Origin: Caulobacter sp. 73W
GTDB taxonomy: Bacteria; Pseudomonadota; Alphaproteobacteria; Caulobacterales; Caulobacteraceae
Direction: 5' to 3'
DNA: 64,000 bases
NCBI RefSeq assembly: GCF_041021955.1
Contig: NZ_CP158375.1
Coordinates: 1,736,001 to 1,800,000, forward strand
Below are positions 1-64,000 of this stretch, piece by piece. Made by a program: the position numbers and the translations under genes. The notes beneath the pieces are model-generated. The model was not told the DNA's origin. It saw only the letters and a list, made by a program, of their open reading frames with translations, and ran no database searches. Position 1 is the first letter of the stretch. Each line of letters opens with the position of its first letter.

Positions 1-245
1 AAGCCGGTTAGTTCGTTTCTCGAAGCTCTATCTATCCAAATATCGAGATATCCGCGTCGCGCCCCCGCAAAGCCGTTGGCCGCAGTCCAAAGCTCGGCCG
101 GAGGGCGTGCTCCGAGCTGAAAGAAACCTGTCGAATATCTGAGCTGTGCGAGCTGGGCGCTGAAGGAATGCGTGGCGCCCTCCTTCAACTGCGTCGCCTC
201 AGGGAAATCTGATCGGCGCACAGCGCCCAGGCTTGCGCCGGCGCC
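1..245. other. Non-coding stretch downstream of phoD with nested inverted repeats
   Basis: I see no convincing gene here. Two inverted repeats are visible: a 7-bp stem (AGCTCGG at 91-97 with CCGAGCT at 112-118) and a nested structure (CTGGGCGCTG at 153-162 with CAGCGCCCAG at 221-230, enclosing TGAAGGA at 161-167 with TCCTTCA at 181-187). On the minus strand these lie just after the phoD stop codon, so they may be 3' UTR structures that stop transcription or protect the mRNA. No T-run follows, so this is not a classical intrinsic terminator. Confidence 0.4.
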
Positions 246-1823
246 TTACAGGTCGTGCAGACCCGGCCGGTGAGGCTCGACGACGAAAGTCTTCAAGGTG
301 CTGATCCTCCCGCCCGGGGCGCTGACCTTGTCGATCACCTTCAAGGTTGTCCGCCACTGATCAGGACCAACGTCGAAGACCTGGTAGCCCCTCTGCTGGT
401 TGTGAAGCTTCAGGTTCGGATTATGCCGCAGCAGCGGCGCCGACTTGGAAGCGTCCGCCGTTCCGTCCCCTTCCGAGGAGATCGACGTGGTCAAGAACTC
501 CGTCGCGGCCGCTCGGCCGGCCGGCTCCGCGTCACGGGCGGGCACCACACCGACGTAGTGGTTGTGCGCATCCCCGCTGGCCACGACCACATTGGTCAGC
601 CTGCGGGCCTCAATGGCCTCAACGAACCGACGGCGCGCCGCGGGGTAGCCGTTCCACGTGTCAGTAGATCGCGCGCTTAGACCGTTGGGGCCCTCGCGCA
701 GCATCGGCATCATCATCACCTGCTGGGCCACCAAGTTCCACCGGTGAGCCCCGCTCATACCCTTGGCGAGCCAAGCCTCTTGTTCAGCGCCAAGCACGGT
801 CGCCTGCTCGAAGTCTTCCGTCCGGCAAGGTCGGTCATCTGCGCTCATGCAAAGCTGGTCGGTGCGGTGGCTGCGAGTGTCGAGCACGTGCATGCGCACG
901 AGACGGCCATAGTCCAGTCGTCGGTGAAATCTCGCCCCGCTTAGTCGAGGAAACTGAGCGCGGCGCACCGGCATGTGCTCGTACCAGGCCTGCAGGGCGG
1001 CCATCTTGCGCAGGGCGAAGACCTCGGACGGCGTGCCGTCCTGGTCGATCTCCTGGACCCAGTTGTTGTCGACCTCGTGGTCGTCGAAGGAGACGATGAA
1101 GGCGGCCGAGGCGTGGGCGGCGATCAGCTCCGGGTCCGATTTATAGAGGGCGTACCGCCGACGGTACTGATCGAGGCTGTAGAGCTCCTGGCCAAGATGG
1201 GCGCGTGCGCGCACCCGCCCATGCTCGTCGGCGGTTCCGACCGGCCGGCGCGCCGTCGCCTCGTAGATGTAGTCGCCATAGTGGAAGACCGCGTCGACCT
1301 CCTCTTCCTGGGCCAGATGCCGATAGGCGTCGTAGAAACCTGATTCATAGTTTTGGCAGCCGGCCACCGCGATACGGACGTTGCGCGGCTCGGCGCCAGC
1401 CGCAGGGGCCGTGCGGGCCGTCCCCGCCGGGCTGGCTTCTCCCGCGCCCACCCGGAACCGATACCAGTAGCGCCGCGCCGGTTTCAGCCCATCGACCTCC
1501 ACATGAACCGCGTGAGCCAGTTCCGGCCGAGCGATGGCCTCCCCGCTCCGAGCGATCACGGCGAACCGCTCGTCCTCGGCCACCTCCCATTTCACCGTGA
1601 CCGGCCGCGGCCCCATGCCGCCGGCCTCGGCGAACGGCTTGGGCGCCAGCCGCGTCCAGACGACGAACCCGTCTGGCCAAGGATCGCCAGCGGCCACCCC
1701 AAGGGTGAACGGATAGCCGTCGATCTTGGCCTGAGCCCACACATCGCTTGCGCGGCCAAGACCGGTCAGGAGGATCAGATTGCCGCCGGCCGTGAGCAGG
1801 CGTCGACGATCAAGCATTGTCAT
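246..1823 (-). CDS. phoD: Tat-exported PhoD-family alkaline phosphatase/phosphodiesterase
   Basis: Predicted periplasmic or secreted metallophosphatase that releases phosphate from phosphate mono- or diesters. The 525-aa product starts with a twin-arginine leader (DRRRLLTAGG at residues 5-14, then a hydrophobic stretch ending near residue 31). A PhoD N-terminal beta domain covers roughly residues 35-140, followed by the catalytic domain with HYGDYIYE (181-188), FDDHEVDNNW (246-255) and ASGDAHNHYVG (415-425), the metal-binding signatures of PhoD enzymes, which use Ca and Fe. Length is normal for the family. A second possible start is Met3. The gene begins 17 bp after the stop of the upstream TonB receptor, so it is probably the last gene of the sigma/FecR/receptor unit and shares its induction. 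Natural substrate is not determined by sequence; nucleotides, phospholipid headgroups or teichoic-acid-like polymers are all possible. Confidence 0.9.
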   Translation of the reverse strand: MTMLDRRRLLTAGGNLILLTGLGRASDVWAQAKIDGYPFTLGVAAGDPWPDGFVVWTRLAPKPFAEAGGMGPRPVTVKWEVAEDERFAVIARSGEAIARPELAHAVHVEVDGLKPARRYWYRFRVGAGEASPAGTARTAPAAGAEPRNVRIAVAGCQNYESGFYDAYRHLAQEEEVDAVFHYGDYIYEATARRPVGTADEHGRVRARAHLGQELYSLDQYRRRYALYKSDPELIAAHASAAFIVSFDDHEVDNNWVQEIDQDGTPSEVFALRKMAALQAWYEHMPVRRAQFPRLSGARFHRRLDYGRLVRMHVLDTRSHRTDQLCMSADDRPCRTEDFEQATVLGAEQEAWLAKGMSGAHRWNLVAQQVMMMPMLREGPNGLSARSTDTWNGYPAARRRFVEAIEARRLTNVVVASGDAHNHYVGVVPARDAEPAGRAAATEFLTTSISSEGDGTADASKSAPLLRHNPNLKLHNQQRGYQVFDVGPDQWRTTLKVIDKVSAPGGRISTLKTFVVEPHRPGLHDL

Positions 1824-1840
1824 CAGTGGCTCGCCTAGGA

Positions 1841-4800
1841 TCAGAACCTGGCCCGAAAGCCAAGCGAGGTGGTCACCCCGTACTTTTGGTAGTTGTCGCC
1901 AAGGTCGGGGCTGAGCCCGTTGGTGTCGACGGTGCGCACGAAGGGGCGGTCGAACAGGTTCTTGGCGAAGAAGAAGACCTCCCAGCCATCGCGCAGTTCG
2001 TAATTGGCGCTGAGGTTGGTCTCCGAGCGCGCCTGGATGACCATGCCGTTGGCGTTGTCTGGCTTCTCGTCGGACCAGACGGTGTTGAGGTTCAGGCTCA
2101 ACCTGCCATGACGATAGAGGAGCGAGGCGGTCACCAGGTTCTTGGCCAGCCCCTCGACCAGCGCATCGGCGTCGTTGTGCGTGAACGAGCCGTTCAGCCG
2201 CAGCATGCCCCAGCCGTCCGGCAGGATGTCCAGGGCGCGGTTGAACTCCAGCTCCACGCCTCGGACGGTGACGGTGTTTTCCGGCGCCGAGCGGGTGGTG
2301 CGGAAGATGTAGCCGTCATAATCCCCGCCCCCATAGCCGAACTCTTCGGGGGTCAGATCCACCGACTGGAAGAGGCCTTTGATGCGGTTCTGAAAAAGGT
2401 TCACCGCGATCAGGCCGACCGGGTCGAAGTAGCGGACCAGACGGGCTGAAAAGTTATCCGACAGCTCTGGGCTCAGATTAGGGTTGGGCGCCGAGACGAT
2501 CCCCATGACCTCGTTGACCGACCACACGCCCGCCAGATTGTCGATGCCGGGGCGACGGATGGTGCGGCTGTAGCCAAGCTGCAGGTCGGTGTCCTCGTCG
2601 AAGGCGTACTTCACCGAGGCGCTGGGAAAGAAGTAGTCGTAACTGCCCTTGCGATCGACGCGGGGCCGGGACTCGTACTGATACTTCAGCCCTTCGATCG
2701 TGTTCGCTCGCCCCGTCGCGGCGGTCGCCGCGTAGCCGGCGGCCAGAACCTCGGCATAGGTGCGCGCATCCGGCTCCTCGGCGCGGGTCTTGGTCTGCTC
2801 CCAGCGAAGCCCCGCCCTGACCGTCAACTTGTCGATCGGCGTGGAAGTCGCCATCGCATAGGCTGCGTTCATGTCTTCTTCGAAGTGACGGCGGTTGGCG
2901 ATGAAGGCGGTGTAGTAATCGGCCGCGCTCAGAGAGGCGGCGAAGTACTGCGGATTTGTGCGGTAGAGCTCGCCGAGCGAATGAAGGTTGGGCGTGAAGA
3001 CACTCGCCGCACCCGACCGCGTGCGCAGGAAAAAGTCGTTCTCGTCGAAGTTCAGCTCGAGCGGCGACTGGTGATCGGCCCAGAAGGCGGACGCGGCCAC
3101 CGGACCTACATAATTGTACTTTTGACCTTCGCGCTCATTGCGAAAATCATAGACATTGCGGCCCAGCTTCGCGCCGCTCTTGAACGTCACCGGCATGTCC
3201 ACGATCGTGGTGTCCCAGGTGAAGTTCAGCGCCGCGCCCGACAGTTCGCTTCGCGCGTAACGCCCGTCGTTCAAGTAGATGGTGGGCCGCGCGTAGCTTG
3301 CCGGATCGGCCCAGTCGGCGCCCGTCAGCTGGGTCACCGTCCAGTCGAACCGGTCAAGCGCATTGCGCTTGGCCGAATACGATCCAGCCGCCTGCAATGA
3401 TCCGGCCGAATAGACCGAGCCGCGATAGCCCATCGGATCATAGCGGCTGGTTGATTCCGAATAGGAGGCCCAGCCATCGAGGCGATAGCTGTCGCCTTGA
3501 AGCTCGAACCTTGGATTTAGGGTCAGGCTGTCGCCGCGCTTGGCCACCGCCAGGAACTCGGTGTCGATCCGGGCGTTGGGATGGGTGGTGGTGAAATCGG
3601 CCAACGGATCGCCGGTGACCGCGCGTGCGCGATCCCCCGTCGTAAAGAGCCAGGAGCGCTGGCCCGACCAGGTGTCGGCCTCGTTGTAGAGGGCCGTCAG
3701 CGACAGGGTCAGGGCGTCGCTGGCGCGAAAGTCCAGGCTCAGCGAGCTGGCGCGGCGTTCGACCGTCTGGTTGATCTGCCGGGCGCGCATCGAGGTCAAA
3801 GTCACCGGCGCCGGGCTGGCGGCGGTTGGAACCTCGTTCCAGCCGGCGGTCATCATCTCGCGCTGGATATAGGCATTGGATTCGCTGAGGCTCACGACGA
3901 CGCCCAGGCGACGGTCGAAGAACACATCGGAATATTCGATCTGGGCGCTGGGTAGGATGCGGGGCTGGCGGCCATCGCCCTTGTCGCCCGGCCCGCCGCG
4001 ATAATCGTCCCAAAGGTCGTTCTGCGTCAGGCCGGAGATCTGGGCGATGATGCTGCGGCCCCGACGGTCGAAGGCGCGCTTGGTGCGCAGGTTAATGGTG
4101 CCGGCGGGCGCATTGGCGTCGACGTCGGCGCTGATTGTCTTAGAGATCTCGATGGCGTCGATGCTGCTCAGCGAGATCTGCTCGAAACTGAACCCGCGCG
4201 CATTGCTCACCGCCGCCCCGGCGTCGGCGCTGGCCAAGGCCACCCCGTTGACTGTGACCGAGGCGTAGTCGGACGGCAGGCCGCGCACCCGCACATAGCG
4301 CACCGTGCCGTCCAGAGCGTCGGAATCAACACCCGGCATGTTCTTGATGAACTCACCGACATTGCCTTCAGACACGTTGCCGAAGGCCTCCGAAGATAGG
4401 CTGTTGGTGATGTTCATCGATTGGCGCTGGCTCATGATCGCTCGCGCATCGCCGTCTCGCGCGGCCACGACGGTCAATTCCTCGACCGCGCCCGTCGTCG
4501 CCGTGCGCATTTCGATATCGCGCTCGATGGACTGGCCGCCGGCCAGCTCAACCATCACCCGGGCGTCCTGATAGCCGGCGTAGCGCACGAGAATCTCGAC
4601 CGGACCGGCCGCCACGCCGCTGGCGCGGTAGCCTGAGCCATCCTCATTTCCCGCCGCGCGCCAGGCTCCGTCGGCGCCGCGCACCATCACGTCGGCGTTG
4701 CGAAGGTACTCGCCGCTGGCGGGATCCAGGATGCGCCCGCTGACCGCGCCGACGCCGGCCGCGACCGGCCTGGTGGAGCGTAAGGTGAGCATCGAGCCGT

Positions 4801-5074
4801 TGTCGGAGGCGATGCTGAGCGGCGTGCCTTCCAGCAGTTGGCGAAGGGCTGCGCGGGTATCCATCTCGCCGATCACGGCGCGGGTTCGCACCCCGTTCAG
4901 GTCACGCGCCGGGGCGATGATCTGGAGCTGCGCCTGGCGGGCGAAAGCGGGCACGGCGGTCACCGCCGACTGGGCCGGGACATCGAACCGGCGCACCTGC
5001 GCATGGGCCTCAAGGCTGGCGCACACCACCGCCGCGGCGACGCCGCCGGCCAGGAAAGTCTTGTAGGAATTCAT
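1841..5074 (-). CDS. TonB-dependent transducer-type receptor with STN domain
   Basis: Outer-membrane receptor of 1077 aa that imports a substrate with TonB energy and signals its presence to FecR. The start chosen is the Met at 5074, preceded by a GGGG-rich ribosome site and followed by a Sec signal peptide (MNSYKTFLAGG..., cleavage near AHA-QV); an upstream in-frame Met at 5158 would add an unlikely hydrophilic tail. Order: STN (secretin/TonB short N-terminal) domain about residues 27-95, a carboxypeptidase-regulatory-like beta domain about 108-190, plug about 205-340 (ending DVDANAPAGTINL), then a long 22-strand-type barrel ending in GFRARF, with the terminal Phe typical of outer-membrane proteins. 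The STN domain marks it as a surface-signalling receptor, which fits the ECF sigma and FecR genes just upstream. The extra beta domain between STN and plug is common in Bacteroidetes SusC proteins and seen in some Caulobacterales receptors. Substrate unknown; PhoD downstream suggests a phosphorylated compound. Confidence 0.9.
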   Translation of the reverse strand: MNSYKTFLAGGVAAAVVCASLEAHAQVRRFDVPAQSAVTAVPAFARQAQLQIIAPARDLNGVRTRAVIGEMDTRAALRQLLEGTPLSIASDNGSMLTLRSTRPVAAGVGAVSGRILDPASGEYLRNADVMVRGADGAWRAAGNEDGSGYRASGVAAGPVEILVRYAGYQDARVMVELAGGQSIERDIEMRTATTGAVEELTVVAARDGDARAIMSQRQSMNITNSLSSEAFGNVSEGNVGEFIKNMPGVDSDALDGTVRYVRVRGLPSDYASVTVNGVALASADAGAAVSNARGFSFEQISLSSIDAIEISKTISADVDANAPAGTINLRTKRAFDRRGRSIIAQISGLTQNDLWDDYRGGPGDKGDGRQPRILPSAQIEYSDVFFDRRLGVVVSLSESNAYIQREMMTAGWNEVPTAASPAPVTLTSMRARQINQTVERRASSLSLDFRASDALTLSLTALYNEADTWSGQRSWLFTTGDRARAVTGDPLADFTTTHPNARIDTEFLAVAKRGDSLTLNPRFELQGDSYRLDGWASYSESTSRYDPMGYRGSVYSAGSLQAAGSYSAKRNALDRFDWTVTQLTGADWADPASYARPTIYLNDGRYARSELSGAALNFTWDTTIVDMPVTFKSGAKLGRNVYDFRNEREGQKYNYVGPVAASAFWADHQSPLELNFDENDFFLRTRSGAASVFTPNLHSLGELYRTNPQYFAASLSAADYYTAFIANRRHFEEDMNAAYAMATSTPIDKLTVRAGLRWEQTKTRAEEPDARTYAEVLAAGYAATAATGRANTIEGLKYQYESRPRVDRKGSYDYFFPSASVKYAFDEDTDLQLGYSRTIRRPGIDNLAGVWSVNEVMGIVSAPNPNLSPELSDNFSARLVRYFDPVGLIAVNLFQNRIKGLFQSVDLTPEEFGYGGGDYDGYIFRTTRSAPENTVTVRGVELEFNRALDILPDGWGMLRLNGSFTHNDADALVEGLAKNLVTASLLYRHGRLSLNLNTVWSDEKPDNANGMVIQARSETNLSANYELRDGWEVFFFAKNLFDRPFVRTVDTNGLSPDLGDNYQKYGVTTSLGFRARF

Positions 5075-5164
5075 AATCTCTGCCCCCACGTCGCCAAAGG
5101 ATGGACGCGACGTTCGAGGGCTAAGAGATTTGCGCGGGCGCTCTCCGCCACCCGTCACAAATCT

Positions 5165-6130
5165 TTATATGGGAGCGGCCGAGATGACGACCGTATCTCC
5201 ACGCCGCGTGACGCTGGCGCCAAAGACCGAGGCCGCCGCGCGGCTGAACCCGACGGGATCGTTGGCGGCGAAGAGGCCGGTGATCGGCTCATCGGCGAGG
5301 GCCGCATCGACGATCACGATGCGAGGATCGCTGTAGCGCGAGAAGGCGCGCGCCGCCTGCCCCAGGCTCTCGCCCTGGAAGGCGATCTTGCCCTCGCGCC
5401 AAGCAAGATCGCGCGTGACCTCGTCAGCCAGGACGCGCAAGGGCTTGGCCTCCCCCGCAACCAGCGCCATGCGGGTCTGGGGGCCCAACTGCAGACTGCG
5501 CCCAGCCCCGCCTGGCGCCGACACCCCGCCCTCATTGACCAGGATCTCGACAGGCGCATCGTCCAGCCTGCGCACCCGAAAGGCGCCGCCGACCGTGGAC
5601 AGCTGCGCGTCTCCAACCCCGATGACCAAGGGGCGATGAGGATCGCTCACCACGGTAAAATAGGCCTCGCCTTGCAAAAGCTCGATGCGACGTTGATCGC
5701 GGCCGTTGCGGATTTTGACGCGCGTCTGGGTGTTCAGGAGCACCGTCGAGCCATCGCCCAGCGGCACGAGCCGCATCTCGCCGCGCTCGGTGGCGTAGGC
5801 GCGCGGCGCCTGGAGGCCGAAGAACGCGGCGGCGCAGGCACCCGCGGTGCCGGCGGCGACCGCACCAGTCAGCAAGCCTCGTCGCGACACCCTTGGCTGC
5901 GACGCCCCGCCGAAGGCCGACGGCTCAAAGCCGTCCCCGAAGGCGGCGGCGGAGCGGCTGTTCATGGAGACGGCGTTGGCGCGCAGCATGGCGCCGGGAC
6001 AGCGCCGATCGCTCGCCAGCCAAGCGTTGAAAGCTGCATTGTCACTTGCGGCCAGCGGCCCACGATCAAGCCTGGCGGCCCAATCGGCCGCCGCCGCGTC
6101 AATGCTTTGACTTGTTTCGCGGTCGGCCAT
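5165..6130 (-). CDS. fecR-like: FecR-family anti-sigma factor/signal transducer
   Basis: Inner-membrane regulator of 321 aa that should bind the partner ECF sigma factor in the cytoplasm and contact the receptor STN domain in the periplasm. Residues 10-50 form the DUF4880 cytosolic domain (DWAARLDRG, FNAWLASDRR). Residues 82-106 form the single membrane segment, preceded by SRRGLLTG, a twin-arginine-like motif; FecR proteins have been reported as Tat substrates, which fits. A FecR beta domain follows (about 115-230) and then an STN-like C-terminal domain. The start at 6130 (MADRETSQS) is preferred over an in-frame Met at 6190 because the latter lies deep in the sigma gene; even so the two genes overlap by 32 bp, implying translational coupling. 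It is followed 90 bp later by the receptor gene. Confidence 0.88.
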   Translation of the reverse strand: MADRETSQSIDAAAADWAARLDRGPLAASDNAAFNAWLASDRRCPGAMLRANAVSMNSRSAAAFGDGFEPSAFGGASQPRVSRRGLLTGAVAAGTAGACAAAFFGLQAPRAYATERGEMRLVPLGDGSTVLLNTQTRVKIRNGRDQRRIELLQGEAYFTVVSDPHRPLVIGVGDAQLSTVGGAFRVRRLDDAPVEILVNEGGVSAPGGAGRSLQLGPQTRMALVAGEAKPLRVLADEVTRDLAWREGKIAFQGESLGQAARAFSRYSDPRIVIVDAALADEPITGLFAANDPVGFSRAAASVFGASVTRRGDTVVISAAPI

Positions 6131-6701
6131 GAAGGGCGGCGATCTCCGTTTGCCTAGGCTTAGAGGTTTGGGCGATGGCGTTTCCGCCATGCGCGGCCCA
6201 CGCGATCAAGAGGCGAACGCCGCGAGCGATGTGCTTTTCCACGGTATTCTCCGACAGCTTCATGCGCGCGGCGATCTCGCGCTGCGACAGGCCGTGGATG
6301 CGCCGAAGGGTGAAGGCCTGTCTGGTCTGACCTGGCATCGCGGCGATAACTTCCCCCAGGCGACGAAGGTTGTCGCGGGCGATCGCCGTCGCCTCCGGCG
6401 ACGGGGCGTCATCGGCGCCGGTGTCCATGATCAGGTCGTCCATGGCCTGGATGGAGACGATCCGGGCGCGCCTGATGTGGCGGACGACCAGCGAGTTGGC
6501 GACCTGAAAGAGATAAGCGCGCGGATAGGCGATGTCGGCGACCGTCTCGCGCTCCGCAAGGATCGTGTAGGTCTCCTGGACGATATCGTCGACTTCTACG
6601 CCCGTGTTGCGCTTACCGGCCAGCCACGAGCGCAAGGCCGGCTCGTGGGGCAGGATGCTGCGCATGAACCAGCGCGTTCGTTCTTCATCGACGGCAAACA
6701 T
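6099..6701 (-). CDS. ECF-type RNA polymerase sigma factor (FecI-like)
   Basis: 200-aa extracytoplasmic-function sigma factor. Region sigma-2 is visible around residues 20-85 (VEVDDIVQETYTILAER, PRAYLFQVANSLVVRHIRR) and sigma-4 around 115-170 (MPGQTRQAFTLRRIHGLSQREIAARMKLSENTVEKHI). The family directs transcription of the adjacent TonB receptor when the receptor senses its ligand. It is the first gene of a unit sigma - fecR - receptor - phoD. The C-terminal 25-30 residues are polar, of low complexity, and unlike core sigma-4. Self-regulation is not evident from the upstream sequence. Confidence 0.9.
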   Translation of the reverse strand: MFAVDEERTRWFMRSILPHEPALRSWLAGKRNTGVEVDDIVQETYTILAERETVADIAYPRAYLFQVANSLVVRHIRRARIVSIQAMDDLIMDTGADDAPSPEATAIARDNLRRLGEVIAAMPGQTRQAFTLRRIHGLSQREIAARMKLSENTVEKHIARGVRLLIAWAAHGGNAIAQTSKPRQTEIAALHGRPRNKSKH

Positions 6702-7148
6702 GGCGCAGCCTGAATCTAGGTCGATCCGGCCCCTAGCGCATTTGCGCAGACAGTTTGATGACGCTCGAACGCCAAGCAGGCGGCAACCAAGCGCAGGTGG
6801 CTGAGGCGGCTAGGCGCCCCGCGCACCACCGAGCTCGCTCAGATCACGCCGTGCGGACCAACGCCCGCCAAACGTCCTACGCCGCCAAGCCATCGAACTT
6901 CAGCACGCCGGGCGCGCCGATAAGACCCACGTCGGTGCGCCCGGTCGTTGAAGGCTATCAGCCATCATGCGTGGCCTTGCGGGGAATTGCCGGCGCGGAG
7001 GCCTGAGAATTTCGCCTGAGAGGCCGTATCGACCTCCCAGATTCGTAAACGCCGTGCCGGGGCGCATGCCCTCTGCGAGGACAATCTGCGGGCTAATCTT
7101 GAAGCTGCTGACCAGCCTTACCCTCCAAGGTGCTGACCGCCGACGAGA
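6702..7148. other. Intergenic region between ECF sigma gene and surface-protein gene
   Basis: About 450 bp without a supported gene. Short ORFs on both strands lack homologous-looking sequence or ribosome sites. It must hold the promoter of the minus-strand ECF sigma gene and the 3' end of the minus-strand surface-protein transcript. One small hairpin (GGCCT at 7000-7004 with AGGCC at 7021-7025) encloses two copies of GCCTGAGA. I see no riboswitch that fits a known consensus. Confidence 0.5.
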
Positions 7149-10100
7149 TCAACATGATAGGGGGGCGTTCCTTCGAAGCCCGAACTCGATGAAGTCGTGG
7201 GTCGCCTCGTAGTAGCGGCCCACCTTTGCCTCATATCCCGCCTGCATGATGTAGCCGATCATCGCAGCCTTGCCGCCAAGGTCGGAGCCTGCGAAGGCGT
7301 CGAAGTAGCCCTCTTGGCTGGTGATCCACGCGAGCGCCGCGTCGACGTTGATCCCCGCCGCGCGCGCGGCCTCAACGCCGATCACGAGGTCGTAAGCCAG
7401 GCGTACGGACGCCGCGAAATCCAGGGCGCCAAACTTGGCCTCAAAGGCGGCGCGGCCTTCCCCCTGGACGCCGAGATTGACCGCGAAGTTGATGAACCGG
7501 TTCACCTCGTTGAAGCGAGCATAATAGGGGTCGGTCAGATCGTTGGCGTTGGAGGGGCTATCGATCAGCCAAGTCATCCCGCCTTGGGTCGGCGTGCGAC
7601 CAGTGAAGAACTGGTAGGCCTGGAGGGCGACCGCCGAGGTTGGCGCCGAAAGCTCCACCACCCCGTCGATAAGCGCATCGCGGGTGATCGCGCCGGATTC
7701 AAAACGGGCGATCAGGGACGCAAGCCTGGCCGCCGCCTCGAAGGCGGGATTTGGGACACTTGAACCGTCGGGCAGAACGATGTTGCTGGTAATGGCCTTG
7801 GCGGAATTCAGCGCGAAACCGCAGACCGTCGTGAAGATGTCGCGGATTTGCGGCCCAGTGAGGACGGGCTCCTCAGGAGCCGGCGGCGGCGTCCATGCCA
7901 TATTGACGCTTCCCGAAACGCCATCGTTTCCGGCAAGGTCGGTGTAACCGCCAGCGACCACCGCCACCGAGCTGGTGTTCGCGGAGGCGGTGAAGACGGC
8001 CGAATAGACGCGCGAGTTGGCGGTGGGTGCAAAGCCGCTGAGCGATCCACCCGTGACCGACACATCAGCGACGCTGAACCCTTGGGGGTTTTCGTCGAAA
8101 GTGAAGGTGATGTTGGCGGTCTGGCCGGGCTCCAGGTCCGCCTGACTGGTGCTTACGGTCACCGAGGGCGCGACAGTGTCGAAGATATAGGCCGCCTCGA
8201 ACGCCCCGCCGTTGTTGCCTGCCGCATCGCTTACGCGAACCTTCAAGGTGTCAGACTGGGTCAGCTGGACGCCTGCCAGGCTCCAGGTGTTGGAGCCTGT
8301 GGACGCCGACGCCACGTCCCAGCTTGCGCCATCGTCCAGGCTGACTTCAACGTATTCGCCAGCGGCAAGGCTGGCGCTCAGAGTGCCCGACAGGGTTTGG
8401 CCTTGCGCACGGGTCACGAGGTCGGCGCCCGAGGCGCCCGTGTCGTTTGAAAAGGCCACTGCGACGCCCGTCGTCGTCGGCGCTGTCGTATCCAAGACAT
8501 AGGCGGCCGCAAGAGCGGCGCCCCCATTGCCAGCCAGGTCGTTCACCCGCACCCGAAACGTCCCCGAGCCCGATAGGGTGACGTCGCGAGACCAACTGGT
8601 CCCCGTTGTCGTGGCGGCCATCCAGCTACCGCCGTTGTCAAGCGAGACCTCGACGAATTCACCGGCCGCCAAAGGTACCGAGAGACTCCCAGTGAGGGTC
8701 TGGGCCGCTATACTTGTGATGAGATCGCTCGAGGAGACGCCGGCATCCTGGGATATCTGAACCGATTGCGGGCTTGAGCTGGGCGCGGTCGTGTCGAGCA
8801 CGTAGTCGCGGCTGAAGACTTCGCCGGGATTGCCCGCCGCGTCGACGACCCGAACCTGCAGGGTGTCAGAGCCAGTCAGGACGACACCGCTCAGGGTCCA
8901 GCCGGTTCCGGCGGCGATCGCAGTCGCCCAGCTGCCGCCATCGTTAAGCGAGACTTCGACGTGCTCACCCCCTGCAAGCGTGGCCGATAGCAATCCCGAG
9001 ACGGTCTGCGTCGCGGTCTTGGTCACAAGATCGGAGGGGTTCGAGCCGGTGTCGCTGGAAAACACGACGGACACCGCCTTGTTTGTCGGCGAGGTGGTGT
9101 CCACGAGCACGCCGCTAAGCCCGCCGATGTTGTTCAGCGTCAAGGCTGCGGCGTTGCCAGCCGTGTCGCGGATCGTGCCGCTGTTGAGCGCGATGGAACC
9201 ACCGAGGGCGACGCCGTTGGTGTCTGCATCGCCAGATTGAACCGTATAGCGGAAGACGAGCGCGCTGGTCCCGCTGCCGCTGACGTAAGTCGCCTGACGC
9301 GTCCCGCCGATATCAAGCGTCAAAGACAGGGCCGGCGTGCCGTTCGTGGTGTCGACCGTGACCGCCTCGTTGAAGTTCACGGTGAAGTCCAGCGAACTGC
9401 CCGCGCGGTAGCTTGAGTTTGCGGGGACGATTACCGATGTGGCGGCAGGAGCGGTATGGTCGAGTGTGTAGCTTTGGCCGCTCGTGAAGCCGCTAGCGAT
9501 GGCCCCTCCGCTGGAGGCGGCGATGCCTGTGCCGCTCGATTTTAAATCCAGTCGAAGAGTGCCGTCGCCCGAAACCGACCCGACGGTGACGGTGTATACG
9601 CCGCCGCTGCCGGTGACGTTGTTGATGACGCCGTCGGCCGTTCCTGTTGCTGTGAGGACGAAATCGCCCGCGTCTACGCCGGTTACGGACTGGTCGAAAG
9701 TCACAGTGTAGCTGGCTGACGTCGCGTTGGTCACCTCGGCGCCGACACGTTGGATGGATTTGACGTACGGCCGACCATCGACAAGTACGTTTGCCGTCGA
9801 GCCGACATTGTTCAGCGTCAGGACGGCTGCGTTTCCGACAAGATCGGTGAGAGTGCCGTTTGTCGCCATCTCAACGATGGTCACGCCCGTCAGGTCGAGC
9901 CCGGTGGATCTGACGGTGTAGGTGAAGGTGAGTGAAGAACTTGTACTTAGAAGAGCGTCGAGGGTGGCGTAGGCGGAGCCGCTTGAATCGAGGCTGAACG
10001 TCAAAAAAGGCCATTGGCCCCCATACTGGACCGGCTCATCGAAGTTCACGGTGAAGGCAAGCTCGTCGCCGGTGCGATAGGTGCCATTCTGAGGAGCCGT

Positions 10101-10448
10101 TACACTGGTGACCTTTGGAGGGGTCCGATCAATTGTCCAAAAGTCCCCTGACTGCATCGACACGCCCGCCACCGGCAGCGTGCCCGCGGTTGTAACGATG
10201 TCGGTGCCGTTTTTCAGCTCGAGCCCAAAGGTCCCATCCGCAGTGGCGGTGATCGGTACGATCCAGACCCCTGGCCCGTCGCCGGAGAGCGGTGTTGGGG
10301 TTCCGATCGTGGCGCTTCCGGTGCCAAGCAAGGCGAAGTCATCAGCGCTGACATTAGATACCGCCTCACCAAAGTTCACATAGAACTGGACGGAGTTTTG
10401 GTTGTTCGTCTGCTGATGCGCTTGCATTCGAACGATCGTCACGGCCAT
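7149..10448 (-). CDS. Giant Ig-repeat surface protein with C-terminal RsaA-N/SapA-C-like anchor domain
   Basis: 1099-aa extracellular protein with no Sec or Tat signal, so type I secretion is the likely route. Residues 1-862 are a chain of about eight beta-sandwich repeats of at least three types: units with NGTYRTGDELAFTVNFDEPV and a later LVGNAAVLTLNN signature; three consecutive units ending AGNxGxxF...YVLDTTAP; and one with PGQTANITFTFDENPQGF. Residues 863-1099 form a helical domain (AYQFFTGRTP, NANDLTDPYYARFNEVNRFI) that resembles the RsaA N-terminal region, which binds the LPS O-polysaccharide, and the C-terminal attachment region of the Caulobacter protease SapA. The inferred role is an adhesin or S-layer-associated protein held on LPS. 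The last 237 residues are about 76% identical (hand count 167/220) to those of the protein at 12586-16563. It ends with a Cys. No RTX GGxGxD nonapeptides were seen. Specific function unknown. Confidence 0.75.
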   Translation of the reverse strand: MAVTIVRMQAHQQTNNQNSVQFYVNFGEAVSNVSADDFALLGTGSATIGTPTPLSGDGPGVWIVPITATADGTFGLELKNGTDIVTTAGTLPVAGVSMQSGDFWTIDRTPPKVTSVTAPQNGTYRTGDELAFTVNFDEPVQYGGQWPFLTFSLDSSGSAYATLDALLSTSSSLTFTYTVRSTGLDLTGVTIVEMATNGTLTDLVGNAAVLTLNNVGSTANVLVDGRPYVKSIQRVGAEVTNATSASYTVTFDQSVTGVDAGDFVLTATGTADGVINNVTGSGGVYTVTVGSVSGDGTLRLDLKSSGTGIAASSGGAIASGFTSGQSYTLDHTAPAATSVIVPANSSYRAGSSLDFTVNFNEAVTVDTTNGTPALSLTLDIGGTRQATYVSGSGTSALVFRYTVQSGDADTNGVALGGSIALNSGTIRDTAGNAAALTLNNIGGLSGVLVDTTSPTNKAVSVVFSSDTGSNPSDLVTKTATQTVSGLLSATLAGGEHVEVSLNDGGSWATAIAAGTGWTLSGVVLTGSDTLQVRVVDAAGNPGEVFSRDYVLDTTAPSSSPQSVQISQDAGVSSSDLITSIAAQTLTGSLSVPLAAGEFVEVSLDNGGSWMAATTTGTSWSRDVTLSGSGTFRVRVNDLAGNGGAALAAAYVLDTTAPTTTGVAVAFSNDTGASGADLVTRAQGQTLSGTLSASLAAGEYVEVSLDDGASWDVASASTGSNTWSLAGVQLTQSDTLKVRVSDAAGNNGGAFEAAYIFDTVAPSVTVSTSQADLEPGQTANITFTFDENPQGFSVADVSVTGGSLSGFAPTANSRVYSAVFTASANTSSVAVVAGGYTDLAGNDGVSGSVNMAWTPPPAPEEPVLTGPQIRDIFTTVCGFALNSAKAITSNIVLPDGSSVPNPAFEAAARLASLIARFESGAITRDALIDGVVELSAPTSAVALQAYQFFTGRTPTQGGMTWLIDSPSNANDLTDPYYARFNEVNRFINFAVNLGVQGEGRAAFEAKFGALDFAASVRLAYDLVIGVEAARAAGINVDAALAWITSQEGYFDAFAGSDLGGKAAMIGYIMQAGYEAKVGRYYEATHDFIEFGLRRNAPLSC

Positions 10449-10629
10449 GAGCGCATTCCCCCCAGTCTGGTTGGCATCGGGCGCCTGGCAAGTCGAACAC
10501 AGCGTCGCGTTACAAAAGCCCCCTTCGATAGCTAACCGATCGCGCCGCGGTATTCACGCCCCAATTGGAGATGGGGCGTACGGCGGCGGAAAGGGGACAA
10601 GCGGCGCCGGTTTCACGCTGGATGAATAG

Positions 10630-11040
10630 CTACGCCGTGCGGAAGGGGTCGGGCGGGATGCGGGCGATGACCTTGATCTCAAAATCAAAGCCCGCCAGCC
10701 AGGTGACGCCCACCGCCGTCCAGTTGGGATAGGGCTCGATAGGAAAGACTTCGCTCTTGACCTTCATCACCACCGCAAATTGATGCTTGGGATCGGTGTG
10801 GAAGGTCGTCACATCGACGATGTCATCCAGCCCGCATCCGCCAGCCTTCAGTGTCGCCTCCAGATTGACGAAGGCCCTGCGCACCTGAGCCTCGAAGTCA
10901 GGTTCGGGCGAGCCGTCCTCGCGGCTGCCGACCTGCCCGGAGACAAAGAGCAGGTCGCCCGATCGGATCGCCGCCGAATAGGTCTGGGCGGCATAGAGAT
11001 CCTGCCTGCCGGCGGGGAAGACTGCGTCGCGTTGGCCCAT
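10630..11040 (-). CDS. RidA/YjgF/TdcF-family protein
   Basis: 136-aa member of the RidA family, which hydrolyses reactive enamine/imine intermediates or serves related ring-deaminating roles. The start at 11040 (MGQRDAVFPAG) follows an AGAAGGACG ribosome site; an upstream in-frame start at 11157 adds a basic low-complexity tail and is rejected. Family features visible are LLFVSGQVGSREDG, a central helix RRAFVNLEATLKAGGCGLDDIVDVTTF and the C-terminal PNWTAVGVTWLAGFDFEIKVIARI. The canonical C-terminal catalytic Arg-Val-Glu segment is not obvious (GFDFEIKVIAR occupies that place), so this may be a divergent Rid subgroup without the archetypal deaminase activity. It stands alone between two surface-protein genes; I see no operon partner. 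Confidence 0.85.
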   Translation of the reverse strand: MGQRDAVFPAGRQDLYAAQTYSAAIRSGDLLFVSGQVGSREDGSPEPDFEAQVRRAFVNLEATLKAGGCGLDDIVDVTTFHTDPKHQFAVVMKVKSEVFPIEPYPNWTAVGVTWLAGFDFEIKVIARIPPDPFRTA

Positions 11041-11357
11041 GGGTCGTCCTTCTCTGATCGCTGCGAGATGCGGTGATGCGCAGGTAACGCGGCGGCGACG
11101 GGAAGGTTGATGCCTGATCTGGCGAGGCGCTGGTTTCAGAGGCGGCTTCGATTGCACGCCTACGCAGACTAGCGTGCGGCTTCGCCTACAACTCCAGCCT
11201 TTAGCCGCGATGCGCTGCCGCCGGACTAGGGTTGGAGGTCACTCCCATCGCCTTCATGTGGCGACCCACACCAGTAAGCGGTGCGCCCGCTCGTGGGTGG
11301 AGCTTGCATCGCCCCGGCGACCCGATCGTTTGATCAGGACGATCAGGGAGACCAAGC
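11041..11357. other. Divergent promoter region
   Basis: 317 bp between the start of the minus-strand RidA gene and the plus-strand anchored-protein gene. It must hold both promoters. No coding potential or notable repeat was recognised. Confidence 0.4.
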
Positions 11358-12059
11358 ATGAAACTGGACCCGTCACGGGCGATCGGAGCGTTCGGCGCGG
11401 TGGCGCTTTGCGGCGCGTGCTGGTTGGCCATCTCCGCCCTTGCGCCAAGCAAGGCGTCCTTCAACGAGATCGACGTCCAACGCATCAATGTGCGCGAGCC
11501 GGACGGAACCTTACGGATCGTCCTGGCTGGAAGCCAGCGGATCGGCGGACTCGTCGTGGAAGGCAAGGAGTACCCTCACCCGAGCCGCACCCAGGCTGGT
11601 CTGATCTTCTTCAATGACGAGGGCACCGAGAACGGCGGCCTGGTCTTCGATGGCAAGCTGGTCGACGGCAAACCCACCAATACGGGGCATCTGTCGTTTG
11701 ATCGCTGGCGACAGGATCAGACGCTCTATTTGCAGTCTGTCGAGGACGGGACCCGTCGCCGCGCGGGCGTGTTTGTCCAAGACAGGCCCGACCGGCCTTT
11801 GGACTTCGCCTCGCTGGAACGCATCCGCGCCATGGAGACCGGCAAGGCCAAGGACGCGGCTTATCGCGCCGCCGGCTTCGACGAGAGGGCTCAGAGGGCG
11901 TTCTTGGGTCGCGACTTCGACAACTCGTCCCAGCTGGTCTTGCGCGACGCCGCGGGCCGGCCGCGCCTGCGTCTGCGCGTAGAGGCGCAGGGCGAGGCGA
12001 GCATTCAGTTCCTGGACCAAACCGGGAGGGTGACCCGCACGGTTACGCCTACGGGCTGA
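11358..12059 (+). CDS. Hypothetical membrane-anchored periplasmic protein
   Basis: 233 aa. Residues 9-29 form one hydrophobic segment (AIGAFGAVALCGACWLAISAL) that is an uncleaved anchor or signal peptide; the rest is soluble and presumably periplasmic. The body has repeated beta-rich modules around FNEIDVQRINVREPDG, LVVEGKEYPHPSR, GLIFFNDEGTENGGL and LVLRDAAGRPRLRLRV; the last resembles the first in pattern (in each, a self-describing residue run of the type V.EPDG.LRIVL), suggesting an internal duplication. I recognise it as a conserved hypothetical type without a known function. The ribosome site GGGAG precedes the ATG. It is monocistronic as far as I can tell. Confidence 0.7.
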   Translation: MKLDPSRAIGAFGAVALCGACWLAISALAPSKASFNEIDVQRINVREPDGTLRIVLAGSQRIGGLVVEGKEYPHPSRTQAGLIFFNDEGTENGGLVFDGKLVDGKPTNTGHLSFDRWRQDQTLYLQSVEDGTRRRAGVFVQDRPDRPLDFASLERIRAMETGKAKDAAYRAAGFDERAQRAFLGRDFDNSSQLVLRDAAGRPRLRLRVEAQGEASIQFLDQTGRVTRTVTPTG

Positions 12060-12585
12060 CCGCCTCAACCAGGCCTCCATCGGGCTTCGACGCGCCAGTC
12101 GGCCGCGCCGTCAGATCCTCGCAATAGCCAGTCGCAACCGGGCCGAGGCCGATGGCCCGATCCTAGCCTATCTGGACGCTCCCATGAGCGCCCCACCGAA
12201 CCCATGATCGAACGCGAAGAGCTTCTGACGAGCGGCCACGTCGCAACGCCGTCGGCTGCGGACCCTTTCGCCAACGCACTCGAATTCCAACGTTACCTCA
12301 TTTTGAGTAACTGGCCGCATTTGGCCAGATGAGCGCGGCCGCTATGAACAATCTCTACAGCCCAAACGAGTGGAGGAATGGGATCCTTTCATCTGAAGGT
12401 CCTTGTTGCGTCTCCTAGCCGACGTACCGAACAGTCAAGCGCCCCTAGGATGCAAGTCGGCCGGCTAGGCCGAGAGCTTCAATTCTCAAAGCTTCACACG
12501 ACCTTCCAAGGACCGACGGGTCCGCTCCCCGATGCTTCGGCGCGATGTCTCCGATCGCTGATCGCGCCCACCAGGAACTTCGCCC
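12060..12585. other. Intergenic region upstream of second Ig-repeat surface protein
   Basis: 526 bp. It holds one doubtful short ORF (12204-12332) and, near its end, two neighbouring small hairpins: GTTAC (12293-12297) with GTAAC (12307-12311), then CTGGCC with GGCCAG around 12311-12328. The remaining 250 bp before the 12586 start must contain the promoter and leader of the surface-protein gene. Nothing else recognised. Confidence 0.4.
12204..12332 (+). CDS. Doubtful 42-aa ORF
   Basis: A short ATG-started frame (MIEREELLTSGH..., ending NWPHLAR). Its ATGA overlaps the stop of another open plus-strand frame that reads ...EADGPILAYLDAPMSAPP, a junction that resembles translational coupling, so this could be the decayed end of an older two-gene unit. 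There is no clear ribosome site and no recognisable family. Its 3' end lies in the hairpins described for the region. Treat as a possible remnant. Confidence 0.2.
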   Translation: MIEREELLTSGHVATPSAADPFANALEFQRYLILSNWPHLAR

Positions 12586-15500
12586 ATGGCCGCCCTCGCC
12601 ACCACAGTGACCACCCTCACATTCAACGCCGACCGCGGGATCTCCAACGTCGACCGCATCACAAGCGTCGCGGCTCAAACGATCAGCGGAACAATTAGCC
12701 CGGCCTTGGTAGGCGACGAGCGCGTCCAGCTGTCCTTCGATAACGGCGCCAACTGGGCGCCGACGACCGGCGGGCCGACCAGCTTTTCGACGACAGCCAC
12801 CTTGGCAGGGGGATCTCACGCCATCCTGGCGCGCGTCGTCAACGGCGTGGGTGAGGAGGGTCCCATTGAGAGCTTCGCCTACACCCTCGATGGCGTGATC
12901 CCCGCCATCGCTGGGACGATCGTGCCTCCCGCCGGCAAGACCTATGGCGTTGGAGAGACGCTAAGCTTCACCGTGACGTTCGACGACAATGTCTACTTCG
13001 CCGGCAATGACAGTACCCTGGAGCTAACGATCGGCGTCGCCCCCCGCACAGCCACATTCGCTGGAACGGCTGGTAGATCGATCACCTACAGCTACGTGGT
13101 CCAACCTGGCGACCTTGACACCGATGGGATCGCCATCCGGGGGTTATCGCTCGGAAGCTCCACCATCCAAGACCGCGCTGGCAACAACGCTGATCTCAGT
13201 TTGGCCGGGCATTTGCCATCTCTGGCCGGCGTGCGGGTCGACGCCATCGCCCCCGCCGTCAGCGGCAATATAGCCGTGCCGCCCAATGATACCTACCGCG
13301 CGGGAGAGATCCTGTACTTCACGGTCACGTTCAACGACAACGTCGTCATTACGGGAAACGACAGCACCCTTGGCCTAGACATAGGCGGCATGGCGCGCAG
13401 CGCCGCTTACCATTCCAAAACGGCAAATTCGATCATCTACGCCTACACCGTTCAGGCCGGAGACAGTGACGCCAACGGCATTACGATCGACGCGATTTCG
13501 CTTGGCGGCACGACGATTCGCGATGCGGTTGGCAACAACGCCGTCCTGTCCCTGACCGGCCATCTGCCCTCGACGGCGGGCGTGCTGATCGACACCACAG
13601 CACCCGTTGTGAGCGGCAATGTGAGCGTGCCGGCGAACGCCACCTACGTCGCCGGCCAGCAGCTCAATTTCACCGTGACCTTCGATGAGAACGTCAACGT
13701 CACGGGAAACGACAGCGTGCTTTGGCTGGTCGTCGGCCAGGATCCGCGCGCCGCCACGTTTGTGGACGCGCTCGGCAACACCATAAGGTACAGCTACACG
13801 GTGCGACCGGGTGATCTGGACGCCGACGGAATTGCGCTCGGCGGCGCCATCACACTCAACACCACGACGATCCGCGACGCTGCTGGCAACGACGCCAATC
13901 TATCCCTCGTCGGTCATGCGCCATCTTTGGCGTCCGTTCGCATCGACGGCAAAGCGCCCGGCGTCGCCTCGGTGAGCGCCCCTGTGGAGGGGCGCTATAG
14001 CCAGGGCGCTTTACTGCTCTTCACCGTGACGTTCGACGAGAACATCACAGCCTCAAACTCCGCAAGCACGCTTGGCCTCGACATCAACGGCGCGTCGGTG
14101 AGCGCTGTTTTCGCTGGATCCACCGCAAACTCGATCAGCTATCGCTATTCTGTCCAGGCGGGCCAAGAGGATCTGGACGGCATCGAAATCACCGGCATCT
14201 CCCTGAATGGCTCCACCATCCAGGATGCGGCGGGCAATAACGCCAACCTCTCACTCACGGGACGCCTGCCTTCGCTATCGGGCCTCATCATCGACGCCAA
14301 ACCGCCGACCGTGAACATCAGCTCAAGCGCAAGCCAGCTCAAGCAGGGCCAAACCGCCACGATCACCTTCACCTTCAGTGAGGAGCCGATAGGCTTCCAG
14401 GCCAGCGACCTGGAGGTCGCTGGAGGGACCTTGAGCGCGCTGTCGGGGTCCGGAACGGTCTACACCGCGACATTCACCCCCACCGATGGCCTCAATGCGG
14501 GTAGGGCCGCCATCTGGATCGCGGCGGGTCGCTTCTTCGACGCCGCCGGCAACGCCAGCCTGGCCGACAGCTCGCCCGCGATCGACTACGACACCCGAGC
14601 GCCGTCGGCGCCGACCCTCGCCTTGGCGGCCGGCGCCGATACAGGCCTCCAGGGCGATGGCGTAACCGCCAACAACCGGCCAACCTTTGTAGGCGTTGCG
14701 GAGTCCGGCTCGACAGTCACCCTCTATGACGGCCAGGACAACGTGATCGGGTCGGGAACGGCGGTCGACGGCGCGTTCGCCATCGCCCCCGTGGTCGCGC
14801 TTGGGCAAGGCTCGCACACCATCAGCGCCCGGGCGGTCGACCCCGCCGGAAATGAATCGTCCGTCAGCAGCGGCCTTGCCGTCACCATCGACTATACGCC
14901 GCCAAACCTGGTCATCACCAGCAGCGTCGATCGCCTCAAGATCGATGAGACCGCGACGATCACCTTCACCTTCGACGAGCCTGTCGAGGGCTTCACGCTC
15001 GCGGACATCGGCGTGATCGGCGGACAGCTAAGTGATTTTACGGCGCAGGCCGGGGGGCGCATCTTCACAGCCCAGTTCAGACCAACCGCGGATCTGAACG
15101 CTTCGACCGCGCAAATCACGGTCGGGGCCGGCTCTTACATCGACGTCGCGGGCAACAACGGGGGATCGGGCCACACCCCGGCCCTGACCTTCGATACGCG
15201 CGCTCCCGACGCGCCGGCGGCGCCAAACCTGGACGCCGCCAGCGATACGGGGCCCTCCAATAGCGACAACATCACGTCCGACAGGACGCCCACCTTTGTC
15301 GGCTCGGCCGAGGCGGGCGCCACCGTCACCCTCTATTCGGGCGCCGATGTCATCGGGACGGCCGTCGCCACGAACGGAGCCTGGTCGATCGTCAGCGACA
15401 CGCTCGATCCTGGCGTCCACCAGATCAGCGTCGCCATCACCGACGCCTTCGGAAACGAGGGTCCCCGCGGGCCTGCGCTGGACGTCGAAATCCGAGCCAA

Positions 15501-16563
15501 TAGCGCCCCGACCGGTTCGGTCATCATCACCGGATCACCGACCGTCGGTCAGAAGCTCGAGGCCGCTAGCACTGTGGCCGATGCCGATGGGCTTGGGACC
15601 ATCACCTATCAATGGCGCGCGGGCGGGGTCGATCTTATCGGAGAGACGGGCGCCAGTCTGATCATCACTCCGGACCATCTGGGCAAGGCCATCAGCGTCG
15701 TGGCCCGATACGTCGATGACTACGGCTCCCCCGAGGCGGTGTCCTCCGCCGACACGGCGGCGGTGACCACCCCGGCGCCGCCGACCACCGAAGAGCCGCC
15801 GGTACAGCCGCCGGCGCCCGAATTCACGCCGGGCGAGATCCGCGACGCCTTCGCCGCGGCCGCGGGATTGCAGCCCAACTCGCCCAAGGCGACCGCGCCG
15901 ACCATCACCCTGGCCGATGGGTCCGTGGTGGCCAATCCCGCCTACGAGACGGCGATGAAGCTGGCCGGCCTGATCGCCCGCTTCGAAGCTGGGCTGATCA
16001 CCCGCGACGGCCTGATCGACGGCGTCGTAGACCTATCGGCGCCCACCTCCGGCGTGGCGCTGTCAGCCTATCAGTTCTTCACCGGCTCGACCCCGTCCGC
16101 GGCGGGGATGGCCTGGCTGATCGACAGCCCAGCCAACGCCAACGACCTGACCGACGCCTACTACGCCCGCTTCAACGAGGTGAACCGCTTCATCAATTTC
16201 GCGGTCAGCCTGGGCATGGAGGGCGAGGGCCGCGTGGCGTTCGCGGCGAAGTTCGGCGCGCTGGATTTCCAGGCCTCGGTGCGAGCGGCCTATGACATGG
16301 TCATCGGTCTGGACGCGGCGCGCGCGGCGGGGATCAACGTCGATGCGGCCCTGGCCTGGATCGCCAGCCAAGAGGGCTATTTTGACGCCTTCGCCGGCTC
16401 GGACCTGGGCGGTAAGGCGGCCATGATCGGCTACCTCATGCAGGCCGGCTTCGAAGCCAAGGTCGGCCGCTACTACGACGCCAGCCGGGGCTTCGTGGAA
16501 GACACCTTCGACGGGACGCCTGCCTATCAGGTGGATCTGGTGGGTGGTCAGCATCTTGGCTAG
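12586..16563 (+). CDS. Giant Ig-repeat surface protein with C-terminal RsaA-N/SapA-C-like anchor domain (second copy)
   Basis: 1325 aa with no N-terminal signal. Residues ~5-100 form one beta unit of the same type as the triplicated units in the 7149-10448 protein. Residues ~105-570 hold four tandem Ig-like units with recurring TVTFDENV and AGNNANLSL signatures. Residues ~575-985 alternate two other Ig-like types (GQTATITFTFSEEPIGF; STVTLYDGQ/ATVTLYSGA). Residues ~1000-1060 form an ITYQWRAGG-type unit, followed by a Pro/Glu linker (TTEEPPVQPPAPE). Residues 1080-1325 are the anchor domain (AYQFFTGSTP, NANDLTDAYYARFNEVNRFI), 76% identical to the other protein and clearly related to the LPS-binding N-terminus of RsaA. 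Inferred role: long, rod-like surface protein docked on LPS, exported by a type I system encoded elsewhere. Ligand unknown. A hairpin terminator candidate follows the stop codon. Confidence 0.77.
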   Translation: MAALATTVTTLTFNADRGISNVDRITSVAAQTISGTISPALVGDERVQLSFDNGANWAPTTGGPTSFSTTATLAGGSHAILARVVNGVGEEGPIESFAYTLDGVIPAIAGTIVPPAGKTYGVGETLSFTVTFDDNVYFAGNDSTLELTIGVAPRTATFAGTAGRSITYSYVVQPGDLDTDGIAIRGLSLGSSTIQDRAGNNADLSLAGHLPSLAGVRVDAIAPAVSGNIAVPPNDTYRAGEILYFTVTFNDNVVITGNDSTLGLDIGGMARSAAYHSKTANSIIYAYTVQAGDSDANGITIDAISLGGTTIRDAVGNNAVLSLTGHLPSTAGVLIDTTAPVVSGNVSVPANATYVAGQQLNFTVTFDENVNVTGNDSVLWLVVGQDPRAATFVDALGNTIRYSYTVRPGDLDADGIALGGAITLNTTTIRDAAGNDANLSLVGHAPSLASVRIDGKAPGVASVSAPVEGRYSQGALLLFTVTFDENITASNSASTLGLDINGASVSAVFAGSTANSISYRYSVQAGQEDLDGIEITGISLNGSTIQDAAGNNANLSLTGRLPSLSGLIIDAKPPTVNISSSASQLKQGQTATITFTFSEEPIGFQASDLEVAGGTLSALSGSGTVYTATFTPTDGLNAGRAAIWIAAGRFFDAAGNASLADSSPAIDYDTRAPSAPTLALAAGADTGLQGDGVTANNRPTFVGVAESGSTVTLYDGQDNVIGSGTAVDGAFAIAPVVALGQGSHTISARAVDPAGNESSVSSGLAVTIDYTPPNLVITSSVDRLKIDETATITFTFDEPVEGFTLADIGVIGGQLSDFTAQAGGRIFTAQFRPTADLNASTAQITVGAGSYIDVAGNNGGSGHTPALTFDTRAPDAPAAPNLDAASDTGPSNSDNITSDRTPTFVGSAEAGATVTLYSGADVIGTAVATNGAWSIVSDTLDPGVHQISVAITDAFGNEGPRGPALDVEIRANSAPTGSVIITGSPTVGQKLEAASTVADADGLGTITYQWRAGGVDLIGETGASLIITPDHLGKAISVVARYVDDYGSPEAVSSADTAAVTTPAPPTTEEPPVQPPAPEFTPGEIRDAFAAAAGLQPNSPKATAPTITLADGSVVANPAYETAMKLAGLIARFEAGLITRDGLIDGVVDLSAPTSGVALSAYQFFTGSTPSAAGMAWLIDSPANANDLTDAYYARFNEVNRFINFAVSLGMEGEGRVAFAAKFGALDFQASVRAAYDMVIGLDAARAAGINVDAALAWIASQEGYFDAFAGSDLGGKAAMIGYLMQAGFEAKVGRYYDASRGFVEDTFDGTPAYQVDLVGGQHLG

Positions 16564-16922
16564 GGCGACGGTCCGAGGATAGGCGGTGTCGGTTACCGCC
16601 TTCCCTCGGCTGGGATGGTGAACGCCTCCTGACGATGTTGTCGACCTCGACGCTGGGGAAACGCCTAGGGCGCAGGGTGTGATCGAGGGGCTCAAAGCTT
16701 CACGAACGGACACGGTTGGCGTTCGTCGAAGGCGAACACGGACCGGCCTGGATCTGGATCGATGCGCCGTAGGCCTGGCCGCCGCAGCTTGGCGCGGCCG
16801 ACCGGCGGATGCTCGCCTAGCATGGATTTCCGCGGCGCCCACCAGTGGTGCGGCGCGCCGCCGTGGCGCTGGAACATCCCCTAAAACCGGCAGTTTCGCC
16901 CCATAGCCATTGGGAGCATGCC
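16564..16922. other. Intergenic region
   Basis: 359 bp holding the hairpin at 16573-16609 and, at its end, the GGGAG ribosome site of the 67-aa ORF. Short frames on both strands (for example one on the minus strand around 16692-16820) have no convincing start signals or family features. Confidence 0.4.
16573..16609 (+). terminator. Hairpin after the second surface-protein gene
   Basis: Two stacked stems: CCGAGG (16573-16578) pairs with CCTCGG (16604-16609), and GGCGGT (16582-16587) pairs with ACCGCC (16595-16600), separated by a 3x3 internal loop and closed by a 7-nt loop. It begins 9 bp after the stop codon. There is no T-run, so it may act with Rho or as an mRNA-stabilising end. Confidence 0.55.
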
Positions 16923-17126
16923 ATGAACCTGCGACAGGACCTCGATCAGGAAATCGACCAGCACGACGGCGCCGTCGATCTGGTGCTTCTGGTCCCTGAA
17001 GACCGTTGGACGGCGTTGATCGCCGAGCCCGGCATCCAGTCGACCGACGGGGACGAAGCTGTGTATCGGGGCGTAAAGCTCAAGCGCGCCCCTGTGACCG
17101 CGGTCATTCCTGGCGAAGGCTTTTGA
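16923..17126 (+). CDS. Small hypothetical protein (67 aa)
   Basis: A 67-aa acidic protein starting MNLRQDLDQEIDQHDG and ending VTAVIPGEGF. The ATG at 16923 follows GGGAG at a proper distance; an earlier in-frame start at 16845 is rejected because its extra residues look non-coding. No transmembrane segment, no recognised domain. The codon pattern (high GC at third positions) supports it being a real gene. It is convergent with the hydrolase operon at 17198. Confidence 0.55.
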   Translation: MNLRQDLDQEIDQHDGAVDLVLLVPEDRWTALIAEPGIQSTDGDEAVYRGVKLKRAPVTAVIPGEGF

Positions 17127-17197
17127 CGAGGCGGGGTAGTCACGAGCAAAGGGGCTGACCAGCGCCAAGCCTGCTTCGCTCAAGCGTTCTTTGTTGC

Positions 17198-18118
17198 TCA
17201 GGCAGGCGGGGTTGCGGTCGACCTTCTCTCGAGGGCCTCAAGAGCAATGATGATCCGCTCAGGCGCGAAGTGATGAAGCATATGCCCAAGACCGGGCGAG
17301 ACGTGAAGGTCGGCCTTCGGCAGGATTTCCGCCGCCATCGCGCTATGGCGCCGATAGTCCACCACCGCGTCCTGATCCCCGGTCAAGATCTCGATGGGCG
17401 TTCGACAAGCCGGCGCATCGCGCAGCAGACCGTAGAGATCGGCGATGCCGGCGAAGCTGTCCTCCCCGGTGAAGAGCGTCGCCCTGTCCGAACCGGCGAG
17501 TGCGAATGGGAAGGTCTCCTCCACCGCCGGCGGCATCGGCTGAGGCAGGTACATCGCACGCCAAAGCAGGGGCAGCAGCAGCCGGTCCGAGACGTAGCGA
17601 CACGCTTGGACAAGCCCGAATTCCGAGAAGGCAAACCCTCGGGGTGCGAAGATCGCATGCTCAAGGCGCGGCTCTGGCGAGACGATGGGGGCGAGGGCGA
17701 CGACCCCGGCGGTGTCATCGGGCCGCCGCATGGCCATGGCCAGGGCGACAGTGGCCCCGAAGGAATGGCCGACAATGAGCGGCTTGCGCACCTGCAGTTT
17801 ATCGAGCGCAGCCCAAAGGTGTTGAGCTTGCCGAGCGACGCCCGCGTCCAGGCCGCGACGACGTCGGCTTTGGCCCAGTCCCGGCCGATCGAAGGCGAGC
17901 ACGCGACGCCGATCCAGCGCTGGACCCAAGGCGAGCATCATGTCTTCAAGCGTCGTCAAAAGCCCGTGGAGCAAGACCACCGTCCGCCCCTGCCCGCGAT
18001 CAGCGTAGGCCAGCCGCAAACCCGGTTCGAGATCCACGTGCCGACGCGGCTCAAGCTGGCCGGTCCGCTCAAGCAACGTGGCCTCGCTTATGGGGCGTTC
18101 ATTTGGCGGCGACAGCAT
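17198..18118 (-). CDS. Alpha/beta-hydrolase fold protein
   Basis: 306-aa hydrolase. Visible features: oxyanion-hole strand VVLLHGLLTT, FDRPGLGQSRR, nucleophile elbow GHSFG, the acid in LTGDQDAVV and the base in GHMLHH, giving a complete Ser-Asp-His triad. A cap insertion lies between the elbow and the acid (residues about 170-230). No signal peptide; cytoplasmic. The start at 18118 (MLSPPNERP) is preferred because it lies 8 bp after the stop of the metallo-hydrolase gene, making a two-gene operon; the longer frame to 18301 would overlap that gene by 175 bp. Substrate unknown (ester, lactone or epoxide are possible). Confidence 0.85.
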   Translation of the reverse strand: MLSPPNERPISEATLLERTGQLEPRRHVDLEPGLRLAYADRGQGRTVVLLHGLLTTLEDMMLALGPALDRRRVLAFDRPGLGQSRRRRGLDAGVARQAQHLWAALDKLQVRKPLIVGHSFGATVALAMAMRRPDDTAGVVALAPIVSPEPRLEHAIFAPRGFAFSEFGLVQACRYVSDRLLLPLLWRAMYLPQPMPPAVEETFPFALAGSDRATLFTGEDSFAGIADLYGLLRDAPACRTPIEILTGDQDAVVDYRRHSAMAAEILPKADLHVSPGLGHMLHHFAPERIIIALEALERRSTATPPA

Positions 18119-18126
18119 GTTGGGCC

Positions 18127-18966
18127 TCACAAAGGGGCTCCAGAGGCCGCGGCTTCGAACTCCACAGGATCGTGGGCGCTGATGATGCGCAATTGAGAGC
18201 GCTCCTCGCAGCTTAGACGCCGGAGCCTGTCTTGATTGGTCAGGCGCGCCGCTCGATCGACCTCCATCAGGTTTTGGTAGAGCCGAAGTCCGGGCGTGCA
18301 ACGGCGCCGCGGCGATCGCACTTCGTCACGATGGAAGTACGCATCGCCGGCGTGGAGCAGCCAGCCGTCGCCCGAGGCGACCGCCACCCCGGCGTGGCCG
18401 TAGGTGTGACCCCGCAACGGGACGAGCAGGATCTCAGGCGGTAGTCCGTCCAGTCCACGCGTGGCTTCAAATCCGAACCATCGGTCGCCCGTGGCCTCAT
18501 AGGCACGCCAATCTGTCACGCCCTCAACCTGCATGGGCCGGTAGCGCTGGCGCATGACGAAGCCGCGTCGGCGGCTTTGGAAGGTTTCCAGTTCCGAGCG
18601 CGTCACATGCACGCGAGCGTGCGCAAAGTCGTGCAGCCCGCCGGCATGGTCAAAATCCAGATGGGTCAGGACGATGTGGCGAACGTCGCTCGCCTGATAT
18701 CCGAGCCGTTCGATCTGGCGGATAGCCGTCTCTTCCTCGCGAAGTCGCACATTGAGGAGCGCGGCGAAGGGCAGACTGATCCTTGGGAAAGGTTTGGCGA
18801 CATCGCGCAGACCGTAGCCGGTATCCACCAGCACAAGACCCGACGAGGGCGTTTCTATGAGGAGACAATGGCAGACCAGACGCGCTAGCGGACCGCGGCT
18901 GCGGCCATCGAAGAAGGCTCCGCCAAAGGGGCAGTCCGTTCCGCAGTTGAGGTGATGGATGTGCAT
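18127..18966 (-). CDS. Metallo-beta-lactamase-fold hydrolase (lactonase-like)
   Basis: 279-aa MBL-fold enzyme with the metal motif LTHLDFDHAGG (HxHxDH variant with two His and two Asp), a later RGHTYGHAGV His, the bridging Asp in LLHAGDAYF, and a C-terminal ISAHDPVEF His. The layout resembles N-acyl-homoserine lactonase/quorum-quenching AiiA-type enzymes as well as general MBL esterases. No signal peptide. It is the first gene of an operon with the alpha/beta hydrolase, a pairing that suggests sequential hydrolysis of one substrate (for example lactone then ester), although nothing shows the substrate. Confidence 0.85.
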   Translation of the reverse strand: MHIHHLNCGTDCPFGGAFFDGRSRGPLARLVCHCLLIETPSSGLVLVDTGYGLRDVAKPFPRISLPFAALLNVRLREEETAIRQIERLGYQASDVRHIVLTHLDFDHAGGLHDFAHARVHVTRSELETFQSRRRGFVMRQRYRPMQVEGVTDWRAYEATGDRWFGFEATRGLDGLPPEILLVPLRGHTYGHAGVAVASGDGWLLHAGDAYFHRDEVRSPRRRCTPGLRLYQNLMEVDRAARLTNQDRLRRLSCEERSQLRIISAHDPVEFEAAASGAPL

Positions 18967-19203
18967 GTGGGCTCCCGCGGCGGCAAGTGCTGGGGGCCTT
19001 TGCTAGTTCCGAACCGTTGTGGACTTCCCGAAGGGCGACGGGCGCAGCGGGCACTCACCGGCCTACCCTCTCAAGCGCGAAGACCCTTGCGCGAGCGAGC
19101 CCATGATCGCCCGCGACTAGGCCCGCGACGTGAGGTCACACCCCCGGCTCTGGCCGGAACCTTAGTCCGTATGGCCACGCTTCTTGCTTGGGAGGATTGC
19201 GTG

Positions 19204-19425
19204 ATGAACATCCAGACTCGTCAGTCCACGAGCCCGTGGGCGGTATCCCTGTCGCAAGAACTTGGCGCCTTGAGCGCCGCCGCCGCGCGACCAAATCCGG
19301 TGGCGAGCGCCATTCGCATCCGCGCGCTTACGGAGATCGCTCAGCATCTGAGCACGGACGACCTTGTCGGTTTAGCGTCCGCCGTGGCGACCGCGCGCAT
19401 AGATCGCAAAGCTTTCGATTCCTGA
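19204..19425 (+). CDS. Small hypothetical protein (73 aa)
   Basis: 73-aa protein, MNIQTRQSTSPWAVSLSQEL..., with a central Ala-rich predicted helical region and a C-terminal TDDLVGLASAVATARIDRK. The ATG at 19204 follows a strong GGGAGG ribosome site 9 bp upstream. It is divergent from the metallo-hydrolase gene with a 237-bp shared promoter region. No domain recognised. Confidence 0.6.
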   Translation: MNIQTRQSTSPWAVSLSQELGALSAAAARPNPVASAIRIRALTEIAQHLSTDDLVGLASAVATARIDRKAFDS

Positions 19426-19680
19426 ACGTCCATGAGCGTGTGAGGCCCTGGCCTGCGCGCCCCACACGCAACCGCCAAGTATGATCCTAGCCGGTCAGGC
19501 CGCACCACGGCCCGCTCTTCCACGCCGGCATCGCCGGCGCCGACACTGACACCTTGCGGCTGTCTGCCCGCCCCATCCTCGGCCTCCCTGGACGTCAAGC
19601 GGAGCCTTTCGGGCGCAAGGGAGTTTTGAAGGCGCGCGGCCGAGGTTGATGGCGCGCGGACCACTTCACGGGAGCGCCTC

Positions 19681-20232
19681 ATGGCTGTCGCCGCCTATCG
19701 CCTTGCCTTCATCGCCGCCGCATCCGCTTTGACCCTGGCGGCGTGCTCGCCCAAGGATGAGGCGGCGGACGCGACAGGCGCGGCATCGGGGCAGGCAGCC
19801 GCCAACCCCAACGCCCCCGTGACTGCGACGCCGCGCCAGACGCGCTCGGTAGCGGTCGATGTGCAAGGCGTGACCGAGGTCGGCGCCACGGTGCGGGTCA
19901 AGAATGTCGATCTGGCCGAAGACGCCACCGTGCTCGACGTCTCCATCTCCTTCGCCAGCAAGATGACCAACAATGTCGAGATGGCGAGCAATCCGACCTA
20001 TATCGCTCTGCCCAACGGCCAAAAGCTGATGCTCAAGGCGCCCGAGGGCAATCCGAACATGAACATCGTCAACGGCGACACCATGAACGGCCGGCTGGTC
20101 TTCATGGGCGCCGTGCCGCGTGACGCCCAAAGCATTTCCGTGGTGTTCAACGAAGGCTCTTCCTCCGACAGCATCATCGGCCCGTTCCTGCGCCTGGATG
20201 TTCCGCTTCAGGCCGCGCGGGCCGCGGGATGA
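19681..20232 (+). CDS. Putative lipoprotein
   Basis: 183 aa. An N-terminal signal peptide ends in the lipobox LAAC (about residues 18-21), so the mature protein is a lipidated periplasmic or outer-membrane protein. A linker rich in Ala/Pro follows, then a beta-rich domain (VDVQGVTEVGATVRVKNVDL, VLDVSISFASKMTNNVEMA) resembling DUF4352-type immunoglobulin-like lipoprotein domains. It overlaps the next gene by ATGA, so the two are translated together. Function unknown; the following OmpA-domain gene suggests a cell-envelope role. Confidence 0.7.
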   Translation: MAVAAYRLAFIAAASALTLAACSPKDEAADATGAASGQAAANPNAPVTATPRQTRSVAVDVQGVTEVGATVRVKNVDLAEDATVLDVSISFASKMTNNVEMASNPTYIALPNGQKLMLKAPEGNPNMNIVNGDTMNGRLVFMGAVPRDAQSISVVFNEGSSSDSIIGPFLRLDVPLQAARAAG

Positions 20233-20864
20233 TCGGCCGCATCCTCGTCGGCGCCATGGCCTTCGCCGCCTTCGCCGGCGGCGGCGCCTCCGCACTGACC
20301 GTGCGCGTCATGAAGGGCAGCGCCGCTGGAATGGCCTCCACCTTCGTGCGCGCCCCCGACGCCCCACGCTCGACCTTCGAGAGGGCCTCGCCGCAAAGCA
20401 CGTTCCAGAGTGTTTTTGAGCCGTCAGAGGTCGCTCCCGAGCGCGTCGAGACCACCCGCTCTTTGCTGTCGCAGCTTGAGGCCCGGCGAAGCGATGGCGA
20501 CATCGTCGTGGACCTACCCACGGACGTGCTCTTCGCCTTCGACAGCGCGGCGATCCGCGGCGAGGCCGAGCCGTCCCTTTCCAAGGCGGCTGAGTTGCTG
20601 CGCAGCTATCCGCGCGCCCAGGTGACGATCGCCGGCCATACCGACGCCAAGGGCGATGACGCATACAATCAAGGCCTCTCGCTCAAGCGCGCCAGGGCGG
20701 TGGCGGACCGCCTGTCCAGCGCGGCGTCGCGCCCGCTCGAAGCCAAGGGTTTTGGCGAAGCTCAACCGGCAGCCCCTAACCAAAAGCCCGACGGCCAGGA
20801 CGACCCCGAAGGCCGCGCCAAGAACCGGCGGGTCGAAATCCGCATCGCCCCCGCAGGCGGCTAG
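20229..20864 (+). CDS. OmpA-family peptidoglycan-binding protein
   Basis: 211 aa with an N-terminal signal peptide (about residues 1-23, ASA-LT) and a C-terminal OmpA domain from about residue 100 (DVLFAFDSAAI, ITIAGHTD-type core TIAGHTDAKGDDAYNQGLS, LKRARAVADRL, NRRVEIRI). The conserved Asp and Arg that contact meso-diaminopimelate are in these motifs. The middle section (PQSTFQSVFEPSEVAPERV) is a linker. It is coupled by ATGA to the lipoprotein gene and followed 12 bp later by a zinc-ribbon membrane protein, an envelope-related mini-operon. Confidence 0.85.
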   Translation: MIGRILVGAMAFAAFAGGGASALTVRVMKGSAAGMASTFVRAPDAPRSTFERASPQSTFQSVFEPSEVAPERVETTRSLLSQLEARRSDGDIVVDLPTDVLFAFDSAAIRGEAEPSLSKAAELLRSYPRAQVTIAGHTDAKGDDAYNQGLSLKRARAVADRLSSAASRPLEAKGFGEAQPAAPNQKPDGQDDPEGRAKNRRVEIRIAPAGG

Positions 20865-20876
20865 GAGGAAAGCACG

Positions 20877-21131
20877 ATGGCGCTGAAGCCCTGCCCCGCC
20901 TGCAAAAGACAGGTGTCCGAGGCCGCCGTCGCCTGCCCAGGCTGCGGCCATCCCATAGCCGGCGGCTCTAGCACGCCCGGCACGTTCAAGGACGCCCTGA
21001 CCCGGCCACAGTCGGTGAAGTCGGGCTTCACCGTCCTTGGGCTCTTTGTGACCGCGCCTTGGATCGCCCGCATCATCGCCTTGATCGTCTTGGCCGCGCT
21101 GGCGGCCTGGGTAGTGGCGCAGCGCAGCTAG
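20877..21131 (+). CDS. Small zinc-ribbon membrane protein
   Basis: 84 aa. The N-terminus has a four-cysteine zinc ribbon (CPACKR...CPGCGHP); two hydrophobic segments follow (about 47-60 and 63-80). GAGGAAAG ribosome site lies before the ATG. It is the third gene of the lipoprotein/OmpA operon. This architecture is common in small bacterial membrane proteins of unknown function; a role in metal or redox sensing or simply scaffolding is possible. Confidence 0.7.
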   Translation: MALKPCPACKRQVSEAAVACPGCGHPIAGGSSTPGTFKDALTRPQSVKSGFTVLGLFVTAPWIARIIALIVLAALAAWVVAQRS

Positions 21132-21213
21132 CATCCTTGCCAACGCCGCGATGGCGGCCTTGGGAACATGCCTGCTGGGCGAGTATTAGACCAAGGTCGC
21201 AGCTTTTTGAGGT

Positions 21214-21831
21214 TTGCGCTTGAGACGCGATCCAACGCCTACGAGCGCCGCAGAGCTCAGCCTTTATCTGAGGCGGCCGCAAGCCGCGCCTCACATCACC
21301 TCAGCGCAGCGGCGGGCCGTCTTCCCCCAGGCGGATCTTTGGACATGGCTCGAAAACCCGCCGCCGGTTGGACCCGTGCGACGTCACGCAATTTCGGCCG
21401 CGCGCCGCCGCGCCAGGCTCGCAGCACTGTGCATCGGCCTCTTCGCCGTGGGATTGGGTGCAGGCCTGGCCCTTCCCGCCCGCGCGGCGAGCCTGCAGCT
21501 CAACTTCCCTGATCTGAAACCTGTAGGTCAGATCGCCTGGGCCATCCACAGCGACGCCGCAGCCTGGGCGCGCCGCGGTCCGCCACTACGCAGCGGCGTA
21601 GCGAGGGTCGGAAGTCCGGTCGTGGTCGATCTGCCCGCGGGCCAGTACGGCGTGATGGCCTATCACGACCGCAACAGCGACCTGAAGCTGAACACCTTGC
21701 CGATCGGGTTGCCCACGGAGCCTTACGGGTTCTCCAACAACAGCCGAGGCCGCTTTGGTCCGCCGTCCTGGGAGGCCGCCAGGTTCACCCTGCCCGCCGA
21801 AGGGCTCCAGCAGTCGATCCGTCTACGTTAG
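21214..21831 (+). CDS. DUF2141-family secreted protein
   Basis: Up to 205 aa. The C-terminal part (from LQLNFPDL, with AWAIHSDAAAW, LPAGQYGVMAYHDRNSDLKLN, GLPTEPYGFSNN) matches the DUF2141 pattern. A strong signal peptide lies at residues 62-93 (LCIGLFAVGLGAGLALPARA), so the true start may be the in-frame GTG at 21376 (151 aa, VRRHAISAARRR...) rather than the ATG at 21214, whose first 54 residues are unconvincing. Its last 47 bp overlap the 3' end of the glycosyltransferase gene on the opposite strand. DUF2141 proteins are often found near carotenoid genes but their role is unknown. Confidence 0.65.
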   Translation: MRLRRDPTPTSAAELSLYLRRPQAAPHITSAQRRAVFPQADLWTWLENPPPVGPVRRHAISAARRRARLAALCIGLFAVGLGAGLALPARAASLQLNFPDLKPVGQIAWAIHSDAAAWARRGPPLRSGVARVGSPVVVDLPAGQYGVMAYHDRNSDLKLNTLPIGLPTEPYGFSNNSRGRFGPPSWEAARFTLPAEGLQQSIRLR

Positions 21832-23089
21832 CCATCGCCTCCAGGGCCTCGACGGCGCGGATGGGGCCGACATTATCCGCCGCCAGCTTTGTCGCCAGCC
21901 GCGCAGCGGCCCGTCCGTAGGCGCTGTCGGCCAGTACGTCTCGGACCGCCTTGCGGATGCGGCGCGTCCCCGCCCAGCGCGGCAGGCGCACGCCCACCTT
22001 GGCGAAGGCGACGCGTGCGGCGTTGTCTGGCTGGTCGCGTCCAGTGGGGATCACGACGACCGGCTTGCCGTGCGACAGGGGACGCAGAACCGTGCCGTGC
22101 CCCCCGTGGCAAATGATGAGATCGCATAGCGGGACAAGCCGGTCATGATCGGCCTGCTCGACCACGGTGATGTTCGAGGCGGCCGGAAGGTGCAAACCCG
22201 CCAAGGCTGGACCCAGGGTGATGATGGCATGCGCGTCGATCCTGGTCAGGGCTCGCACCACGCGTCTGACGGTCGCCGACTGGCCTTGGTGGGTGGTGCT
22301 GAACGACACCAGGATGTTGCGACGCCGGTCATCGATCAGCATCGCGTCCGCCTCTGTCGTCTCCGCCCAAGCGGGCCGGCGCCCCAATGGCCCTACATAG
22401 GAAAAGGGCTTGGGCGGCTCCTGCGCCTCATAGTCGAACGCCTGACTGACACCGAGTAGGATTTGATCTGCCGCCGCCAACTGATCAAGGGCGCGCTGGA
22501 GCGGCGCAAGGCCTAGCCCGGCGCGAGCCTTGTTCAGGTCGCCAAGCGCGACATCGTACCAGCCTGCGATCAGCCGGCGAGCGACCGTCTCGCGGCGAAG
22601 TTCGAAGGCGTTCTGCGCCGGCGCAAAGCCTGGACCGAAGGGCGGCTGATCAGCGCGGGTGGGGAAGCACCACACGTTGGAGGTCAAAAGCGCCAGAGGA
22701 AGACCAGCGGCCTCGGCGGCCATCATCACCCCGAACAGCAACTCGTTGGAGACCACCACGTCGGGTGCGAAGCTGCCGATCAAGGCTGTCGCGTCGGCGG
22801 CGTAGGCGCCGGCCGGACCGCCGATGACGCCCTTGCAGACAGCCTTGACGACCGCGGGCGGCAGCCGAGGCTTCCAGTCGCGCAATGGATCGTCGCCGTC
22901 ACCGAGCGTCAGTCGATTAGGCGCCTGTCGCCAGGGCTGGAAGTTCAGCTCCAGAGCCTCGGCTGCGGCGCGATTGGCTTCATCGGAGACGAACAGAATC
23001 TCGTGGCCGCGCGCCTGCAACGCGCTGGCCACGGCCAAGGGAGGCGGCACATGGCCCCCGCCTTCAAACGTCGTGAACAGGAAGCGCAT
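21785..23089 (-). CDS. crtX-like: UGT/MGT-type glycosyltransferase, probably acting on carotenoids (CrtX-like)
   Basis: 434-aa GT-B fold glycosyltransferase. N-terminal FTTFEGGGHVPPPLAVASAL and the C-terminal donor-binding signature ICHGGHGTVLRPLSHGKPVVVIPTG are typical of UDP-sugar macrolide/zeaxanthin glucosyltransferases. The start at 23089 (MRFLFTTFEGG) is chosen by homology pattern; the longer in-frame start at 23299 would extend deep into fni. It overlaps the 3' end of fni by 26 bp, so both come from one transcript. Position in the crt cluster predicts zeaxanthin glucosylation, but sequence alone does not prove the acceptor. The 3' end overlaps the DUF2141 gene tail-to-tail. Confidence 0.8.
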   Translation of the reverse strand: MRFLFTTFEGGGHVPPPLAVASALQARGHEILFVSDEANRAAAEALELNFQPWRQAPNRLTLGDGDDPLRDWKPRLPPAVVKAVCKGVIGGPAGAYAADATALIGSFAPDVVVSNELLFGVMMAAEAAGLPLALLTSNVWCFPTRADQPPFGPGFAPAQNAFELRRETVARRLIAGWYDVALGDLNKARAGLGLAPLQRALDQLAAADQILLGVSQAFDYEAQEPPKPFSYVGPLGRRPAWAETTEADAMLIDDRRRNILVSFSTTHQGQSATVRRVVRALTRIDAHAIITLGPALAGLHLPAASNITVVEQADHDRLVPLCDLIICHGGHGTVLRPLSHGKPVVVIPTGRDQPDNAARVAFAKVGVRLPRWAGTRRIRKAVRDVLADSAYGRAAARLATKLAADNVGPIRAVEALEAMANVDGSTAGALRRAG

Positions 23090-24119
23090 GGCGCACCAGG
23101 CGGGCTTGGCGAAGGCGGTCCAGATCGGGGGAGCCCGTGGCGAAGCAGCAGATGCGCAGTTGCTGGGCCATGATGTCGAAATGACCAACGACCGCCTCGG
23201 CCGAGACCAGCGCCGCCTCGAGCACGGCGCCAGCCTGTCCCACAAGATCGGCGCCCAACCGCAGCGCCTTGGCGGCGTCCAGGCCGTGACGCACGCCACC
23301 CGAGCCGATCAGCGGCGTATCGGGCAAGGCGCTGCGAACCTCCTCCAAGGCGCGCGGGGTGGGTATGCCCCAGTCGCGGAAGGGCGCGGCGGCCTGGCGG
23401 GCGGCGGGGTCAGCGGTTCTTTCGGCCTCGATGCCCGACCAGGAGGTGCCTCCGCGGCCGGCCACATCCAGGGCGGCGACCCCGGCGTCACGCAGACGGC
23501 GGGCCACGCCGGCCGAGAGCCCTGCGCCCACCTCCTTGACCAAGACCGGCGCGTCGATGCGCGCGCAGATCATCTCAATGGCGCTGAGCACGCCGCGCCA
23601 GTCGCGGTCGCCGCCCGGCTGCACAGCCTCCTGCAACGGATTAAGATGGATGATCAGACCGTCGGCGCCGATCATCTCGATGGCGCGGCGCGCCTCATCG
23701 ACGCCGTAGCCCAGAACCAGCTGCGCGGCGCCCAGATTGCCCAGCAGCGGCGCGGTCGGGATCCGGCGCCGCAGCGTCTTGTCGATCCCCGCCGCGCCGG
23801 CCCCCTCCAGCGCCACGCGTTGAGAACCAACCGCCAAGGCGATCCCAAGATGCTCGGCGGCCTCGGCCAGATTGGCGTTGATGGCCTGACCGCGCGCGGG
23901 GCCGCCCGTCATCGAGCTTATGAGGAACGGCAGGCGCAAAGACCAGTCCAGGAAACGCACGCCAAGATCCACCTGATCAAAGCCGATCTCCGGCAAGGCG
24001 TTGTGGTCGAAGGCGTAGGCGTCGAAGGCGTTGGCCCGGCCGGCTTGGGCCTGCTGCGCCAGGGCGATGTCCAGATGCTCGTCCTTGCGGCGGACGATCG
24101 CCTCGCTGTCGTTCATCAC
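23064..24119 (-). CDS. fni: Type 2 isopentenyl-diphosphate delta-isomerase
   Basis: 351-aa FMN-dependent enzyme interconverting IPP and DMAPP, which feeds the carotenoid pathway. Features: N-terminal RRKDEHLDIAL, FMN-binding LISSMTGG, a nearby NANLAEAAEHLGIALAVGSQR, central VKEVGAGLS, DVAGRGGTSWSGIE, and C-terminal GSGGVRHGLDAAKALRLGADLVG. Length normal. It is the first gene of the minus-strand pair with the glycosyltransferase, divergent from crtE with only 90 bp between. In Pantoea-type clusters the isomerase sits beside crtE and crtX likewise. Confidence 0.93.
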   Translation of the reverse strand: MMNDSEAIVRRKDEHLDIALAQQAQAGRANAFDAYAFDHNALPEIGFDQVDLGVRFLDWSLRLPFLISSMTGGPARGQAINANLAEAAEHLGIALAVGSQRVALEGAGAAGIDKTLRRRIPTAPLLGNLGAAQLVLGYGVDEARRAIEMIGADGLIIHLNPLQEAVQPGGDRDWRGVLSAIEMICARIDAPVLVKEVGAGLSAGVARRLRDAGVAALDVAGRGGTSWSGIEAERTADPAARQAAAPFRDWGIPTPRALEEVRSALPDTPLIGSGGVRHGLDAAKALRLGADLVGQAGAVLEAALVSAEAVVGHFDIMAQQLRICCFATGSPDLDRLRQARLVRHALPVHDV

Positions 24120-24209
24120 CGAAAACTTCGCCCCACGGAACCTAGACTATGGGAACGCCGTTGCGACCATTACGTGCCAAAGAAACTTCGCGAGCGCGCA
24201 GGAGACGCC
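24120..24209. promoter_or_regulatory. Divergent crtE / fni promoter region
   Basis: 90 bp between two divergent pathway genes, so it must carry both promoters or a bidirectional one. The plus-strand leader ends in CAGGAG, the ribosome site of crtE. I cannot name a definite regulator site. Confidence 0.5.
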
Positions 24210-25067
24210 ATGGACGGTCCAGCTCGGCTTGCGCAACTTGGCCGCCTGCGAAAAGACGTAGACGCCGCTCTTGGTCAGATCACGCCGGCCGGCGCGCCGC
24301 AGAACCGCGTCGCCGCCGCCATGCGCCACGCTCTGTTGTCGCCCGGCAAACGCATCCGACCGCTGCTGACGCTCCTGGCGGCGGGGCAGTTGGGCTGCCC
24401 TGCCTCAAACGCAATGCCCGCCGCCTGCGCCCTGGAGATGGTGCATGCGGCGTCCCTGGTGCTCGACGATCTTCCGTGCATGGACGACGCGGACGAGCGT
24501 CGAGGCGAGCCGAGCGTTCACCGCCTGTTTGGCCAGGACGTGGCCGTCCTCGCCGGGGTCGGTCTGCTCAACGAGGCCTATGCGGTGATCGCCAAGGCCG
24601 AGGCCCTGCCGAAGGCCGCGCGGGTCGAGATGATCGCGGTGCTGTCGCGGTCGGTCGGGGTCAACGGACTGATCGGCGGGCAGGATCGGGATTTGCTCGC
24701 TTGCGACAGCCGCTCCTTCGACGAGCTCAGCAAGCTTCACCATGAGAAGACCGGCGTCCTCTTCGTGGCCGCCGTCGAGATCGGCGCCTTGGCGGCCGGC
24801 GCCACCGCCGAGGCGCGCGAGACCCTGCGGCTTTTCGGGTGCGAGCTTGGCCTGGCGTTCCAGGCCATTGACGACCTGATCGACCGCAACGAATTGGAAG
24901 GCCAGCGGCCGGCCAGCAACCTGCTGTCGGCGCTCGGCGCCGACGGAGCAAGGCTTGAGGCCGAGCGCCGCATGGAGCGCGCTCGCCAGACCCTCAGGCA
25001 GGGCCCGCCGCAGCTTGCGACCATGGACGGCTACCTGGAGCTTCTGGTCTCGCCCGTGGCGGCGTAG
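24210..25067 (+). CDS. crtE: Geranylgeranyl diphosphate synthase
   Basis: 285-aa prenyl transferase that makes C20 GGPP for carotenoids. Both aspartate-rich motifs are present: VLDDLPCMDD (first) and FQAIDDLIDR (second). The start at 24210 (MDGPARLAQ) follows CAGGAG; the 747-aa open frame that begins at 22824 is a read-through over antisense of the neighbours and is not the gene. It is followed by crtZ after 9 bp. Chain-length residues before the first motif (AACALEMVHAASL) fit short-chain C20 enzymes but not conclusively. Confidence 0.93.
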   Translation: MDGPARLAQLGRLRKDVDAALGQITPAGAPQNRVAAAMRHALLSPGKRIRPLLTLLAAGQLGCPASNAMPAACALEMVHAASLVLDDLPCMDDADERRGEPSVHRLFGQDVAVLAGVGLLNEAYAVIAKAEALPKAARVEMIAVLSRSVGVNGLIGGQDRDLLACDSRSFDELSKLHHEKTGVLFVAAVEIGALAAGATAEARETLRLFGCELGLAFQAIDDLIDRNELEGQRPASNLLSALGADGARLEAERRMERARQTLRQGPPQLATMDGYLELLVSPVAA

Positions 25068-25076
25068 GCTGGCGCC

Positions 25077-25568
25077 ATGTGGAGCATCGCAGCCAATATC
25101 GGCTGGTTCATCGCCGCCCTGGCGGCCATGGAGGGCGTCGCCTGGGCGACCCATCGTTACATCATGCATGGCCCCATGTGGCGCTGGCACCGCTCGCACC
25201 ACGAGCCGCGCCTGGGAGCCTTTGAGCTCAACGACCTGTTCGCGGTCGTCTTCGCCGCCTTGGCCATCGGCCTTTTCGCCCTTGGCGCCGCCACGAAGAT
25301 CGCCGCCCTCACCTATTGCGCCGCCGGCGTGACCGCCTACGGCGCTCTCTACGCCCTAGTTCATGACGGCCTGGTTCACCGCCGCTTTTGGCTGCCGGTC
25401 AAGCCAAGGCAGGGCTACCTGCTTCGGCTGGTCCAGGCGCATCACCTGCACCACCTTCATCACGGCAAGGACGGCGCCGTCTCCTTCGGCTTTTTGTGGC
25501 CGATGGATCCCCAGCGGCTCGCGGACAAGCTCAAGCGCCAACGGCAGGATACACGCCTAGACGCGTGA
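25077..25568 (+). CDS. crtZ: Beta-carotene 3-hydroxylase
   Basis: 163-aa integral membrane di-iron hydroxylase that converts beta-carotene to zeaxanthin by way of beta-cryptoxanthin. The histidine boxes HRYIMH, HRSHH, HDGLVHRR and HHLHHLHH are all visible, spaced as in CrtZ. Four hydrophobic stretches are plausible. It begins 9 bp after crtE, so the two are co-transcribed, and its last 12 bp overlap the 3' end of crtB on the other strand, the same tail-to-tail order as in Pantoea crt clusters. Confidence 0.93.
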   Translation: MWSIAANIGWFIAALAAMEGVAWATHRYIMHGPMWRWHRSHHEPRLGAFELNDLFAVVFAALAIGLFALGAATKIAALTYCAAGVTAYGALYALVHDGLVHRRFWLPVKPRQGYLLRLVQAHHLHHLHHGKDGAVSFGFLWPMDPQRLADKLKRQRQDTRLDA

Positions 25569-26492
25569 CCAAAGGTCCGCGCGGGGCGGCGGCCCAAAGG
25601 GGGCTTCCAGGCGGCTCCATAGCGCATCGATCAGGCCAAGGACCAACAGGCCGGCCATCATCGGCTTGGCGACACGGCGGCGGGTCTGCAGAGCGCTTGG
25701 ACCGACCTTCAAAATATCGCGGCCAATACGCCGATAGATCCGCCTTGCGGCGGCTACCGCCAAGGCGCCGCGAAACGGCAGAGCGCGAAGTCCGACACGG
25801 GCGCTGTCGTAGTAGGCCTCGGCTAGACGTAGCTGGTCGCGCACCACAGCGAAGACAGCCGCCTGGTGCGCCGGGTCCAATAGATCTTGCGGGTCGGCGG
25901 GCGCGCCTTGCTTCGTCAAGGCCTCAGCCGGTAGATAGACCCGCCCGCCCAGCGCATCCTCTCGCACGTCACGGCAGATGTTGGTCAGCTGAAAGGCCAG
26001 GCCAAGATCCTGAGCCCTTCGCAAAACCGCTTCGTCCCGCGCGCCCATGATGGCGGCCATCATCACGCCGACCACGCCCGCCACGCCCCAGCAGTATTGA
26101 AGGGTCTCATCGCCACGGACGAACTTGCGCGCCTCCACGTCCATGGCGAAGCCGTCCAGCAGCGCGTCGGGCCAGGCCGGATCGAGGCGGTGCTTAAGCG
26201 CCACCCGCGAGAAGGCCGCGAAAGCCGGCTCATCCATGGTCTCGCCCGCCAGGGCCTGGCGCGTCCTGATCCGCAGCCGCTCCAAGCGCGCGCGGCGCTC
26301 TTGGTCGGTGATGGGCGTCAGGACGCCGCCATGATCCTGCCCGTCGATCTCATCATCGCAGTGGCGGCACCAGGCGTAGAACTGCCAGACGTCCTGACGC
26401 AGGGACTTTCCGAACAACTTGGAGGCCGCCGCAAAGCTGGTGGAGCCCTGCTCGATAGAAGCCTTGCCGTGCTCGACGACCGCGTCGCTCAC
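25557..26492 (-). CDS. crtB: Phytoene synthase
   Basis: 311-aa head-to-head prenyl synthase that condenses two GGPP to phytoene. The two Asp motifs are seen in CRHCDDEIDGQ and NICRDVREDALGGRVYLP. It starts with GTG whose GTGA overlaps the stop of crtI, so translation is coupled. Length normal. It is the last gene of the crtY-crtI-crtB unit. Confidence 0.93.
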   Translation of the reverse strand: MSDAVVEHGKASIEQGSTSFAAASKLFGKSLRQDVWQFYAWCRHCDDEIDGQDHGGVLTPITDQERRARLERLRIRTRQALAGETMDEPAFAAFSRVALKHRLDPAWPDALLDGFAMDVEARKFVRGDETLQYCWGVAGVVGVMMAAIMGARDEAVLRRAQDLGLAFQLTNICRDVREDALGGRVYLPAEALTKQGAPADPQDLLDPAHQAAVFAVVRDQLRLAEAYYDSARVGLRALPFRGALAVAAARRIYRRIGRDILKVGPSALQTRRRVAKPMMAGLLVLGLIDALWSRLEAPFGPPPRADLWSRV

Positions 26493-28027
26493 GCCGCATC
26501 CGCCGCCGCCGCGGCGTCGGGTCTGACAGCCAGGTCGATCCCCCGCTCGCGAAGATCCTCGGCGATGACACGGGCGGTGGCCTTGGCCGAACCGACGACG
26601 CCAGGGACGCCTGCACCGGGGTGGGTGCCCGCGCCGACGAAATAGAGATTGCGCAAGGCGGCGTCGCGATTGTGGACCCGGAAATAGGCGCTTTGGCTGA
26701 GAATGGGCTCCAAGGAGAAGGCGGCGCCCAGATGGGCGTTGAGCTGGCTCTTGAAGTCGTCCGGCGTGAAGATTTTCAAGGTCGCCAAGTCCTCGCGCAG
26801 GCCCGGAATGGCCCGCGCCTCCAAAGAGGCCAGGATCTTGTCGGCGAAGCGCGGCCCTTCGGCCGCCCAGTCGATCGGCTGGCGAAGATTTGGCACCGGC
26901 ACCAGGGCGTAGTGCGTTGAACAGCCCTCGGGGGCGAGGGTCTCATCGGTGACGCTAGGCGAGTGCAGGTAGATCGAGAAATCCTCGCGCAGGGGTTTGG
27001 CCCCGCAGATATCGTCCACCAGGCTCTTGTACTCGGGGCCAAAGAGGATGGTGTGATGACGCAGATGCTCATGCCGCCGCTTGAGCCCGAAATAAACAAC
27101 GAAAAGCGACATTGAAAACCGCCGCCGGGCCAACCGCCGGCCCATGGCGCGTCCGCGCGGTTGGTCCTTCAGCAAGGCGGCGTAGGTGTGCATCACGTCG
27201 GCGTTGCTGACCACAAGGTCGGCTTGCAGGGTCTCCCCGCAGGCCAGGCGCACCCCCGTAACGCGCTCGTCGGCCGTCGTGATCTGCTGCACGGGTGAGG
27301 CTAGCCGCACCTGTCCGCCCAGATCCTGGAAGAGGCGCACCAAGCCCTGGACCAAGGCGCCGGTGCCGCCGCGTGGGAACCAAACCCCCCATTTTCGCTC
27401 CAGGGCGTGGATAAGGGCGTAGATCGACGAGCTGGCGAAGGGATTGCCGCCCACCAGCAGGGTGTGAAACGACAGGGCCTGGCGCAGATGCGGCTCTTTC
27501 ACAAACCGCGCGACCATCGAATAGACGCTGCGCCAGGCCTGAAGCTGCATCAGCCGCGGCGCGGCCTTGAGCATCGAGCCGGGATCGAGGAACGCCACGT
27601 GCCCCAGCTTCAGATAACCTTCCTCGAAGACCTTTTGCGAATAGGCCAGGAAGCGGCGATAGCCGGCGACGTCCGGCGGATTGAGCGCCTGGATTTGCCG
27701 ATCCAGCTCGGCCTGATCGTTGACGTAATCAAAGACCACGCCGTCTTCCCAAAGCAGCCGGTAGAAGGGCTCGACCGGCAGCATCTCCACATAGTCGCTC
27801 ATGCGCCGTCCCGAGAGCGCGAAGAGCTCCTCCAGACTGGAGGGGTCGGTGATCACCGTCGGCCCGGCGTCGAAGGTGAAGCCATCCTGTTCGTAGACAT
27901 AGGCGCGGCCGCCGGCGCGCTCGCGCGCTTCGATCAGCGTGGTTCTCATACCCATGGACTGCAGGCGGATGGCGGCGGCCAAGCCGCCAAAGCCCGAACC
28001 GATGACGATGGCGCTAGGCGCGGGCAT
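26489..28027 (-). CDS. crtI: Phytoene desaturase
   Basis: 512-aa FAD-dependent desaturase that takes phytoene to lycopene in four steps. N-terminal dinucleotide motif VIGSGFGGLAAAIRLQSMGM, GGRAYVYEQDGFTFDAGPTV, and the C-terminal CrtI signature NLYFVGAGTHPGAGVPGVVGS are present. The start at 28027 (MPAPSAIVIGSG) places the FAD motif correctly; an upstream in-frame start at 28135 is rejected. It overlaps crtY by 14 bp and crtB by 4 bp. Confidence 0.94.
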   Translation of the reverse strand: MPAPSAIVIGSGFGGLAAAIRLQSMGMRTTLIEARERAGGRAYVYEQDGFTFDAGPTVITDPSSLEELFALSGRRMSDYVEMLPVEPFYRLLWEDGVVFDYVNDQAELDRQIQALNPPDVAGYRRFLAYSQKVFEEGYLKLGHVAFLDPGSMLKAAPRLMQLQAWRSVYSMVARFVKEPHLRQALSFHTLLVGGNPFASSSIYALIHALERKWGVWFPRGGTGALVQGLVRLFQDLGGQVRLASPVQQITTADERVTGVRLACGETLQADLVVSNADVMHTYAALLKDQPRGRAMGRRLARRRFSMSLFVVYFGLKRRHEHLRHHTILFGPEYKSLVDDICGAKPLREDFSIYLHSPSVTDETLAPEGCSTHYALVPVPNLRQPIDWAAEGPRFADKILASLEARAIPGLREDLATLKIFTPDDFKSQLNAHLGAAFSLEPILSQSAYFRVHNRDAALRNLYFVGAGTHPGAGVPGVVGSAKATARVIAEDLRERGIDLAVRPDAAAAADAA

Positions 28028-29189
28028 GGGCGGATCTCCAGGCGGGGGGCGCGGCTTTAAGGGCGCGCAAGACAGGTACGGGCGGACGGCCGCAAAGGAC
28101 GCGCGCCTTGTCGCGCAGGGTCGAGCGCGCGGCATAGAAGCGTTCGATCACAGGCTCGGGCAGGCCATAGAAGCGCTCAAGAACGCGGTACCGCTGATCG
28201 CCCTTCGCCGCCCTGAAGAGCATGCGGTTCAACAGCCGGTAGAAGCCCCGCTCGCGCCAAAGCCTGCGTGAACGCTCGCGAAGGAGCTTCGCCACAGCCT
28301 CTGTGCCGCCGTCGGCCGCCTCGGCGACGAGCGCGGCCACCGCCAAGGCGTCCGGCAGCGAGTAGCCCGTTGTGGGATGGAAGAAAGCTCCGCGCAGGCC
28401 GACTTGGGCGGCGGGGTTGCCCGCTTGGTCGAGATAGGCGTCGATGTCGCCGTCTAAGGCGACAGGCAAGACACCCGTCTCGCGCCGGATGATGTTGGCG
28501 ACCATCCAGCGGCGGGCGCGGGCGTAACGTAGGACCGCCGTCTCCAGGGCCGGCGTCTCCAGGGAGGGGGTGTCGGCGTAGCGGGTGTCCTCGACCAATA
28601 GTCGGTCAGGCCCCAGCGGCAGCACATAGATGAACCGGTAGTCTCCGTTCTGGAGCACGGTGGCGTCCATCACGATGGGCCGCTGCAGGCCATGCGGCCG
28701 CTTTAGCCTAAGCTCCAGCCCGACAAACTTCTGGAAGCCGATCTGCAGATGCTCGGAGGCCCGCGCGCCGCGACCGTCGATGACGAGGGGCGCAGTGAGC
28801 TGCGCGTCGTCTTCCAAGGTGACCCCGTCGGCCCGGACCTGCGCCGCCGCGCCGACGATGATCTCAATTTGCGGCTGCTCCCGAAGCGCCGCGGCCAGGC
28901 GCTCGCCTGTCAGGCAGGCATATCCGGTAGCAAGCCGCCGCGACCGATCTGGGAACGCGACGTCGTATCCATCCCATCGCGCTTCGGTCAGGCGTTCAAG
29001 ACGCGCCCAGTACTGATCCGGCGCGTCTGTTCGAAAGAGGCACCAGGTGTGGGCGACTGCGGCCTCCAGGCCGGTGGGGTCGACCAGCGCAATGCGTTTT
29101 TGGGGATAGCGGTCAGCCAGTTCCAGGGCGATCAGCCCATTGGCGAGGCCGGCGCCGACCAGCAGCACGTCAAAGTCACGCCGGTCCAT
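28014..29189 (-). CDS. crtY: Lycopene beta-cyclase
   Basis: 391-aa flavoprotein that closes both rings of lycopene to give beta-carotene. N-terminal LLVGAGLANGLIALELADRY (dinucleotide fold) and the internal HPTTGYSLPDALAVAALV are typical of CrtY. The start at 29189 (MDRRDFDVLL) is preferred over an in-frame start at 29297. It is the first gene of crtY-crtI-crtB and lies 79 bp from the convergent-free rhamnose mutarotase gene, so it has its own promoter in 29190-29268. Confidence 0.92.
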   Translation of the reverse strand: MDRRDFDVLLVGAGLANGLIALELADRYPQKRIALVDPTGLEAAVAHTWCLFRTDAPDQYWARLERLTEARWDGYDVAFPDRSRRLATGYACLTGERLAAALREQPQIEIIVGAAAQVRADGVTLEDDAQLTAPLVIDGRGARASEHLQIGFQKFVGLELRLKRPHGLQRPIVMDATVLQNGDYRFIYVLPLGPDRLLVEDTRYADTPSLETPALETAVLRYARARRWMVANIIRRETGVLPVALDGDIDAYLDQAGNPAAQVGLRGAFFHPTTGYSLPDALAVAALVAEAADGGTEAVAKLLRERSRRLWRERGFYRLLNRMLFRAAKGDQRYRVLERFYGLPEPVIERFYAARSTLRDKARVLCGRPPVPVLRALKAAPPAWRSAHARA

Positions 29190-29268
29190 GTACGCCTCCG
29201 CCCTATCGGACAAGAAGCCCATTGGCCGCGAATGGTTCCGCTTGATTATGAGGGGAACGCCGCGCCCT

Positions 29269-29598
29269 TCAGCGGCGCAGGTGGAAGACCGGCGCAAGAT
29301 CGACCTGCACCGGAACGTTGTCAGCGCCCGCCTGCATGATGTCGGCCATCATCGCCCACCACCGCTGCATGATCTCGGTCCGTGGCAGATCGCCCATGGT
29401 GTGGTCGGTCCTGCGGGTCAAAATTGCAAAGAGGTGACCCGATAGCGGGTCCAGAAATATCTGATAGTCGATCACCCCCGCTTCGATCAGCGCCGAGGAT
29501 AGCTCCGGCCAGATGTCGTCATGGCGGCGCTTGTACTCGGCGGCGTGCCCCGGGTTGAGGTTCATCCGAAAGGCGACGGTCTCGGTCTGTTGGCTCAT
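29269..29598 (-). CDS. rhaM: L-rhamnose mutarotase
   Basis: 109-aa member of the RhaM/YiiL family, which interconverts the anomers of L-rhamnose. Motifs: AFRMNLNPGHAAEYKRRHDDIWPE near the N-terminus, SGHLFAILTR, and the C-terminal WWAMMADIMQAGADNVPV. The start at 29598 (MSQQTETVAF) follows a GAGGAG ribosome site. It is the last gene of the pectin operon, which suggests rhamnose released from rhamnogalacturonan. Rhamnose catabolic genes themselves are not in the window. Confidence 0.9.
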   Translation of the reverse strand: MSQQTETVAFRMNLNPGHAAEYKRRHDDIWPELSSALIEAGVIDYQIFLDPLSGHLFAILTRRTDHTMGDLPRTEIMQRWWAMMADIMQAGADNVPVQVDLAPVFHLRR

Positions 29599-29619
29599 CT
29601 TGGCTCCTCGCAATCTGGA

Positions 29620-31233
29620 TCAGACCTGCAGGCCGCCGGGCCCAGGATCCATCGGCTCGGCTGCGGGACGCGCCGCTGCGCCGCGCCCCCAAAGCCGCTC
29701 GTAGGATGTCCCGGTCAGATCCTCGAGCACCTTGCCGGCCTGGGGGCTCGACGGGGTTTGCGCCCCGCCGCGCAGATGTTCGATCTCGTCCATCAGGATC
29801 TGGTGGCTGCACGCATTCAGTCCAAAACGCCAGGAGCCGGCGAGGCCCAGCAGCATGACGACGATCGGCCCGGCGATCAGCAGCCAAGCCACGGTGGCCA
29901 CGGCCTGTGGGCTCTGGGCGACGGCCGCGCCCCCCGCAGCGGGCGCCGCATAGCCGCCTAGCTCGATGATCCAACCGGCAAGGATGATGGCGCCCGATTG
30001 GGCGACTTTGCGCACCAGGGTCATGACCCCGGCGAAGATGCCTTCGCGCCGCTGGCCGGTGACCGCCTCATCGACGTCCGGCAGGTAGTTGTAGACCGAC
30101 CAGGGCACGAAGTTGAGCGTGCCGCGCCCTAGGCCCGCCAGGATGACGGGGCCGAGCAACCAGAGGATCGAGGCCGCGCCGGGAGCGCCCGCAATGTCGC
30201 CTTGCGGCACGGTCGGCCGGATCGCATAGACGGCCGCCAGCATGAGCAGGGCGGCGCTGAAACAGCCGATGGCGATCTTGTAGGCGGCCGACGGCCCGAT
30301 GCGGATCACCACATTGATGGCGATCATCACCGAGACCAGCTGGGCGGCGTACATGGTGGTCATCATCTGCGAGATCATCACCGTCGCGCCGGCCATGACA
30401 GTCGCCACGAAGATCGGGAAGGCGGTGTTGAAGATGTCCTGGGAGATGTAGCCCCCAAGATAGATCGACAGATGCTGGCGAAAGGCCCGAATCTTCAAGG
30501 TGGAGAAGAGATCGCCGAACATGCGCACCGGGATCAGCGCCGCCGCCCTGAGGCTGAACGGCTCTGGCGAAAGCGCCCTTTCTTCTTCGGTGTAGGGCCG
30601 CTCCCAGCTCAGGCACACGACCAGAACGACGACCGCGCTGAAGGCCAGGCCGAAGATCGCCCCCATGGTGAAGAAGGTCTGCGCCGAGTCCCGGCCCCCG
30701 ACGGCGTTGATGATCAAGGTGGGCAGATAGGAGGCGGCGATGGCCGAGGCCTGGCCGGTCAAAAGCCGCGCGCCGGCGAACTTGGCCTTGGCTTTGTAGT
30801 CCTTGGTCATCTCCGCCGCGAGCGTCTCCCACGGAATGAGGAACATCGTGTAGAGGAGCTCAAAGACGATGAAGGTCGCCAGGTAGTAGTAGAAGCTCTG
30901 GCCCGTCACGAAGATCAGAGCGAAGCTGGGCAGCAGAGGGATGGTGATCAGCAGGAAGATCTTGCGCCGCCCCACCCGCCGCCCGATCCAGGTATGGCGA
31001 AGATTGTCAGACAGATAGCCGATCAGCGGGCAGCTGACGGCCTCCAGAAGGCGCGGAAGACCCAGGATCAGCCCCGCCTCCACCGGCGTCAGGTCGCAGA
31101 ACCGGGTGAAGAAGTAGAACAGCCAGCCGGTGATGACCGCCTGCGCCCCGGCGCCAAGGACGTCGCCGGAGCCCCAGCCCCAATAGTTCCACCAGCGGGG
31201 AATACGAGGCCGAGGCTGCGCGTGGGAGGTCAT
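29620..31233 (-). CDS. Sugar:cation symporter (GPH/MFS family)
   Basis: 537-aa transporter with about 12 hydrophobic segments and the glycoside-pentoside-hexuronide pattern PRLLEAVSCPLIGYLSDNLR and GRRVGRRKIFLL in the first cytosolic loop. It should move an oligosaccharide or uronide from periplasm to cytoplasm. The start at 31233 (MTSHAQPRPRIP) is chosen; an in-frame start at 31302 overlaps the upstream GH105 gene. The context with GH105 just upstream, whose substrates are unsaturated rhamnogalacturonan disaccharides, makes these the likely cargo. A ~70-residue cytosolic tail follows the last segment. Confidence 0.85.
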   Translation of the reverse strand: MTSHAQPRPRIPRWWNYWGWGSGDVLGAGAQAVITGWLFYFFTRFCDLTPVEAGLILGLPRLLEAVSCPLIGYLSDNLRHTWIGRRVGRRKIFLLITIPLLPSFALIFVTGQSFYYYLATFIVFELLYTMFLIPWETLAAEMTKDYKAKAKFAGARLLTGQASAIAASYLPTLIINAVGGRDSAQTFFTMGAIFGLAFSAVVVLVVCLSWERPYTEEERALSPEPFSLRAAALIPVRMFGDLFSTLKIRAFRQHLSIYLGGYISQDIFNTAFPIFVATVMAGATVMISQMMTTMYAAQLVSVMIAINVVIRIGPSAAYKIAIGCFSAALLMLAAVYAIRPTVPQGDIAGAPGAASILWLLGPVILAGLGRGTLNFVPWSVYNYLPDVDEAVTGQRREGIFAGVMTLVRKVAQSGAIILAGWIIELGGYAAPAAGGAAVAQSPQAVATVAWLLIAGPIVVMLLGLAGSWRFGLNACSHQILMDEIEHLRGGAQTPSSPQAGKVLEDLTGTSYERLWGRGAAARPAAEPMDPGPGGLQV

Positions 31234-31246
31234 GTCGTGGCTCGGC

Positions 31247-32353
31247 TCAGATGTACTGGCGCATGAATTCGGCCAGGCACAGGATGGCCAGCGACTGGCC
31301 ATAGGGCATGGAGGTCAGGGGGATGTCGCGGTAGCCCTGCTGGTCGTCGAAGACCGGGGTGCCGAACGACACCTGCTGCAGCTCGCCGTCAGGCGAGATG
31401 TTGGCCAGAACGCCCTTGACCGCCTTGACCGCCATCGCCTCGTACTCGGCGCCGACATAGCGTTTGCGCACCGCTTTGAGGACGCCATAGGCGAAGCCCG
31501 CCGTGGCCGAGGCCTCCAGGTAGCTGGTCTCATCGGGGATCAAGGTGCGCCAGAGGCCGCTGTCATGCTGATGGGCGGCCAGGGCCTTGATCTGGGCCTC
31601 CAGCGTCTCGATCAGGAAGCGGCGCAAGCTGTCCTCGGGCGGCAGGTCCAGAAGCTCGATGAACTCGGGGATGGCGATGGTCACCCAGCAATTTCCGCGG
31701 GCCCAAAGGGCGTCGGCGAAGTTATGGCGCCCGAGAAATGTCCAGCCGTGGAACCACAGGCCCGACTTGCGGTCGAACAGGTACTTGATGTGAATGAGGA
31801 ACTGCTTCTTGGCCTCCTCCACATAGTGGTCGCGCCCCAGCAGCAGGCCGATCTTGGCCAGCGGCAGGACGCTCATCATCAAGGTGTCGTCCCACAGCTC
31901 CTGCGGGTTCTCGTCATTGAAGACGATGTGCTGGAAGCCGCCTTCCTCGGTGCGCGGCAGGCCGTCCATCAGCCATTCGGCCCAGGCGTCCAGATAGGGA
32001 AGATAGGTCTGGTCGCCGGTCTGCTCATAGAGATAGGCCAGGGTCAGGAACGGCGAGACGGTGTTGATGTTCTTGGTCGGCGTGCCGGCCGCGAACCGGT
32101 TTTCGAACCAGTCGAGCATGATCTGCAAGGTGGCCGGATCGCCGGTCTGTTCGAAGAACTTGTAGAGGCCGTAAAGGCCGATCCCGTGGGTCCATTCCCA
32201 GTCGTTCCAGCCTTTGGTGTCGATCACCCGGCCGTCATCCAGGCGCAGCAGGAACTCGCCGGACTCGTCCTTGATGTTGACCAGGTTGTCGGTCAGCCGC
32301 GCGATGGCGTCGCGTACATCCGCATAGGCAAGATCGTGGATGAGATTGGGCAT
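31247..32353 (-). CDS. GH105 unsaturated rhamnogalacturonyl hydrolase
   Basis: 368-aa (alpha/alpha)6-barrel enzyme that removes the unsaturated uronic acid from rhamnogalacturonan oligosaccharides produced by lyases. Recognisable motifs: DWEWTHGIGLYGLYKFF, DGLPRTEEGGFQHI, ELWDDTLMMSVLPLAKIG, LWARGNCWV, SGLWRTLIPDETSYLEASATAGFAYG, all typical of YteR/YesR. The start at 32353 (MPNLIHDLAYAD) gives no signal peptide, so it acts in the cytoplasm after import by the downstream symporter (13 bp away). Alternative GH88 activity is possible but the motif set favours GH105. Confidence 0.9.
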   Translation of the reverse strand: MPNLIHDLAYADVRDAIARLTDNLVNIKDESGEFLLRLDDGRVIDTKGWNDWEWTHGIGLYGLYKFFEQTGDPATLQIMLDWFENRFAAGTPTKNINTVSPFLTLAYLYEQTGDQTYLPYLDAWAEWLMDGLPRTEEGGFQHIVFNDENPQELWDDTLMMSVLPLAKIGLLLGRDHYVEEAKKQFLIHIKYLFDRKSGLWFHGWTFLGRHNFADALWARGNCWVTIAIPEFIELLDLPPEDSLRRFLIETLEAQIKALAAHQHDSGLWRTLIPDETSYLEASATAGFAYGVLKAVRKRYVGAEYEAMAVKAVKGVLANISPDGELQQVSFGTPVFDDQQGYRDIPLTSMPYGQSLAILCLAEFMRQYI

Positions 32354-32455
32354 CGAGAACTCCAACAACACTCAAAGGCGGCGCGCCGATATGGCGCTCA
32401 TGGCTCCTCTAGGAGACGGACGAGCGCGACGCCACAGCAACCGACGTCGCCGTCC

Positions 32456-33703
32456 TTAGGCCATGACCAAGAACGGCTGGTCTTTGGCGACCACGATCTT
32501 GCCGGCGGCGTCGAAATCGATGCGCACCAAGCCCGGCTTCTCGCGGAAGGGCGCCGCGTCGTCGTTGCCGAAATAGGTTTGCCACCAGCGGCCCTTGTGG
32601 TCCTTGAAGACATTGCCCCCGCCCCCGCCCGGCACGCCCTCGTGCTTGGTGTGATAGGGGCCAAGGAGTTTGTCGGACATGGCGAAGGCGAAGGAGTAGC
32701 GGCCTTCGGTCTTGTGCACGACGCCCAGGTAGTAGCGGCCGTCGCGCTTGAAGAGCGTGGCGCCCTCAAAGCCCATGCGTCGGCGCCCTTGAGCGTCGGT
32801 ATGGACCACGCTGTCATCATAGACGAGGGGGATCCAGTCGCCGGCGAAGGCGCTGAAATCACGCTTGATCTCGCGTACCGCCTCGGCCGCCCCGAAGGTC
32901 AGCCACACCCGTCCGTTGTCATCCTCGAACAGGGTGGAGTCGATGCTGCCCCTGATCGGGGCGGTGTCGGAGATCACCGCCTTGTAGGGCCCTTCGGGCT
33001 TGCCCGAGATGCTCTTGAGCAGGCCGACGCCGACGCCGCTGATCGAGGTGCAGATCACCCACGAGCCGGCGACGTAGTGGATCTCCGGAGCCCAGATGGC
33101 GCGGAAGGGCACGCCCTTGCGCATGGTCCAGTTCTTCTCCCAGGTTCCGTCGCGGTCGATGCTCCAGACCAGGCCCAGATAGTCCCAGGTCGCAAGATCG
33201 CGCGAGCGCCAAAGCTCGACCCCGTCATTGACCGCCCAGATGTTGTCGCCCGTCGAGCCGGTCATGTAGTAGCTGCCGTCCGGCGCGGGGCGGATGATGG
33301 TGTCGCGGATATGGGCGTCCCAGATGGGGCGGATCGGCGGCAGGAGGCCGTCCTTCACCACCGAGCCTGAGGACGAGCCGCCCCAGGGCGCGGTCGGATA
33401 GGTGCGCGGCTCAGGTCCCTGGTAGCGGACGTCGGGCATGCCCGACACCCAGCCGCCGCCCTGCGTGCGGCGCGTGACGGGCGCTCCAGCCCCGCTGATC
33501 CCGCTATAGGGCCAGTAGTCGGACCTGGGGGCGGGGATGATGCGTCGGCTGTTGTCCACATCGTCCGCCAGGGGCCGGCCTGGAGGCGGCGGCGCATCGC
33601 CATAGACGGTCTGCGCCCAGGCCTTGGAGGCGATGGCGGGCGCGAAGGCGGCGGCGGCCACGCCCAGGCAAAGTTCGCGGCGACGCAGGAGGGTATGGAT
33701 CAT
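32456..33703 (-). CDS. GH43-family glycosidase, exported
   Basis: 415 aa. Tat-like leader (LLRRRELCLGVAAAAFAPA) then a 70-residue Pro/Gly-rich linker and a five-bladed propeller catalytic domain. GH43 features: Asp base in WDAHIRDTIIRP, WAPEIHYVAGSWV, SIDSTLFEDDNGRVWL, and Glu acid in MGFEGATLFKRDGRYYLG. Likely an arabinofuranosidase or arabinanase acting on pectin side chains in the periplasm. Stop codon is 3 bp from the start of the pectinesterase, so they are co-transcribed. A 100-bp gap to GH105 separates it from the next gene. Confidence 0.87.
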   Translation of the reverse strand: MIHTLLRRRELCLGVAAAAFAPAIASKAWAQTVYGDAPPPPGRPLADDVDNSRRIIPAPRSDYWPYSGISGAGAPVTRRTQGGGWVSGMPDVRYQGPEPRTYPTAPWGGSSSGSVVKDGLLPPIRPIWDAHIRDTIIRPAPDGSYYMTGSTGDNIWAVNDGVELWRSRDLATWDYLGLVWSIDRDGTWEKNWTMRKGVPFRAIWAPEIHYVAGSWVICTSISGVGVGLLKSISGKPEGPYKAVISDTAPIRGSIDSTLFEDDNGRVWLTFGAAEAVREIKRDFSAFAGDWIPLVYDDSVVHTDAQGRRRMGFEGATLFKRDGRYYLGVVHKTEGRYSFAFAMSDKLLGPYHTKHEGVPGGGGGNVFKDHKGRWWQTYFGNDDAAPFREKPGLVRIDFDAAGKIVVAKDQPFLVMA

Positions 33704-33706
33704 GGG

Positions 33707-34693
33707 TCAGACCTTTGGACGCCAGCCGTCGGCGCCGGCCAGGAACGGGCCCTTGGCCCAGCGAGCGGCCTGGGCGGCGGTGAGTTGGTGAGTACGCGGC
33801 TCACGCGCAGAGACATCGCCGCCAGGTCCTGACGAGGCGAACTCGGCGAAATAGGCGGTGTCGAGCGTGGTGGTCTTGCCAGGATGCCATTCGCGCCAGC
33901 CGGCCGGATTCAAGGGCGCACGGATATCCGTGCGCATGAAGATGACCGTGGCGTAGGGCCGCCAGGCGCGACCCAGATAGACGTTCTTGGCCTGCGGCTC
34001 TGCGCTGATCACGCAGCGGTCGAAGACATAGGCGCTGTCCTGATCGGGCGTGGTCTTGCTCTGGGCCGTGATGAGGATCTCGTCATTGGCGATGGTGTGG
34101 ATCTGGCAAGCGTCGAAGAACGCCTTGGCGTCGCCGAAGATGAAATCGACATGGCCCTCGATGCGGCACCGATGGAAGTACTGTCGGCTGGGCGGCCCCC
34201 CTTTGCGGCTGGCCGCATAAAGGGTGTCCTGGGCGCCCAGCAGGACGACCTTGTCGAGCACCGCGCAATCACCGGTGATCGCCAGGGCCACCGCCTGGGA
34301 GCGCTGGGCGTCGCGCAGGTGATAGTCGTTCTGGATGGTCAGGTTGCGGGCGGTGAAATCATCGCCCGAGACGTTGAGGCTGTAGGACTTGAAGGTCCCG
34401 CCAGCCGTGCGCGCCCCGTCGCCCCAGACCAGCACCACGTCCTGCGGCCGGCGCCCCAGGCCGATCAGCGACACCCCCGGCGCCTCGATCGACAGCTTCT
34501 CGCGGTAGACCCCTGGCGCTATGGCGATCTGACCGCCTTCAGCCGGAAGCGCGGCGAGGGCCGAGGCGATGGTCTGATGTCCGCCGGGTCCGACCTTAAC
34601 GCGAGCCGGTCGGGCGGCCGACGCCGGCAGGCCTGATGCGGCGACGGGAAGGATCGCAAGACCGGCTGCGAACCTGCGCCTGGAGAGGCTCAT
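33707..34693 (-). CDS. Pectinesterase (CE8)
   Basis: 328-aa right-handed beta-helix enzyme that removes methyl groups from homogalacturonan. N-terminal Tat-type leader (SLSRRRFAAGLAILPVAASG). Catalytic and signature motifs: SQAVALAI, GAQDTLYAAS, GHVDFIFGDAKAFF, YLGRAWRPYATVIFM, giving the two Asp and the Arg of the active site. The ATG overlaps the pectate lyase stop as ATGA, so its translation is coupled. Periplasmic. Confidence 0.93.
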   Translation of the reverse strand: MSLSRRRFAAGLAILPVAASGLPASAARPARVKVGPGGHQTIASALAALPAEGGQIAIAPGVYREKLSIEAPGVSLIGLGRRPQDVVLVWGDGARTAGGTFKSYSLNVSGDDFTARNLTIQNDYHLRDAQRSQAVALAITGDCAVLDKVVLLGAQDTLYAASRKGGPPSRQYFHRCRIEGHVDFIFGDAKAFFDACQIHTIANDEILITAQSKTTPDQDSAYVFDRCVISAEPQAKNVYLGRAWRPYATVIFMRTDIRAPLNPAGWREWHPGKTTTLDTAYFAEFASSGPGGDVSAREPRTHQLTAAQAARWAKGPFLAGADGWRPKV

Positions 34694-35946
34694 TCCGCAC
34701 CCGCGCGGTTTTGCGGATAGCCGCCCACCTGAGCCTCGTCGTCGATGACGCGGCCGGTTCCTTCTCTCACCTCAGCGACCACACGAAGGTCGACCGCGTC
34801 GCGGTCCGCGGGCCTTGCTCCAGCGTTGGCCAGGACGTGGGCCTCGACCTTGCTCGCCGACATGGCGACAAGTCCGAAGGGCCAGAACGGCGCCTTGGCA
34901 AGCTGAGCCACCTTGGGTCGCGGCGTGGTCGGCAGGACCCGCAACGGCTCCATTGGCCGGCCATCGGCATGATGGGAGACGTTATCCTTGGCGTAGAGCT
35001 CAAGATCGCCCTGCCCCTCGACGATGAGGAACGGAAGATCGGGGCGCGTCGAGGCGCCGCCTTTGGTCACGTTGCCGACCAGGGCCAGCTTTCCGACCTG
35101 CCAGGCGTGACCCTCCCACTCGGGCGCATTCAGCGCGTAGTGCATGTTTCGCGTGCCCGGATCGTAGATCAGGTTGTTGACCGACACCGCGTGAACCCCG
35201 CCCTTGAAGAGCTGATTGCGCTCCAGGTTGTGGGCGTAGAGGTTGCCCACGATGAGGATGCCGGTGGCGTTGTCGTGGATCAGGCTGCCCTTGGAATGCT
35301 CGCCCTTGGCGTGGCTAGCGTGGGAGAGCCCCTCCGAGACGATGTTGTTGCTGAAGGTGATCCGGTGCGAGGTCCCGGCGCGCCACTTGGCCACGTCCTC
35401 GCCGCCTTCGAACCTAGGGCCTGAGGCCGACAGGTTCTCGTCGGTGGCCCAGGAGACCGAGCAGTGGTCGATGATCACGTCGCGGGCGCTGCGCAGCGAG
35501 ATTCCATCGACTTCGTAGCCGCTCTTGTCCGGCGCCCCGTCCCGCCCCGCCCGCACCCGGATGTGGCGCACCACCACGTCGTGCGTGGCGATGGAAAGGT
35601 CGCCGCGGATCAGGGTGATCCCGGGCGAGGGCGCGCTCTCCCCATCGATGGTCACGAACGGCTCGCGAAGATTGAGCGACTTTCGTCCAAGGTCGATGAC
35701 GCCGCCGACCGAGAAGGTGATGGTCCGCGGGCCCTTGGCCTTCATCGCCTCGCGCAAGGATCCAGGCCCTTCGCCCGCCAGGGTGGTGACGACGATGGAG
35801 CGGCCGCCGGCGCCGCCGCGCGTATGGGTGAAACCGTCGTCTTTCGGCGCGGCTGTCGCCGCCTCTAGCGACGTCGCAGCGCAGGCCGCGGCGATCGCCG
35901 TGGCGGTGAATAGGCGGCGATTGATCAGCGCCTTGCCAGCATCCAT
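34690..35946 (-). CDS. Pectate lyase (PL1-like), exported
   Basis: 418-aa beta-helix polysaccharide lyase. Leader (LINRRLFTATAIAAACAATS) is Tat/Sec-like. Motifs: TFSVGGVIDLGRKSL, PFVTIDGESAPSPGITL, VVVRHIRVRAGRDG, VIIDHCSVSWATDENLS, typical of pectate/pectin lyases that cleave polygalacturonate by beta-elimination with Ca. The start at 35946 (MDAGKALINRRL) follows GGGAGGAGCC; an in-frame extension to 36084 is rejected. First gene of the operon, divergent from the TonB receptor, under the palindrome-containing control region. Confidence 0.9.
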   Translation of the reverse strand: MDAGKALINRRLFTATAIAAACAATSLEAATAAPKDDGFTHTRGGAGGRSIVVTTLAGEGPGSLREAMKAKGPRTITFSVGGVIDLGRKSLNLREPFVTIDGESAPSPGITLIRGDLSIATHDVVVRHIRVRAGRDGAPDKSGYEVDGISLRSARDVIIDHCSVSWATDENLSASGPRFEGGEDVAKWRAGTSHRITFSNNIVSEGLSHASHAKGEHSKGSLIHDNATGILIVGNLYAHNLERNQLFKGGVHAVSVNNLIYDPGTRNMHYALNAPEWEGHAWQVGKLALVGNVTKGGASTRPDLPFLIVEGQGDLELYAKDNVSHHADGRPMEPLRVLPTTPRPKVAQLAKAPFWPFGLVAMSASKVEAHVLANAGARPADRDAVDLRVVAEVREGTGRVIDDEAQVGGYPQNRAGAE

Positions 35947-36100
35947 CGGCTCCTCCCAAGAGCAGGCTCGATCGGCGCGCACACCGAAAAGTTGCGCTGA
36001 AGCTTGGCTCCAGACGCATCCCTCCTGGGTGGCGGCTCGTTGGCCGCGACGCCGTGTCGGAAGCATCAAGGCGGGGGTCGCCAAGCCCGGTCAAGAAAAA

Positions 36101-36118
36101 ACTGACACCGGTGGCATT
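36101..36118. promoter_or_regulatory. Candidate operator palindrome 1 (pectin locus)
   Basis: 18-bp imperfect palindrome with a perfect core CACCGGTG. Each arm matches 7 of 9 positions of AATGATACC, the arm of site 2. The centre is 43 bp (about four helical turns) from site 2. It lies between divergent pectate lyase and TonB receptor genes. It has the shape of a LacI/GntR-type operator; the regulator is not in the window. Confidence 0.55.
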
Positions 36119-36143
36119 GTCAGCGATTTGCGTTCGAGCTAGC

Positions 36144-36161
36144 AATGATACCGGTATCTTT
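36144..36161. promoter_or_regulatory. Candidate operator palindrome 2 (pectin locus)
   Basis: 18-bp palindrome with a perfect 12-bp core GATACCGGTATC (36147-36158); arms differ at one position. It sits about 160 bp before the TonB receptor start and 200 bp before the pectate lyase start, so it could control both directions. Same family as site 1. Confidence 0.65.
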
Positions 36162-36319
36162 TGCGATTAAGCGACAAAAGGGCCTGTTTTCGCCCGTCGG
36201 GCGGAGACGAGAGAGAGTGACGGCCGTTCCCTGGGCTGGGCGGCTGTAGGCGCGCATCGGCTGGCGGCATCTTCGCCGTAAAAGCCGAGCGACGCGGGAG
36301 GAGCCCGGGGAAGAGACCT

Positions 36320-39300
36320 ATGATTCACACTACGCCACAATTGCGCGCGCGCCTTGGTTGTGGAGCCTCGACGCGGGCTTTGGCGATCGGTGCGGCCCTG
36401 GCGGCCGCACTCGTCGCGGGCCATGCCTCGGCTCAGGAAGCCGCGGCCGCTGACGACACCGCCGTCGAGGAGATCGTCGTCACGGGCTTTCGGGCCGCGC
36501 TGCAGAGCGCGCTCGTCCAAAAGCGCGAATCCAACGTCATGGTCGATGTCATCAACGCCGAGGACATCGCTGACTTCCCCGACGCCAACCTGGCTAAATC
36601 GCTGCAACGCCTGCCCGGCGTTTCGATCGACCGGGTGAACGGCGAGGGCAACAAGATCTCCGTGCGCGGCCTTGGCGGCGACTTCACCCGCGTGCGCCTC
36701 AACGGCCTTGAGACCCTGTCGACCTCGGGCTCCAGCACCGCCGACGGCGCCCTGAGCCGCGACCGCGGCTTTGAGTTCAACACCTTCGCCTCGGAACTCT
36801 TCAGCTCCTTGCAGGTGCAAAAGACGGCGTCTGCGGAAGTCGACGAAGGCTCGCTGGGCGCCACGGTCGATCTGATCAGCGGCCGCCCGTTCAATTACAG
36901 CGGCCGACGCATGGCCTTCACCGCCCAGGACGCCTATTACGAGAACGGCGGCAAGCATAACCCGCGCCTGGCCGGTCTGGTTTCGGATCGTTGGGACACG
37001 CCGTTTGGCGAGTTCGGCGTCCTGGCGTCAGCGGCCTATAACCGCCGCGAACAGATCATCGACAGCTACACCCGCGGTCTGGGCGGCCCCGACTACACCT
37101 ATCGTGGCTCCACCTATAACAACGCCGCCGCCGCGGCCGCGGGCGATCCGCAAGGCTTCGCCCTGCCCACCGGCGTCAACGCCGCCAACGTCATCCCGCG
37201 GGTGACCAATCCCGAGGCGCTGCAGTACCTGATCGGCTCCAACCCGCGAGCCTACGAGCTGCTCTACGGCCCCAACAACTATCGCGGCTCGCTGGTCCGC
37301 ATCCCCACCCTGTCGTCGCTAAACCATCGCGAGCTGGAGCAGGAGCGCCTGGGCCTCACCCTATCGATGCAATGGAAGCCCACTGAGCGGACGACCATCA
37401 CCTATGATGGTCTCTACGCGGAGATGGACCAGACCGCCGACAACTATCAGATCGGGGCCATCGGCCTGAACCGCAACAACACCAACGGCAACCGCACCGC
37501 CAGCAACTTCAGCTACCAGACAGCGACCACCGCCTCGGCCGCTCAGAACACCTACGCCAACCGCAGAAGCGCCTACGCCAACTGCGCCACCCAGGCGGCG
37601 ACGTCCTTCCGCGACGCCATCGACTGCGGCCAGTCCCAGTATGGCAATACGCCGGTGTTCAATTCGACGATCTATGGCGCGGGCGGCCTGCCGGCCGGCG
37701 CGGGGAGCTTCAATCCCAATAACCTGGAAGTCTACGACTACTACAACCAGCCCGGTTCGGTCGGCTATGTGGCCCACCCGCAAGGCCAGGCCATGCGCGC
37801 CCAGTTCCTGGGCCGCCCGTCGACCCGCCTGATCGACGCCGGACTGTCGGCGGCCGGCGACAGCGCCAACTACCTGGTGTTGGGCAATGTCGACTTCCGC
37901 TCGGCCATCGACCAGGGCTCGTTCACCAACTACTTCGCCCAGAACTCAATCGACATCACCCACGAGCTCACCGACAACTTCCGGGTCCACGGCAAGTATG
38001 GCCGCTCGCGTTCGATCAACAAGAACACGGGCCTGCTGGCGGACTTCATTCGCCTGGACTCGGGCAACGGCACGGCCGGCAACGGCTACTTCGTCTATGA
38101 CGACCGCGACGGCGGTCCGATGCCGTCCATGGATTTCGGCTTCGATGTCGCCGACCCGACGAAGTGGGATTTCGTCAAGGGCTACTCGGCCCTTCGCCAC
38201 TACTACACGATCTCGCGCAACGACTACGAGGCGATGCAGTTCGACGTCGCCTATGACCTGAACCCCAACTTCACGTTCAAGGCCGGGGCCAGCCAGCGGG
38301 AGTTTGGGTTCTACTACACCCGCTATGAGCGTCTGATCGGCGACACCATGAACCCCAGCCTTCTCGAAGGCGTGCGCGGGGGCCTGGTGGGCGCAACCAC
38401 CGTCGGCCAAATGGGCCAGGTCGTAAAGTTCGGTGAAGGCCTGGACATGCCCGCGGGCACGCCCAAGAGCTTCTTCGCGCCCAATCTGGAGGCTTTCCAG
38501 CAGCGTTTCGGCTTCGACTGCAACTGCATCAACAAGTTCGGCGACTGGCGCCTGTCCGACCTTCGCAACGGCGGCGTCGGCACCTTCGGCGTCGACGAGA
38601 AGGACACCGGCTTCTTCGGGCAGGTCGACTACAACCTGACCTTCCTGGGCCGCACGCTTCGCGGCAATGTCGGGGTGCGTCAGGTCAAGACCGAGATCGA
38701 GGCGCGCGGTCGCACGCCCAGCGGCCGGCCGGTCGAGGAGGGCCACAGCTACAACGACACGCTGCCGTCGTTCAACGCCGCCTATGAGATCGATGAGAAG
38801 CTGATGCTGCGCTTCGGCGTCGCCAAGGTGATGGCGCGCCCGCAGCTGGTCGCCCTGTCCCCCGGCATCAGCAACCTGACGGTGCCCACCGGCATCGGCA
38901 CGCAGCCGGCCGACTACGACGGCAGCAACGCGGCCATCACCGTAGGCAATGTGCGTCTGAAGCCGTTCCGCGCCACCAACTATGACGCCAGCATCGAATG
39001 GTACTTCACCACCGGCGCGGTTCTGTCGGCCGCTGTGTTCCGCAAGGAGATCAACAGCTTCCCGCAGATCGTCATCCGCGAAGGACCGCTCAGCTCGATC
39101 TTCGACGCCGAAGGCATCGCCAGCATCCGGGCCACCTATGACGGCCTGGTCGATGATCAGTCGGCCAGCCGCCGAGCCTACCTGGATCAGGACCGCACCT
39201 TCCAGATCCGCCAGTACAACGATGCGCCGGGCGGCTTCCTGCAGGGCTTCGAGCTGAACTATCAGCAGAACCTGACCTTCCTGCCCGACACCTTCGGCTT

Positions 39301-39772
39301 CCTGCCACAGTGGACGCAGAACTTCGGGGTGCAGGCCAACTACACCTATATCGAGAGCGAGCTGGAATTCATCCTCGACCCGGTGGCGAACATCACTGGC
39401 AAGGCTCCGTTCCTGGGCGCCTCGCCCAAGTCGCTGAACGCCACGGTGTTCTATGAGACGCCAAAGTTCAGCGGCCGCGTCTCGGCCGCCTACCGCTCAC
39501 CCTACAAGACGACCTATCCGCTGGCCTCGGGCGGATGCAATCCAGGTGTGTGCAACTCGCCGCTGATCAACGACTTCGTCTCCAGCAAGAAGACGTTCAA
39601 CCTCGACGCTTCGCTCTCCTACCAGTGGAACGAGCACCTGACCTTCACGGCCGAGGCGCTCAACCTCACCGACCAGAAGGACCAGCGCTTCGGTTACGAG
39701 AACGACCCGCTCGTCTCGCAGTACGCCAGCACCGGCCGCCAGTTCTTCGTGGGCGCGCGCTTCGTCTACTGA
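36320..39772 (+). CDS. TonB-dependent receptor for pectin-derived oligosaccharides
   Basis: 1150-aa outer-membrane receptor. Signal peptide at residues 18-39 (ASA-QE), TonB-box-type EEIVVTGFRAAL, plug domain (NVMVDVINAEDIADFPDANLAK, GVSIDRVNGEGNKISVRGLG), then a barrel ending VGARFVY with a terminal aromatic. No STN domain, so it imports but does not signal through FecR. It is the sole plus-strand partner of the pectin operon and shares its operators, which supports uptake of oligogalacturonides or rhamnogalacturonan fragments. The plug sequence pattern matches the Caulobacter/Xanthomonas carbohydrate receptor group. Confidence 0.9.
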   Translation: MIHTTPQLRARLGCGASTRALAIGAALAAALVAGHASAQEAAAADDTAVEEIVVTGFRAALQSALVQKRESNVMVDVINAEDIADFPDANLAKSLQRLPGVSIDRVNGEGNKISVRGLGGDFTRVRLNGLETLSTSGSSTADGALSRDRGFEFNTFASELFSSLQVQKTASAEVDEGSLGATVDLISGRPFNYSGRRMAFTAQDAYYENGGKHNPRLAGLVSDRWDTPFGEFGVLASAAYNRREQIIDSYTRGLGGPDYTYRGSTYNNAAAAAAGDPQGFALPTGVNAANVIPRVTNPEALQYLIGSNPRAYELLYGPNNYRGSLVRIPTLSSLNHRELEQERLGLTLSMQWKPTERTTITYDGLYAEMDQTADNYQIGAIGLNRNNTNGNRTASNFSYQTATTASAAQNTYANRRSAYANCATQAATSFRDAIDCGQSQYGNTPVFNSTIYGAGGLPAGAGSFNPNNLEVYDYYNQPGSVGYVAHPQGQAMRAQFLGRPSTRLIDAGLSAAGDSANYLVLGNVDFRSAIDQGSFTNYFAQNSIDITHELTDNFRVHGKYGRSRSINKNTGLLADFIRLDSGNGTAGNGYFVYDDRDGGPMPSMDFGFDVADPTKWDFVKGYSALRHYYTISRNDYEAMQFDVAYDLNPNFTFKAGASQREFGFYYTRYERLIGDTMNPSLLEGVRGGLVGATTVGQMGQVVKFGEGLDMPAGTPKSFFAPNLEAFQQRFGFDCNCINKFGDWRLSDLRNGGVGTFGVDEKDTGFFGQVDYNLTFLGRTLRGNVGVRQVKTEIEARGRTPSGRPVEEGHSYNDTLPSFNAAYEIDEKLMLRFGVAKVMARPQLVALSPGISNLTVPTGIGTQPADYDGSNAAITVGNVRLKPFRATNYDASIEWYFTTGAVLSAAVFRKEINSFPQIVIREGPLSSIFDAEGIASIRATYDGLVDDQSASRRAYLDQDRTFQIRQYNDAPGGFLQGFELNYQQNLTFLPDTFGFLPQWTQNFGVQANYTYIESELEFILDPVANITGKAPFLGASPKSLNATVFYETPKFSGRVSAAYRSPYKTTYPLASGGCNPGVCNSPLINDFVSSKKTFNLDASLSYQWNEHLTFTAEALNLTDQKDQRFGYENDPLVSQYASTGRQFFVGARFVY

Positions 39773-39804
39773 CCCATCCCTTGGATCCCCTCCAAGGTAA
39801 CTTC

Positions 39805-39836
39805 GAGGGCGCCGGTGCGAACCGGCGCCCTCTTTG
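39805..39836 (+). terminator. Intrinsic terminator of the TonB receptor gene
   Basis: A perfect 12-bp GC-rich stem (GAGGGCGCCGGT / ACCGGCGCCCTC) closed by a GCGA tetraloop (a GNRA loop), followed by TTT. It begins 33 bp after the stop codon. Confidence 0.9.
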
Positions 39837-39926
39837 CGCCCCTCCCGTCGCGCCGTGCGGGCGCTCGCCGGGAACAGAGCGGTCCAAGTTTCGTTGCCAG
39901 CATCAGCCCGGCGTTGAGGAGAATGC

Positions 39927-40790
39927 GTGCGCAGCATCGAGCGGAGCCTGACGCTGTTTCGCCACCGATTCATCCCGGCGCAGCGACGGCTTGATCCGAT
40001 CACCTTGCTGGAGTGGTCGGCACGGGCTGGCTACGCGGCCAGGGGCGTCGTCTATCTGGGACTGGGCGGGGTCGTCCTTCTGGCCGCCGCCGATCTCGCC
40101 CCACGCGCGCAAGGCGCCCGGGACCTTCTGGCCGCTTGGGCGAAATGGCCGATTGGACTGGTCCTGATCGCGGCCGTCGCTTGCGGTCTGTCGGGCTTTG
40201 CGCTCTGGCGCGGCTTGCAGGCGATCTTCGACGCCGACCGCCACGGCAAGACGCCCAAGGCGTTTGCGGTGCGACTGGGCCAGGCGGTTAGCGGCGTCGT
40301 CTACGCAGCCCTGGCCTTCAGCGCCTTTGAACTGCTCGATGTCTTCGAGGACTTTGGCGAAGCCGACGAAGGCGAGTCACCCCAGGCGCTCGCCGCGCAG
40401 CTTCTGTCCTTGCCGCATGGCGACCTCCTCCTGCTTGCGGCCGGCGGGGTCTTGCTGGCGGTGGGCGTCGGCAATGTTCTCCAGGGCCTAATGCAGGATT
40501 TCGGCAAACGACTTTCGTGCAGCGAACGGGTCTGCCGGAGGGTCGTCCTTCTTGGCCGCGCCGGCTATGTGGCGCGAGGCCTGGCGACCTTGCCTGCGGG
40601 AGTGTTTTTGATCCGTGCTGGATGGGAGACTCAAAGCAGCGAAGTCCGCAGCTGGGCGGACGCGCTGCAAGTCATCGAGGAAAGGCCTATGGGCGCATGG
40701 TTGCTCGGCGTGATCGCCTTGGGCCTGCTCGCCTTCGGAGCCTTCGGGTTTGTTGAGGCGGCGTTCAGGCGGATACAGCCCAACGCGTGA
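39927..40790 (+). CDS. DUF1206 membrane protein
   Basis: 287-aa inner-membrane protein with about six to eight hydrophobic segments and three repeats of a motif around RAGYAARGVVYLGLG, GQAVSGVVYAALAF and RAGYVARGLATLPAG, the repeat typical of DUF1206. The start is the GTG at 39927, which follows GAGGAGA; an ATG at 39923 is in another frame. Function unknown; the family has six-helix repeats possibly forming a transporter-like bundle. It is monocistronic, between the receptor terminator and a low-coding region. Confidence 0.88.
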   Translation: MRSIERSLTLFRHRFIPAQRRLDPITLLEWSARAGYAARGVVYLGLGGVVLLAAADLAPRAQGARDLLAAWAKWPIGLVLIAAVACGLSGFALWRGLQAIFDADRHGKTPKAFAVRLGQAVSGVVYAALAFSAFELLDVFEDFGEADEGESPQALAAQLLSLPHGDLLLLAAGGVLLAVGVGNVLQGLMQDFGKRLSCSERVCRRVVLLGRAGYVARGLATLPAGVFLIRAGWETQSSEVRSWADALQVIEERPMGAWLLGVIALGLLAFGAFGFVEAAFRRIQPNA

Positions 40791-41163
40791 TCAGATGCTC
40801 AAGGCTGCAACTTCGTATTCTGCCCAAGGCGCGCAAGGTGGCGTCGCCATGATGGCTGCGCTCGAAACGCGAACATACTTGCACACGGTCTCTGCCCATC
40901 GGGTCATTCGTTCCGGGCGCGGGAAGCCGACTTGCTGAACCAAGGTCAGCGCCTCCCGTCGATCGATCAAGCGCAGGCGATGTTCTCTCGTGAGCGGCGA
41001 ACGAGTCGCCAGAACGGATACGCTTTTCCGGATAATCGCCTTCGATATACGCAATAGCGGAATTCCGACGGGCCTCTTCTGCTGATGAAAGACATGACCT
41101 CAGCCGCTCGAAGCGCTCCAAGCTTGTTCAGACGGATCACTTTCCAGGCGGGAAGGCCTATAA
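40791..41163. other. Intergenic region with a doubtful minus-strand ORF
   Basis: 373 bp between DUF1206 and the isochorismatase-family gene. One minus-strand frame (40791-41054, 87 aa, ending VAALSI) meets the DUF1206 stop tail to tail and has mildly gene-like sequence (RLRLIDRREALTLVQQVGFP), but it would need a TTG start and has no clear ribosome site. I regard it as unproven. Confidence 0.35.
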
Positions 41164-41826
41164 TCAGGCGCGCGGAGCCTGGAAGCTCTCGATCACGGCC
41201 GCATAGTTGGGCGCGGCCAAGGCATAGAGCTTGGCCATTTCGGCTGCTTCAGGGCGCGCCCACGTGCGATGAAGCTCGCTGAGCAATGCATTGGTGGTGG
41301 TCGGCTTGACGCCGCCTTGGACGAAGCGGGCCAAGCTGGTCCTGGACGCCATCTCGCTAGGATCCCCCGAGGCGTCGATCACCGCATAGACGTCGAACCC
41401 CGCCGCCTGAGCGTCGAGGGCCGGGAACATCACGCAGACGCTGGTCCATACCCCGGCCATGACCAGGGTCTTTCGGCCGCTGCGGCGCACTTCGTCGACA
41501 AAGGCCTCATTGTCCCAGGCGTTCACCTCACCCTTGCGCGGCACGAAGACCGCGTGAGGCGCGAGCTCGTGAATTTGCGGCATGAGCGGACCGTTGGGGC
41601 CGCGCGGCTCCGAGGCCGTGGTGATGATCGGGACGTTCAGCAGGCTCGCCAGCCGCGCAATCATCTCCACATTGCGCCTCAGATCACTCAGCGCGATGTC
41701 CTTGACCGTCTGGAACAGGCCCGATTGATGATCGAGCAGAAGGATCAGGGTGTCGTTCAGATCGATCAGCGCCGCGCCGCCGCCGGTCGGCAAGACGCTG
41801 GACTTGCCGGTGTGAGGAGAGGTCAT
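41164..41826 (-). CDS. Isochorismatase-family cysteine hydrolase (YcaC-like)
   Basis: 220-aa hydrolase. The catalytic triad typical of the superfamily is visible: Asp in LLLDHQSGL, Lys in PRKGEVNAW and Cys in AGVWTSVCVMF. No signal peptide, cytoplasmic. YcaC-type members act on small amides or are of unknown substrate. Length is normal. It follows two tiny ORFs on the same strand and may be their operon partner. Confidence 0.87.
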   Translation of the reverse strand: MTSPHTGKSSVLPTGGGAALIDLNDTLILLLDHQSGLFQTVKDIALSDLRRNVEMIARLASLLNVPIITTASEPRGPNGPLMPQIHELAPHAVFVPRKGEVNAWDNEAFVDEVRRSGRKTLVMAGVWTSVCVMFPALDAQAAGFDVYAVIDASGDPSEMASRTSLARFVQGGVKPTTTNALLSELHRTWARPEAAEMAKLYALAAPNYAAVIESFQAPRA

Positions 41827-41838
41827 GGCTTGAGGCCC

Positions 41839-41910
41839 CTAAAGGTTGAGGCCCTCAATCTCGACGGTGACGCCGGCGGGCGCTTGCAAATTCGCCGCAT
41901 CGACGTCCAT
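41839..41910 (-). CDS. Possible 23-aa peptide ORF
   Basis: ATG-started frame MDVDAANLQAPAGVTV..., stop at 41839. The ATG begins one base after the stop of the 27-aa ORF (TGACATG), a spacing typical of coupled genes, and 12 bp before the hydrolase start. Too short for family assignment; may be a leader peptide, a coupled small protein or chance. Confidence 0.3.
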   Translation of the reverse strand: MDVDAANLQAPAGVTVEIEGLNL

Positions 41911-41911
41911 G

Positions 41912-41995
41912 TCAGCGCCGCAGGGTGTGCAGAACCGCCGCCAGGGCGAGCAAGGCGAAGACGAAGAGCAGCGTGAAGATCAGGAGCTCGTGCAT
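41912..41995 (-). CDS. Small membrane protein (27 aa)
   Basis: MHELLIFTLLFVFALLALAA... ending HTLRR, one continuous hydrophobic helix with a basic C-terminus (positive-inside would place the C-terminus in the cytoplasm). The ATG at 41995 follows a GGAGGATT site at the right distance, which supports translation. Not similar to KdpF in the C-terminal residues. Lies 121 bp downstream of the 147-aa gene, in the same direction. Confidence 0.5.
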   Translation of the reverse strand: MHELLIFTLLFVFALLALAAVLHTLRR

Positions 41996-42116
41996 GGTGT
42001 AATCCTCCGATGTCCCCGGAACCGACCGGGGCTGACGAAGGAACATTGTCGGCCCGCCGCGGCCGCAGCGGAGAACATCGCGCCTATCCCCACGCGCGGG
42101 CACGGGCCGGACGAGC

Positions 42117-42560
42117 CTATCCCTTGAACGCGAGGACCTCCGCGGACAGCTCGGCCCGGTCACTGACCCTCAGGCCGCGGGCGCGCAGGTAGCCGCAAAG
42201 TTCGGCGCGCTCTCGCGCGTCGACGAGCAGCCCCGCGTCGATCACCAAACGGCCGCGCGGAGCCAGCACGCCTGCGACCGCGCCGACCAAAGTGTCGGCC
42301 CAGACCGCTTCGGGACAGCCGACGACCAGCAGCAGATCACATCGCTCATCGGCCGCCGCGGATGTAGCGCGGCGGGCGGCCTCGACGCGGGGAAAGCCGC
42401 GACGCCATAGACCAACCATGGCGTCGGCCGCTTGCGGCCCGGCCACGGCGACGGCATCGCGAGGCGTCGCCTTGGCAAGATCGAGCATTCGATCCAGGGG
42501 ATCGGCATGCGGTAGGCCCAGCAGAAATTCAGCGGCCTGGATGGCGGAATGGACGGACAT
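42117..42560 (-). CDS. Hypothetical Rossmann-like protein next to kdp
   Basis: 147 aa, MSVHSAIQAAEFLLGLP... to SAEVLAFKG. Residues about 80-120 (RCDLLLVVGCPEAVW, VLAPRGRLVIDAG) resemble the beta4-beta5 part of SAM-dependent methyltransferases, but no complete SAM-binding motif GxGxG is seen, so catalytic function is doubtful. The start at 42560 lies only 12 bp downstream of an intrinsic terminator (minus strand) that follows kdpE. The alternative start at 42623 would place the hairpin inside the coding region. Low-level read-through or attenuation is therefore expected to decide its expression. Confidence 0.6.
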   Translation of the reverse strand: MSVHSAIQAAEFLLGLPHADPLDRMLDLAKATPRDAVAVAGPQAADAMVGLWRRGFPRVEAARRATSAAADERCDLLLVVGCPEAVWADTLVGAVAGVLAPRGRLVIDAGLLVDARERAELCGYLRARGLRVSDRAELSAEVLAFKG

Positions 42561-42571
42561 GGATGACTTCC

Positions 42572-42595
42572 AAAAAACGCTCCTCTTGGGGAGCG
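42572..42595 (-). terminator. Intrinsic terminator after kdpE
   Basis: On the minus strand a CGCTCC/GGAGCG stem with a 6-nt loop is followed directly by six Ts (42577-42572). It lies 75 bp past the kdpE stop and ends 12 bp before the start of the next gene, so it may also act as an attenuator in that gene's leader. Confidence 0.85.
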
Positions 42596-42669
42596 CTGGA
42601 ACGATCGCGCTGATCGCCGACAAGCCGCCATGCGCAAAACGGGATGCCCGCGTAATCGCGGCGTAAGGA

Positions 42670-43362
42670 TTAGTCCGCCTCGAAGCGGTAGCCGACGCCC
42701 GGCTCGGTCAGGATCATCCGGGGCGCCGAGGGTTCGGCCTCCAGCTTCTGGCGAAGCTGGCCTATGAACACCCGAAGATACTGGGTGTCCTCCACATGCG
42801 CCGGTCCCCAGATGGCGGTCAGCAGGTCCTTGTGGGTAAGCAACCGCCCCTGGGCGCGAGCGAGCCGAGCCAGAAGGTCGAATTCCTTGGGCGACAGCTT
42901 CACCGGCGCCCCGGCCCGCATGACCTTGTGCTTGTCCAGATCGATGAGGATGTCGCCGGCCTGGATCTGCGACGGCCCGGCCCCGGCCTTGCCCGCATGG
43001 CGCAGGGCCACTCGGAGGCGGGCCAGAAGCTCGCCGACCCCGAAGGGTTTTTCAACATAGTCGTCGGCGCCCTTGTCCAGGGCGTCGATTTTCTCGATCT
43101 CGCGATCGCGGGCCGACAGGATAAGGATCGGCCCGGTATAGAAAGCCCGCGCCTTTTCCAGCACTTGTTTGCCGTCCATGTCCGGCAGGCCCAGATCCAG
43201 CACCACCGCATCAGGGCTCCAAAGGGCGATGGCGCGCAGACCCTCCTGCCCGCTCTCAGCCTTCAGCGGCTCATAGCCGGCCGCCTCCAGGGCGGGGCCG
43301 AGGAACCGCTGGATCTGCGGCTCGTCGTCGATGACGAGGATGCGCTGGCGAGATCCGGTCAT
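42670..43362 (-). CDS. kdpE: Kdp response regulator
   Basis: 230-aa OmpR/PhoB-type regulator. Receiver domain with DDEPQIQRFL and the phospho-acceptor Asp in DAVVLDLGLPDMDG, conserved Lys (VEKPFGVGEL), then a winged helix with KLSPKEFDLLARLARAQGRLLTHKDLL and YLRVFIGQLRQKLE. The ATG overlaps kdpD by ATGA. It activates the kdp operon at low potassium. Confidence 0.95.
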   Translation of the reverse strand: MTGSRQRILVIDDEPQIQRFLGPALEAAGYEPLKAESGQEGLRAIALWSPDAVVLDLGLPDMDGKQVLEKARAFYTGPILILSARDREIEKIDALDKGADDYVEKPFGVGELLARLRVALRHAGKAGAGPSQIQAGDILIDLDKHKVMRAGAPVKLSPKEFDLLARLARAQGRLLTHKDLLTAIWGPAHVEDTQYLRVFIGQLRQKLEAEPSAPRMILTEPGVGYRFEAD

Positions 43363-46022
43363 AGCAGGTGATGCGGCGTCTGGATCGCCTTGGGCAGGCT
43401 GATCAGGACGCGTGTTCCCTTGCCGTCGCGGATCGGGCTGGCGGCGGCGATACGGCCGCTCATCGCCTCGACGAAGCCCTTGGCGATGGCCAGACCGAGC
43501 CCTGCGCCTTTGCGGCGATCAGTGGGCTCGTCCATGCGGCGGAACTTCTCGAACACGCGCTCCAGCTCCTGGGTGGGAATGCCCTTGCCCTCGTCCTCGA
43601 TGCTGATGACGACATTGCCGCGATCCTCATAGACCGCCAGCTCGATCGCCGCATCAGGCGGACTATAGGCGATGGCGTTCTCCAGGATATTGACCACCGC
43701 CTGCTCCAAAAGGCCGGCGTCCGCTTGCACCAGGGTCAGCTTGGCCGGGTAGTCACGACTGACGATACGCCCCTCCAAGCGGCGATGAACACGCTGCGCC
43801 GCCGCGTTGAGCACGTCGCGCAGGTCGGTCGGCTCGGCGCGCACGGACAGGCCGCCGCCCTCCAGCCGCGTCATGTCCAGGAGGTCACCCACATAGCGGC
43901 TCAAGCGTTCGGCCTCCTCACGGATGGAGACCAGAAGATCGGCGCGCACCGCGGCTTTGAGCGACCTGCCGTAGTCGATCAGGGTGGTGGAGGCGCCCAG
44001 CACGGTCGACAGGGGGGTGCGCAGATCATGGCTGATGGAGTTCATCAGGGCCGAGCGGAAACGGTCGGCCCTGCGCAGGGTCTCGGCCTCCACCGCGTCG
44101 GCGGCCAGCTCGGCGCGCTCCAGGGCCACGGCGCCCTGCTCCAGAAGGGCGGTCACCAGGCGTTCGTCCTCGGCGCTCGCGCGCGCGGCGCCGCGCTTGA
44201 CGCCCGCGACGCCGGCCCGGGCCCGCACCCCTTCCAGGGGACGGAAAGTCCAGGGCGTTTGCGGCAAGGTGCCGGTGCCCGCCCCGGCCGGCTCGCCCTT
44301 CTCCCAGGCCCAGCGCGCGGCGGCCATGGCGGTCGTGTCCAGCACCTCCAGCTCGGGCGCCCCGGCGACGATGGCGATCTCGCCATCGCGCGGCAGGAGC
44401 ACCAAGGCCTTGCCGCCAGCGGCCGCCGCGGTCTGTTCAGCCAGGGCTTTCGCAGCGGCGGTCTTGTCGGCGGCGGCGGACAGGGTTCGGCTGGCCGCCA
44501 GCAGCGCCGAGACCGCCGCCGCTCGCCTTTGCGCGGCTCGCGCCTGGTCCCGCACCCGCCCCGCCAGGCCGCCCGTCGCCAGGGCCACCGCCCAGAACAC
44601 AATCAGGGTCAGCACGTCGGTCGGCGAGCCGATGGCCAGGCTGTAGCGCGGCTCCAGGAACAGAAAGTTGTAGATCAGGAAGGCGACGGTGGCCGCCGCC
44701 AGGGCTGGCCGAAGACCGTAGAGGACCCCCGCGCCCAGCACCGCGGCCAGGAAGATCATCGACAGATCGACGCGCGCCGAGATGCTGTCGAGCCCCCAGG
44801 CCGCCAGGGTGGCGGCGACCACGAAACCGGCGCCCGTGAAATAGCCGAGCCAGCCCTCCGCCAGGTCCAACTTCGGGGCAGGCGCAGCGGCCTCCTCCGC
44901 CCGGTCCGTGACGATATGGATCGCCGCCCCCCGCGAGCGGCGCAGGAGCGCCGCCGCCAGGGAGCGTCCCAGCGCCTCTCGCAGACGGCTGTCGCGGGAC
45001 TTGCCGATGACGATCTGGGTGACGTTGTTGCGGCGGGCGTAGTCGAGGACCGCGCCGACCAGATCATCGCCGGTCAGGGTGACGGTCGAGCCGCCCAGCT
45101 GCTCGGCCAGCTTGATCGCCTCGAACAGCCTGGCCGCGTCGCTGCGCCGCGCCGGCTGCTCCACATGCGCCACGGTCCACGGCGCATCCATCATCATGTC
45201 CGACAGACGCCGGCCGGTGCGCACCAGATTGGCGGCCATGGGGTCGCCGCAGACCAGGACGAGGATCCGCTCGCCCGCCGCCCAGGGGCCCTCCACCCCC
45301 TTCTCGCGCATGGCGGCGACCAGCTGGTCGTCCACGGTCTGCGCGGCCCGGCGCAGGGCCAGTTCGCGAAGGGCGGTGAGGTTCTCGACCTTGAAGAAGT
45401 TGTCCGCCGCCAGCCGGGCCGTCTCGGGCACATAGACCTTGCCATCGGTCAGGCGCTGGCGAAGCTCGTCCGGGGTGATGTCGACGACTTCGATATCGTC
45501 GGCCCGCGACAGGGCGCTGTCAGGGACCGTCTCGCGCTGGCGCACGCCGGTGATGCGCAGCACCACATCGACCAGGCTCTCCAGGTGCTGAACGTTCAGG
45601 GTGGTCCAGACGTCGATCCCGGCGGCCAGCAGTTCGGCCACGTCCTGCCAGCGCTTGGGATGGCGTGAGCCGGGCGCGTTGGAATGGGCGTATTCGTCGA
45701 CCAGCAGCAGGGCCGGCTTGCGCGCCAGGGCGGCGTCGAGGTCGAACTCCATCAGGGTGCGGCCGTGATGCTCGATGGGCGCGCGGGGCAGCACTTCCAT
45801 GCCGCGCAGCAGGGCCTCGGTCTCACGCCGGCCGTGGGTCTCCACCACCCCGATCAGCACGTCGCCGCCCTCCGCCTTTCGGCGGCGAGCGGCGCGCAGC
45901 ATCTCGTAGGTCTTGCCGACCCCGGGCGACATGCCGAGGAAAACCTTCAGCTTGCCTCGCCGCGCCTTCTGGGCGGCGGCGAGGAGCGCGTCGGGGTCGG
46001 GGCGCGGCGGCTCTTCGATCAC
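43359..46022 (-). CDS. kdpD: Osmosensitive K+ sensor histidine kinase
   Basis: 887-aa kinase. N-terminal KdpD domain with Walker A GMSPGVGKTYE at about residues 29-39, a universal-stress-like domain (about 240-370; LVCGDPMAANLVRTGRRL, VIGKSRDSRLREALG), four transmembrane segments (about 405-500), GAF-like domain, phospho-acceptor His in SISHDLRTPLSTVLG (about 664) and HATPase with KGAGLGLAIAKGFVEAMSG. GTG start overlapping the kdpC stop (GTGA). Full length. Confidence 0.95.
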   Translation of the reverse strand: MIEEPPRPDPDALLAAAQKARRGKLKVFLGMSPGVGKTYEMLRAARRRKAEGGDVLIGVVETHGRRETEALLRGMEVLPRAPIEHHGRTLMEFDLDAALARKPALLLVDEYAHSNAPGSRHPKRWQDVAELLAAGIDVWTTLNVQHLESLVDVVLRITGVRQRETVPDSALSRADDIEVVDITPDELRQRLTDGKVYVPETARLAADNFFKVENLTALRELALRRAAQTVDDQLVAAMREKGVEGPWAAGERILVLVCGDPMAANLVRTGRRLSDMMMDAPWTVAHVEQPARRSDAARLFEAIKLAEQLGGSTVTLTGDDLVGAVLDYARRNNVTQIVIGKSRDSRLREALGRSLAAALLRRSRGAAIHIVTDRAEEAAAPAPKLDLAEGWLGYFTGAGFVVAATLAAWGLDSISARVDLSMIFLAAVLGAGVLYGLRPALAAATVAFLIYNFLFLEPRYSLAIGSPTDVLTLIVFWAVALATGGLAGRVRDQARAAQRRAAAVSALLAASRTLSAAADKTAAAKALAEQTAAAAGGKALVLLPRDGEIAIVAGAPELEVLDTTAMAAARWAWEKGEPAGAGTGTLPQTPWTFRPLEGVRARAGVAGVKRGAARASAEDERLVTALLEQGAVALERAELAADAVEAETLRRADRFRSALMNSISHDLRTPLSTVLGASTTLIDYGRSLKAAVRADLLVSIREEAERLSRYVGDLLDMTRLEGGGLSVRAEPTDLRDVLNAAAQRVHRRLEGRIVSRDYPAKLTLVQADAGLLEQAVVNILENAIAYSPPDAAIELAVYEDRGNVVISIEDEGKGIPTQELERVFEKFRRMDEPTDRRKGAGLGLAIAKGFVEAMSGRIAAASPIRDGKGTRVLISLPKAIQTPHHLL

Positions 46023-46582
46023 AGTCTATCGAGCGCCCTGTTGACGGCGAGGACGTTGACCCGCGGCTGGCCGATGAAGCCCAACAGCGGCTGCTGCGTC
46101 TCGTTTTCGATCACCGTCTGCACCTGGCGGACCGTCAGCCCTCGGGCTGCCGCGACACGCGGAGCCTGAAGACGGGCATAGGCCGGAGAGATGTCCGGGT
46201 CGAGTCCCGAGCCGGACGCGGTGACCGCATCGGCGGGAATGGCCCGGCTCGGCGCCTCCACGCGCAGGGCGTCGGCCTCCGTCTTCACGCGCTCGGCCAG
46301 ATCGGTGTTGAGCGGACCCATATTGGAGCCGCTGGAGGCCGAGGCGTCATAACCGTCACCGGCCGCCGAGGGCCGCGGGTGCAGGTACTTGGCGTCGCTG
46401 AACCCCTGGCCGATCAGGGCGGAGCCGACGATCTGGCCCTGATCGTCGCGGATCAGGCTGCCGTCAGCTTGCGACGGGAAGATCGCCTGCCCCAGGCCCG
46501 TAACCGCCAGGGGATAGCCTAAGCCGAGGATCACCGTGAACAGGACCATCGAGACGATGGCCGGACGGATGTGCTGGATCAT
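46019..46582 (-). CDS. kdpC: K+-transporting ATPase subunit C
   Basis: 187 aa with an N-terminal membrane segment (SMVLFTVILGLGYPLAVTGLGQ) and the periplasmic C domain (QVQTVIENETQQPLLGFIGQPRVNVLAVN). Family features complete. The start is the ATG at 46582, 6 bp from AGGAG; a GTG at 46585 is also in frame. It is separated from kdpB by the outer-membrane gene, which is unusual. Confidence 0.94.
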   Translation of the reverse strand: MIQHIRPAIVSMVLFTVILGLGYPLAVTGLGQAIFPSQADGSLIRDDQGQIVGSALIGQGFSDAKYLHPRPSAAGDGYDASASSGSNMGPLNTDLAERVKTEADALRVEAPSRAIPADAVTASGSGLDPDISPAYARLQAPRVAAARGLTVRQVQTVIENETQQPLLGFIGQPRVNVLAVNRALDRL

Positions 46583-46591
46583 CACGCTCTC

Positions 46592-47386
46592 CTAGAAGCG
46601 CTTGGAGACGCCGACATAGACCTGGGCGTCGGGGGTCTTGTCGTTGAGGCCGAAATTGCCGCCGACATCGAACTGCAGGGTCGGCGCCGCCAGCCAGACG
46701 ACGGCGGCGTCGGCCGAGAACTGGGTGACGGTGTCGGCCGGATCGAAGTTGGTGTTGGTCCAAAGCTCGCCATAGAGGGTGACCGTGGAGCTGATCGGCC
46801 GAGCCAGGTTGACCAGGTTGGTCACCGCCAGGTGGCGGCCATCCCCATCGGCGTCGAGCAGCAGGTCGGCCTGCGGACCGAAGGTCAGGGTGAAGCCGTC
46901 CAGGGCCACGCTGACCGGCAGGGCGACGCCGCCCTCGACCTCGTCATTGCCCAGCCCGTCGGCGGCGGTCGGAATCTTCACATAGGGAATGACCGAGACC
47001 GTCGTCCTGCCGCCCGTCTTCAAGGCCTGCTTGTAGCGCACATAGACGTCGCCCGAGCCGCTGATCTTGTTCGCGCCGGTCACGCGGCTTTCCACATAGG
47101 GCGTCCAGGTCACCTGCAGGTCGCTCTTGTCGCTGAGGCCGTATTTGACGGTTGTCGCGCCGTAGGCCGTGGTCTTGGCGACAACCCCGCCGGCCTTGTT
47201 GCGCGTGAAGTTGACGCCATCGGCCTCGACCTGCCAGGCGCCGGCGACGACCGTGCAGGTGGCGTTGGCCTTGGTCGGCCGGTCGGTGCAGATCGGAGCC
47301 TCTTGGGCGCTGGCCTCAGCGGCTGTGAGCGCGGCGGCGGCGGTCATGCCGAGGAAAGTCGACAGGTAGAAGAAACGCTTGTTCAT
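46592..47386 (-). CDS. Outer-membrane beta-barrel protein inside the kdp operon
   Basis: 264-aa protein with a signal peptide (AEASA-QE) and an Ala-rich N-terminus, then ICTDRPTKANATCTVVAG and a barrel-like body with alternating hydrophobic residues ending VYVGVSKRF, i.e. the terminal Phe of outer-membrane proteins. It resembles the 'MetA pathway phenol degradation'/'transporter' group of small barrels (PF13557-like). It lies between kdpB and kdpC, 26 bp and 9 bp away, on the same strand. The long open frame to 47917 is read-through. A role in letting K+ across the outer membrane is an inference. Confidence 0.75.
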   Translation of the reverse strand: MNKRFFYLSTFLGMTAAAALTAAEASAQEAPICTDRPTKANATCTVVAGAWQVEADGVNFTRNKAGGVVAKTTAYGATTVKYGLSDKSDLQVTWTPYVESRVTGANKISGSGDVYVRYKQALKTGGRTTVSVIPYVKIPTAADGLGNDEVEGGVALPVSVALDGFTLTFGPQADLLLDADGDGRHLAVTNLVNLARPISSTVTLYGELWTNTNFDPADTVTQFSADAAVVWLAAPTLQFDVGGNFGLNDKTPDAQVYVGVSKRF

Positions 47387-47412
47387 AACGATAGTCCTTG
47401 GGGAACCGACGC

Positions 47413-49464
47413 TCAGGCCGGGCCGACGGCGGAGAGGAAGAGGTCGATGAGCTTGATGCCGACGAACGGGGCGACGAGACCGCCGAGGCCGTAAACCAGC
47501 AGGTTGCGTGAGAGCAGGTTCGCGGCGCCGACGGCCCGGTACTTCACGCCCCTCAGGGCTAGCGGGATCAGCACGACGATCACCAGGGCGTTGAAGATCA
47601 CCGCCGACAGGATCGCGCTCTGTGGACTGGCCAGGCCCATGATGTTCAGGGCGCCCAGCTGCGGCAGAGCCGCGGTGAACAGCGCCGGGATGATGGCGAA
47701 GTACTTGGCCACGTCGTTGGCGATGGAGAAGGTGGTCAGCGCGCCGCGGGTGATGAGCATCTGTTTGCCCACCTCCACGATCTCGATGACCTTGGTGGGA
47801 TCGCTGTCGAGATCGACCATGTTGCCGGCCTCGCGGGCGGCCTGGGCGCCGGTCTGCATGGCGACGCCGACATCGGCCTGAGCGAGCGCCGGAGCGTCGT
47901 TGGCGCCGTCGCCGCACATGGCCACCAGACGTCCCTTGGCCTGCTCCGCCCGGATCAGGCGAAGCTTGTCCTCGGGCGTGGCCTCGGCGAGGAAGTCGTC
48001 GACGCCGGCCTCTGACGCGATGGCGGCGGCGGTCACCGGGTTGTCCCCTGTGATCATCACCGTGCGCAGGCCCATGCGGCGAAGGTCGGCGAAGCGGGCC
48101 TTCACCCCGGGCTTCACCACGTCCTTCAGGTGGATCACCCCGACCAGGGCGCCGTCCTGGCTGACCGCCAGGGGCGTGCCGCCCGAGCGGGCGATGCGGT
48201 CGATGGCGGCTTCCAGCACGCTCGGCGGGACCGCCAGCTTGCAGGTGCGCAGGACCGCGTCGACCGCGCCCTTGCGCCAGCTGTGGCCGTCGGCGTCGAG
48301 GCCCGACTGACGGGTCACGGCGCTGAACGGGATGGCGCTGGCGCCCTTGGGCGTCTCGATGACCACGCCGAGGTTGCGGCCATGCTCGATGATCGAGCGG
48401 CCTTCCGGGGTCTCGTCGGCCAGGGAGGCGATGACGGCGGCGCGCAAGGCGGCCTCCGGACGCACGCCCGGCGCGGCGATCACCTCGGTGGCCATGCGGT
48501 TGCCGAAGGTGATGGTGCCGGTCTTGTCGAGCAGCAGGGTGTCGGCGTCGCCCGCGGCTTCCACGGCCCGACCGGACGTGGCCAGGACGTTGACCTTCAG
48601 CAGCCGGTCCATGCCGGCGATGCCGACGGCGGAAAGCAGGCCGCCGATGGTGGTCGGTATCAGGCAGACGAACAGCGCGCCGAGCACCAGCGGATCAAGC
48701 TCGACGCCCGAGAACTTGCCCAGGCCCAGCAGGGTGACGACGGCGATCAGGAAGATCAGGGTCAGACCCGCCAACAGCACGGCCAGCGCGATCTCGTTAG
48801 GCGTCTTGCGGCGGTCGGCGCCCTCGACCATCGCGATCATGCGGTCGAGGAAGGACGAGCCCGGCTGGCTGGTGACGCGCACCTTGAGCCAGTCTGAGAC
48901 CACGGTCGTGCCGCCGGTCACCGCGCTGCGGTCGCCGCCGCTTTCGCGGATGACGGGGGCGCTCTCGCCGGTGATGGCCGCCTCGTTGACGCTGGCCACG
49001 CCCTCAACGATCTCGCCGTCGGCGGGGACCACGTCGCCGGCCTCGACCAGGACGATCTCGCCGACGTTCAGCTTGTGGGCCGGGGTCGGGATGATCGTTC
49101 CCGTCTTCAGGTCTATGATCAGCTTGGCCTTGGTGGTGACCCGGGCCGCGCGCAGACTGTCCGCCGCCGCCTTGCCGCGCCCTTGCGCGATGCTCTCGGC
49201 GAAGTTGGCGAACAGCACCGTGGCCCATAGCCAAAGGGCGATCTGAACGGCGAACCCGGCCGCGGTCCCCGTCGCCACGGCGGCGACGGCCGAGACGGTG
49301 GAGAGCACCGCCACCGCCCAGGTGGCGAAGATCACCGGATTGCCGGTCAGGGCGCGGGGGTCGAGTTTGAGAACCGCGTCGCGCACGGCGCGGCCCATCA
49401 TGTTCGGCGTCAGGCTGGCGGCGAAGCCGAGGCCCTTGTGCGACGAAGGTGTCGAATAGGTCAT
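47413..49464 (-). CDS. kdpB: K+-transporting P-type ATPase subunit B
   Basis: 683-aa catalytic subunit. Phosphorylation motif [13 protein letters not shown] near residue 311, TGES loop ([11 protein letters not shown]), [19 protein letters not shown] hinge, and seven membrane segments. Full length. 13 bp after kdpA. Part of the KdpFABC complex that imports K+ at micromolar levels. Confidence 0.97.
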
Positions 49465-49477
49465 GGGGGGAGGTCCC

Positions 49478-51187
49478 TTAAGACCCGGAGACCGCCGCCA
49501 GCACCTGGAAGTGCTCGACGATCGGACCCAGGGCGAGAGCCGGGAAGAACTGCAGCCCGCCGAGGATCAGGATCACCCCGATCAGCAGGCCGATGAACAG
49601 GCCGCCGTGGGTCGGCAGCGTGCCGGCCGTGGGCGCCAGCTTGGGCTTGGCCGCCAGGGCGCCGCCGATGGCCAGCACCGCGACGATGGGGGCGAAGCGG
49701 CCCATCAGCATGGCCAAGCCCAAGGTGGTGTTCCACCACGGCGCGTTGGCGGTCAGGCCGGCGAAGGCCGAGCCGTTGTTGGCCGTGCCGGAGACGTAGG
49801 CGTAGAGGATCTCCGACAGGCCGTGCGGCCCCTCGTGCATCAGGCCCTTCAGCGCCTCGGGCAGGACGGCGGCGAGCGCGGAAAAGCTGAGCATAGCCAG
49901 GGGAATGACCAGCACCGCCAGCATGGCGAAGGTGATCTCCCGCCCCTCGATCTTCTTGCCGAGGTATTCCGGCGTGCGGCCGACCATCAGGCCGGCCACG
50001 AAGACCGACAGCATGGCCATGACGACCATGATGGCGATGCCCGAGCCGATGCCGCCGGGCAGGATCTCGCCCAGCTGCATCAGGAACATGGCTGTCCCGC
50101 CGCCCAGGGGCATCAGGCTGGAGTGCATGCCGTTGACCGAGCCGTTGGACGCGCCCGTGGTCATGGCGGCCCAGGCGGCGGTGGCCGGCGCGCCGAAGCG
50201 CACCTCCTTGCCCTCCATGTTGACCGCAGCATCGACGCCGGCGGCGACCAGGGCGGGAGCGGCTTGCGTCTCGGCCCAATAGATCGCGCCGGCGCCGGCG
50301 AAGAGCAGGATGAAGGCCGCCGTCGCCAGGGCTTTTACATCCTTCTTGGCGAAGGCCGACCGGCCGAAGGCGAAGAACGCCGCCCAGCCCAGCATGTTGA
50401 TCGACACCGCCGTGATCAGGTTGGTCAGCGGGCTGGGGTTCTCGAAGGGGTGGGCGGAGTTGGCGTTGAAGACGCCGCCGCCATTGATGCCCAGTTGCTT
50501 GACCGCCTCCTGAGAGGCGACCGGGAACAGGGCGATCTTCTGCTGCGCGCCTTCCAGCGTCGCGGCGACCACGCCGGCGTTGAGCGTTTGCGGCAGGCCG
50601 AGCGCCACCAGAACGACGGCGAGGATGAGGCACAGCGGCAGCAGCACCCACAGGGTCGTGCGAACCAGGTCCGCCCAAAAGTTGCCGACGCCCGTCCCGC
50701 GATTGGCGGTGAAGGCGCGGGCCAAAGCCGCGGCGATGGCGGCGCCGGTGGCGGCGGAGACGAAGTTCTGCACCGTCAGAACCAGCATCTGGCTGAGCGT
50801 CGACATGGTGGTCTCGCCGCCATAGCTTTGCCAGTTGGTGTTGGTAACGAAGCTGACGGCGGTGTTGAACGCCAGGTGCGGCGCAAGCCCGTCAAACCCC
50901 TGCGGGTTCAGCGGCAGGGCGCCTTGCAGGCGCAGCACGCCATAGACGAACGCAAAGCCGACGAAGTTGAACGCCAGCAGCGCGCCGGCGTAGCCGAGCC
51001 AGGTCTGGCTCTTGTCCGGGTCCACGCCGCAACCGGCGTAGAACAGCTTCTCGATGGGACGCAGGATGGGGTCGAGCCAGGTTCGCTCCCCATTCCAGAC
51101 GCGTGACATGTAGACGCCGACCGGCCAGCCGATGGCCACGGCCAGTCCCAGCGTCAGGGCGATCTCCGCCCAGCCTTGGAAATTCAT
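49478..51187 (-). CDS. kdpA: K+-transporting ATPase subunit A
   Basis: 569-aa channel-like subunit with about ten membrane segments and the four selectivity-filter loops typical of KdpA (e.g. [55 protein letters not shown]). Full length. Starts 12 bp after kdpF. Confidence 0.97.
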
Positions 51188-51199
51188 GGAAGATGTCCG

Positions 51200-51286
51200 T
51201 TAGAAACGGTCGGGCCGCAGCAAGGCCGCGACCATGTACGCCGCGACGCTCAGCGCCCCGGCGGCCCACAGAAGGTCGATCCACAT
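51200..51286 (-). CDS. kdpF: K+-transporting ATPase subunit F
   Basis: 28-aa single-helix peptide (MWIDLLWAAGALSVAAYMVA..., ending LRPDRF). The C-terminal LRPDRF matches the KdpF ending LRPERF. KdpF stabilises the KdpABC complex. Located 12 bp upstream of kdpA. Confidence 0.85.
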   Translation of the reverse strand: MWIDLLWAAGALSVAAYMVAALLRPDRF

Positions 51287-51289
51287 GGG

Positions 51290-51373
51290 TCAGACCTTCT
51301 TCAGCGCAACGGCGAAGGCGGCGAAGGCCAAAAACGCCCCGCCGCCCAACGCCAGAAAGATCAGATCGGCCAT
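51290..51373 (-). CDS. 27-aa membrane ORF upstream of kdpF
   Basis: MADLIFLALGGGAFLAFAAF... ending ALKKV, one hydrophobic helix with a basic tail. Its stop lies 3 bp before the kdpF start. The leader has GGAG/GAGG elements upstream. It is a probable first gene of the kdp operon and could be a second tiny Kdp subunit or leader peptide; not identical to KdpF. Confidence 0.55.
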   Translation of the reverse strand: MADLIFLALGGGAFLAFAAFAVALKKV

Positions 51374-51493
51374 CGGCCTCATGCTCCAGCTTGGAAAAAC
51401 TGGGCGTGGTGTGATCCTCATGGCCGTAACGGGGCCATCAGGGATCGCGCGTCGCGCATAAGGACGGCGTAAAGGCCGCGATCAGTCCGAGAC

Positions 51494-52084
51494 CTAAACG
51501 CCCGCCAATGCCGCCAGATAGGCCTCCATCAGACGCACCAACTCGTCCTCCAGCGCGACAGGATCCAGGGCCAGATCCTCCTCCGCCGCCGAGGCGCGCA
51601 GCAGGCTGACCGCCGCGTGGGTGAGGATGAACGCACGCTCCGGCGTCAGGGTGATGTCCAGCTGCGCCTTGCCGGCGATGGCGGCCAAGAAGAGTTCGTG
51701 GTGGCGCAGGAGCACCGCCTCGCCCTTGCTGAACAGCGCGCCCAGCAAGGCATGGCGCGTGGCCGGCGAGCCTTCGAACCCGTTCATCAGGGCGCGGACG
51801 ATGGGTCGCACGCTGCCCAGGTTGGGCTGCTCGATCAGCATGGCGGCGATGCTGTCGCGCACCGCTTCGGCGCGGCGCTGGGCCATGACCGCCAGGATGT
51901 CGTTCTTGTCGGCGAAGTACTGGTAGAGCGTGCCGATGCTCACCCCCGCCCGCGCGGCGATGTGGTTGGTCGTCAGGGCGTCAAAGCCCCGCTCCTCCAG
52001 AAGCTGAAAGGTGGCGTCGACAATGGCGTCCACGGTCGATGCGGCGCGAGCCTGGCGAGGAGATCGTCTCGTCTTTTCAGTCAC
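51494..52084 (-). CDS. TetR-family transcriptional regulator
   Basis: 196 aa. N-terminal helix-turn-helix: VDAIVDATFQLLEERGFDALTTNHIAARAGVSIGTLYQYFADKNDIL. The C-terminal ligand domain is undefined. The GTG start at 52084 follows GGAGG; an ATG extension to 52225 covers the promoter region of the oxygenase gene and is rejected. Divergent from the MpaB-type oxygenase, which it probably represses. It lies upstream of kdp but 120 bp away and is unlikely to be part of it. Confidence 0.88.
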   Translation of the reverse strand: MTEKTRRSPRQARAASTVDAIVDATFQLLEERGFDALTTNHIAARAGVSIGTLYQYFADKNDILAVMAQRRAEAVRDSIAAMLIEQPNLGSVRPIVRALMNGFEGSPATRHALLGALFSKGEAVLLRHHELFLAAIAGKAQLDITLTPERAFILTHAAVSLLRASAAEEDLALDPVALEDELVRLMEAYLAALAGV

Positions 52085-52138
52085 TTGATGTCGCCTCCAA
52101 GGCGCCGACACGCCCTCGGTCGAAGGCGAGTAGGAACA

Positions 52139-52151
52139 TGAGCAATGCTTA
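52139..52151. promoter_or_regulatory. Candidate TetR operator
   Basis: TGAGCA-A-TGCTTA, an inverted repeat with one mismatch (T-G/A-AGCA arms) in the 127-bp divergent region between TetR and the oxygenase. Position and shape suit a TetR site. Confidence 0.4.
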
Positions 52152-52211
52152 CATAACCTGATGAGAGACGACAGGATCCACCCGATGGATCCGAAAAAAG
52201 CAGGAGCAGAC

Positions 52212-53540
52212 ATGATCCGCAGCATTGAAGAGGTCCGGTCGCGGGTGGCCGCCCAGAAGACCCTGCTGCCGGCCTTCTACGGCGCCGTCGATTTCGACCA
52301 CACGCCCGAGCGTTTCACCGATGACGCCAGAGCGGCCGTCGTCACCGATCGCGCGCCCATGGGCGTGCGGGTGACCCAGGATGATCTCGATCGCGTGCGA
52401 GCCTACACCATGCTGGGCGATCATGTGGCCGACGCCTATGCGGCGCTCATCCCCGACTATGGCTTTCGCCGCCTGATCGCCATGCTGACCCAGGCCTGTG
52501 AACAGGGCGTCGACGCCGTGAAGGATGCGCCGCCTCAACTTCGCGCCTTCATCGCCGACATGGAGGACACGCCCGACTGGGTCGATATGGATCTGGTGCG
52601 CCGGGGCGCGCGGCTGGACCGCAACGCCACCGCACATCTGGCGCCCTTCGCCATCCGCGGGGCGTTCATGGCCACGTTCCTGAACAAGTACGCCGCCCTG
52701 CCCATGGCCCTGACCGGCACGCTCAGCAACGACACGGCGGCCAAGCGGGTCAACGAGACGGCGACCTTCTTCACCACCACCGTCCTGCCCGGCGCGCTCG
52801 AACGCCATGGGGAGGGCTTCAAGGCCGCCGCCATGGTGCGGCTGATGCACTCGATGGTGCGCTTCAACGCCCTGCGCTCGGGACAGTGGGACACCAAGAT
52901 CTATGGCGTTCCGATCCCGCAGGTGGACCAGATGCCCGCCGGCCTGATCCCGATCTTCCTCATGGCCTTCGCCATGATCCGCAAGGGACGCACCAGCTTC
53001 ACCCGCGACGAGCGGGCCAAGGTGGAACTCGCCCGCTACCGCTGCTTTCTGCTGGGCCTGCCGCAGGACCTGTTGGCCGACACGCCCGAAGGGATCGTGC
53101 GGATCATGACCGCCCGCAACAGCACCCTGCGTCGCGGCTTCGACGACGCCACCTCCGGAGCGCTGATCCGCGCCACCCTGGACGCCTACCTGCCGCCCGA
53201 TCGCTCGCCGACCAACCGGCTGCATGACCGACTGGAGCGCCGCTTCGCCAGGACCTTCTTCCTGCGCCACTTCATGGAGGGTGATCGGCTCAAGGCTCGC
53301 GAGATGGGCATCGAGGTGAGCCGGTTGGACGAGGTGGTGTTCGTCGCCTGCGGCCTGCTGGTCTACGGACGGCTCGCGGCGTTCCGGATCGCCGGCAAGG
53401 TGCCCGGTCTGCGCGACGTCACCGATGCGATTTTGGTGCGGCGCATCCGCCAGCTCCTCGTCCGCTACGGACACGCCGAGTACACGACGGACGCCGCCCG
53501 GTACCGTTCGGCGGCGCGGGCTTCGGTTGGATCTGCGTGA
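52212..53540 (+). CDS. MpaB/latex-clearing-type oxygenase (DUF2236)
   Basis: 442 aa from the ATG at 52212 (after AGGAG); earlier in-frame Mets at 52161 and 52185 are possible. The family includes the rubber oxygenase Lcp and fungal MpaB. The Lcp-like active region is visible: RVNETATFF (conserved Arg and Thr) and RLMHSMVRF, whose His corresponds to the proximal heme ligand. A segment AGLIPIFLMAFAMIRKG and a basic C-terminal region (FRIAGKVPG) follow. Predicted heme-dependent dioxygenase-like protein cleaving a hydrophobic unsaturated chain. Probably intracellular or membrane-associated; no signal peptide. Controlled by divergent TetR. Confidence 0.82.
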   Translation: MIRSIEEVRSRVAAQKTLLPAFYGAVDFDHTPERFTDDARAAVVTDRAPMGVRVTQDDLDRVRAYTMLGDHVADAYAALIPDYGFRRLIAMLTQACEQGVDAVKDAPPQLRAFIADMEDTPDWVDMDLVRRGARLDRNATAHLAPFAIRGAFMATFLNKYAALPMALTGTLSNDTAAKRVNETATFFTTTVLPGALERHGEGFKAAAMVRLMHSMVRFNALRSGQWDTKIYGVPIPQVDQMPAGLIPIFLMAFAMIRKGRTSFTRDERAKVELARYRCFLLGLPQDLLADTPEGIVRIMTARNSTLRRGFDDATSGALIRATLDAYLPPDRSPTNRLHDRLERRFARTFFLRHFMEGDRLKAREMGIEVSRLDEVVFVACGLLVYGRLAAFRIAGKVPGLRDVTDAILVRRIRQLLVRYGHAEYTTDAARYRSAARASVGSA

Positions 53541-53649
53541 ACGGTGTGATCGTGTGCGCTACAGCCTGCCGTGCGCAACGGATCCGGTCGGGTGCGGATA
53601 CCGCTTGGAGGGCCGAAGACGCCCAACCGTCGCGGACTCCTGCTCGCCA

Positions 53650-53706
53650 GTATTGACCGTCTTTTGGGTCATTTACGGCCTTGGAACCAAAGCTGGGTCA
53701 TTTTTG
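53650..53706. repeat. Probable remnant of an IS21-like terminal region
   Basis: Low-GC stretch with two exact TGGGTCATTT repeats (53665-53674 and 53694-53703, 29 bp apart) preceded by an ATTGACCG element. Arrays of GGGTCATTT-like repeats are typical of the multiple terminal repeats of IS21-family elements in alphaproteobacteria (from memory, unchecked). No transposase gene is near. Confidence 0.4.
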
Positions 53707-53709
53707 GAT

Positions 53710-54408
53710 ATGCGCAACAGACGCGGACACGGCTCCGATGCCCAACGGTTCTTTCGGACTCGCCGCCGCCGACGAGCCCTGCGCAACCTGCTCACCCAGC
53801 GGACCGCCGGCTTCGTCGCCGTAGCGCTGATTCCGATCGGCTTGGCTCTCAACGCCCCTGCGATCCAACGCCTGATCTTAACCGGGCAAAGCGCCGGGAC
53901 AGCTGCGTCGATCTCCGTTCCTGCGCAGTCTGTCGCTCCCGATCAAAGTGGCCCGCCAAAGACCGACACCAAGCGTGTCGGTATCACCACCCCTTCAGGA
54001 GACCCCGTTGGCGCCAGCTCGCGTGACGAGGTCGCCCCCGATCCTCCCGTGCGGTCCCCAGGCCTCAGCCGTCAGGATCTGATCTCTGGCGCAGACATCC
54101 GTGTCGTCGATGGAGATACGATCCGGCTACCGGACGGCGAGCGGGTTCGTATTCTCAACATCGACACTCCGGAGATGCCGCCTCGCGCCCGATGTGAACG
54201 GGAAGGCGCTTTGGCTCTACAAGCCAGGGATCGGACTCAAGAACTCGTGCTCGCCGGCGATCTGAGCCTTCTCGCTAGCGGGAGAAATCGCGATCGCTAT
54301 GGACGACTGCTACGGCGCATTGAAATCAATGGACGCGATCTGGGCGAGCAACTGATCAGCGAAGGCCTGGCTCAGCGCTGGTCGGGGTCCAAGGCGCGAT
54401 GGTGCTGA
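53710..54408 (+). CDS. Membrane-anchored thermonuclease-family (SNase-like) protein
   Basis: 232 aa from the ATG at 53710. Residues 15-32 are very Arg-rich, residues 34-52 form a membrane segment, then a Pro/Ser/Thr linker to about 125, then an SNase domain (ADIRVVDGDTIRL, RVRILNIDTPEMP with Arg, Asp, Thr and Glu, RNRDRYGRLLRRIE with the second Arg, LISEGLAQRWSG). The catalytic residues known for staphylococcal nuclease are all represented. Predicted as a periplasm-facing nuclease tethered to the inner membrane. Context next to the IS-like remnant suggests recent insertion nearby. Start could be upstream if the repeat is not a leader. Confidence 0.8.
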   Translation: MRNRRGHGSDAQRFFRTRRRRRALRNLLTQRTAGFVAVALIPIGLALNAPAIQRLILTGQSAGTAASISVPAQSVAPDQSGPPKTDTKRVGITTPSGDPVGASSRDEVAPDPPVRSPGLSRQDLISGADIRVVDGDTIRLPDGERVRILNIDTPEMPPRARCEREGALALQARDRTQELVLAGDLSLLASGRNRDRYGRLLRRIEINGRDLGEQLISEGLAQRWSGSKARWC

Positions 54409-54443
54409 CGAGGCTCACGTTGAGCCGTCAGCCAACAGGACCG

Positions 54444-54575
54444 TCACTGGAACCAGCGGCCAAAGCGGTCATGCTCGTCGTCGAGGACACTAACGATGTG
54501 CGAGCCCATGCCGTCACGATCTCGCACGAGCTTGACTGTCGCGAGCTTGAGCTCGTTGCGCCCGCGCAAAAGCAT
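54444..54575 (-). CDS. Doubtful 43-aa ORF
   Basis: Minus-strand frame MLLRGRNELKLATVKL... ending DRFGRWFQ, between the nuclease stop and the MerR stop. The sequence has a protein-like charge pattern (VRDRDGMGSHIVSVLDDEHD), but there is no ribosome site and no partner. Could be the tail of a lost gene. Confidence 0.25.
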   Translation of the reverse strand: MLLRGRNELKLATVKLVRDRDGMGSHIVSVLDDEHDRFGRWFQ

Positions 54576-54603
54576 GGCCCTGGAGGTATCGGCCGGAGCT
54601 ATA

Positions 54604-54978
54604 TCAGCCGCGGTCGAGTTGGACACAGTCCACAAGTTGGGAAGACAGCTTTGCGATGAGGCCTTGCAGGTCGGCCAACCGCGCGGCCTGATCGTCACGG
54701 ATGGCCTTTAAGGTGTTGATGAGTTCGGCAGCGTCACCCGCATCAACGACCTGCTGGATCTGATCGAGACTCAGACCATGGCGGCGCAGCGTCACGATAC
54801 GTGCCGCTCGATCCGCGCTTCGCGGGTCGTAGTGGCGCGCGCCGCCTCGGCCCCGGGAAGACTGGATCAGGCCCCGCTCCTCATAGAAACGAAGCGTGCG
54901 GGCGCTGACCCCAAGTCGCGGCGCAAGGTCCTGGATCGAGCACGCCACCGGCGGGCCCTGGTGAACGGACTGGGTCAT
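54604..54978 (-). CDS. MerR-family regulator
   Basis: 124 aa. Helix-turn-helix IQDLAPRLGVSARTLRFYEERGL and the ARHYDPRSADRAARIVTLRRHGLSLDQI region are typical of MerR. The C-terminal helix (AAELINTLKAIRDDQAARLADLQGL) is a dimerisation coiled coil without an obvious metal-binding Cys pair. Start at 54978 (MTQSVHQG), 5 bp after the IclR stop, so it is co-transcribed with IclR. Drug/stress or pathway-specific effector unknown. Confidence 0.85.
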   Translation of the reverse strand: MTQSVHQGPPVACSIQDLAPRLGVSARTLRFYEERGLIQSSRGRGGARHYDPRSADRAARIVTLRRHGLSLDQIQQVVDAGDAAELINTLKAIRDDQAARLADLQGLIAKLSSQLVDCVQLDRG

Positions 54979-54983
54979 GCCGG

Positions 54984-55730
54984 TCAGCGCCGCTGCAGGC
55001 CAAGGCTGATGCGGCGGGCGGCGTCTGCGAGAAGATCGCCCATGGCTTCGCACGCCGCCTCGTCCACCCGCTCGACTGGCGCAGAGACCGAGATCGCCGC
55101 GAACGGTTCGCCGCGACTATTTCTGATCGCCGCGCCGACACCGTTTTCATTGGGCCAATTGGTGCGGTAGGCGGTGGCGAACCCACGCTGACGCACCTGA
55201 GCCAACTCCAGGCGCAGAGCCTGCGGGTCGGTGACCGTAAGGGCGGTGACCTTCTGCAACGGCGCGGCGAGATAGGCCTCGAGTTCATCCTCGGGCAGGG
55301 TCGCCAACATGGCTCGCCCCAAGGAGGAAGGGTGCATCGGGCCTGGCCGCCACAGGGGCCAAGCATGGGTCACAGGGTTGATGCCGTCCAACCGCTCGAC
55401 CAGCGCCATGCGAAAGCCGTCGCGCACCGCCAGATAGACGGATTCCGAGGTACGCCGGCGCAGCTCCTCCATCACCGGGATGGCGGCGGCGCGAAGATGC
55501 CGGGTGGCGAAGTCGGAAGGGCCGACCGCCAGGCCAGCGCGCAGGGATAGCGACCAGGCTCCCTTCTCGTCGGAAACAGTCTCGATCCAGCCGGCCTCCC
55601 CCAACGCACGCAAAGCGCGCTGTACGGTCGATTTGGGCAGGTCCAGCTCGCGAGCGAGTTCTGAGACCCCCGCCGGCTGCAATCGGCCGAGGACCTCAAG
55701 GATGTTCAAAGCCGTCTCGATGGGGCGCAT
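54984..55730 (-). CDS. IclR-family transcriptional regulator
   Basis: 248 aa. Winged helix ALNILEVLGRLQPAGVSELARELDLPKSTVQRALRAL, then the IclR effector domain (LVERLDGINPVTHAWP, HPSSLGRAMLATLPEDELEAYL, RQRGFATAYRTNWPNENGVGAAI, FAAISVSAPVERV). Probably controls the MmgE/PrpD gene directly upstream on the genome (same strand, 58 bp apart) or the receptor locus. Full length. Confidence 0.92.
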   Translation of the reverse strand: MRPIETALNILEVLGRLQPAGVSELARELDLPKSTVQRALRALGEAGWIETVSDEKGAWSLSLRAGLAVGPSDFATRHLRAAAIPVMEELRRRTSESVYLAVRDGFRMALVERLDGINPVTHAWPLWRPGPMHPSSLGRAMLATLPEDELEAYLAAPLQKVTALTVTDPQALRLELAQVRQRGFATAYRTNWPNENGVGAAIRNSRGEPFAAISVSAPVERVDEAACEAMGDLLADAARRISLGLQRR

Positions 55731-55788
55731 GGGGGTCTTCTACGTACTCTTGATCGTTCAGTGACGCTGCTTCGCGGCGCGATGCAAC

Positions 55789-57276
55789 TCAGCGGGCCAC
55801 CAGACGCACAAGCTCGCCCCCCGAGCGCAAAGACGAGATGTCCCAGACGGCGGCGACGACATCGCGCGCGCGGCCCGCGCCGAGGAGCGGGCTCATCAGC
55901 TCCAGCGCCTTGGCCTCCACGTCAGCCTTGCTCATCGGATGGGAAGGGAAGCCCGCCACCCAAGGGACAAAGATCTCGTGCCGACGGCCGTCCTCTTGGA
56001 CCACGACCACGCGCGCCGACTCGGTGCGGGCGGATCCTTCGGCATGCTCCTGGGCCGGATCATGGACCACATCGACCTTGGCCATCATCGCCTTGGCGGC
56101 GGGATCTCCATGCATGCGCTTGAGCGACTGGGCCGAGACGAAGTCCAGGCGCCCGTCAATGAGGATGATGGCCGACAGATAGCGCAGGTTGAGCGCCGGC
56201 ATCTCGGCGTTGCGGAAGGCGTCCCAACGGCCGGGCATGGAGATGGTCACGCTGGCGACCCTGCCGCGGTCGATCCTGGGCAGCAGCTTCAGCAGGCCGT
56301 CGACGGCCGGCTGGGTCGGGCCGCCCACCGGGTAGCGCTTGTAGGCGGTCTCATGAAGCTCGGTGCGCTCGCCCAGCTTGTCGATCAGATAGTCGGGATT
56401 GTTGCCCTCACCGCGGAAGATCGGTGAGCGGAACCAGCCGTTGGAGCGATCGAAGCTGTTGCGAACGCCGGTGAAGCCGGCCTCGACCATCAAGGCCGCC
56501 TGCAGGCCGTTGCGCGCGCCCATGCCGGCGAAGACGAAGGATTTCTCGATGTGCTCGACGTCCGACATCCACTGCCAGGATCCGGACGCCTGCTGGGCGC
56601 AGTAGGTAAGGACGTCGCCGATGCGATCCTCCGCGATCCCCAGGATCGAGGCGGCGGTCGCCGCCGTGCCGAACACCGGCCCAAAGCCATGATTGGCGAT
56701 GTTGGCCTTTTGCAAATTCTTGTTGCCGATGGCGCGGGGCACGCGGCCGGCCAGTTCATAGCCGACGATCACCGAGCGCAGGACCTGCTCTCCGGACTTG
56801 CCGCGCGCCTGGGCCAAGGCCAGGGCGGCGGTGACGACGGAGGGCCCAGGCTGAACGAAGGAGGCCGGATTGAAATCGTTGATCTCGGCGCCGTGGGCGG
56901 TCATCGCCCCGGCGAAGACGGCGTCTACGAGCGCTGCCTTCTGGTTCGACGCCAGGATCGTCACGGCGCTCCTCTTGGCGTCGCCAGTCTGGGCCAGGGC
57001 GTAGTTGCGGGCCAGGACCGAGGGCTCCAGGTCGCGGCACGCCACGGCCGAGGCCAGGGTGTCGAGGATGTGGCGACGGGCCAGTTCCCGGTGCTCTTCG
57101 GGAAAGTCGAAGGACTGGCTGGTGGCGATATAACGCGACAGCGCCGCAGTGGTCTTGCCAGCCGGCTCGGCGCTGGCCGCAGAAGCGGCCTGCCTGGCCG
57201 CCGCGGGCAAGGCGGGCAGCGCCAGGCCGCCCAGGGCGAAGGCGGCCAGTACGTCTCTTCGGTTGGCGTCGGTCAT
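55789..57276 (-). CDS. Tat-exported MmgE/PrpD-family protein
   Basis: 495 aa. Start at 57276 (MTDANRRDVLAAFALGGL), a twin-arginine leader cleaved near residue 28. The body matches MmgE/PrpD proteins (e.g. SQSFDFPEEHRELARRHILDTLASAVA, AHGAEINDFNPASF, SVIVGYELAGRVPRAIG, AYKRYPVGGPTQPA), the family of 2-methylcitrate dehydratase, cis-aconitate decarboxylase and iminodisuccinate epimerase. Members are normally cytosolic; a Tat leader is unusual. The gene lies after the TonB receptor, with a hairpin between, and before the IclR gene. Reaction unknown; a non-hydrolytic lyase or epimerase on an imported acid is plausible. Confidence 0.88.
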   Translation of the reverse strand: MTDANRRDVLAAFALGGLALPALPAAARQAASAASAEPAGKTTAALSRYIATSQSFDFPEEHRELARRHILDTLASAVACRDLEPSVLARNYALAQTGDAKRSAVTILASNQKAALVDAVFAGAMTAHGAEINDFNPASFVQPGPSVVTAALALAQARGKSGEQVLRSVIVGYELAGRVPRAIGNKNLQKANIANHGFGPVFGTAATAASILGIAEDRIGDVLTYCAQQASGSWQWMSDVEHIEKSFVFAGMGARNGLQAALMVEAGFTGVRNSFDRSNGWFRSPIFRGEGNNPDYLIDKLGERTELHETAYKRYPVGGPTQPAVDGLLKLLPRIDRGRVASVTISMPGRWDAFRNAEMPALNLRYLSAIILIDGRLDFVSAQSLKRMHGDPAAKAMMAKVDVVHDPAQEHAEGSARTESARVVVVQEDGRRHEIFVPWVAGFPSHPMSKADVEAKALELMSPLLGAGRARDVVAAVWDISSLRSGGELVRLVAR

Positions 57277-57290
57277 GGCGTATCTCCGTT

Positions 57291-57326
57291 CCAAAAGGCT
57301 GCGGGCCCGCGGCTTAGCGGGCCCGC
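57291..57326 (-). terminator. Hairpin/terminator between receptor and PrpD-like gene
   Basis: Two copies of the self-complementary GCGGGCCCGC (57301-57310, 57317-57326) flank a 6-nt loop. On the minus strand the stem is followed by AGCCTTTTGG. It could terminate most receptor transcripts and leave a minority to read into the PrpD-like gene. Confidence 0.65.
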
Positions 57327-57339
57327 GAGGGAGGATTGC

Positions 57340-60252
57340 TTAGAAGCGGCGGGTCAGGCCGATCGAGTAGCGGCGCTGCAGCAGGTCATAGAGCGCAAGA
57401 TCAGTAGCCCCCTGCCCCACCCAGCCCGGAGGCGCCTCGTCGAGCAGGTTCTGGACGCCTGCCCGAAGGCGGGTCTTCTCATCGAACTGATAGCTGGCGG
57501 CCAGATCGAAGTACTGGCGCGTCTTCACACCGGGCAACGTCGAGTTGGCCACGCCCACGGCGCTGTAGTGGCTCATGCTGTCGTTCCAGCGATAGCTCAG
57601 CCGAACCTCCAGCGGACCTTTGCGCCAACCGGAGGTCAGGGCGACTTTCCAGTCGGGGAAGCCGATGGCGCCGCTGTCGATCTGGCTGTTGCCGATCGTC
57701 CCCGCATAGTCGAGGAACGGGGCTCCGGCGAGGTTTTGGATCTTGTAGTCCAGCAACCGGGTCACGATCAGATTGAAGCTGAGCGCGCCGGAGTCGCCCA
57801 GGCCGATGTCGGCGAGGTCGAAGCCCCAGTCGACCTGGACGTCGACGCCCGACGTCTTGTAGGCGGCCAGGTTGAGGGTCGGCTGGCGCTGGGTCTCGAT
57901 GCCGCCGTTGGCGTTGCGCTCGGTCAGGCTGCAATAGAAGTTGGTCGGATCATAGGTGGGGTTGGACTGGCCATCGGCATTGAAGCAGCGCGACAGGCCC
58001 ACCTGGGCGGTGATCACCCCGATCGCGTCCTCCACCTCGATATTGTAGTAGTCGACCGAGGCCGACAGGCGGCGCAAGAGCGGGGTGTCAAAGCGGCTTT
58101 GCCACACTAGACCCGCGGTGATGGTGTTGGCCTTTTCCTCCTCCAGCGCCTCGTTGCCCGAGGCCAGGCCGCCCACCGAACTGCCGGCGAAGCGGTAGAT
58201 GTCGATGATGCTGGCGCCGACGCCTTGAGCCAGGCAAAGCCCCCGAACCTGCGCGGCGTTGGGGTTCAAGGCGGCGTTGCGCAGGCGCCCGCCCACATCG
58301 CACGGATCGCCGGCGCCGATGGCGGTCGAGCCCAGCGCGGCGGACGCACGCTCCGGCGGCGCATAGAGCTCGCCCAGGCTCGGCGCGCGGATTGCGCGCT
58401 GGTAGCCGCCGCGGGCGCGAAGACCTGCGCCCAGGGCCCAGTCGACGGACGCCTTGTAGGTGTTGACCCCACCAACGAGGTTGTAGTCGGAGTGGCGCAA
58501 GGCCAGGTCCAGGTTCAACTCGTCGATGAATGGCAGGTCGCGCAGAACCGGCACGAAGACCTCGGCGAAGATCTCGCGCACATTGTAAGAGCCGTCGGTG
58601 GGCCCGGTCAGCTGCACCGGCCACACCTCGTTGTACACCCGCGCATTGTCGGGGGCGTATTCATAGGTGGCGCGGCGATAGCTGGCGCCGGCGGCGAACC
58701 GCACCTGGCCCGCCGGCAGCGCCAAGAGGCCGCCCTGCAACGATCCTTCGACGATCTGCTGAGTAAGCTCGGTCGTCTCTTTGAGATTGCGGTTGAGGAA
58801 GTTGTAGCAGCCCTCCTGCCCCGGGGTGTCCTCGAGAGCGGCGGGGATGAACGGATTGAACCCGCCGGGGCAGATCGAGGCGCCGCCGTCGGCGGCGTTC
58901 ACCAGGGTGTTCCAGGCGGCGATGTTGACGAAGCCCGAGCTGGTCTCATTCGTCTTGGTCGTGCCGTAGGAGCCGTAGACGTCGAACGTCCAGTCGCGGA
59001 ACGGCACCTTGCCCTTCACCCCCAGGACCGTCTCGTTCAGGTCATAGGCGAACTGGTAGTCGGTGCGGCCGATGCGGCTGGTGCTGAAGACGAAGTTGGC
59101 CGGCGCATTCGGGTTTGGCCGTGAGGCCAGGATCGTGCGTAGGTCGGCTGGAATGAATGGGTTGGTGACCGGGATCAGGCCAGCGGGCGTGCCCGAGCCC
59201 GCCGACCAGCCGGCGCGGCTATAGGCGCTGTCGTAATGCATGTGGTTGAACTGGAAGTAGGCTTCCACATCGTCCGTCACGTCGTAGGAGCCGCGCACGA
59301 AAGCGGTGTAGCGCTCGATCGGGGTCTGCAGCGGCAAGGTGTTGCCAAGCGGGAAGACCACCCGATCCTCGTAGGTCACGTAAGGGTCGTCATCCGGATA
59401 CCGCAGGTTGAGGATCGGCGCGGCGGTCGTGAAGATCGTGCCGTCACGGTTGACCCCGAAGGAGGCGTTGCGCGCCGGCGTGCCTGCGCCGTAGCGTCCG
59501 AACACGGTGTTGAGCACCGCCTGGGACGGCAGGTTGCTGGCCGCCGAGACGAAGCCCCCGCCCTGCAGGGCCGAGGCGAACCCCGAGCGCTCGAAGAAGG
59601 GGCGGCTGTCGCGATAGGCGCCTTGGCGATCGAAATAGGTGACAGCGGCGACGATGCGGCCGCGGTCATCGTTGGCGCCCGCGCCGAAGGTCGCCGAGAA
59701 GGAAACCGCCTCGGCGTCGTTGCGGTCGGTGATCCCGTAGGAGGCGTCGAGCTCCAGGCCTTCGAAGTCACGCTTGAGCTTGAAGTTGACCACCCCGGCG
59801 ATGGCGTCCGAGCCATAGATGGCCGAGGCGCCGCCGGTGATGATTTCGACGTTCTCCACCAAGGCTGGGGTGATGGTGTTGAGGTCAACAGCACCCAGCG
59901 CGTCGGAGGGCTGGGTGCGGCGCCCGTCGATCAGCACCAGGGTGCGCTGGATGCCCAGGCCGCGCAGGTTGGCGTTGTTGCGCCCCTGGCGGGCGGGACT
60001 GGAGCCGCTGTTGGCGTTGCTGGCCGCGAACTGCGGCATCTGGTTGAAGGTGGCGTCTAGGGTCGCCGGCCCGCGGGCGGCGATGGCGTCGGCCCCCACC
60101 GTCACGATCGGGCTTTCGGCCACATAGTCGGTCCGCGCGATGCGCGATCCAGTGACGACGATCTCCTCGACTTCGGCCGACTCCTGGGCGACCGCCGCGC
60201 CCCCCCACAGCAAGGCGAGCGCCGAGGCGCCGCAGATGACGTTCAACCGCAT
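57340..60252 (-). CDS. TonB-dependent receptor (third)
   Basis: 970 aa. Signal peptide (MRLNVICGASALALLWGG..., AVA-QE), TonB-box-like VEEIVVTGSRIART, plug (NNANLRGLGIQRTLVLIDGR, IITGGASAIYGSDAIAGVVN), barrel ending YSIGLTRRF. No STN domain. The plug pattern is the 'vitamin B12/large-substrate' Caulobacterales group with GSRI box. The start at 60252 is preferred over 60300. A 7-bp stem hairpin (60273-60279 with 60285-60291) lies 20 bp before the start. With the downstream PrpD-like gene and divergent hydrolases it suggests import of an ester-bearing natural compound; ligand unknown. Confidence 0.9.
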   Translation of the reverse strand: MRLNVICGASALALLWGGAAVAQESAEVEEIVVTGSRIARTDYVAESPIVTVGADAIAARGPATLDATFNQMPQFAASNANSGSSPARQGRNNANLRGLGIQRTLVLIDGRRTQPSDALGAVDLNTITPALVENVEIITGGASAIYGSDAIAGVVNFKLKRDFEGLELDASYGITDRNDAEAVSFSATFGAGANDDRGRIVAAVTYFDRQGAYRDSRPFFERSGFASALQGGGFVSAASNLPSQAVLNTVFGRYGAGTPARNASFGVNRDGTIFTTAAPILNLRYPDDDPYVTYEDRVVFPLGNTLPLQTPIERYTAFVRGSYDVTDDVEAYFQFNHMHYDSAYSRAGWSAGSGTPAGLIPVTNPFIPADLRTILASRPNPNAPANFVFSTSRIGRTDYQFAYDLNETVLGVKGKVPFRDWTFDVYGSYGTTKTNETSSGFVNIAAWNTLVNAADGGASICPGGFNPFIPAALEDTPGQEGCYNFLNRNLKETTELTQQIVEGSLQGGLLALPAGQVRFAAGASYRRATYEYAPDNARVYNEVWPVQLTGPTDGSYNVREIFAEVFVPVLRDLPFIDELNLDLALRHSDYNLVGGVNTYKASVDWALGAGLRARGGYQRAIRAPSLGELYAPPERASAALGSTAIGAGDPCDVGGRLRNAALNPNAAQVRGLCLAQGVGASIIDIYRFAGSSVGGLASGNEALEEEKANTITAGLVWQSRFDTPLLRRLSASVDYYNIEVEDAIGVITAQVGLSRCFNADGQSNPTYDPTNFYCSLTERNANGGIETQRQPTLNLAAYKTSGVDVQVDWGFDLADIGLGDSGALSFNLIVTRLLDYKIQNLAGAPFLDYAGTIGNSQIDSGAIGFPDWKVALTSGWRKGPLEVRLSYRWNDSMSHYSAVGVANSTLPGVKTRQYFDLAASYQFDEKTRLRAGVQNLLDEAPPGWVGQGATDLALYDLLQRRYSIGLTRRF

Positions 60253-60382
60253 GATCCACCCTAACTTGTTATCGTGCCGTCTTGCGGCACGCTTTGCCAT
60301 TACATGCTGTCTCGGACGGAACGCCGTGTCAAACGCGCGTTAGAATGGCGGGTATCGCAGCGTCGATTGCGGTGGCGTGGAT

Positions 60383-61171
60383 TTAGATTTGGCCGACGGT
60401 TTCGGCGAGGCGGGCGGTGGCGAGCAGGAGGGCCTCAGCGGTCTTGGCCAGCTGCGGCTCATCGAGCCGGGAGGCCGGCCCCGATATGGTCAGGGCGCCG
60501 GCGGCGCGCCCATCGCGGCTCATGATGGGCGCGGCGATGGCGACGACGTCGCTTTCGGGGCGAGACATGGCGTAGCCGCGCCGGCGGATCGCCTCCAGCT
60601 CGTCCATGAAAGCGGCCGCATCGAAGTCGCGCCGATTGAGCAGGCGCGCGGCGACCCGCTCGACGATCGCCGCGGCGTCCGGCGCGTGAGCCAAGATGGC
60701 TTGCCCACCCGCCGCCAAGGGGGCCGGCACACGACTGCCGGGCCCGGTGCTGAAGCGCATCGGCCGGGGTGACACAAGCTTGTCCAAAAAGAGCACGTCG
60801 TCCCCGCTAAGGACGGTCAGGCTCACCGTCTCGGCCGTGGCGGCGTGAAGATCGGCCATGAAGGGCGCAGCCGCGCGGCGCACGGGATGCTGGCTGACCG
60901 CGCCCATGCCGATCTCCCACGCCTTCAGGGTTGGACGATAGCGATCGGTGACCGGCTCCTGGTCGACATAGCCGAGCGCCATCAAGGTGCGCAGCAGGCG
61001 ATGGACGGTGCTCTTCTGCAGCGCCAGATTCTGGGCGACATCGGACAGTCGAACCGGCGCCGGCGCCCTGGCCACCGCTTCGAGGATCGAAAACGCCCTC
61101 ATCACCGACTGGTCCAACGCACGGCTCCTCGTCTGCGTCCCTGGCTTACGAGCGGCGACGGCGAGCCGCAA
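60383..61171 (-). CDS. IclR-family transcriptional regulator (second)
   Basis: 262 aa. HTH SVMRAFSILEAVARAPAPVRLSDVAQNLALQKSTVHRLLRTL, IclR ligand domain (LTVLSGDDVLFLDKL, VPAPLAAGGQAILAHAP, RRRGYAMSRPESDVVAIAAPI, GALTISGPASRLD). The frame opens at a TTG (61171); the true start might be a later TTG or GTG near the HTH since no ribosome site is obvious. Divergent from the serine hydrolase gene; two inverted repeats in between are candidate operators. It probably controls both sides and the receptor. Confidence 0.88.
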   Translation of the reverse strand: MRLAVAARKPGTQTRSRALDQSVMRAFSILEAVARAPAPVRLSDVAQNLALQKSTVHRLLRTLMALGYVDQEPVTDRYRPTLKAWEIGMGAVSQHPVRRAAAPFMADLHAATAETVSLTVLSGDDVLFLDKLVSPRPMRFSTGPGSRVPAPLAAGGQAILAHAPDAAAIVERVAARLLNRRDFDAAAFMDELEAIRRRGYAMSRPESDVVAIAAPIMSRDGRAAGALTISGPASRLDEPQLAKTAEALLLATARLAETVGQI

Positions 61172-61189
61172 GGTCGGCGCATTGACATT

Positions 61190-61205
61190 TCGAACAAGCG
61201 TTCGA
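61190..61205. promoter_or_regulatory. Candidate IclR operator 1
   Basis: Perfect inverted repeat TCGAAC-AAGC-GTTCGA between IclR and the serine hydrolase gene. Confidence 0.5.
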
Positions 61206-61230
61206 CTATTAGCCGTAAGAACGAAACGCC

Positions 61231-61247
61231 GTTCCGCCTGACGGAAC
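61231..61247. promoter_or_regulatory. Candidate IclR operator 2
   Basis: Perfect inverted repeat GTTCCG-CCTGA-CGGAAC just upstream of the serine hydrolase ribosome site. The half-site GACGGAAC also occurs at 60315-60322, upstream of the TonB receptor, suggesting one regulator for both. Confidence 0.55.
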
Positions 61248-61257
61248 AGAAGGTAAC

Positions 61258-62397
61258 ATGCACGCTGGGATCTCAGGGACGCTAGACCGCCGCCAATTCG
61301 TGGCAGCCGCCGCGCTCGCCCTGGGCGGCTGCGCGGGCGCCGCGCGCATTGATAAGGGGCCGGGCGCTCCGTCCGCCCGCGGTCCCGGGCGCGGGCCGTG
61401 GGCGGTCGCCTCGCCGCAGAGCGTCGGCCTGCAAGTCGCCAGCCTGGAGCGGGCGGCCGACCAACTCGGCGCGGCCGGCGAGCGCCAGGGCCTGGTCGTC
61501 GTGCGCGGCGGACGCCTCGTCTTCGAGCGTTACTGGGCCAACCCCTGGCATCGGGACGAGGCGACCTGGGGCAATGTGTCGTTCTCCTCCGGCAAGTCCT
61601 GGGGCGGGGCGATGGTCGGCCGGGCGATCACACAGGGTCTTCTGAAGCTGGACGACCGGGCCGAGCGCTATCACCCCTCGGCGCAGTCGGGCCTGCGACC
61701 GGAGGTCACCATCCGCCATCTCCTGACCATGACTTCGGGCGGCACCTTGAACGTCAAGCCAAGTTCGCGCCCGCCAAGGCGCCTCGACCAGCCGGCCTTG
61801 GCGCCGTCTGCGGGCGACGAGTATCGGTGGCAAGACAAGGGCGAGACGGGATCGCCGCCGGGCTATGGCAGGACGATCCCCGCCGGCGGCCAGTTCTATT
61901 ACGACGGCGCAGCCGCCGATCATCTGGCCGATATCGTCGCCGCCGCGTCCGGACGCAGCAGCCACGCCTACATGATGGACGAGCTCGTCCGCCCTCTGGG
62001 CTGCGAGGTGTTCGCCTATCAGAACGAAGGCGTCGACAGGGCCGGCAACATCCGTATCGGCGGATCGATCCTTTTGTCGTGCCGTGACATGGCGCGACTG
62101 GGCCAGCTTTATCTGGACAAGGGAATGTGGGGCGGCAGACAGCTCATCGCCGCCGACTATGTGACCCAGTCCCTCACCCCTTCGCCGCTTAATCCGGCCT
62201 ACGGCTTCTTGTGGTGGCTGAACGCCAGCGGCCGCGTGACGGGCGCCCCACGCGACATGGCTTTCGCCGCCGGGGCGCGGGGCCAGTTCTGCTTCGTCCT
62301 GCCAAGCCGCGACCTGGTGGTGGCGACCATGGGCTTTGGATCAGCTCAACTCAGCGCCGACGCCGCCTGGGCGGCGCTGGGTCCGGCCTTGCTCTAG
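61258..62397 (+). CDS. Exported serine hydrolase (beta-lactamase class C/EstB fold), lipoprotein
   Basis: 379 aa. Leader LDRRQFVAAAALALGGCAG combines a Tat-like RR motif with a lipobox (LGGC), so it is probably an exported lipoprotein. The serine-reactive motif SxxK is seen in FSSGKSWGGAMV, and the Tyr-containing GQFYYDGAAADHL region supplies the second motif. Members hydrolyse esters, amides or beta-lactams; here an esterase role is likely, given the neighbouring carboxylesterase. ATG at 61258 follows GAAGG. Followed 12 bp later by the carboxylesterase. Confidence 0.85.
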   Translation: MHAGISGTLDRRQFVAAAALALGGCAGAARIDKGPGAPSARGPGRGPWAVASPQSVGLQVASLERAADQLGAAGERQGLVVVRGGRLVFERYWANPWHRDEATWGNVSFSSGKSWGGAMVGRAITQGLLKLDDRAERYHPSAQSGLRPEVTIRHLLTMTSGGTLNVKPSSRPPRRLDQPALAPSAGDEYRWQDKGETGSPPGYGRTIPAGGQFYYDGAAADHLADIVAAASGRSSHAYMMDELVRPLGCEVFAYQNEGVDRAGNIRIGGSILLSCRDMARLGQLYLDKGMWGGRQLIAADYVTQSLTPSPLNPAYGFLWWLNASGRVTGAPRDMAFAAGARGQFCFVLPSRDLVVATMGFGSAQLSADAAWAALGPALL

Positions 62398-62409
62398 GGA
62401 AGGCGCGCC

Positions 62410-64000
62410 ATGGCTCTGCTCACCAACCGGCGCGGCCTTCTGACCGGCGCGTTCGCCAGCGGTCTTGCCGGATTTGGCGGGACGGGCCTCGCCGCCGCGC
62501 TCGACGAGACGCAGGTCTTCCCGGTGGCGCAGACCGCCGACGGCAAGATTCGCGGCCTTCGGACCGGCGGGATCAGCGCCTTTCGCGGCGTGCCCTACGG
62601 CGCTTCGACCGCGGGCCCCAATCGCTTCTTACCGCCGCAGCCCGTAAAGTCGTGGATCGGCGTGCGCGACTGCCTAGATTTCGGCTCCGTCGCCCCCCAG
62701 GCGCCGGGCGACCGTCGACATGACTACGCCGATCTCATCCTCAATGACGTGCAGCCAGGCGGCATGGGCGAGGACTGCCTAGTCCTCAATCTTTGGACCC
62801 CGGCCCTCGACGGCGCCAAGCGGCCGGTTCTGGTACGCTTCCACGGCGGCGGCTTCTACGGCGGCTCCTCAAACGGTCCAGGCTCGGACGGGGAGATGCT
62901 GGCGCGGTTCGGCGACTGCGTTGTGGTCACCGTCAATCACCGTCTGAGCGCCTTTGGGTACCTGCACCTGGGCGACGACGGCGCCTTCGCCGACGCGGGC
63001 GTCGCGGGCCTGCAGGACCTGGTGGCGGCTCTTGGCTGGGTGCGCACGAACATTGACCGGTTCGGCGGCGATCCGTCCCGCGTCCTGATCTTCGGCCAGT
63101 CCGGAGGCGGTGCGAAGGTCTGTCATCTGATGGCCATGCCTTCGGCCAAGGGCCTCTTCCACCGCGCGGCGGTAATGAGCGGGCCACGCCTTCGCGCGGT
63201 CGAGCGCGAAGACGCGGCCAAGGCCAGCAGCGAACTGCTGTCCGCTTTGGGCCTGCAACGCGGCCAGCTGCGCCAGCTTCAGGCCCTACCGTACCGGACG
63301 ATCCTCGTCGCCCAGATGCGGATCGAGGCGGAGGCGCGGCGACGCGGCGAGGCGCCCAACAGCTTCGCGCCGGTGCTCGGCGACGCCCTGCCGCGCCATC
63401 CCTTCGATCCCGACGCGCCGCAGGTCTCCGCGCACGTGCCGCTGATGGTCAGCACCGTGCTGGACGAGCGCACCTATCGCGAGCGCGATTTCCACATGAC
63501 CTGGGACGGCGCGCTAAAACGCTTCGAGGCCTTAGCGGGTGAAGAGGGGCCGCAAGTGCTTTCCCGCTACCGCCAGGATGATCCGAACGCCACGCCCTTC
63601 ATTCTCTGCGCCCGCGCCGTGACCGACCAGACCTATAGGCGCGGCGCGGCGCTGATCGCCGAGCGTAAGGCCGCCCAGGCGGCCAAGGGCGGCGCTGCGG
63701 TCTGGAGCTATCTTTGGACGCAACCCAGCCCCGCATGGGGCGGCCGCTACGGCGCCCCGCACGGCATCGATGTGGCCGCCGCCATGCATGACGTCCGCCT
63801 GCCGCTCTACGGGCCTACTGACACGAACCGCCGCCTCGCCGATGCCTTGGCGGGCGCCTTCGTCGCCTTTGCGGCCACCGGCGATCCAGCCACCTCGCGG
63901 CTTGGTTCGTGGCCGGCCTACGATCCCGACCGCCGGGCCACCATGGTCTTCGGCGAACATCCGGCCGTGGCCGACGATCCGCGCGGCTCGTTTCGCCGCT
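62410..64000 (+). CDS. Type B carboxylesterase, Tat-exported (truncated by window end)
   Basis: Open from the ATG at 62410 to the end of the window (530 codons so far, no stop). Leader LTNRRGLLTGAFASGLAGFGG is a Tat motif. Alpha/beta-hydrolase features: GEDCLVLNLWTP, HGGGFYGGS oxyanion loop, nucleophile GQSGGG (a Gln replaces the Glu of the usual GESAGG), acid region near LDERTY and His in APHGIDVAAAMHD. Together with the upstream serine hydrolase it makes an exported ester-cleaving pair. Partial gene: the C-terminal end is outside the window. Confidence 0.9.
   Translation, partial: MALLTNRRGLLTGAFASGLAGFGGTGLAAALDETQVFPVAQTADGKIRGLRTGGISAFRGVPYGASTAGPNRFLPPQPVKSWIGVRDCLDFGSVAPQAPGDRRHDYADLILNDVQPGGMGEDCLVLNLWTPALDGAKRPVLVRFHGGGFYGGSSNGPGSDGEMLARFGDCVVVTVNHRLSAFGYLHLGDDGAFADAGVAGLQDLVAALGWVRTNIDRFGGDPSRVLIFGQSGGGAKVCHLMAMPSAKGLFHRAAVMSGPRLRAVEREDAAKASSELLSALGLQRGQLRQLQALPYRTILVAQMRIEAEARRRGEAPNSFAPVLGDALPRHPFDPDAPQVSAHVPLMVSTVLDERTYRERDFHMTWDGALKRFEALAGEEGPQVLSRYRQDDPNATPFILCARAVTDQTYRRGAALIAERKAAQAAKGGAAVWSYLWTQPSPAWGGRYGAPHGIDVAAAMHDVRLPLYGPTDTNRRLADALAGAFVAFAATGDPATSRLGSWPAYDPDRRATMVFGEHPAVADDPRGSFRR

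Follow-up and report, generated by a model that had tools for sequence, protein, structure and literature searches.

The genome of Caulobacter sp. 73W appears to encode a set of varied surface proteins held on the outer sugar coat of the cell by an RsaA-type dock, a module that also serves as the anchor of the protein armour. A family of 29 proteins sharing one dock of the RsaA fold, with type I export, non-covalent anchoring on the O-antigen and renewal of the ectodomains, is considered the probable explanation of the data presented here. The analysis followed up an earlier note on the window, a stretch of 64,000 nucleotides (contig NZ_CP158375.1, positions 1,736,001 to 1,800,000), in which two proteins with a common C-terminal module had been described. 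This observation is confirmed, and its interpretation in terms of a likeness to RsaA and SapA, a distant exporter and a family of docks is supported.

Both open reading frames are present in the ORF list and translations as claimed. P0001 (L023; 7149..10448, minus strand) encodes an Ig-repeat protein of 1099 residues and P0002 (L022; 12586..16563, plus strand) one of 1325 residues, each with a C-terminal RsaA_NTD dock according to Pfam. The Pfam matches in the ectodomains are Ig-like repeats of the Big_12, Big_13 and Big_5 types in P0001 (7884..10448, minus strand) and of the Big_12, Big_13, Big_6 and Big_5 types in P0002 (12586..15822, plus strand). The dock of P0001 comprises residues 863-1088 (7185..7862, minus strand; RsaA_NTD part 937-1087) and that of P0002 residues 1085-1325 (15838..16560, plus strand; RsaA_NTD part 1154-1320). 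The genes are divergent and lie 2,137 bases apart, in agreement with the spacing of about 2.1 kb given earlier; between them are found a RidA/L-PSP-type ORF (10630-11157, minus strand) and a second ORF (11358-12059, plus strand) with no Pfam match at E <= 1e-4. The two C-termini, previously counted as 167/220 identical, are alike far beyond chance, but the recount gives 159 of 212 aligned residues (75%) and 'near-identical' is therefore an overstatement. Similarly, the repeat arrays described as unlike do differ in the order and number of repeats, although both are related Big_12/Big_13 Ig-like arrays (about 30% identity over 832 aligned columns). The relatedness of the ectodomains means that the pair is no clean case of an ectodomain swap, and the dock of P0001 resembles that of L021, encoded 1.6 Mb away (166/212), slightly more than that of its neighbour (159/212). 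Thus, the proposal of a simple anchor duplication with a swapped ectodomain was rejected for this pair.

As judged from sequence and predicted structure, the window docks are members of the family and fold of the RsaA N-terminal domain. The Pfam profile PF19198 (RsaA_NTD; curated cut-off 27 bits) matches P0001 with 150.9 bits (E 4.2e-44) and P0002 with 157.2 bits (E 4.8e-46), and a search of the sequences of solved structures matched the P0001 dock to RsaA (PDB 6T72, E 4.1e-31), to which the window docks are about 40% identical. An AlphaFold model of P0002 residues 1080-1325 (pLDDT 93.5, pTM 0.89) was matched by Foldseek to 6t72 (E 4.2e-13, TM 0.78), the LPS-bound N-terminal domain of RsaA being its only solved-structure match at E <= 0.001; RsaA chains were also the only matches at this threshold for one predicted model from each of the two dock classes, with and without the loop aspartates discussed below. 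The SapA profile matches only the C-terminal part of both window proteins (115 and 114 bits; equivalog cut-off 1200). The likeness to the N-terminus of RsaA and the C-terminus of SapA, which the earlier note had proposed, is thus borne out by profile, solved-structure sequence and predicted fold. A search of a viral library for an origin of the fold gave no Foldseek match at E <= 0.001, and the Pfam matches of the two window proteins, as listed at E <= 1, include no SLH or CWB2 domain.

A genome-wide count of the anchor-bearing genes gave 29 RsaA_NTD matches in the 4.0-Mb genome, one per protein and all above the Pfam cut-off. A 'stalk plus LPS dock' family as proposed in the earlier note exists, and its genes cover 66 kb. 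In 27 of the 29 proteins the dock is C-terminal or nearly so (26 with at most 28 residues after it, L011 with 50), and a C-terminal dock is also seen in 26 of 28 proteins encoded in 20 stretches chosen from 16 other Caulobacteraceae genomes. The RsaA-like L016 has its dock at the N-terminus, with a lattice-forming domain after it. The parts ahead of the docks are of Ig, cadherin, RTX, metalloprotease, FG-GAP, PATR or unrecognised types. Exchange of docks between unrelated ectodomains is clear at the level of DNA sequence for the RTX protein L004 and the FG-GAP proteins L006 and L010, which are about 94% identical to it over the dock only; between L004 and L006 the identity is 94.5% over 656 columns, all of them within the dock, with no ectodomain similarity at E 1e-3. 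L006 and L010 are identical in their last 60 residues. Recombination would be the cause of such common docks.

The RsaA study (PMC6978808) describes binding of the O-antigen by the RsaA domain through a calcium-stabilised pocket. The calcium loop is taken here as RsaA residues 77-100, with Asp83, Asp90 and Asp93 chosen as markers in this analysis. Both window docks retain all three aspartates; across the family three are kept in 10/29 docks, two in 8/29 and none in 11/29, so that a calcium dependence through these residues cannot be general. The complete loss in 11 docks is a point in favour of a reading, considered unlikely, in which the fold is kept and the function changed: many docks, chiefly those without the loop aspartates, would bind another envelope polymer (capsule or other polysaccharide) or nothing at all, and several genes, P0001 among them, would be decaying copies. 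The end of P0001 is consistent with decay. Compared with its close relatives L021, P0002, L062, L070 and L068/L106 (the last two being one gene), its final residues (...EFGLRRNAPLSC) are read out of frame, and three-frame reading against the in-frame tails of L106/L068, L062 and L070 places the conserved tail in another frame at 7118..7177 (minus strand), with an apparent frame slip in the final codons; the alternative frame yields FEGTPPYHVDLVGGQHLGG, nearly the tail of the paralogue L021. A further point for changed function is genome G077, which keeps four dock matches without RsaD-type, DegT or strong RsaA-like matches. Against it, 18 residues are invariant over all 29 docks, and 24 C-anchored tails fit one profile, albeit one trained on them. 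In a chosen set of docks from other genomes, 25/28 belong to the class without aspartates, and for one member of this class an RsaA_NTD-like fold is predicted. The class also includes the dock of L008, a SapA-like protease (500 bits), and SapA is an LPS-associated protein. Binding of the LPS O-antigen by the docks is what we infer.

A different role for the docks, that of inserts joining the RsaA lattice through anchor-domain contacts rather than independent ligands of the O-antigen, is regarded as very improbable. It would agree with the presence of the RsaA-like L016 in the genome and with the oligomerisation of RsaA_NTD along the O-antigen described in PMC6978808. However, of the anchor-domain contact pair Asp30-Lys142, Lys142 is found in 7/29 docks and Asp30 in 0/29, the latter count being less sure as column 30 lies at the alignment edge; at the two columns P0001 has A and L and P0002 has A and M, with the same caution for the first. 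In addition, C-terminal docks with widely differing ectodomains are unlike lattice parts.

A search of the genome with the PrtD-type profile, which defines the scope of the term 'single exporter', found one ATPase over the cut-off (773 bits against 510), about 147 kb from the window pair, and all 60 ABC-transporter matches listed in that search lie outside the window, as expected from the earlier statement that no type I transporter lies nearby. The exporter locus also contains an HlyD-type gene over its cut-off, a TolC-type gene (216 bits, cut-off 225), the RsaA-like gene L016 and O-antigen-type genes, namely GDP-mannose 4,6-dehydratase, DegT aminotransferase and Wzm/Wzt-like ABC genes. This exporter would be used by the dock proteins. 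No Sec/Tat-like N-terminus is visible in P0001 or P0002 by a hydropathy scan of the 29 N-termini and reading by eye. A secretion signal common to all members was considered but not supported: a profile trained on 51 C-anchored tails (which are found by construction; L011 and P0001 excluded) misses the C-terminal ends of all four N-anchored proteins. That of L020 scores 1.3 bits and so falls within the background of 1,133 ORF tails (L006/L010 counted once), in which the best unrelated tail reaches 6.8 bits, and those of the remaining three do not appear among the 60 matches listed. The P0001 tail scores 4.0 bits, and export of this protein is doubtful since its tail is broken.

The distribution of the dock was compared with that of the exporter and of an O-antigen gene in 75 Caulobacter genomes, of which 24 are dock-positive with 3 to 29 matches each. 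Close orthologues of the PrtD-type ATPase of this genome occur in 18/24 dock-positive and 0/51 dock-negative genomes, and DegT orthologues (>=600 bits) in 21/24 and 0/51, respectively, all as genome counts not corrected for relatedness. Close exporter orthologues were defined by at least 70% identity and at least 905 bits, a line drawn after the scores were seen, in a clean gap above the next match at 43-44%. PrtD-type exporters at the curated cut-off are found in 61/75 genomes and are commoner among the dock-negative (43/51) than among the dock-positive (18/24); the PrtD-type exporter as such was accordingly rejected as the partner of the dock, and the link holds for the close orthologues. 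Six of the 24 dock-positive genomes have no PrtD-type match at E <= 1e-80, four of them being 76-87% complete and the other two, G077 and G126, drafts rated fully complete. In wider samples, the dock was found in 29/299 genomes and 5/22 genera of a Caulobacteraceae sample, and in 1/385 genomes (this genome only) of an alphaproteobacterial sample poor in Caulobacteraceae. A Caulobacterales comparison (PMC12700997) gives rsaADEF as present in 7.8% of Caulobacteraceae species and, in the passages on this subject, does not mention a wider dock family, of which no published listing was found in the open-licence full-text literature.

In a more ordinary reading, the family is a lineage-specific expansion of known RsaA/SapA-type secreted proteins by a mechanism that is not new. 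This reading is plausible, if somewhat doubtful; it overlaps the preferred explanation in mechanism and differs from it in weight, and the likelihoods assigned to the two are not mutually exclusive. RsaA_NTD is already in Pfam and SapA in NCBIfam, and the attachment and secretion of SapA have reportedly been studied (Ford in 2007, Gandham in 2012). On the other side, no description was found in the open-licence literature of a family on the scale of 29 members, of the general C-terminal placement, of two loop classes or of docks common to unrelated ectodomains.

In the mechanism proposed for the preferred explanation, each dock protein would carry no Sec signal and would leave the cell via the single RsaD-like type I secretion system found; the dock would fold in extracellular calcium and then bind, like RsaA, non-covalently to the perosamine-type O-antigen of the LPS. 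The N-terminal portion, be it an Ig array or of cadherin, RTX, FG-GAP, beta-helix or metalloprotease type, would point outward, beneath or through the S-layer, and act as an adhesin, spacer or enzyme. Renewal of the ectodomains through recombination at the dock would keep the surface set changeable while export and anchoring stay fixed. A broader proposal, offered tentatively, is a general non-covalent LPS display in which one type I exporter serves dozens of C-terminal docks of a calcium-gated, RsaA-like class and a SapA-like class without the calcium loop, the two pools attaching under different conditions or at different O-antigen depths and capturing ectodomains by recombination.

With one exporter gene and one O-antigen gene there is a short list for testing the complete surface set of a bacterium from a model genus. 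The dock, which suggests a ready-made module for surface display, would give such bacteria a simple modular means of changing their surface cargo. The window docks share with RsaA of Caulobacter crescentus the domain family, the predicted fold and the three loop aspartates, and here too exporter, O-antigen-type genes and RsaA-like gene lie in one locus. Unlike RsaA, in which an N-terminal dock precedes the lattice-forming part, they are C-terminal, follow Ig (Big) arrays and do not keep the lattice contact pair. With SapA they share the C-terminal placement of an RsaA_NTD-like dock and the profile match, but the window pair has no protease domain and scores below the equivalog cut-off. The use of one dock 29 times in a genome with very different ectodomains suggests the O-antigen as a common display scaffold, comparable to the Gram-positive SLH/CWB2 walls, where one non-covalent polysaccharide-binding module likewise carries many surface proteins; that module is unrelated to the dock and binds another polymer, and its systems use Sec export. 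The CTD proteins of the Bacteroidetes type IX system resemble the family as diverse, LPS-retained cargo with a C-terminal module in Gram-negative bacteria. In that system, however, the CTD is cleaved off and PorU links the cargo covalently to A-LPS (PMC5445135), whereas the Pfam matches listed for P0001 and P0002 at E <= 1 include no T9SS C-terminal domain, and anchoring is proposed to be through the dock itself.

The two open reading frames described in the earlier note, coding for Ig-repeat proteins of 1099 residues (P0001, 7149-10448, minus strand) and 1325 residues (P0002, 12586-16563, plus strand), were recovered by ORF calling and translation. The proposed likeness of their C-termini to the N-terminal region of RsaA was borne out by Pfam, which gives RsaA_NTD (PF19198; hereafter the dock) E-values of 4.2e-44 in P0001 (residues 937-1087) and 4.8e-46 in P0002 (residues 1154-1320), and by a PDB sequence search with the P0001 C-terminus, which matched RsaA at E 4.1e-31, all three sequences up to E 0.1 being RsaA. 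The docks, identical at 159 of 212 residues, are preceded by Big_12, Big_13 and related Ig-like repeats (Pfam), and the two ectodomains are Ig arrays related to each other. The NCBIfam SapA model gives the C-terminal parts of P0001 and P0002 115 and 114 bits, far below its whole-protein cut-off of 1200, and therefore neither is SapA. Residues 1080-1325 of P0002, modelled with AlphaFold on an alignment of the 29 docks of the genome, yielded a predicted dock (pLDDT 93.5, pTM 0.89) for which Foldseek retrieved only RsaA chains from the PDB at E <= 0.001 (6t72, E 4.2e-13, TM 0.78).

The last codons of P0001 (7118-7190, minus strand) are out of frame, while another frame of the same DNA gives almost exactly the tail of the PATR-repeat dock protein L021. 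This tail is in frame in the relatives' loci L062, L070 and L106/L068 (the last two being one gene); the frame slip could be genuine or could stem from the assembly. All 103 sampled 200-base words of L106 (genome G150, same genus) recur in L068 of Caulobacter segnis FS, which identifies the genus as Caulobacter. Beside P0001, an ECF sigma factor, a FecR-like regulator, a TonB-dependent receptor and a PhoD-like phosphatase lie in a row (246-6701, minus strand) and form an ordinary regulated uptake cluster.

The earlier note had also asked how many genes carry the anchor; a PF19198 scan of the whole genome (one contig, 4,007,162 bases) gave 29 matches, all above the cut-off, in genes spanning 66,342 bases in total. 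Fourteen of these lie at 1.69-2.03 Mb, and gaps below 25 kb number 12 against 4.7 expected at random placement (p 0.0005). At most 28 residues follow the dock match in 26 of the 29 proteins and 50 in L011, the dock being near the N-terminus in the remaining two (L016 and L020). A profile built from these docks was applied to 20 chosen stretches from 16 further genomes of the family, where 26 of 28 dock proteins end within 13 residues of the match and the other two have an N-terminal dock. Thus, a C-terminal dock is the rule among the proteins examined and the RsaA design the exception. Hydropathy and reading by eye of the 29 N-termini found none Sec-like, that of L005 being the most hydrophobic.

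The ectodomains assigned by Pfam comprise Ig arrays (four: P0001, P0002, L026, L027), RTX repeats alone (seven), Calx-beta with RTX (one), M10-type metalloproteases (three: L001, L011 and L008, the last through serralysin C-terminal and SapA models), FG-GAP (two), PATR (three: L035:11273-14794, L038:6067-9582, L048:9539-13198), cadherin with phage-collar (one) and a beta-helix just below its cut-off (one); for seven, L016 and L020 included, Pfam gave nothing else at E <= 0.001. PATR repeats are characteristic of autotransporter passengers and occur here on RsaA_NTD-dock proteins. The cadherin protein (L034:4108-9153, 1681 residues) combines three phage tail collar stretches, cadherin repeats and the dock. 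Three glycine-rich dock proteins, two of them adjacent, have ectodomains without a Pfam match (L045:8937-11723 and L042:9470-10537). A product of 247 residues (L049:9499-10242, start codon uncertain) is nearly the dock alone and might act as a competitor or spacer.

Closely similar docks are carried by otherwise unlike proteins. L004 is an RTX protein, and L006/L010 are FG-GAP proteins encoded 560 kb away; their DNA is 93.6-94.5% identical along some 656 columns, from about 38 residues upstream of the Pfam match through the gene end. With the docks removed, L004 shows no DNA or protein similarity to either at E 1e-3. The L021 dock is 77-78% identical to those of P0001 and P0002, and the remainder of the protein gives only short matches (35-62 columns), bordering the dock on its upstream side. 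Many forks of the dock tree have weak support (of 27, 9 are starred and 10 open), but its starred clades mix ectodomains, joining Ig and PATR, Ig and cadherin, and FG-GAP and RTX. We infer that recombination or gene conversion has distributed these docks.

The passages of PMC6978808 drawn on here place the RsaA calcium loop at residues 77-100, where aspartate-held calcium steadies the pocket; they name no residue, and D83, D90 and D93 are our own choice of markers. All three aspartates occur in 10 of the 29 docks, including P0001 and P0002, two in eight and none in 11, the last mostly with NNLNS replacing DLTD. In the chosen sample from other genomes, which is weighted toward high-scoring matches, 25 of 28 docks belong by hand count to the class without aspartates. 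The predicted dock of L004, from this class, likewise retrieves RsaA (6t72, E 4.0e-12, TM 0.73-0.75). Among nine proteins scored with the SapA profile, the top four (L008, L004, L001, L002) all lack the aspartates, although L008 and L004 owe part of their score to other regions of the protein and L011, with two aspartates, ranks above L020, with none. The residues of RsaA's Asp30-Lys142 contact are for the most part not conserved, which argues against a lattice role for the docks and shows that they are no simple RsaA copies.

A PrtD-family search of the genome found one type I ATPase above the cut-off (773 bits; runner-up 218), at 1,899,142-1,900,761 of the contig, about 147 kb from P0002. 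Nearby are an HlyD adaptor (above cut-off), a TolC-like gene (216 bits, just short of the 225 required by TIGR01844), two glycosyltransferases, a GDP-mannose 4,6-dehydratase (above the gmd cut-off), Wzm/Wzt-like ABC genes (below their NCBIfam cut-offs) and a DegT aminotransferase. The locus also holds L016 (L035:6257-8290, minus strand), a short RsaA-like protein of 677 residues whose residues 3-550 align with RsaA residues 3-545 and which is probably the S-layer protein of this species. N-acetyl-perosamine is reported in PMC6978808 as part of the O-antigen bound by RsaA, and the DegT enzyme is a putative perosamine synthase. A tail profile found no link between the C-termini of N-anchored and C-anchored proteins.

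Of 299 family genomes, 29 have a PF19198 match; in a sample of 385 drawn from the whole class, the present genome is the only one with a match. RsaA-NTD matches at E <= 1e-6 were found in 24 of 75 Caulobacter genus genomes, numbering 29, 27, 22, 20, 17, 12, 11, 10, 10, 8, 8, 7, 7, 6, 6 and 6, with four in six further genomes and three in two, some of the 24 being drafts in which a split gene may count twice. The distribution agrees in scale with the figure for rsaADEF in PMC12700997, 7.8% of Caulobacteraceae species, which fall in the C. crescentus-segnis clade and, in scattered fashion, in Phenylobacterium. The ATPase of the present genome retrieved 18 genomes at 70-100% identity (at least 905 bits) and, below a clean gap, nothing above 44% (at most 476 bits). 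Such close orthologues occur in 18 of 24 dock-positive and 0 of 51 dock-negative genomes (Fisher p 1.4e-12), and DegT at 600 bits or more in 21 of the dock-positive and none of the dock-negative ones (p 9.6e-16), both values ignoring relatedness and both score lines having been set after the scores were known; at E <= 1e-80, DegT matches five dock-negative genomes too (43-61% identity). The same 18 genomes are those reaching at least 764 bits with the PrtD model. At the cut-off of that model 61 of 75 genomes have a match, among them 43 of the 51 without a dock and 18 of the 24 with one, so the presence of a PrtD-type exporter does not in itself go along with that of the dock. The exporter in those 43 is distant (38-44% identity). 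Restricting the dock-positive set to completeness of 90% or more and contamination of 5% or less leaves 20 genomes, of which 18 have the exporter and 19 have DegT. The close exporter orthologue is absent from dock-positive G077, G126, G245, G257, G680 and G682, and DegT (at least 600 bits) from G077, G245 and G682. G077, a draft of 30 contigs, has four dock matches and no PrtD-type exporter, DegT orthologue or strong RsaA-like match, reflecting either locus loss or an assembly gap.

The RsaA_NTD domain and its C-terminal use in SapA are already known; the scale of the family, the general C-terminal design, the division into two loop classes and the sharing of docks among unrelated ectodomains appear to be new. 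The RsaA_NTD-dock proteins are not members of the SLH or CWB2 families, although, given their putative binding and export, they would work in a manner like SLH and CWB2 display.
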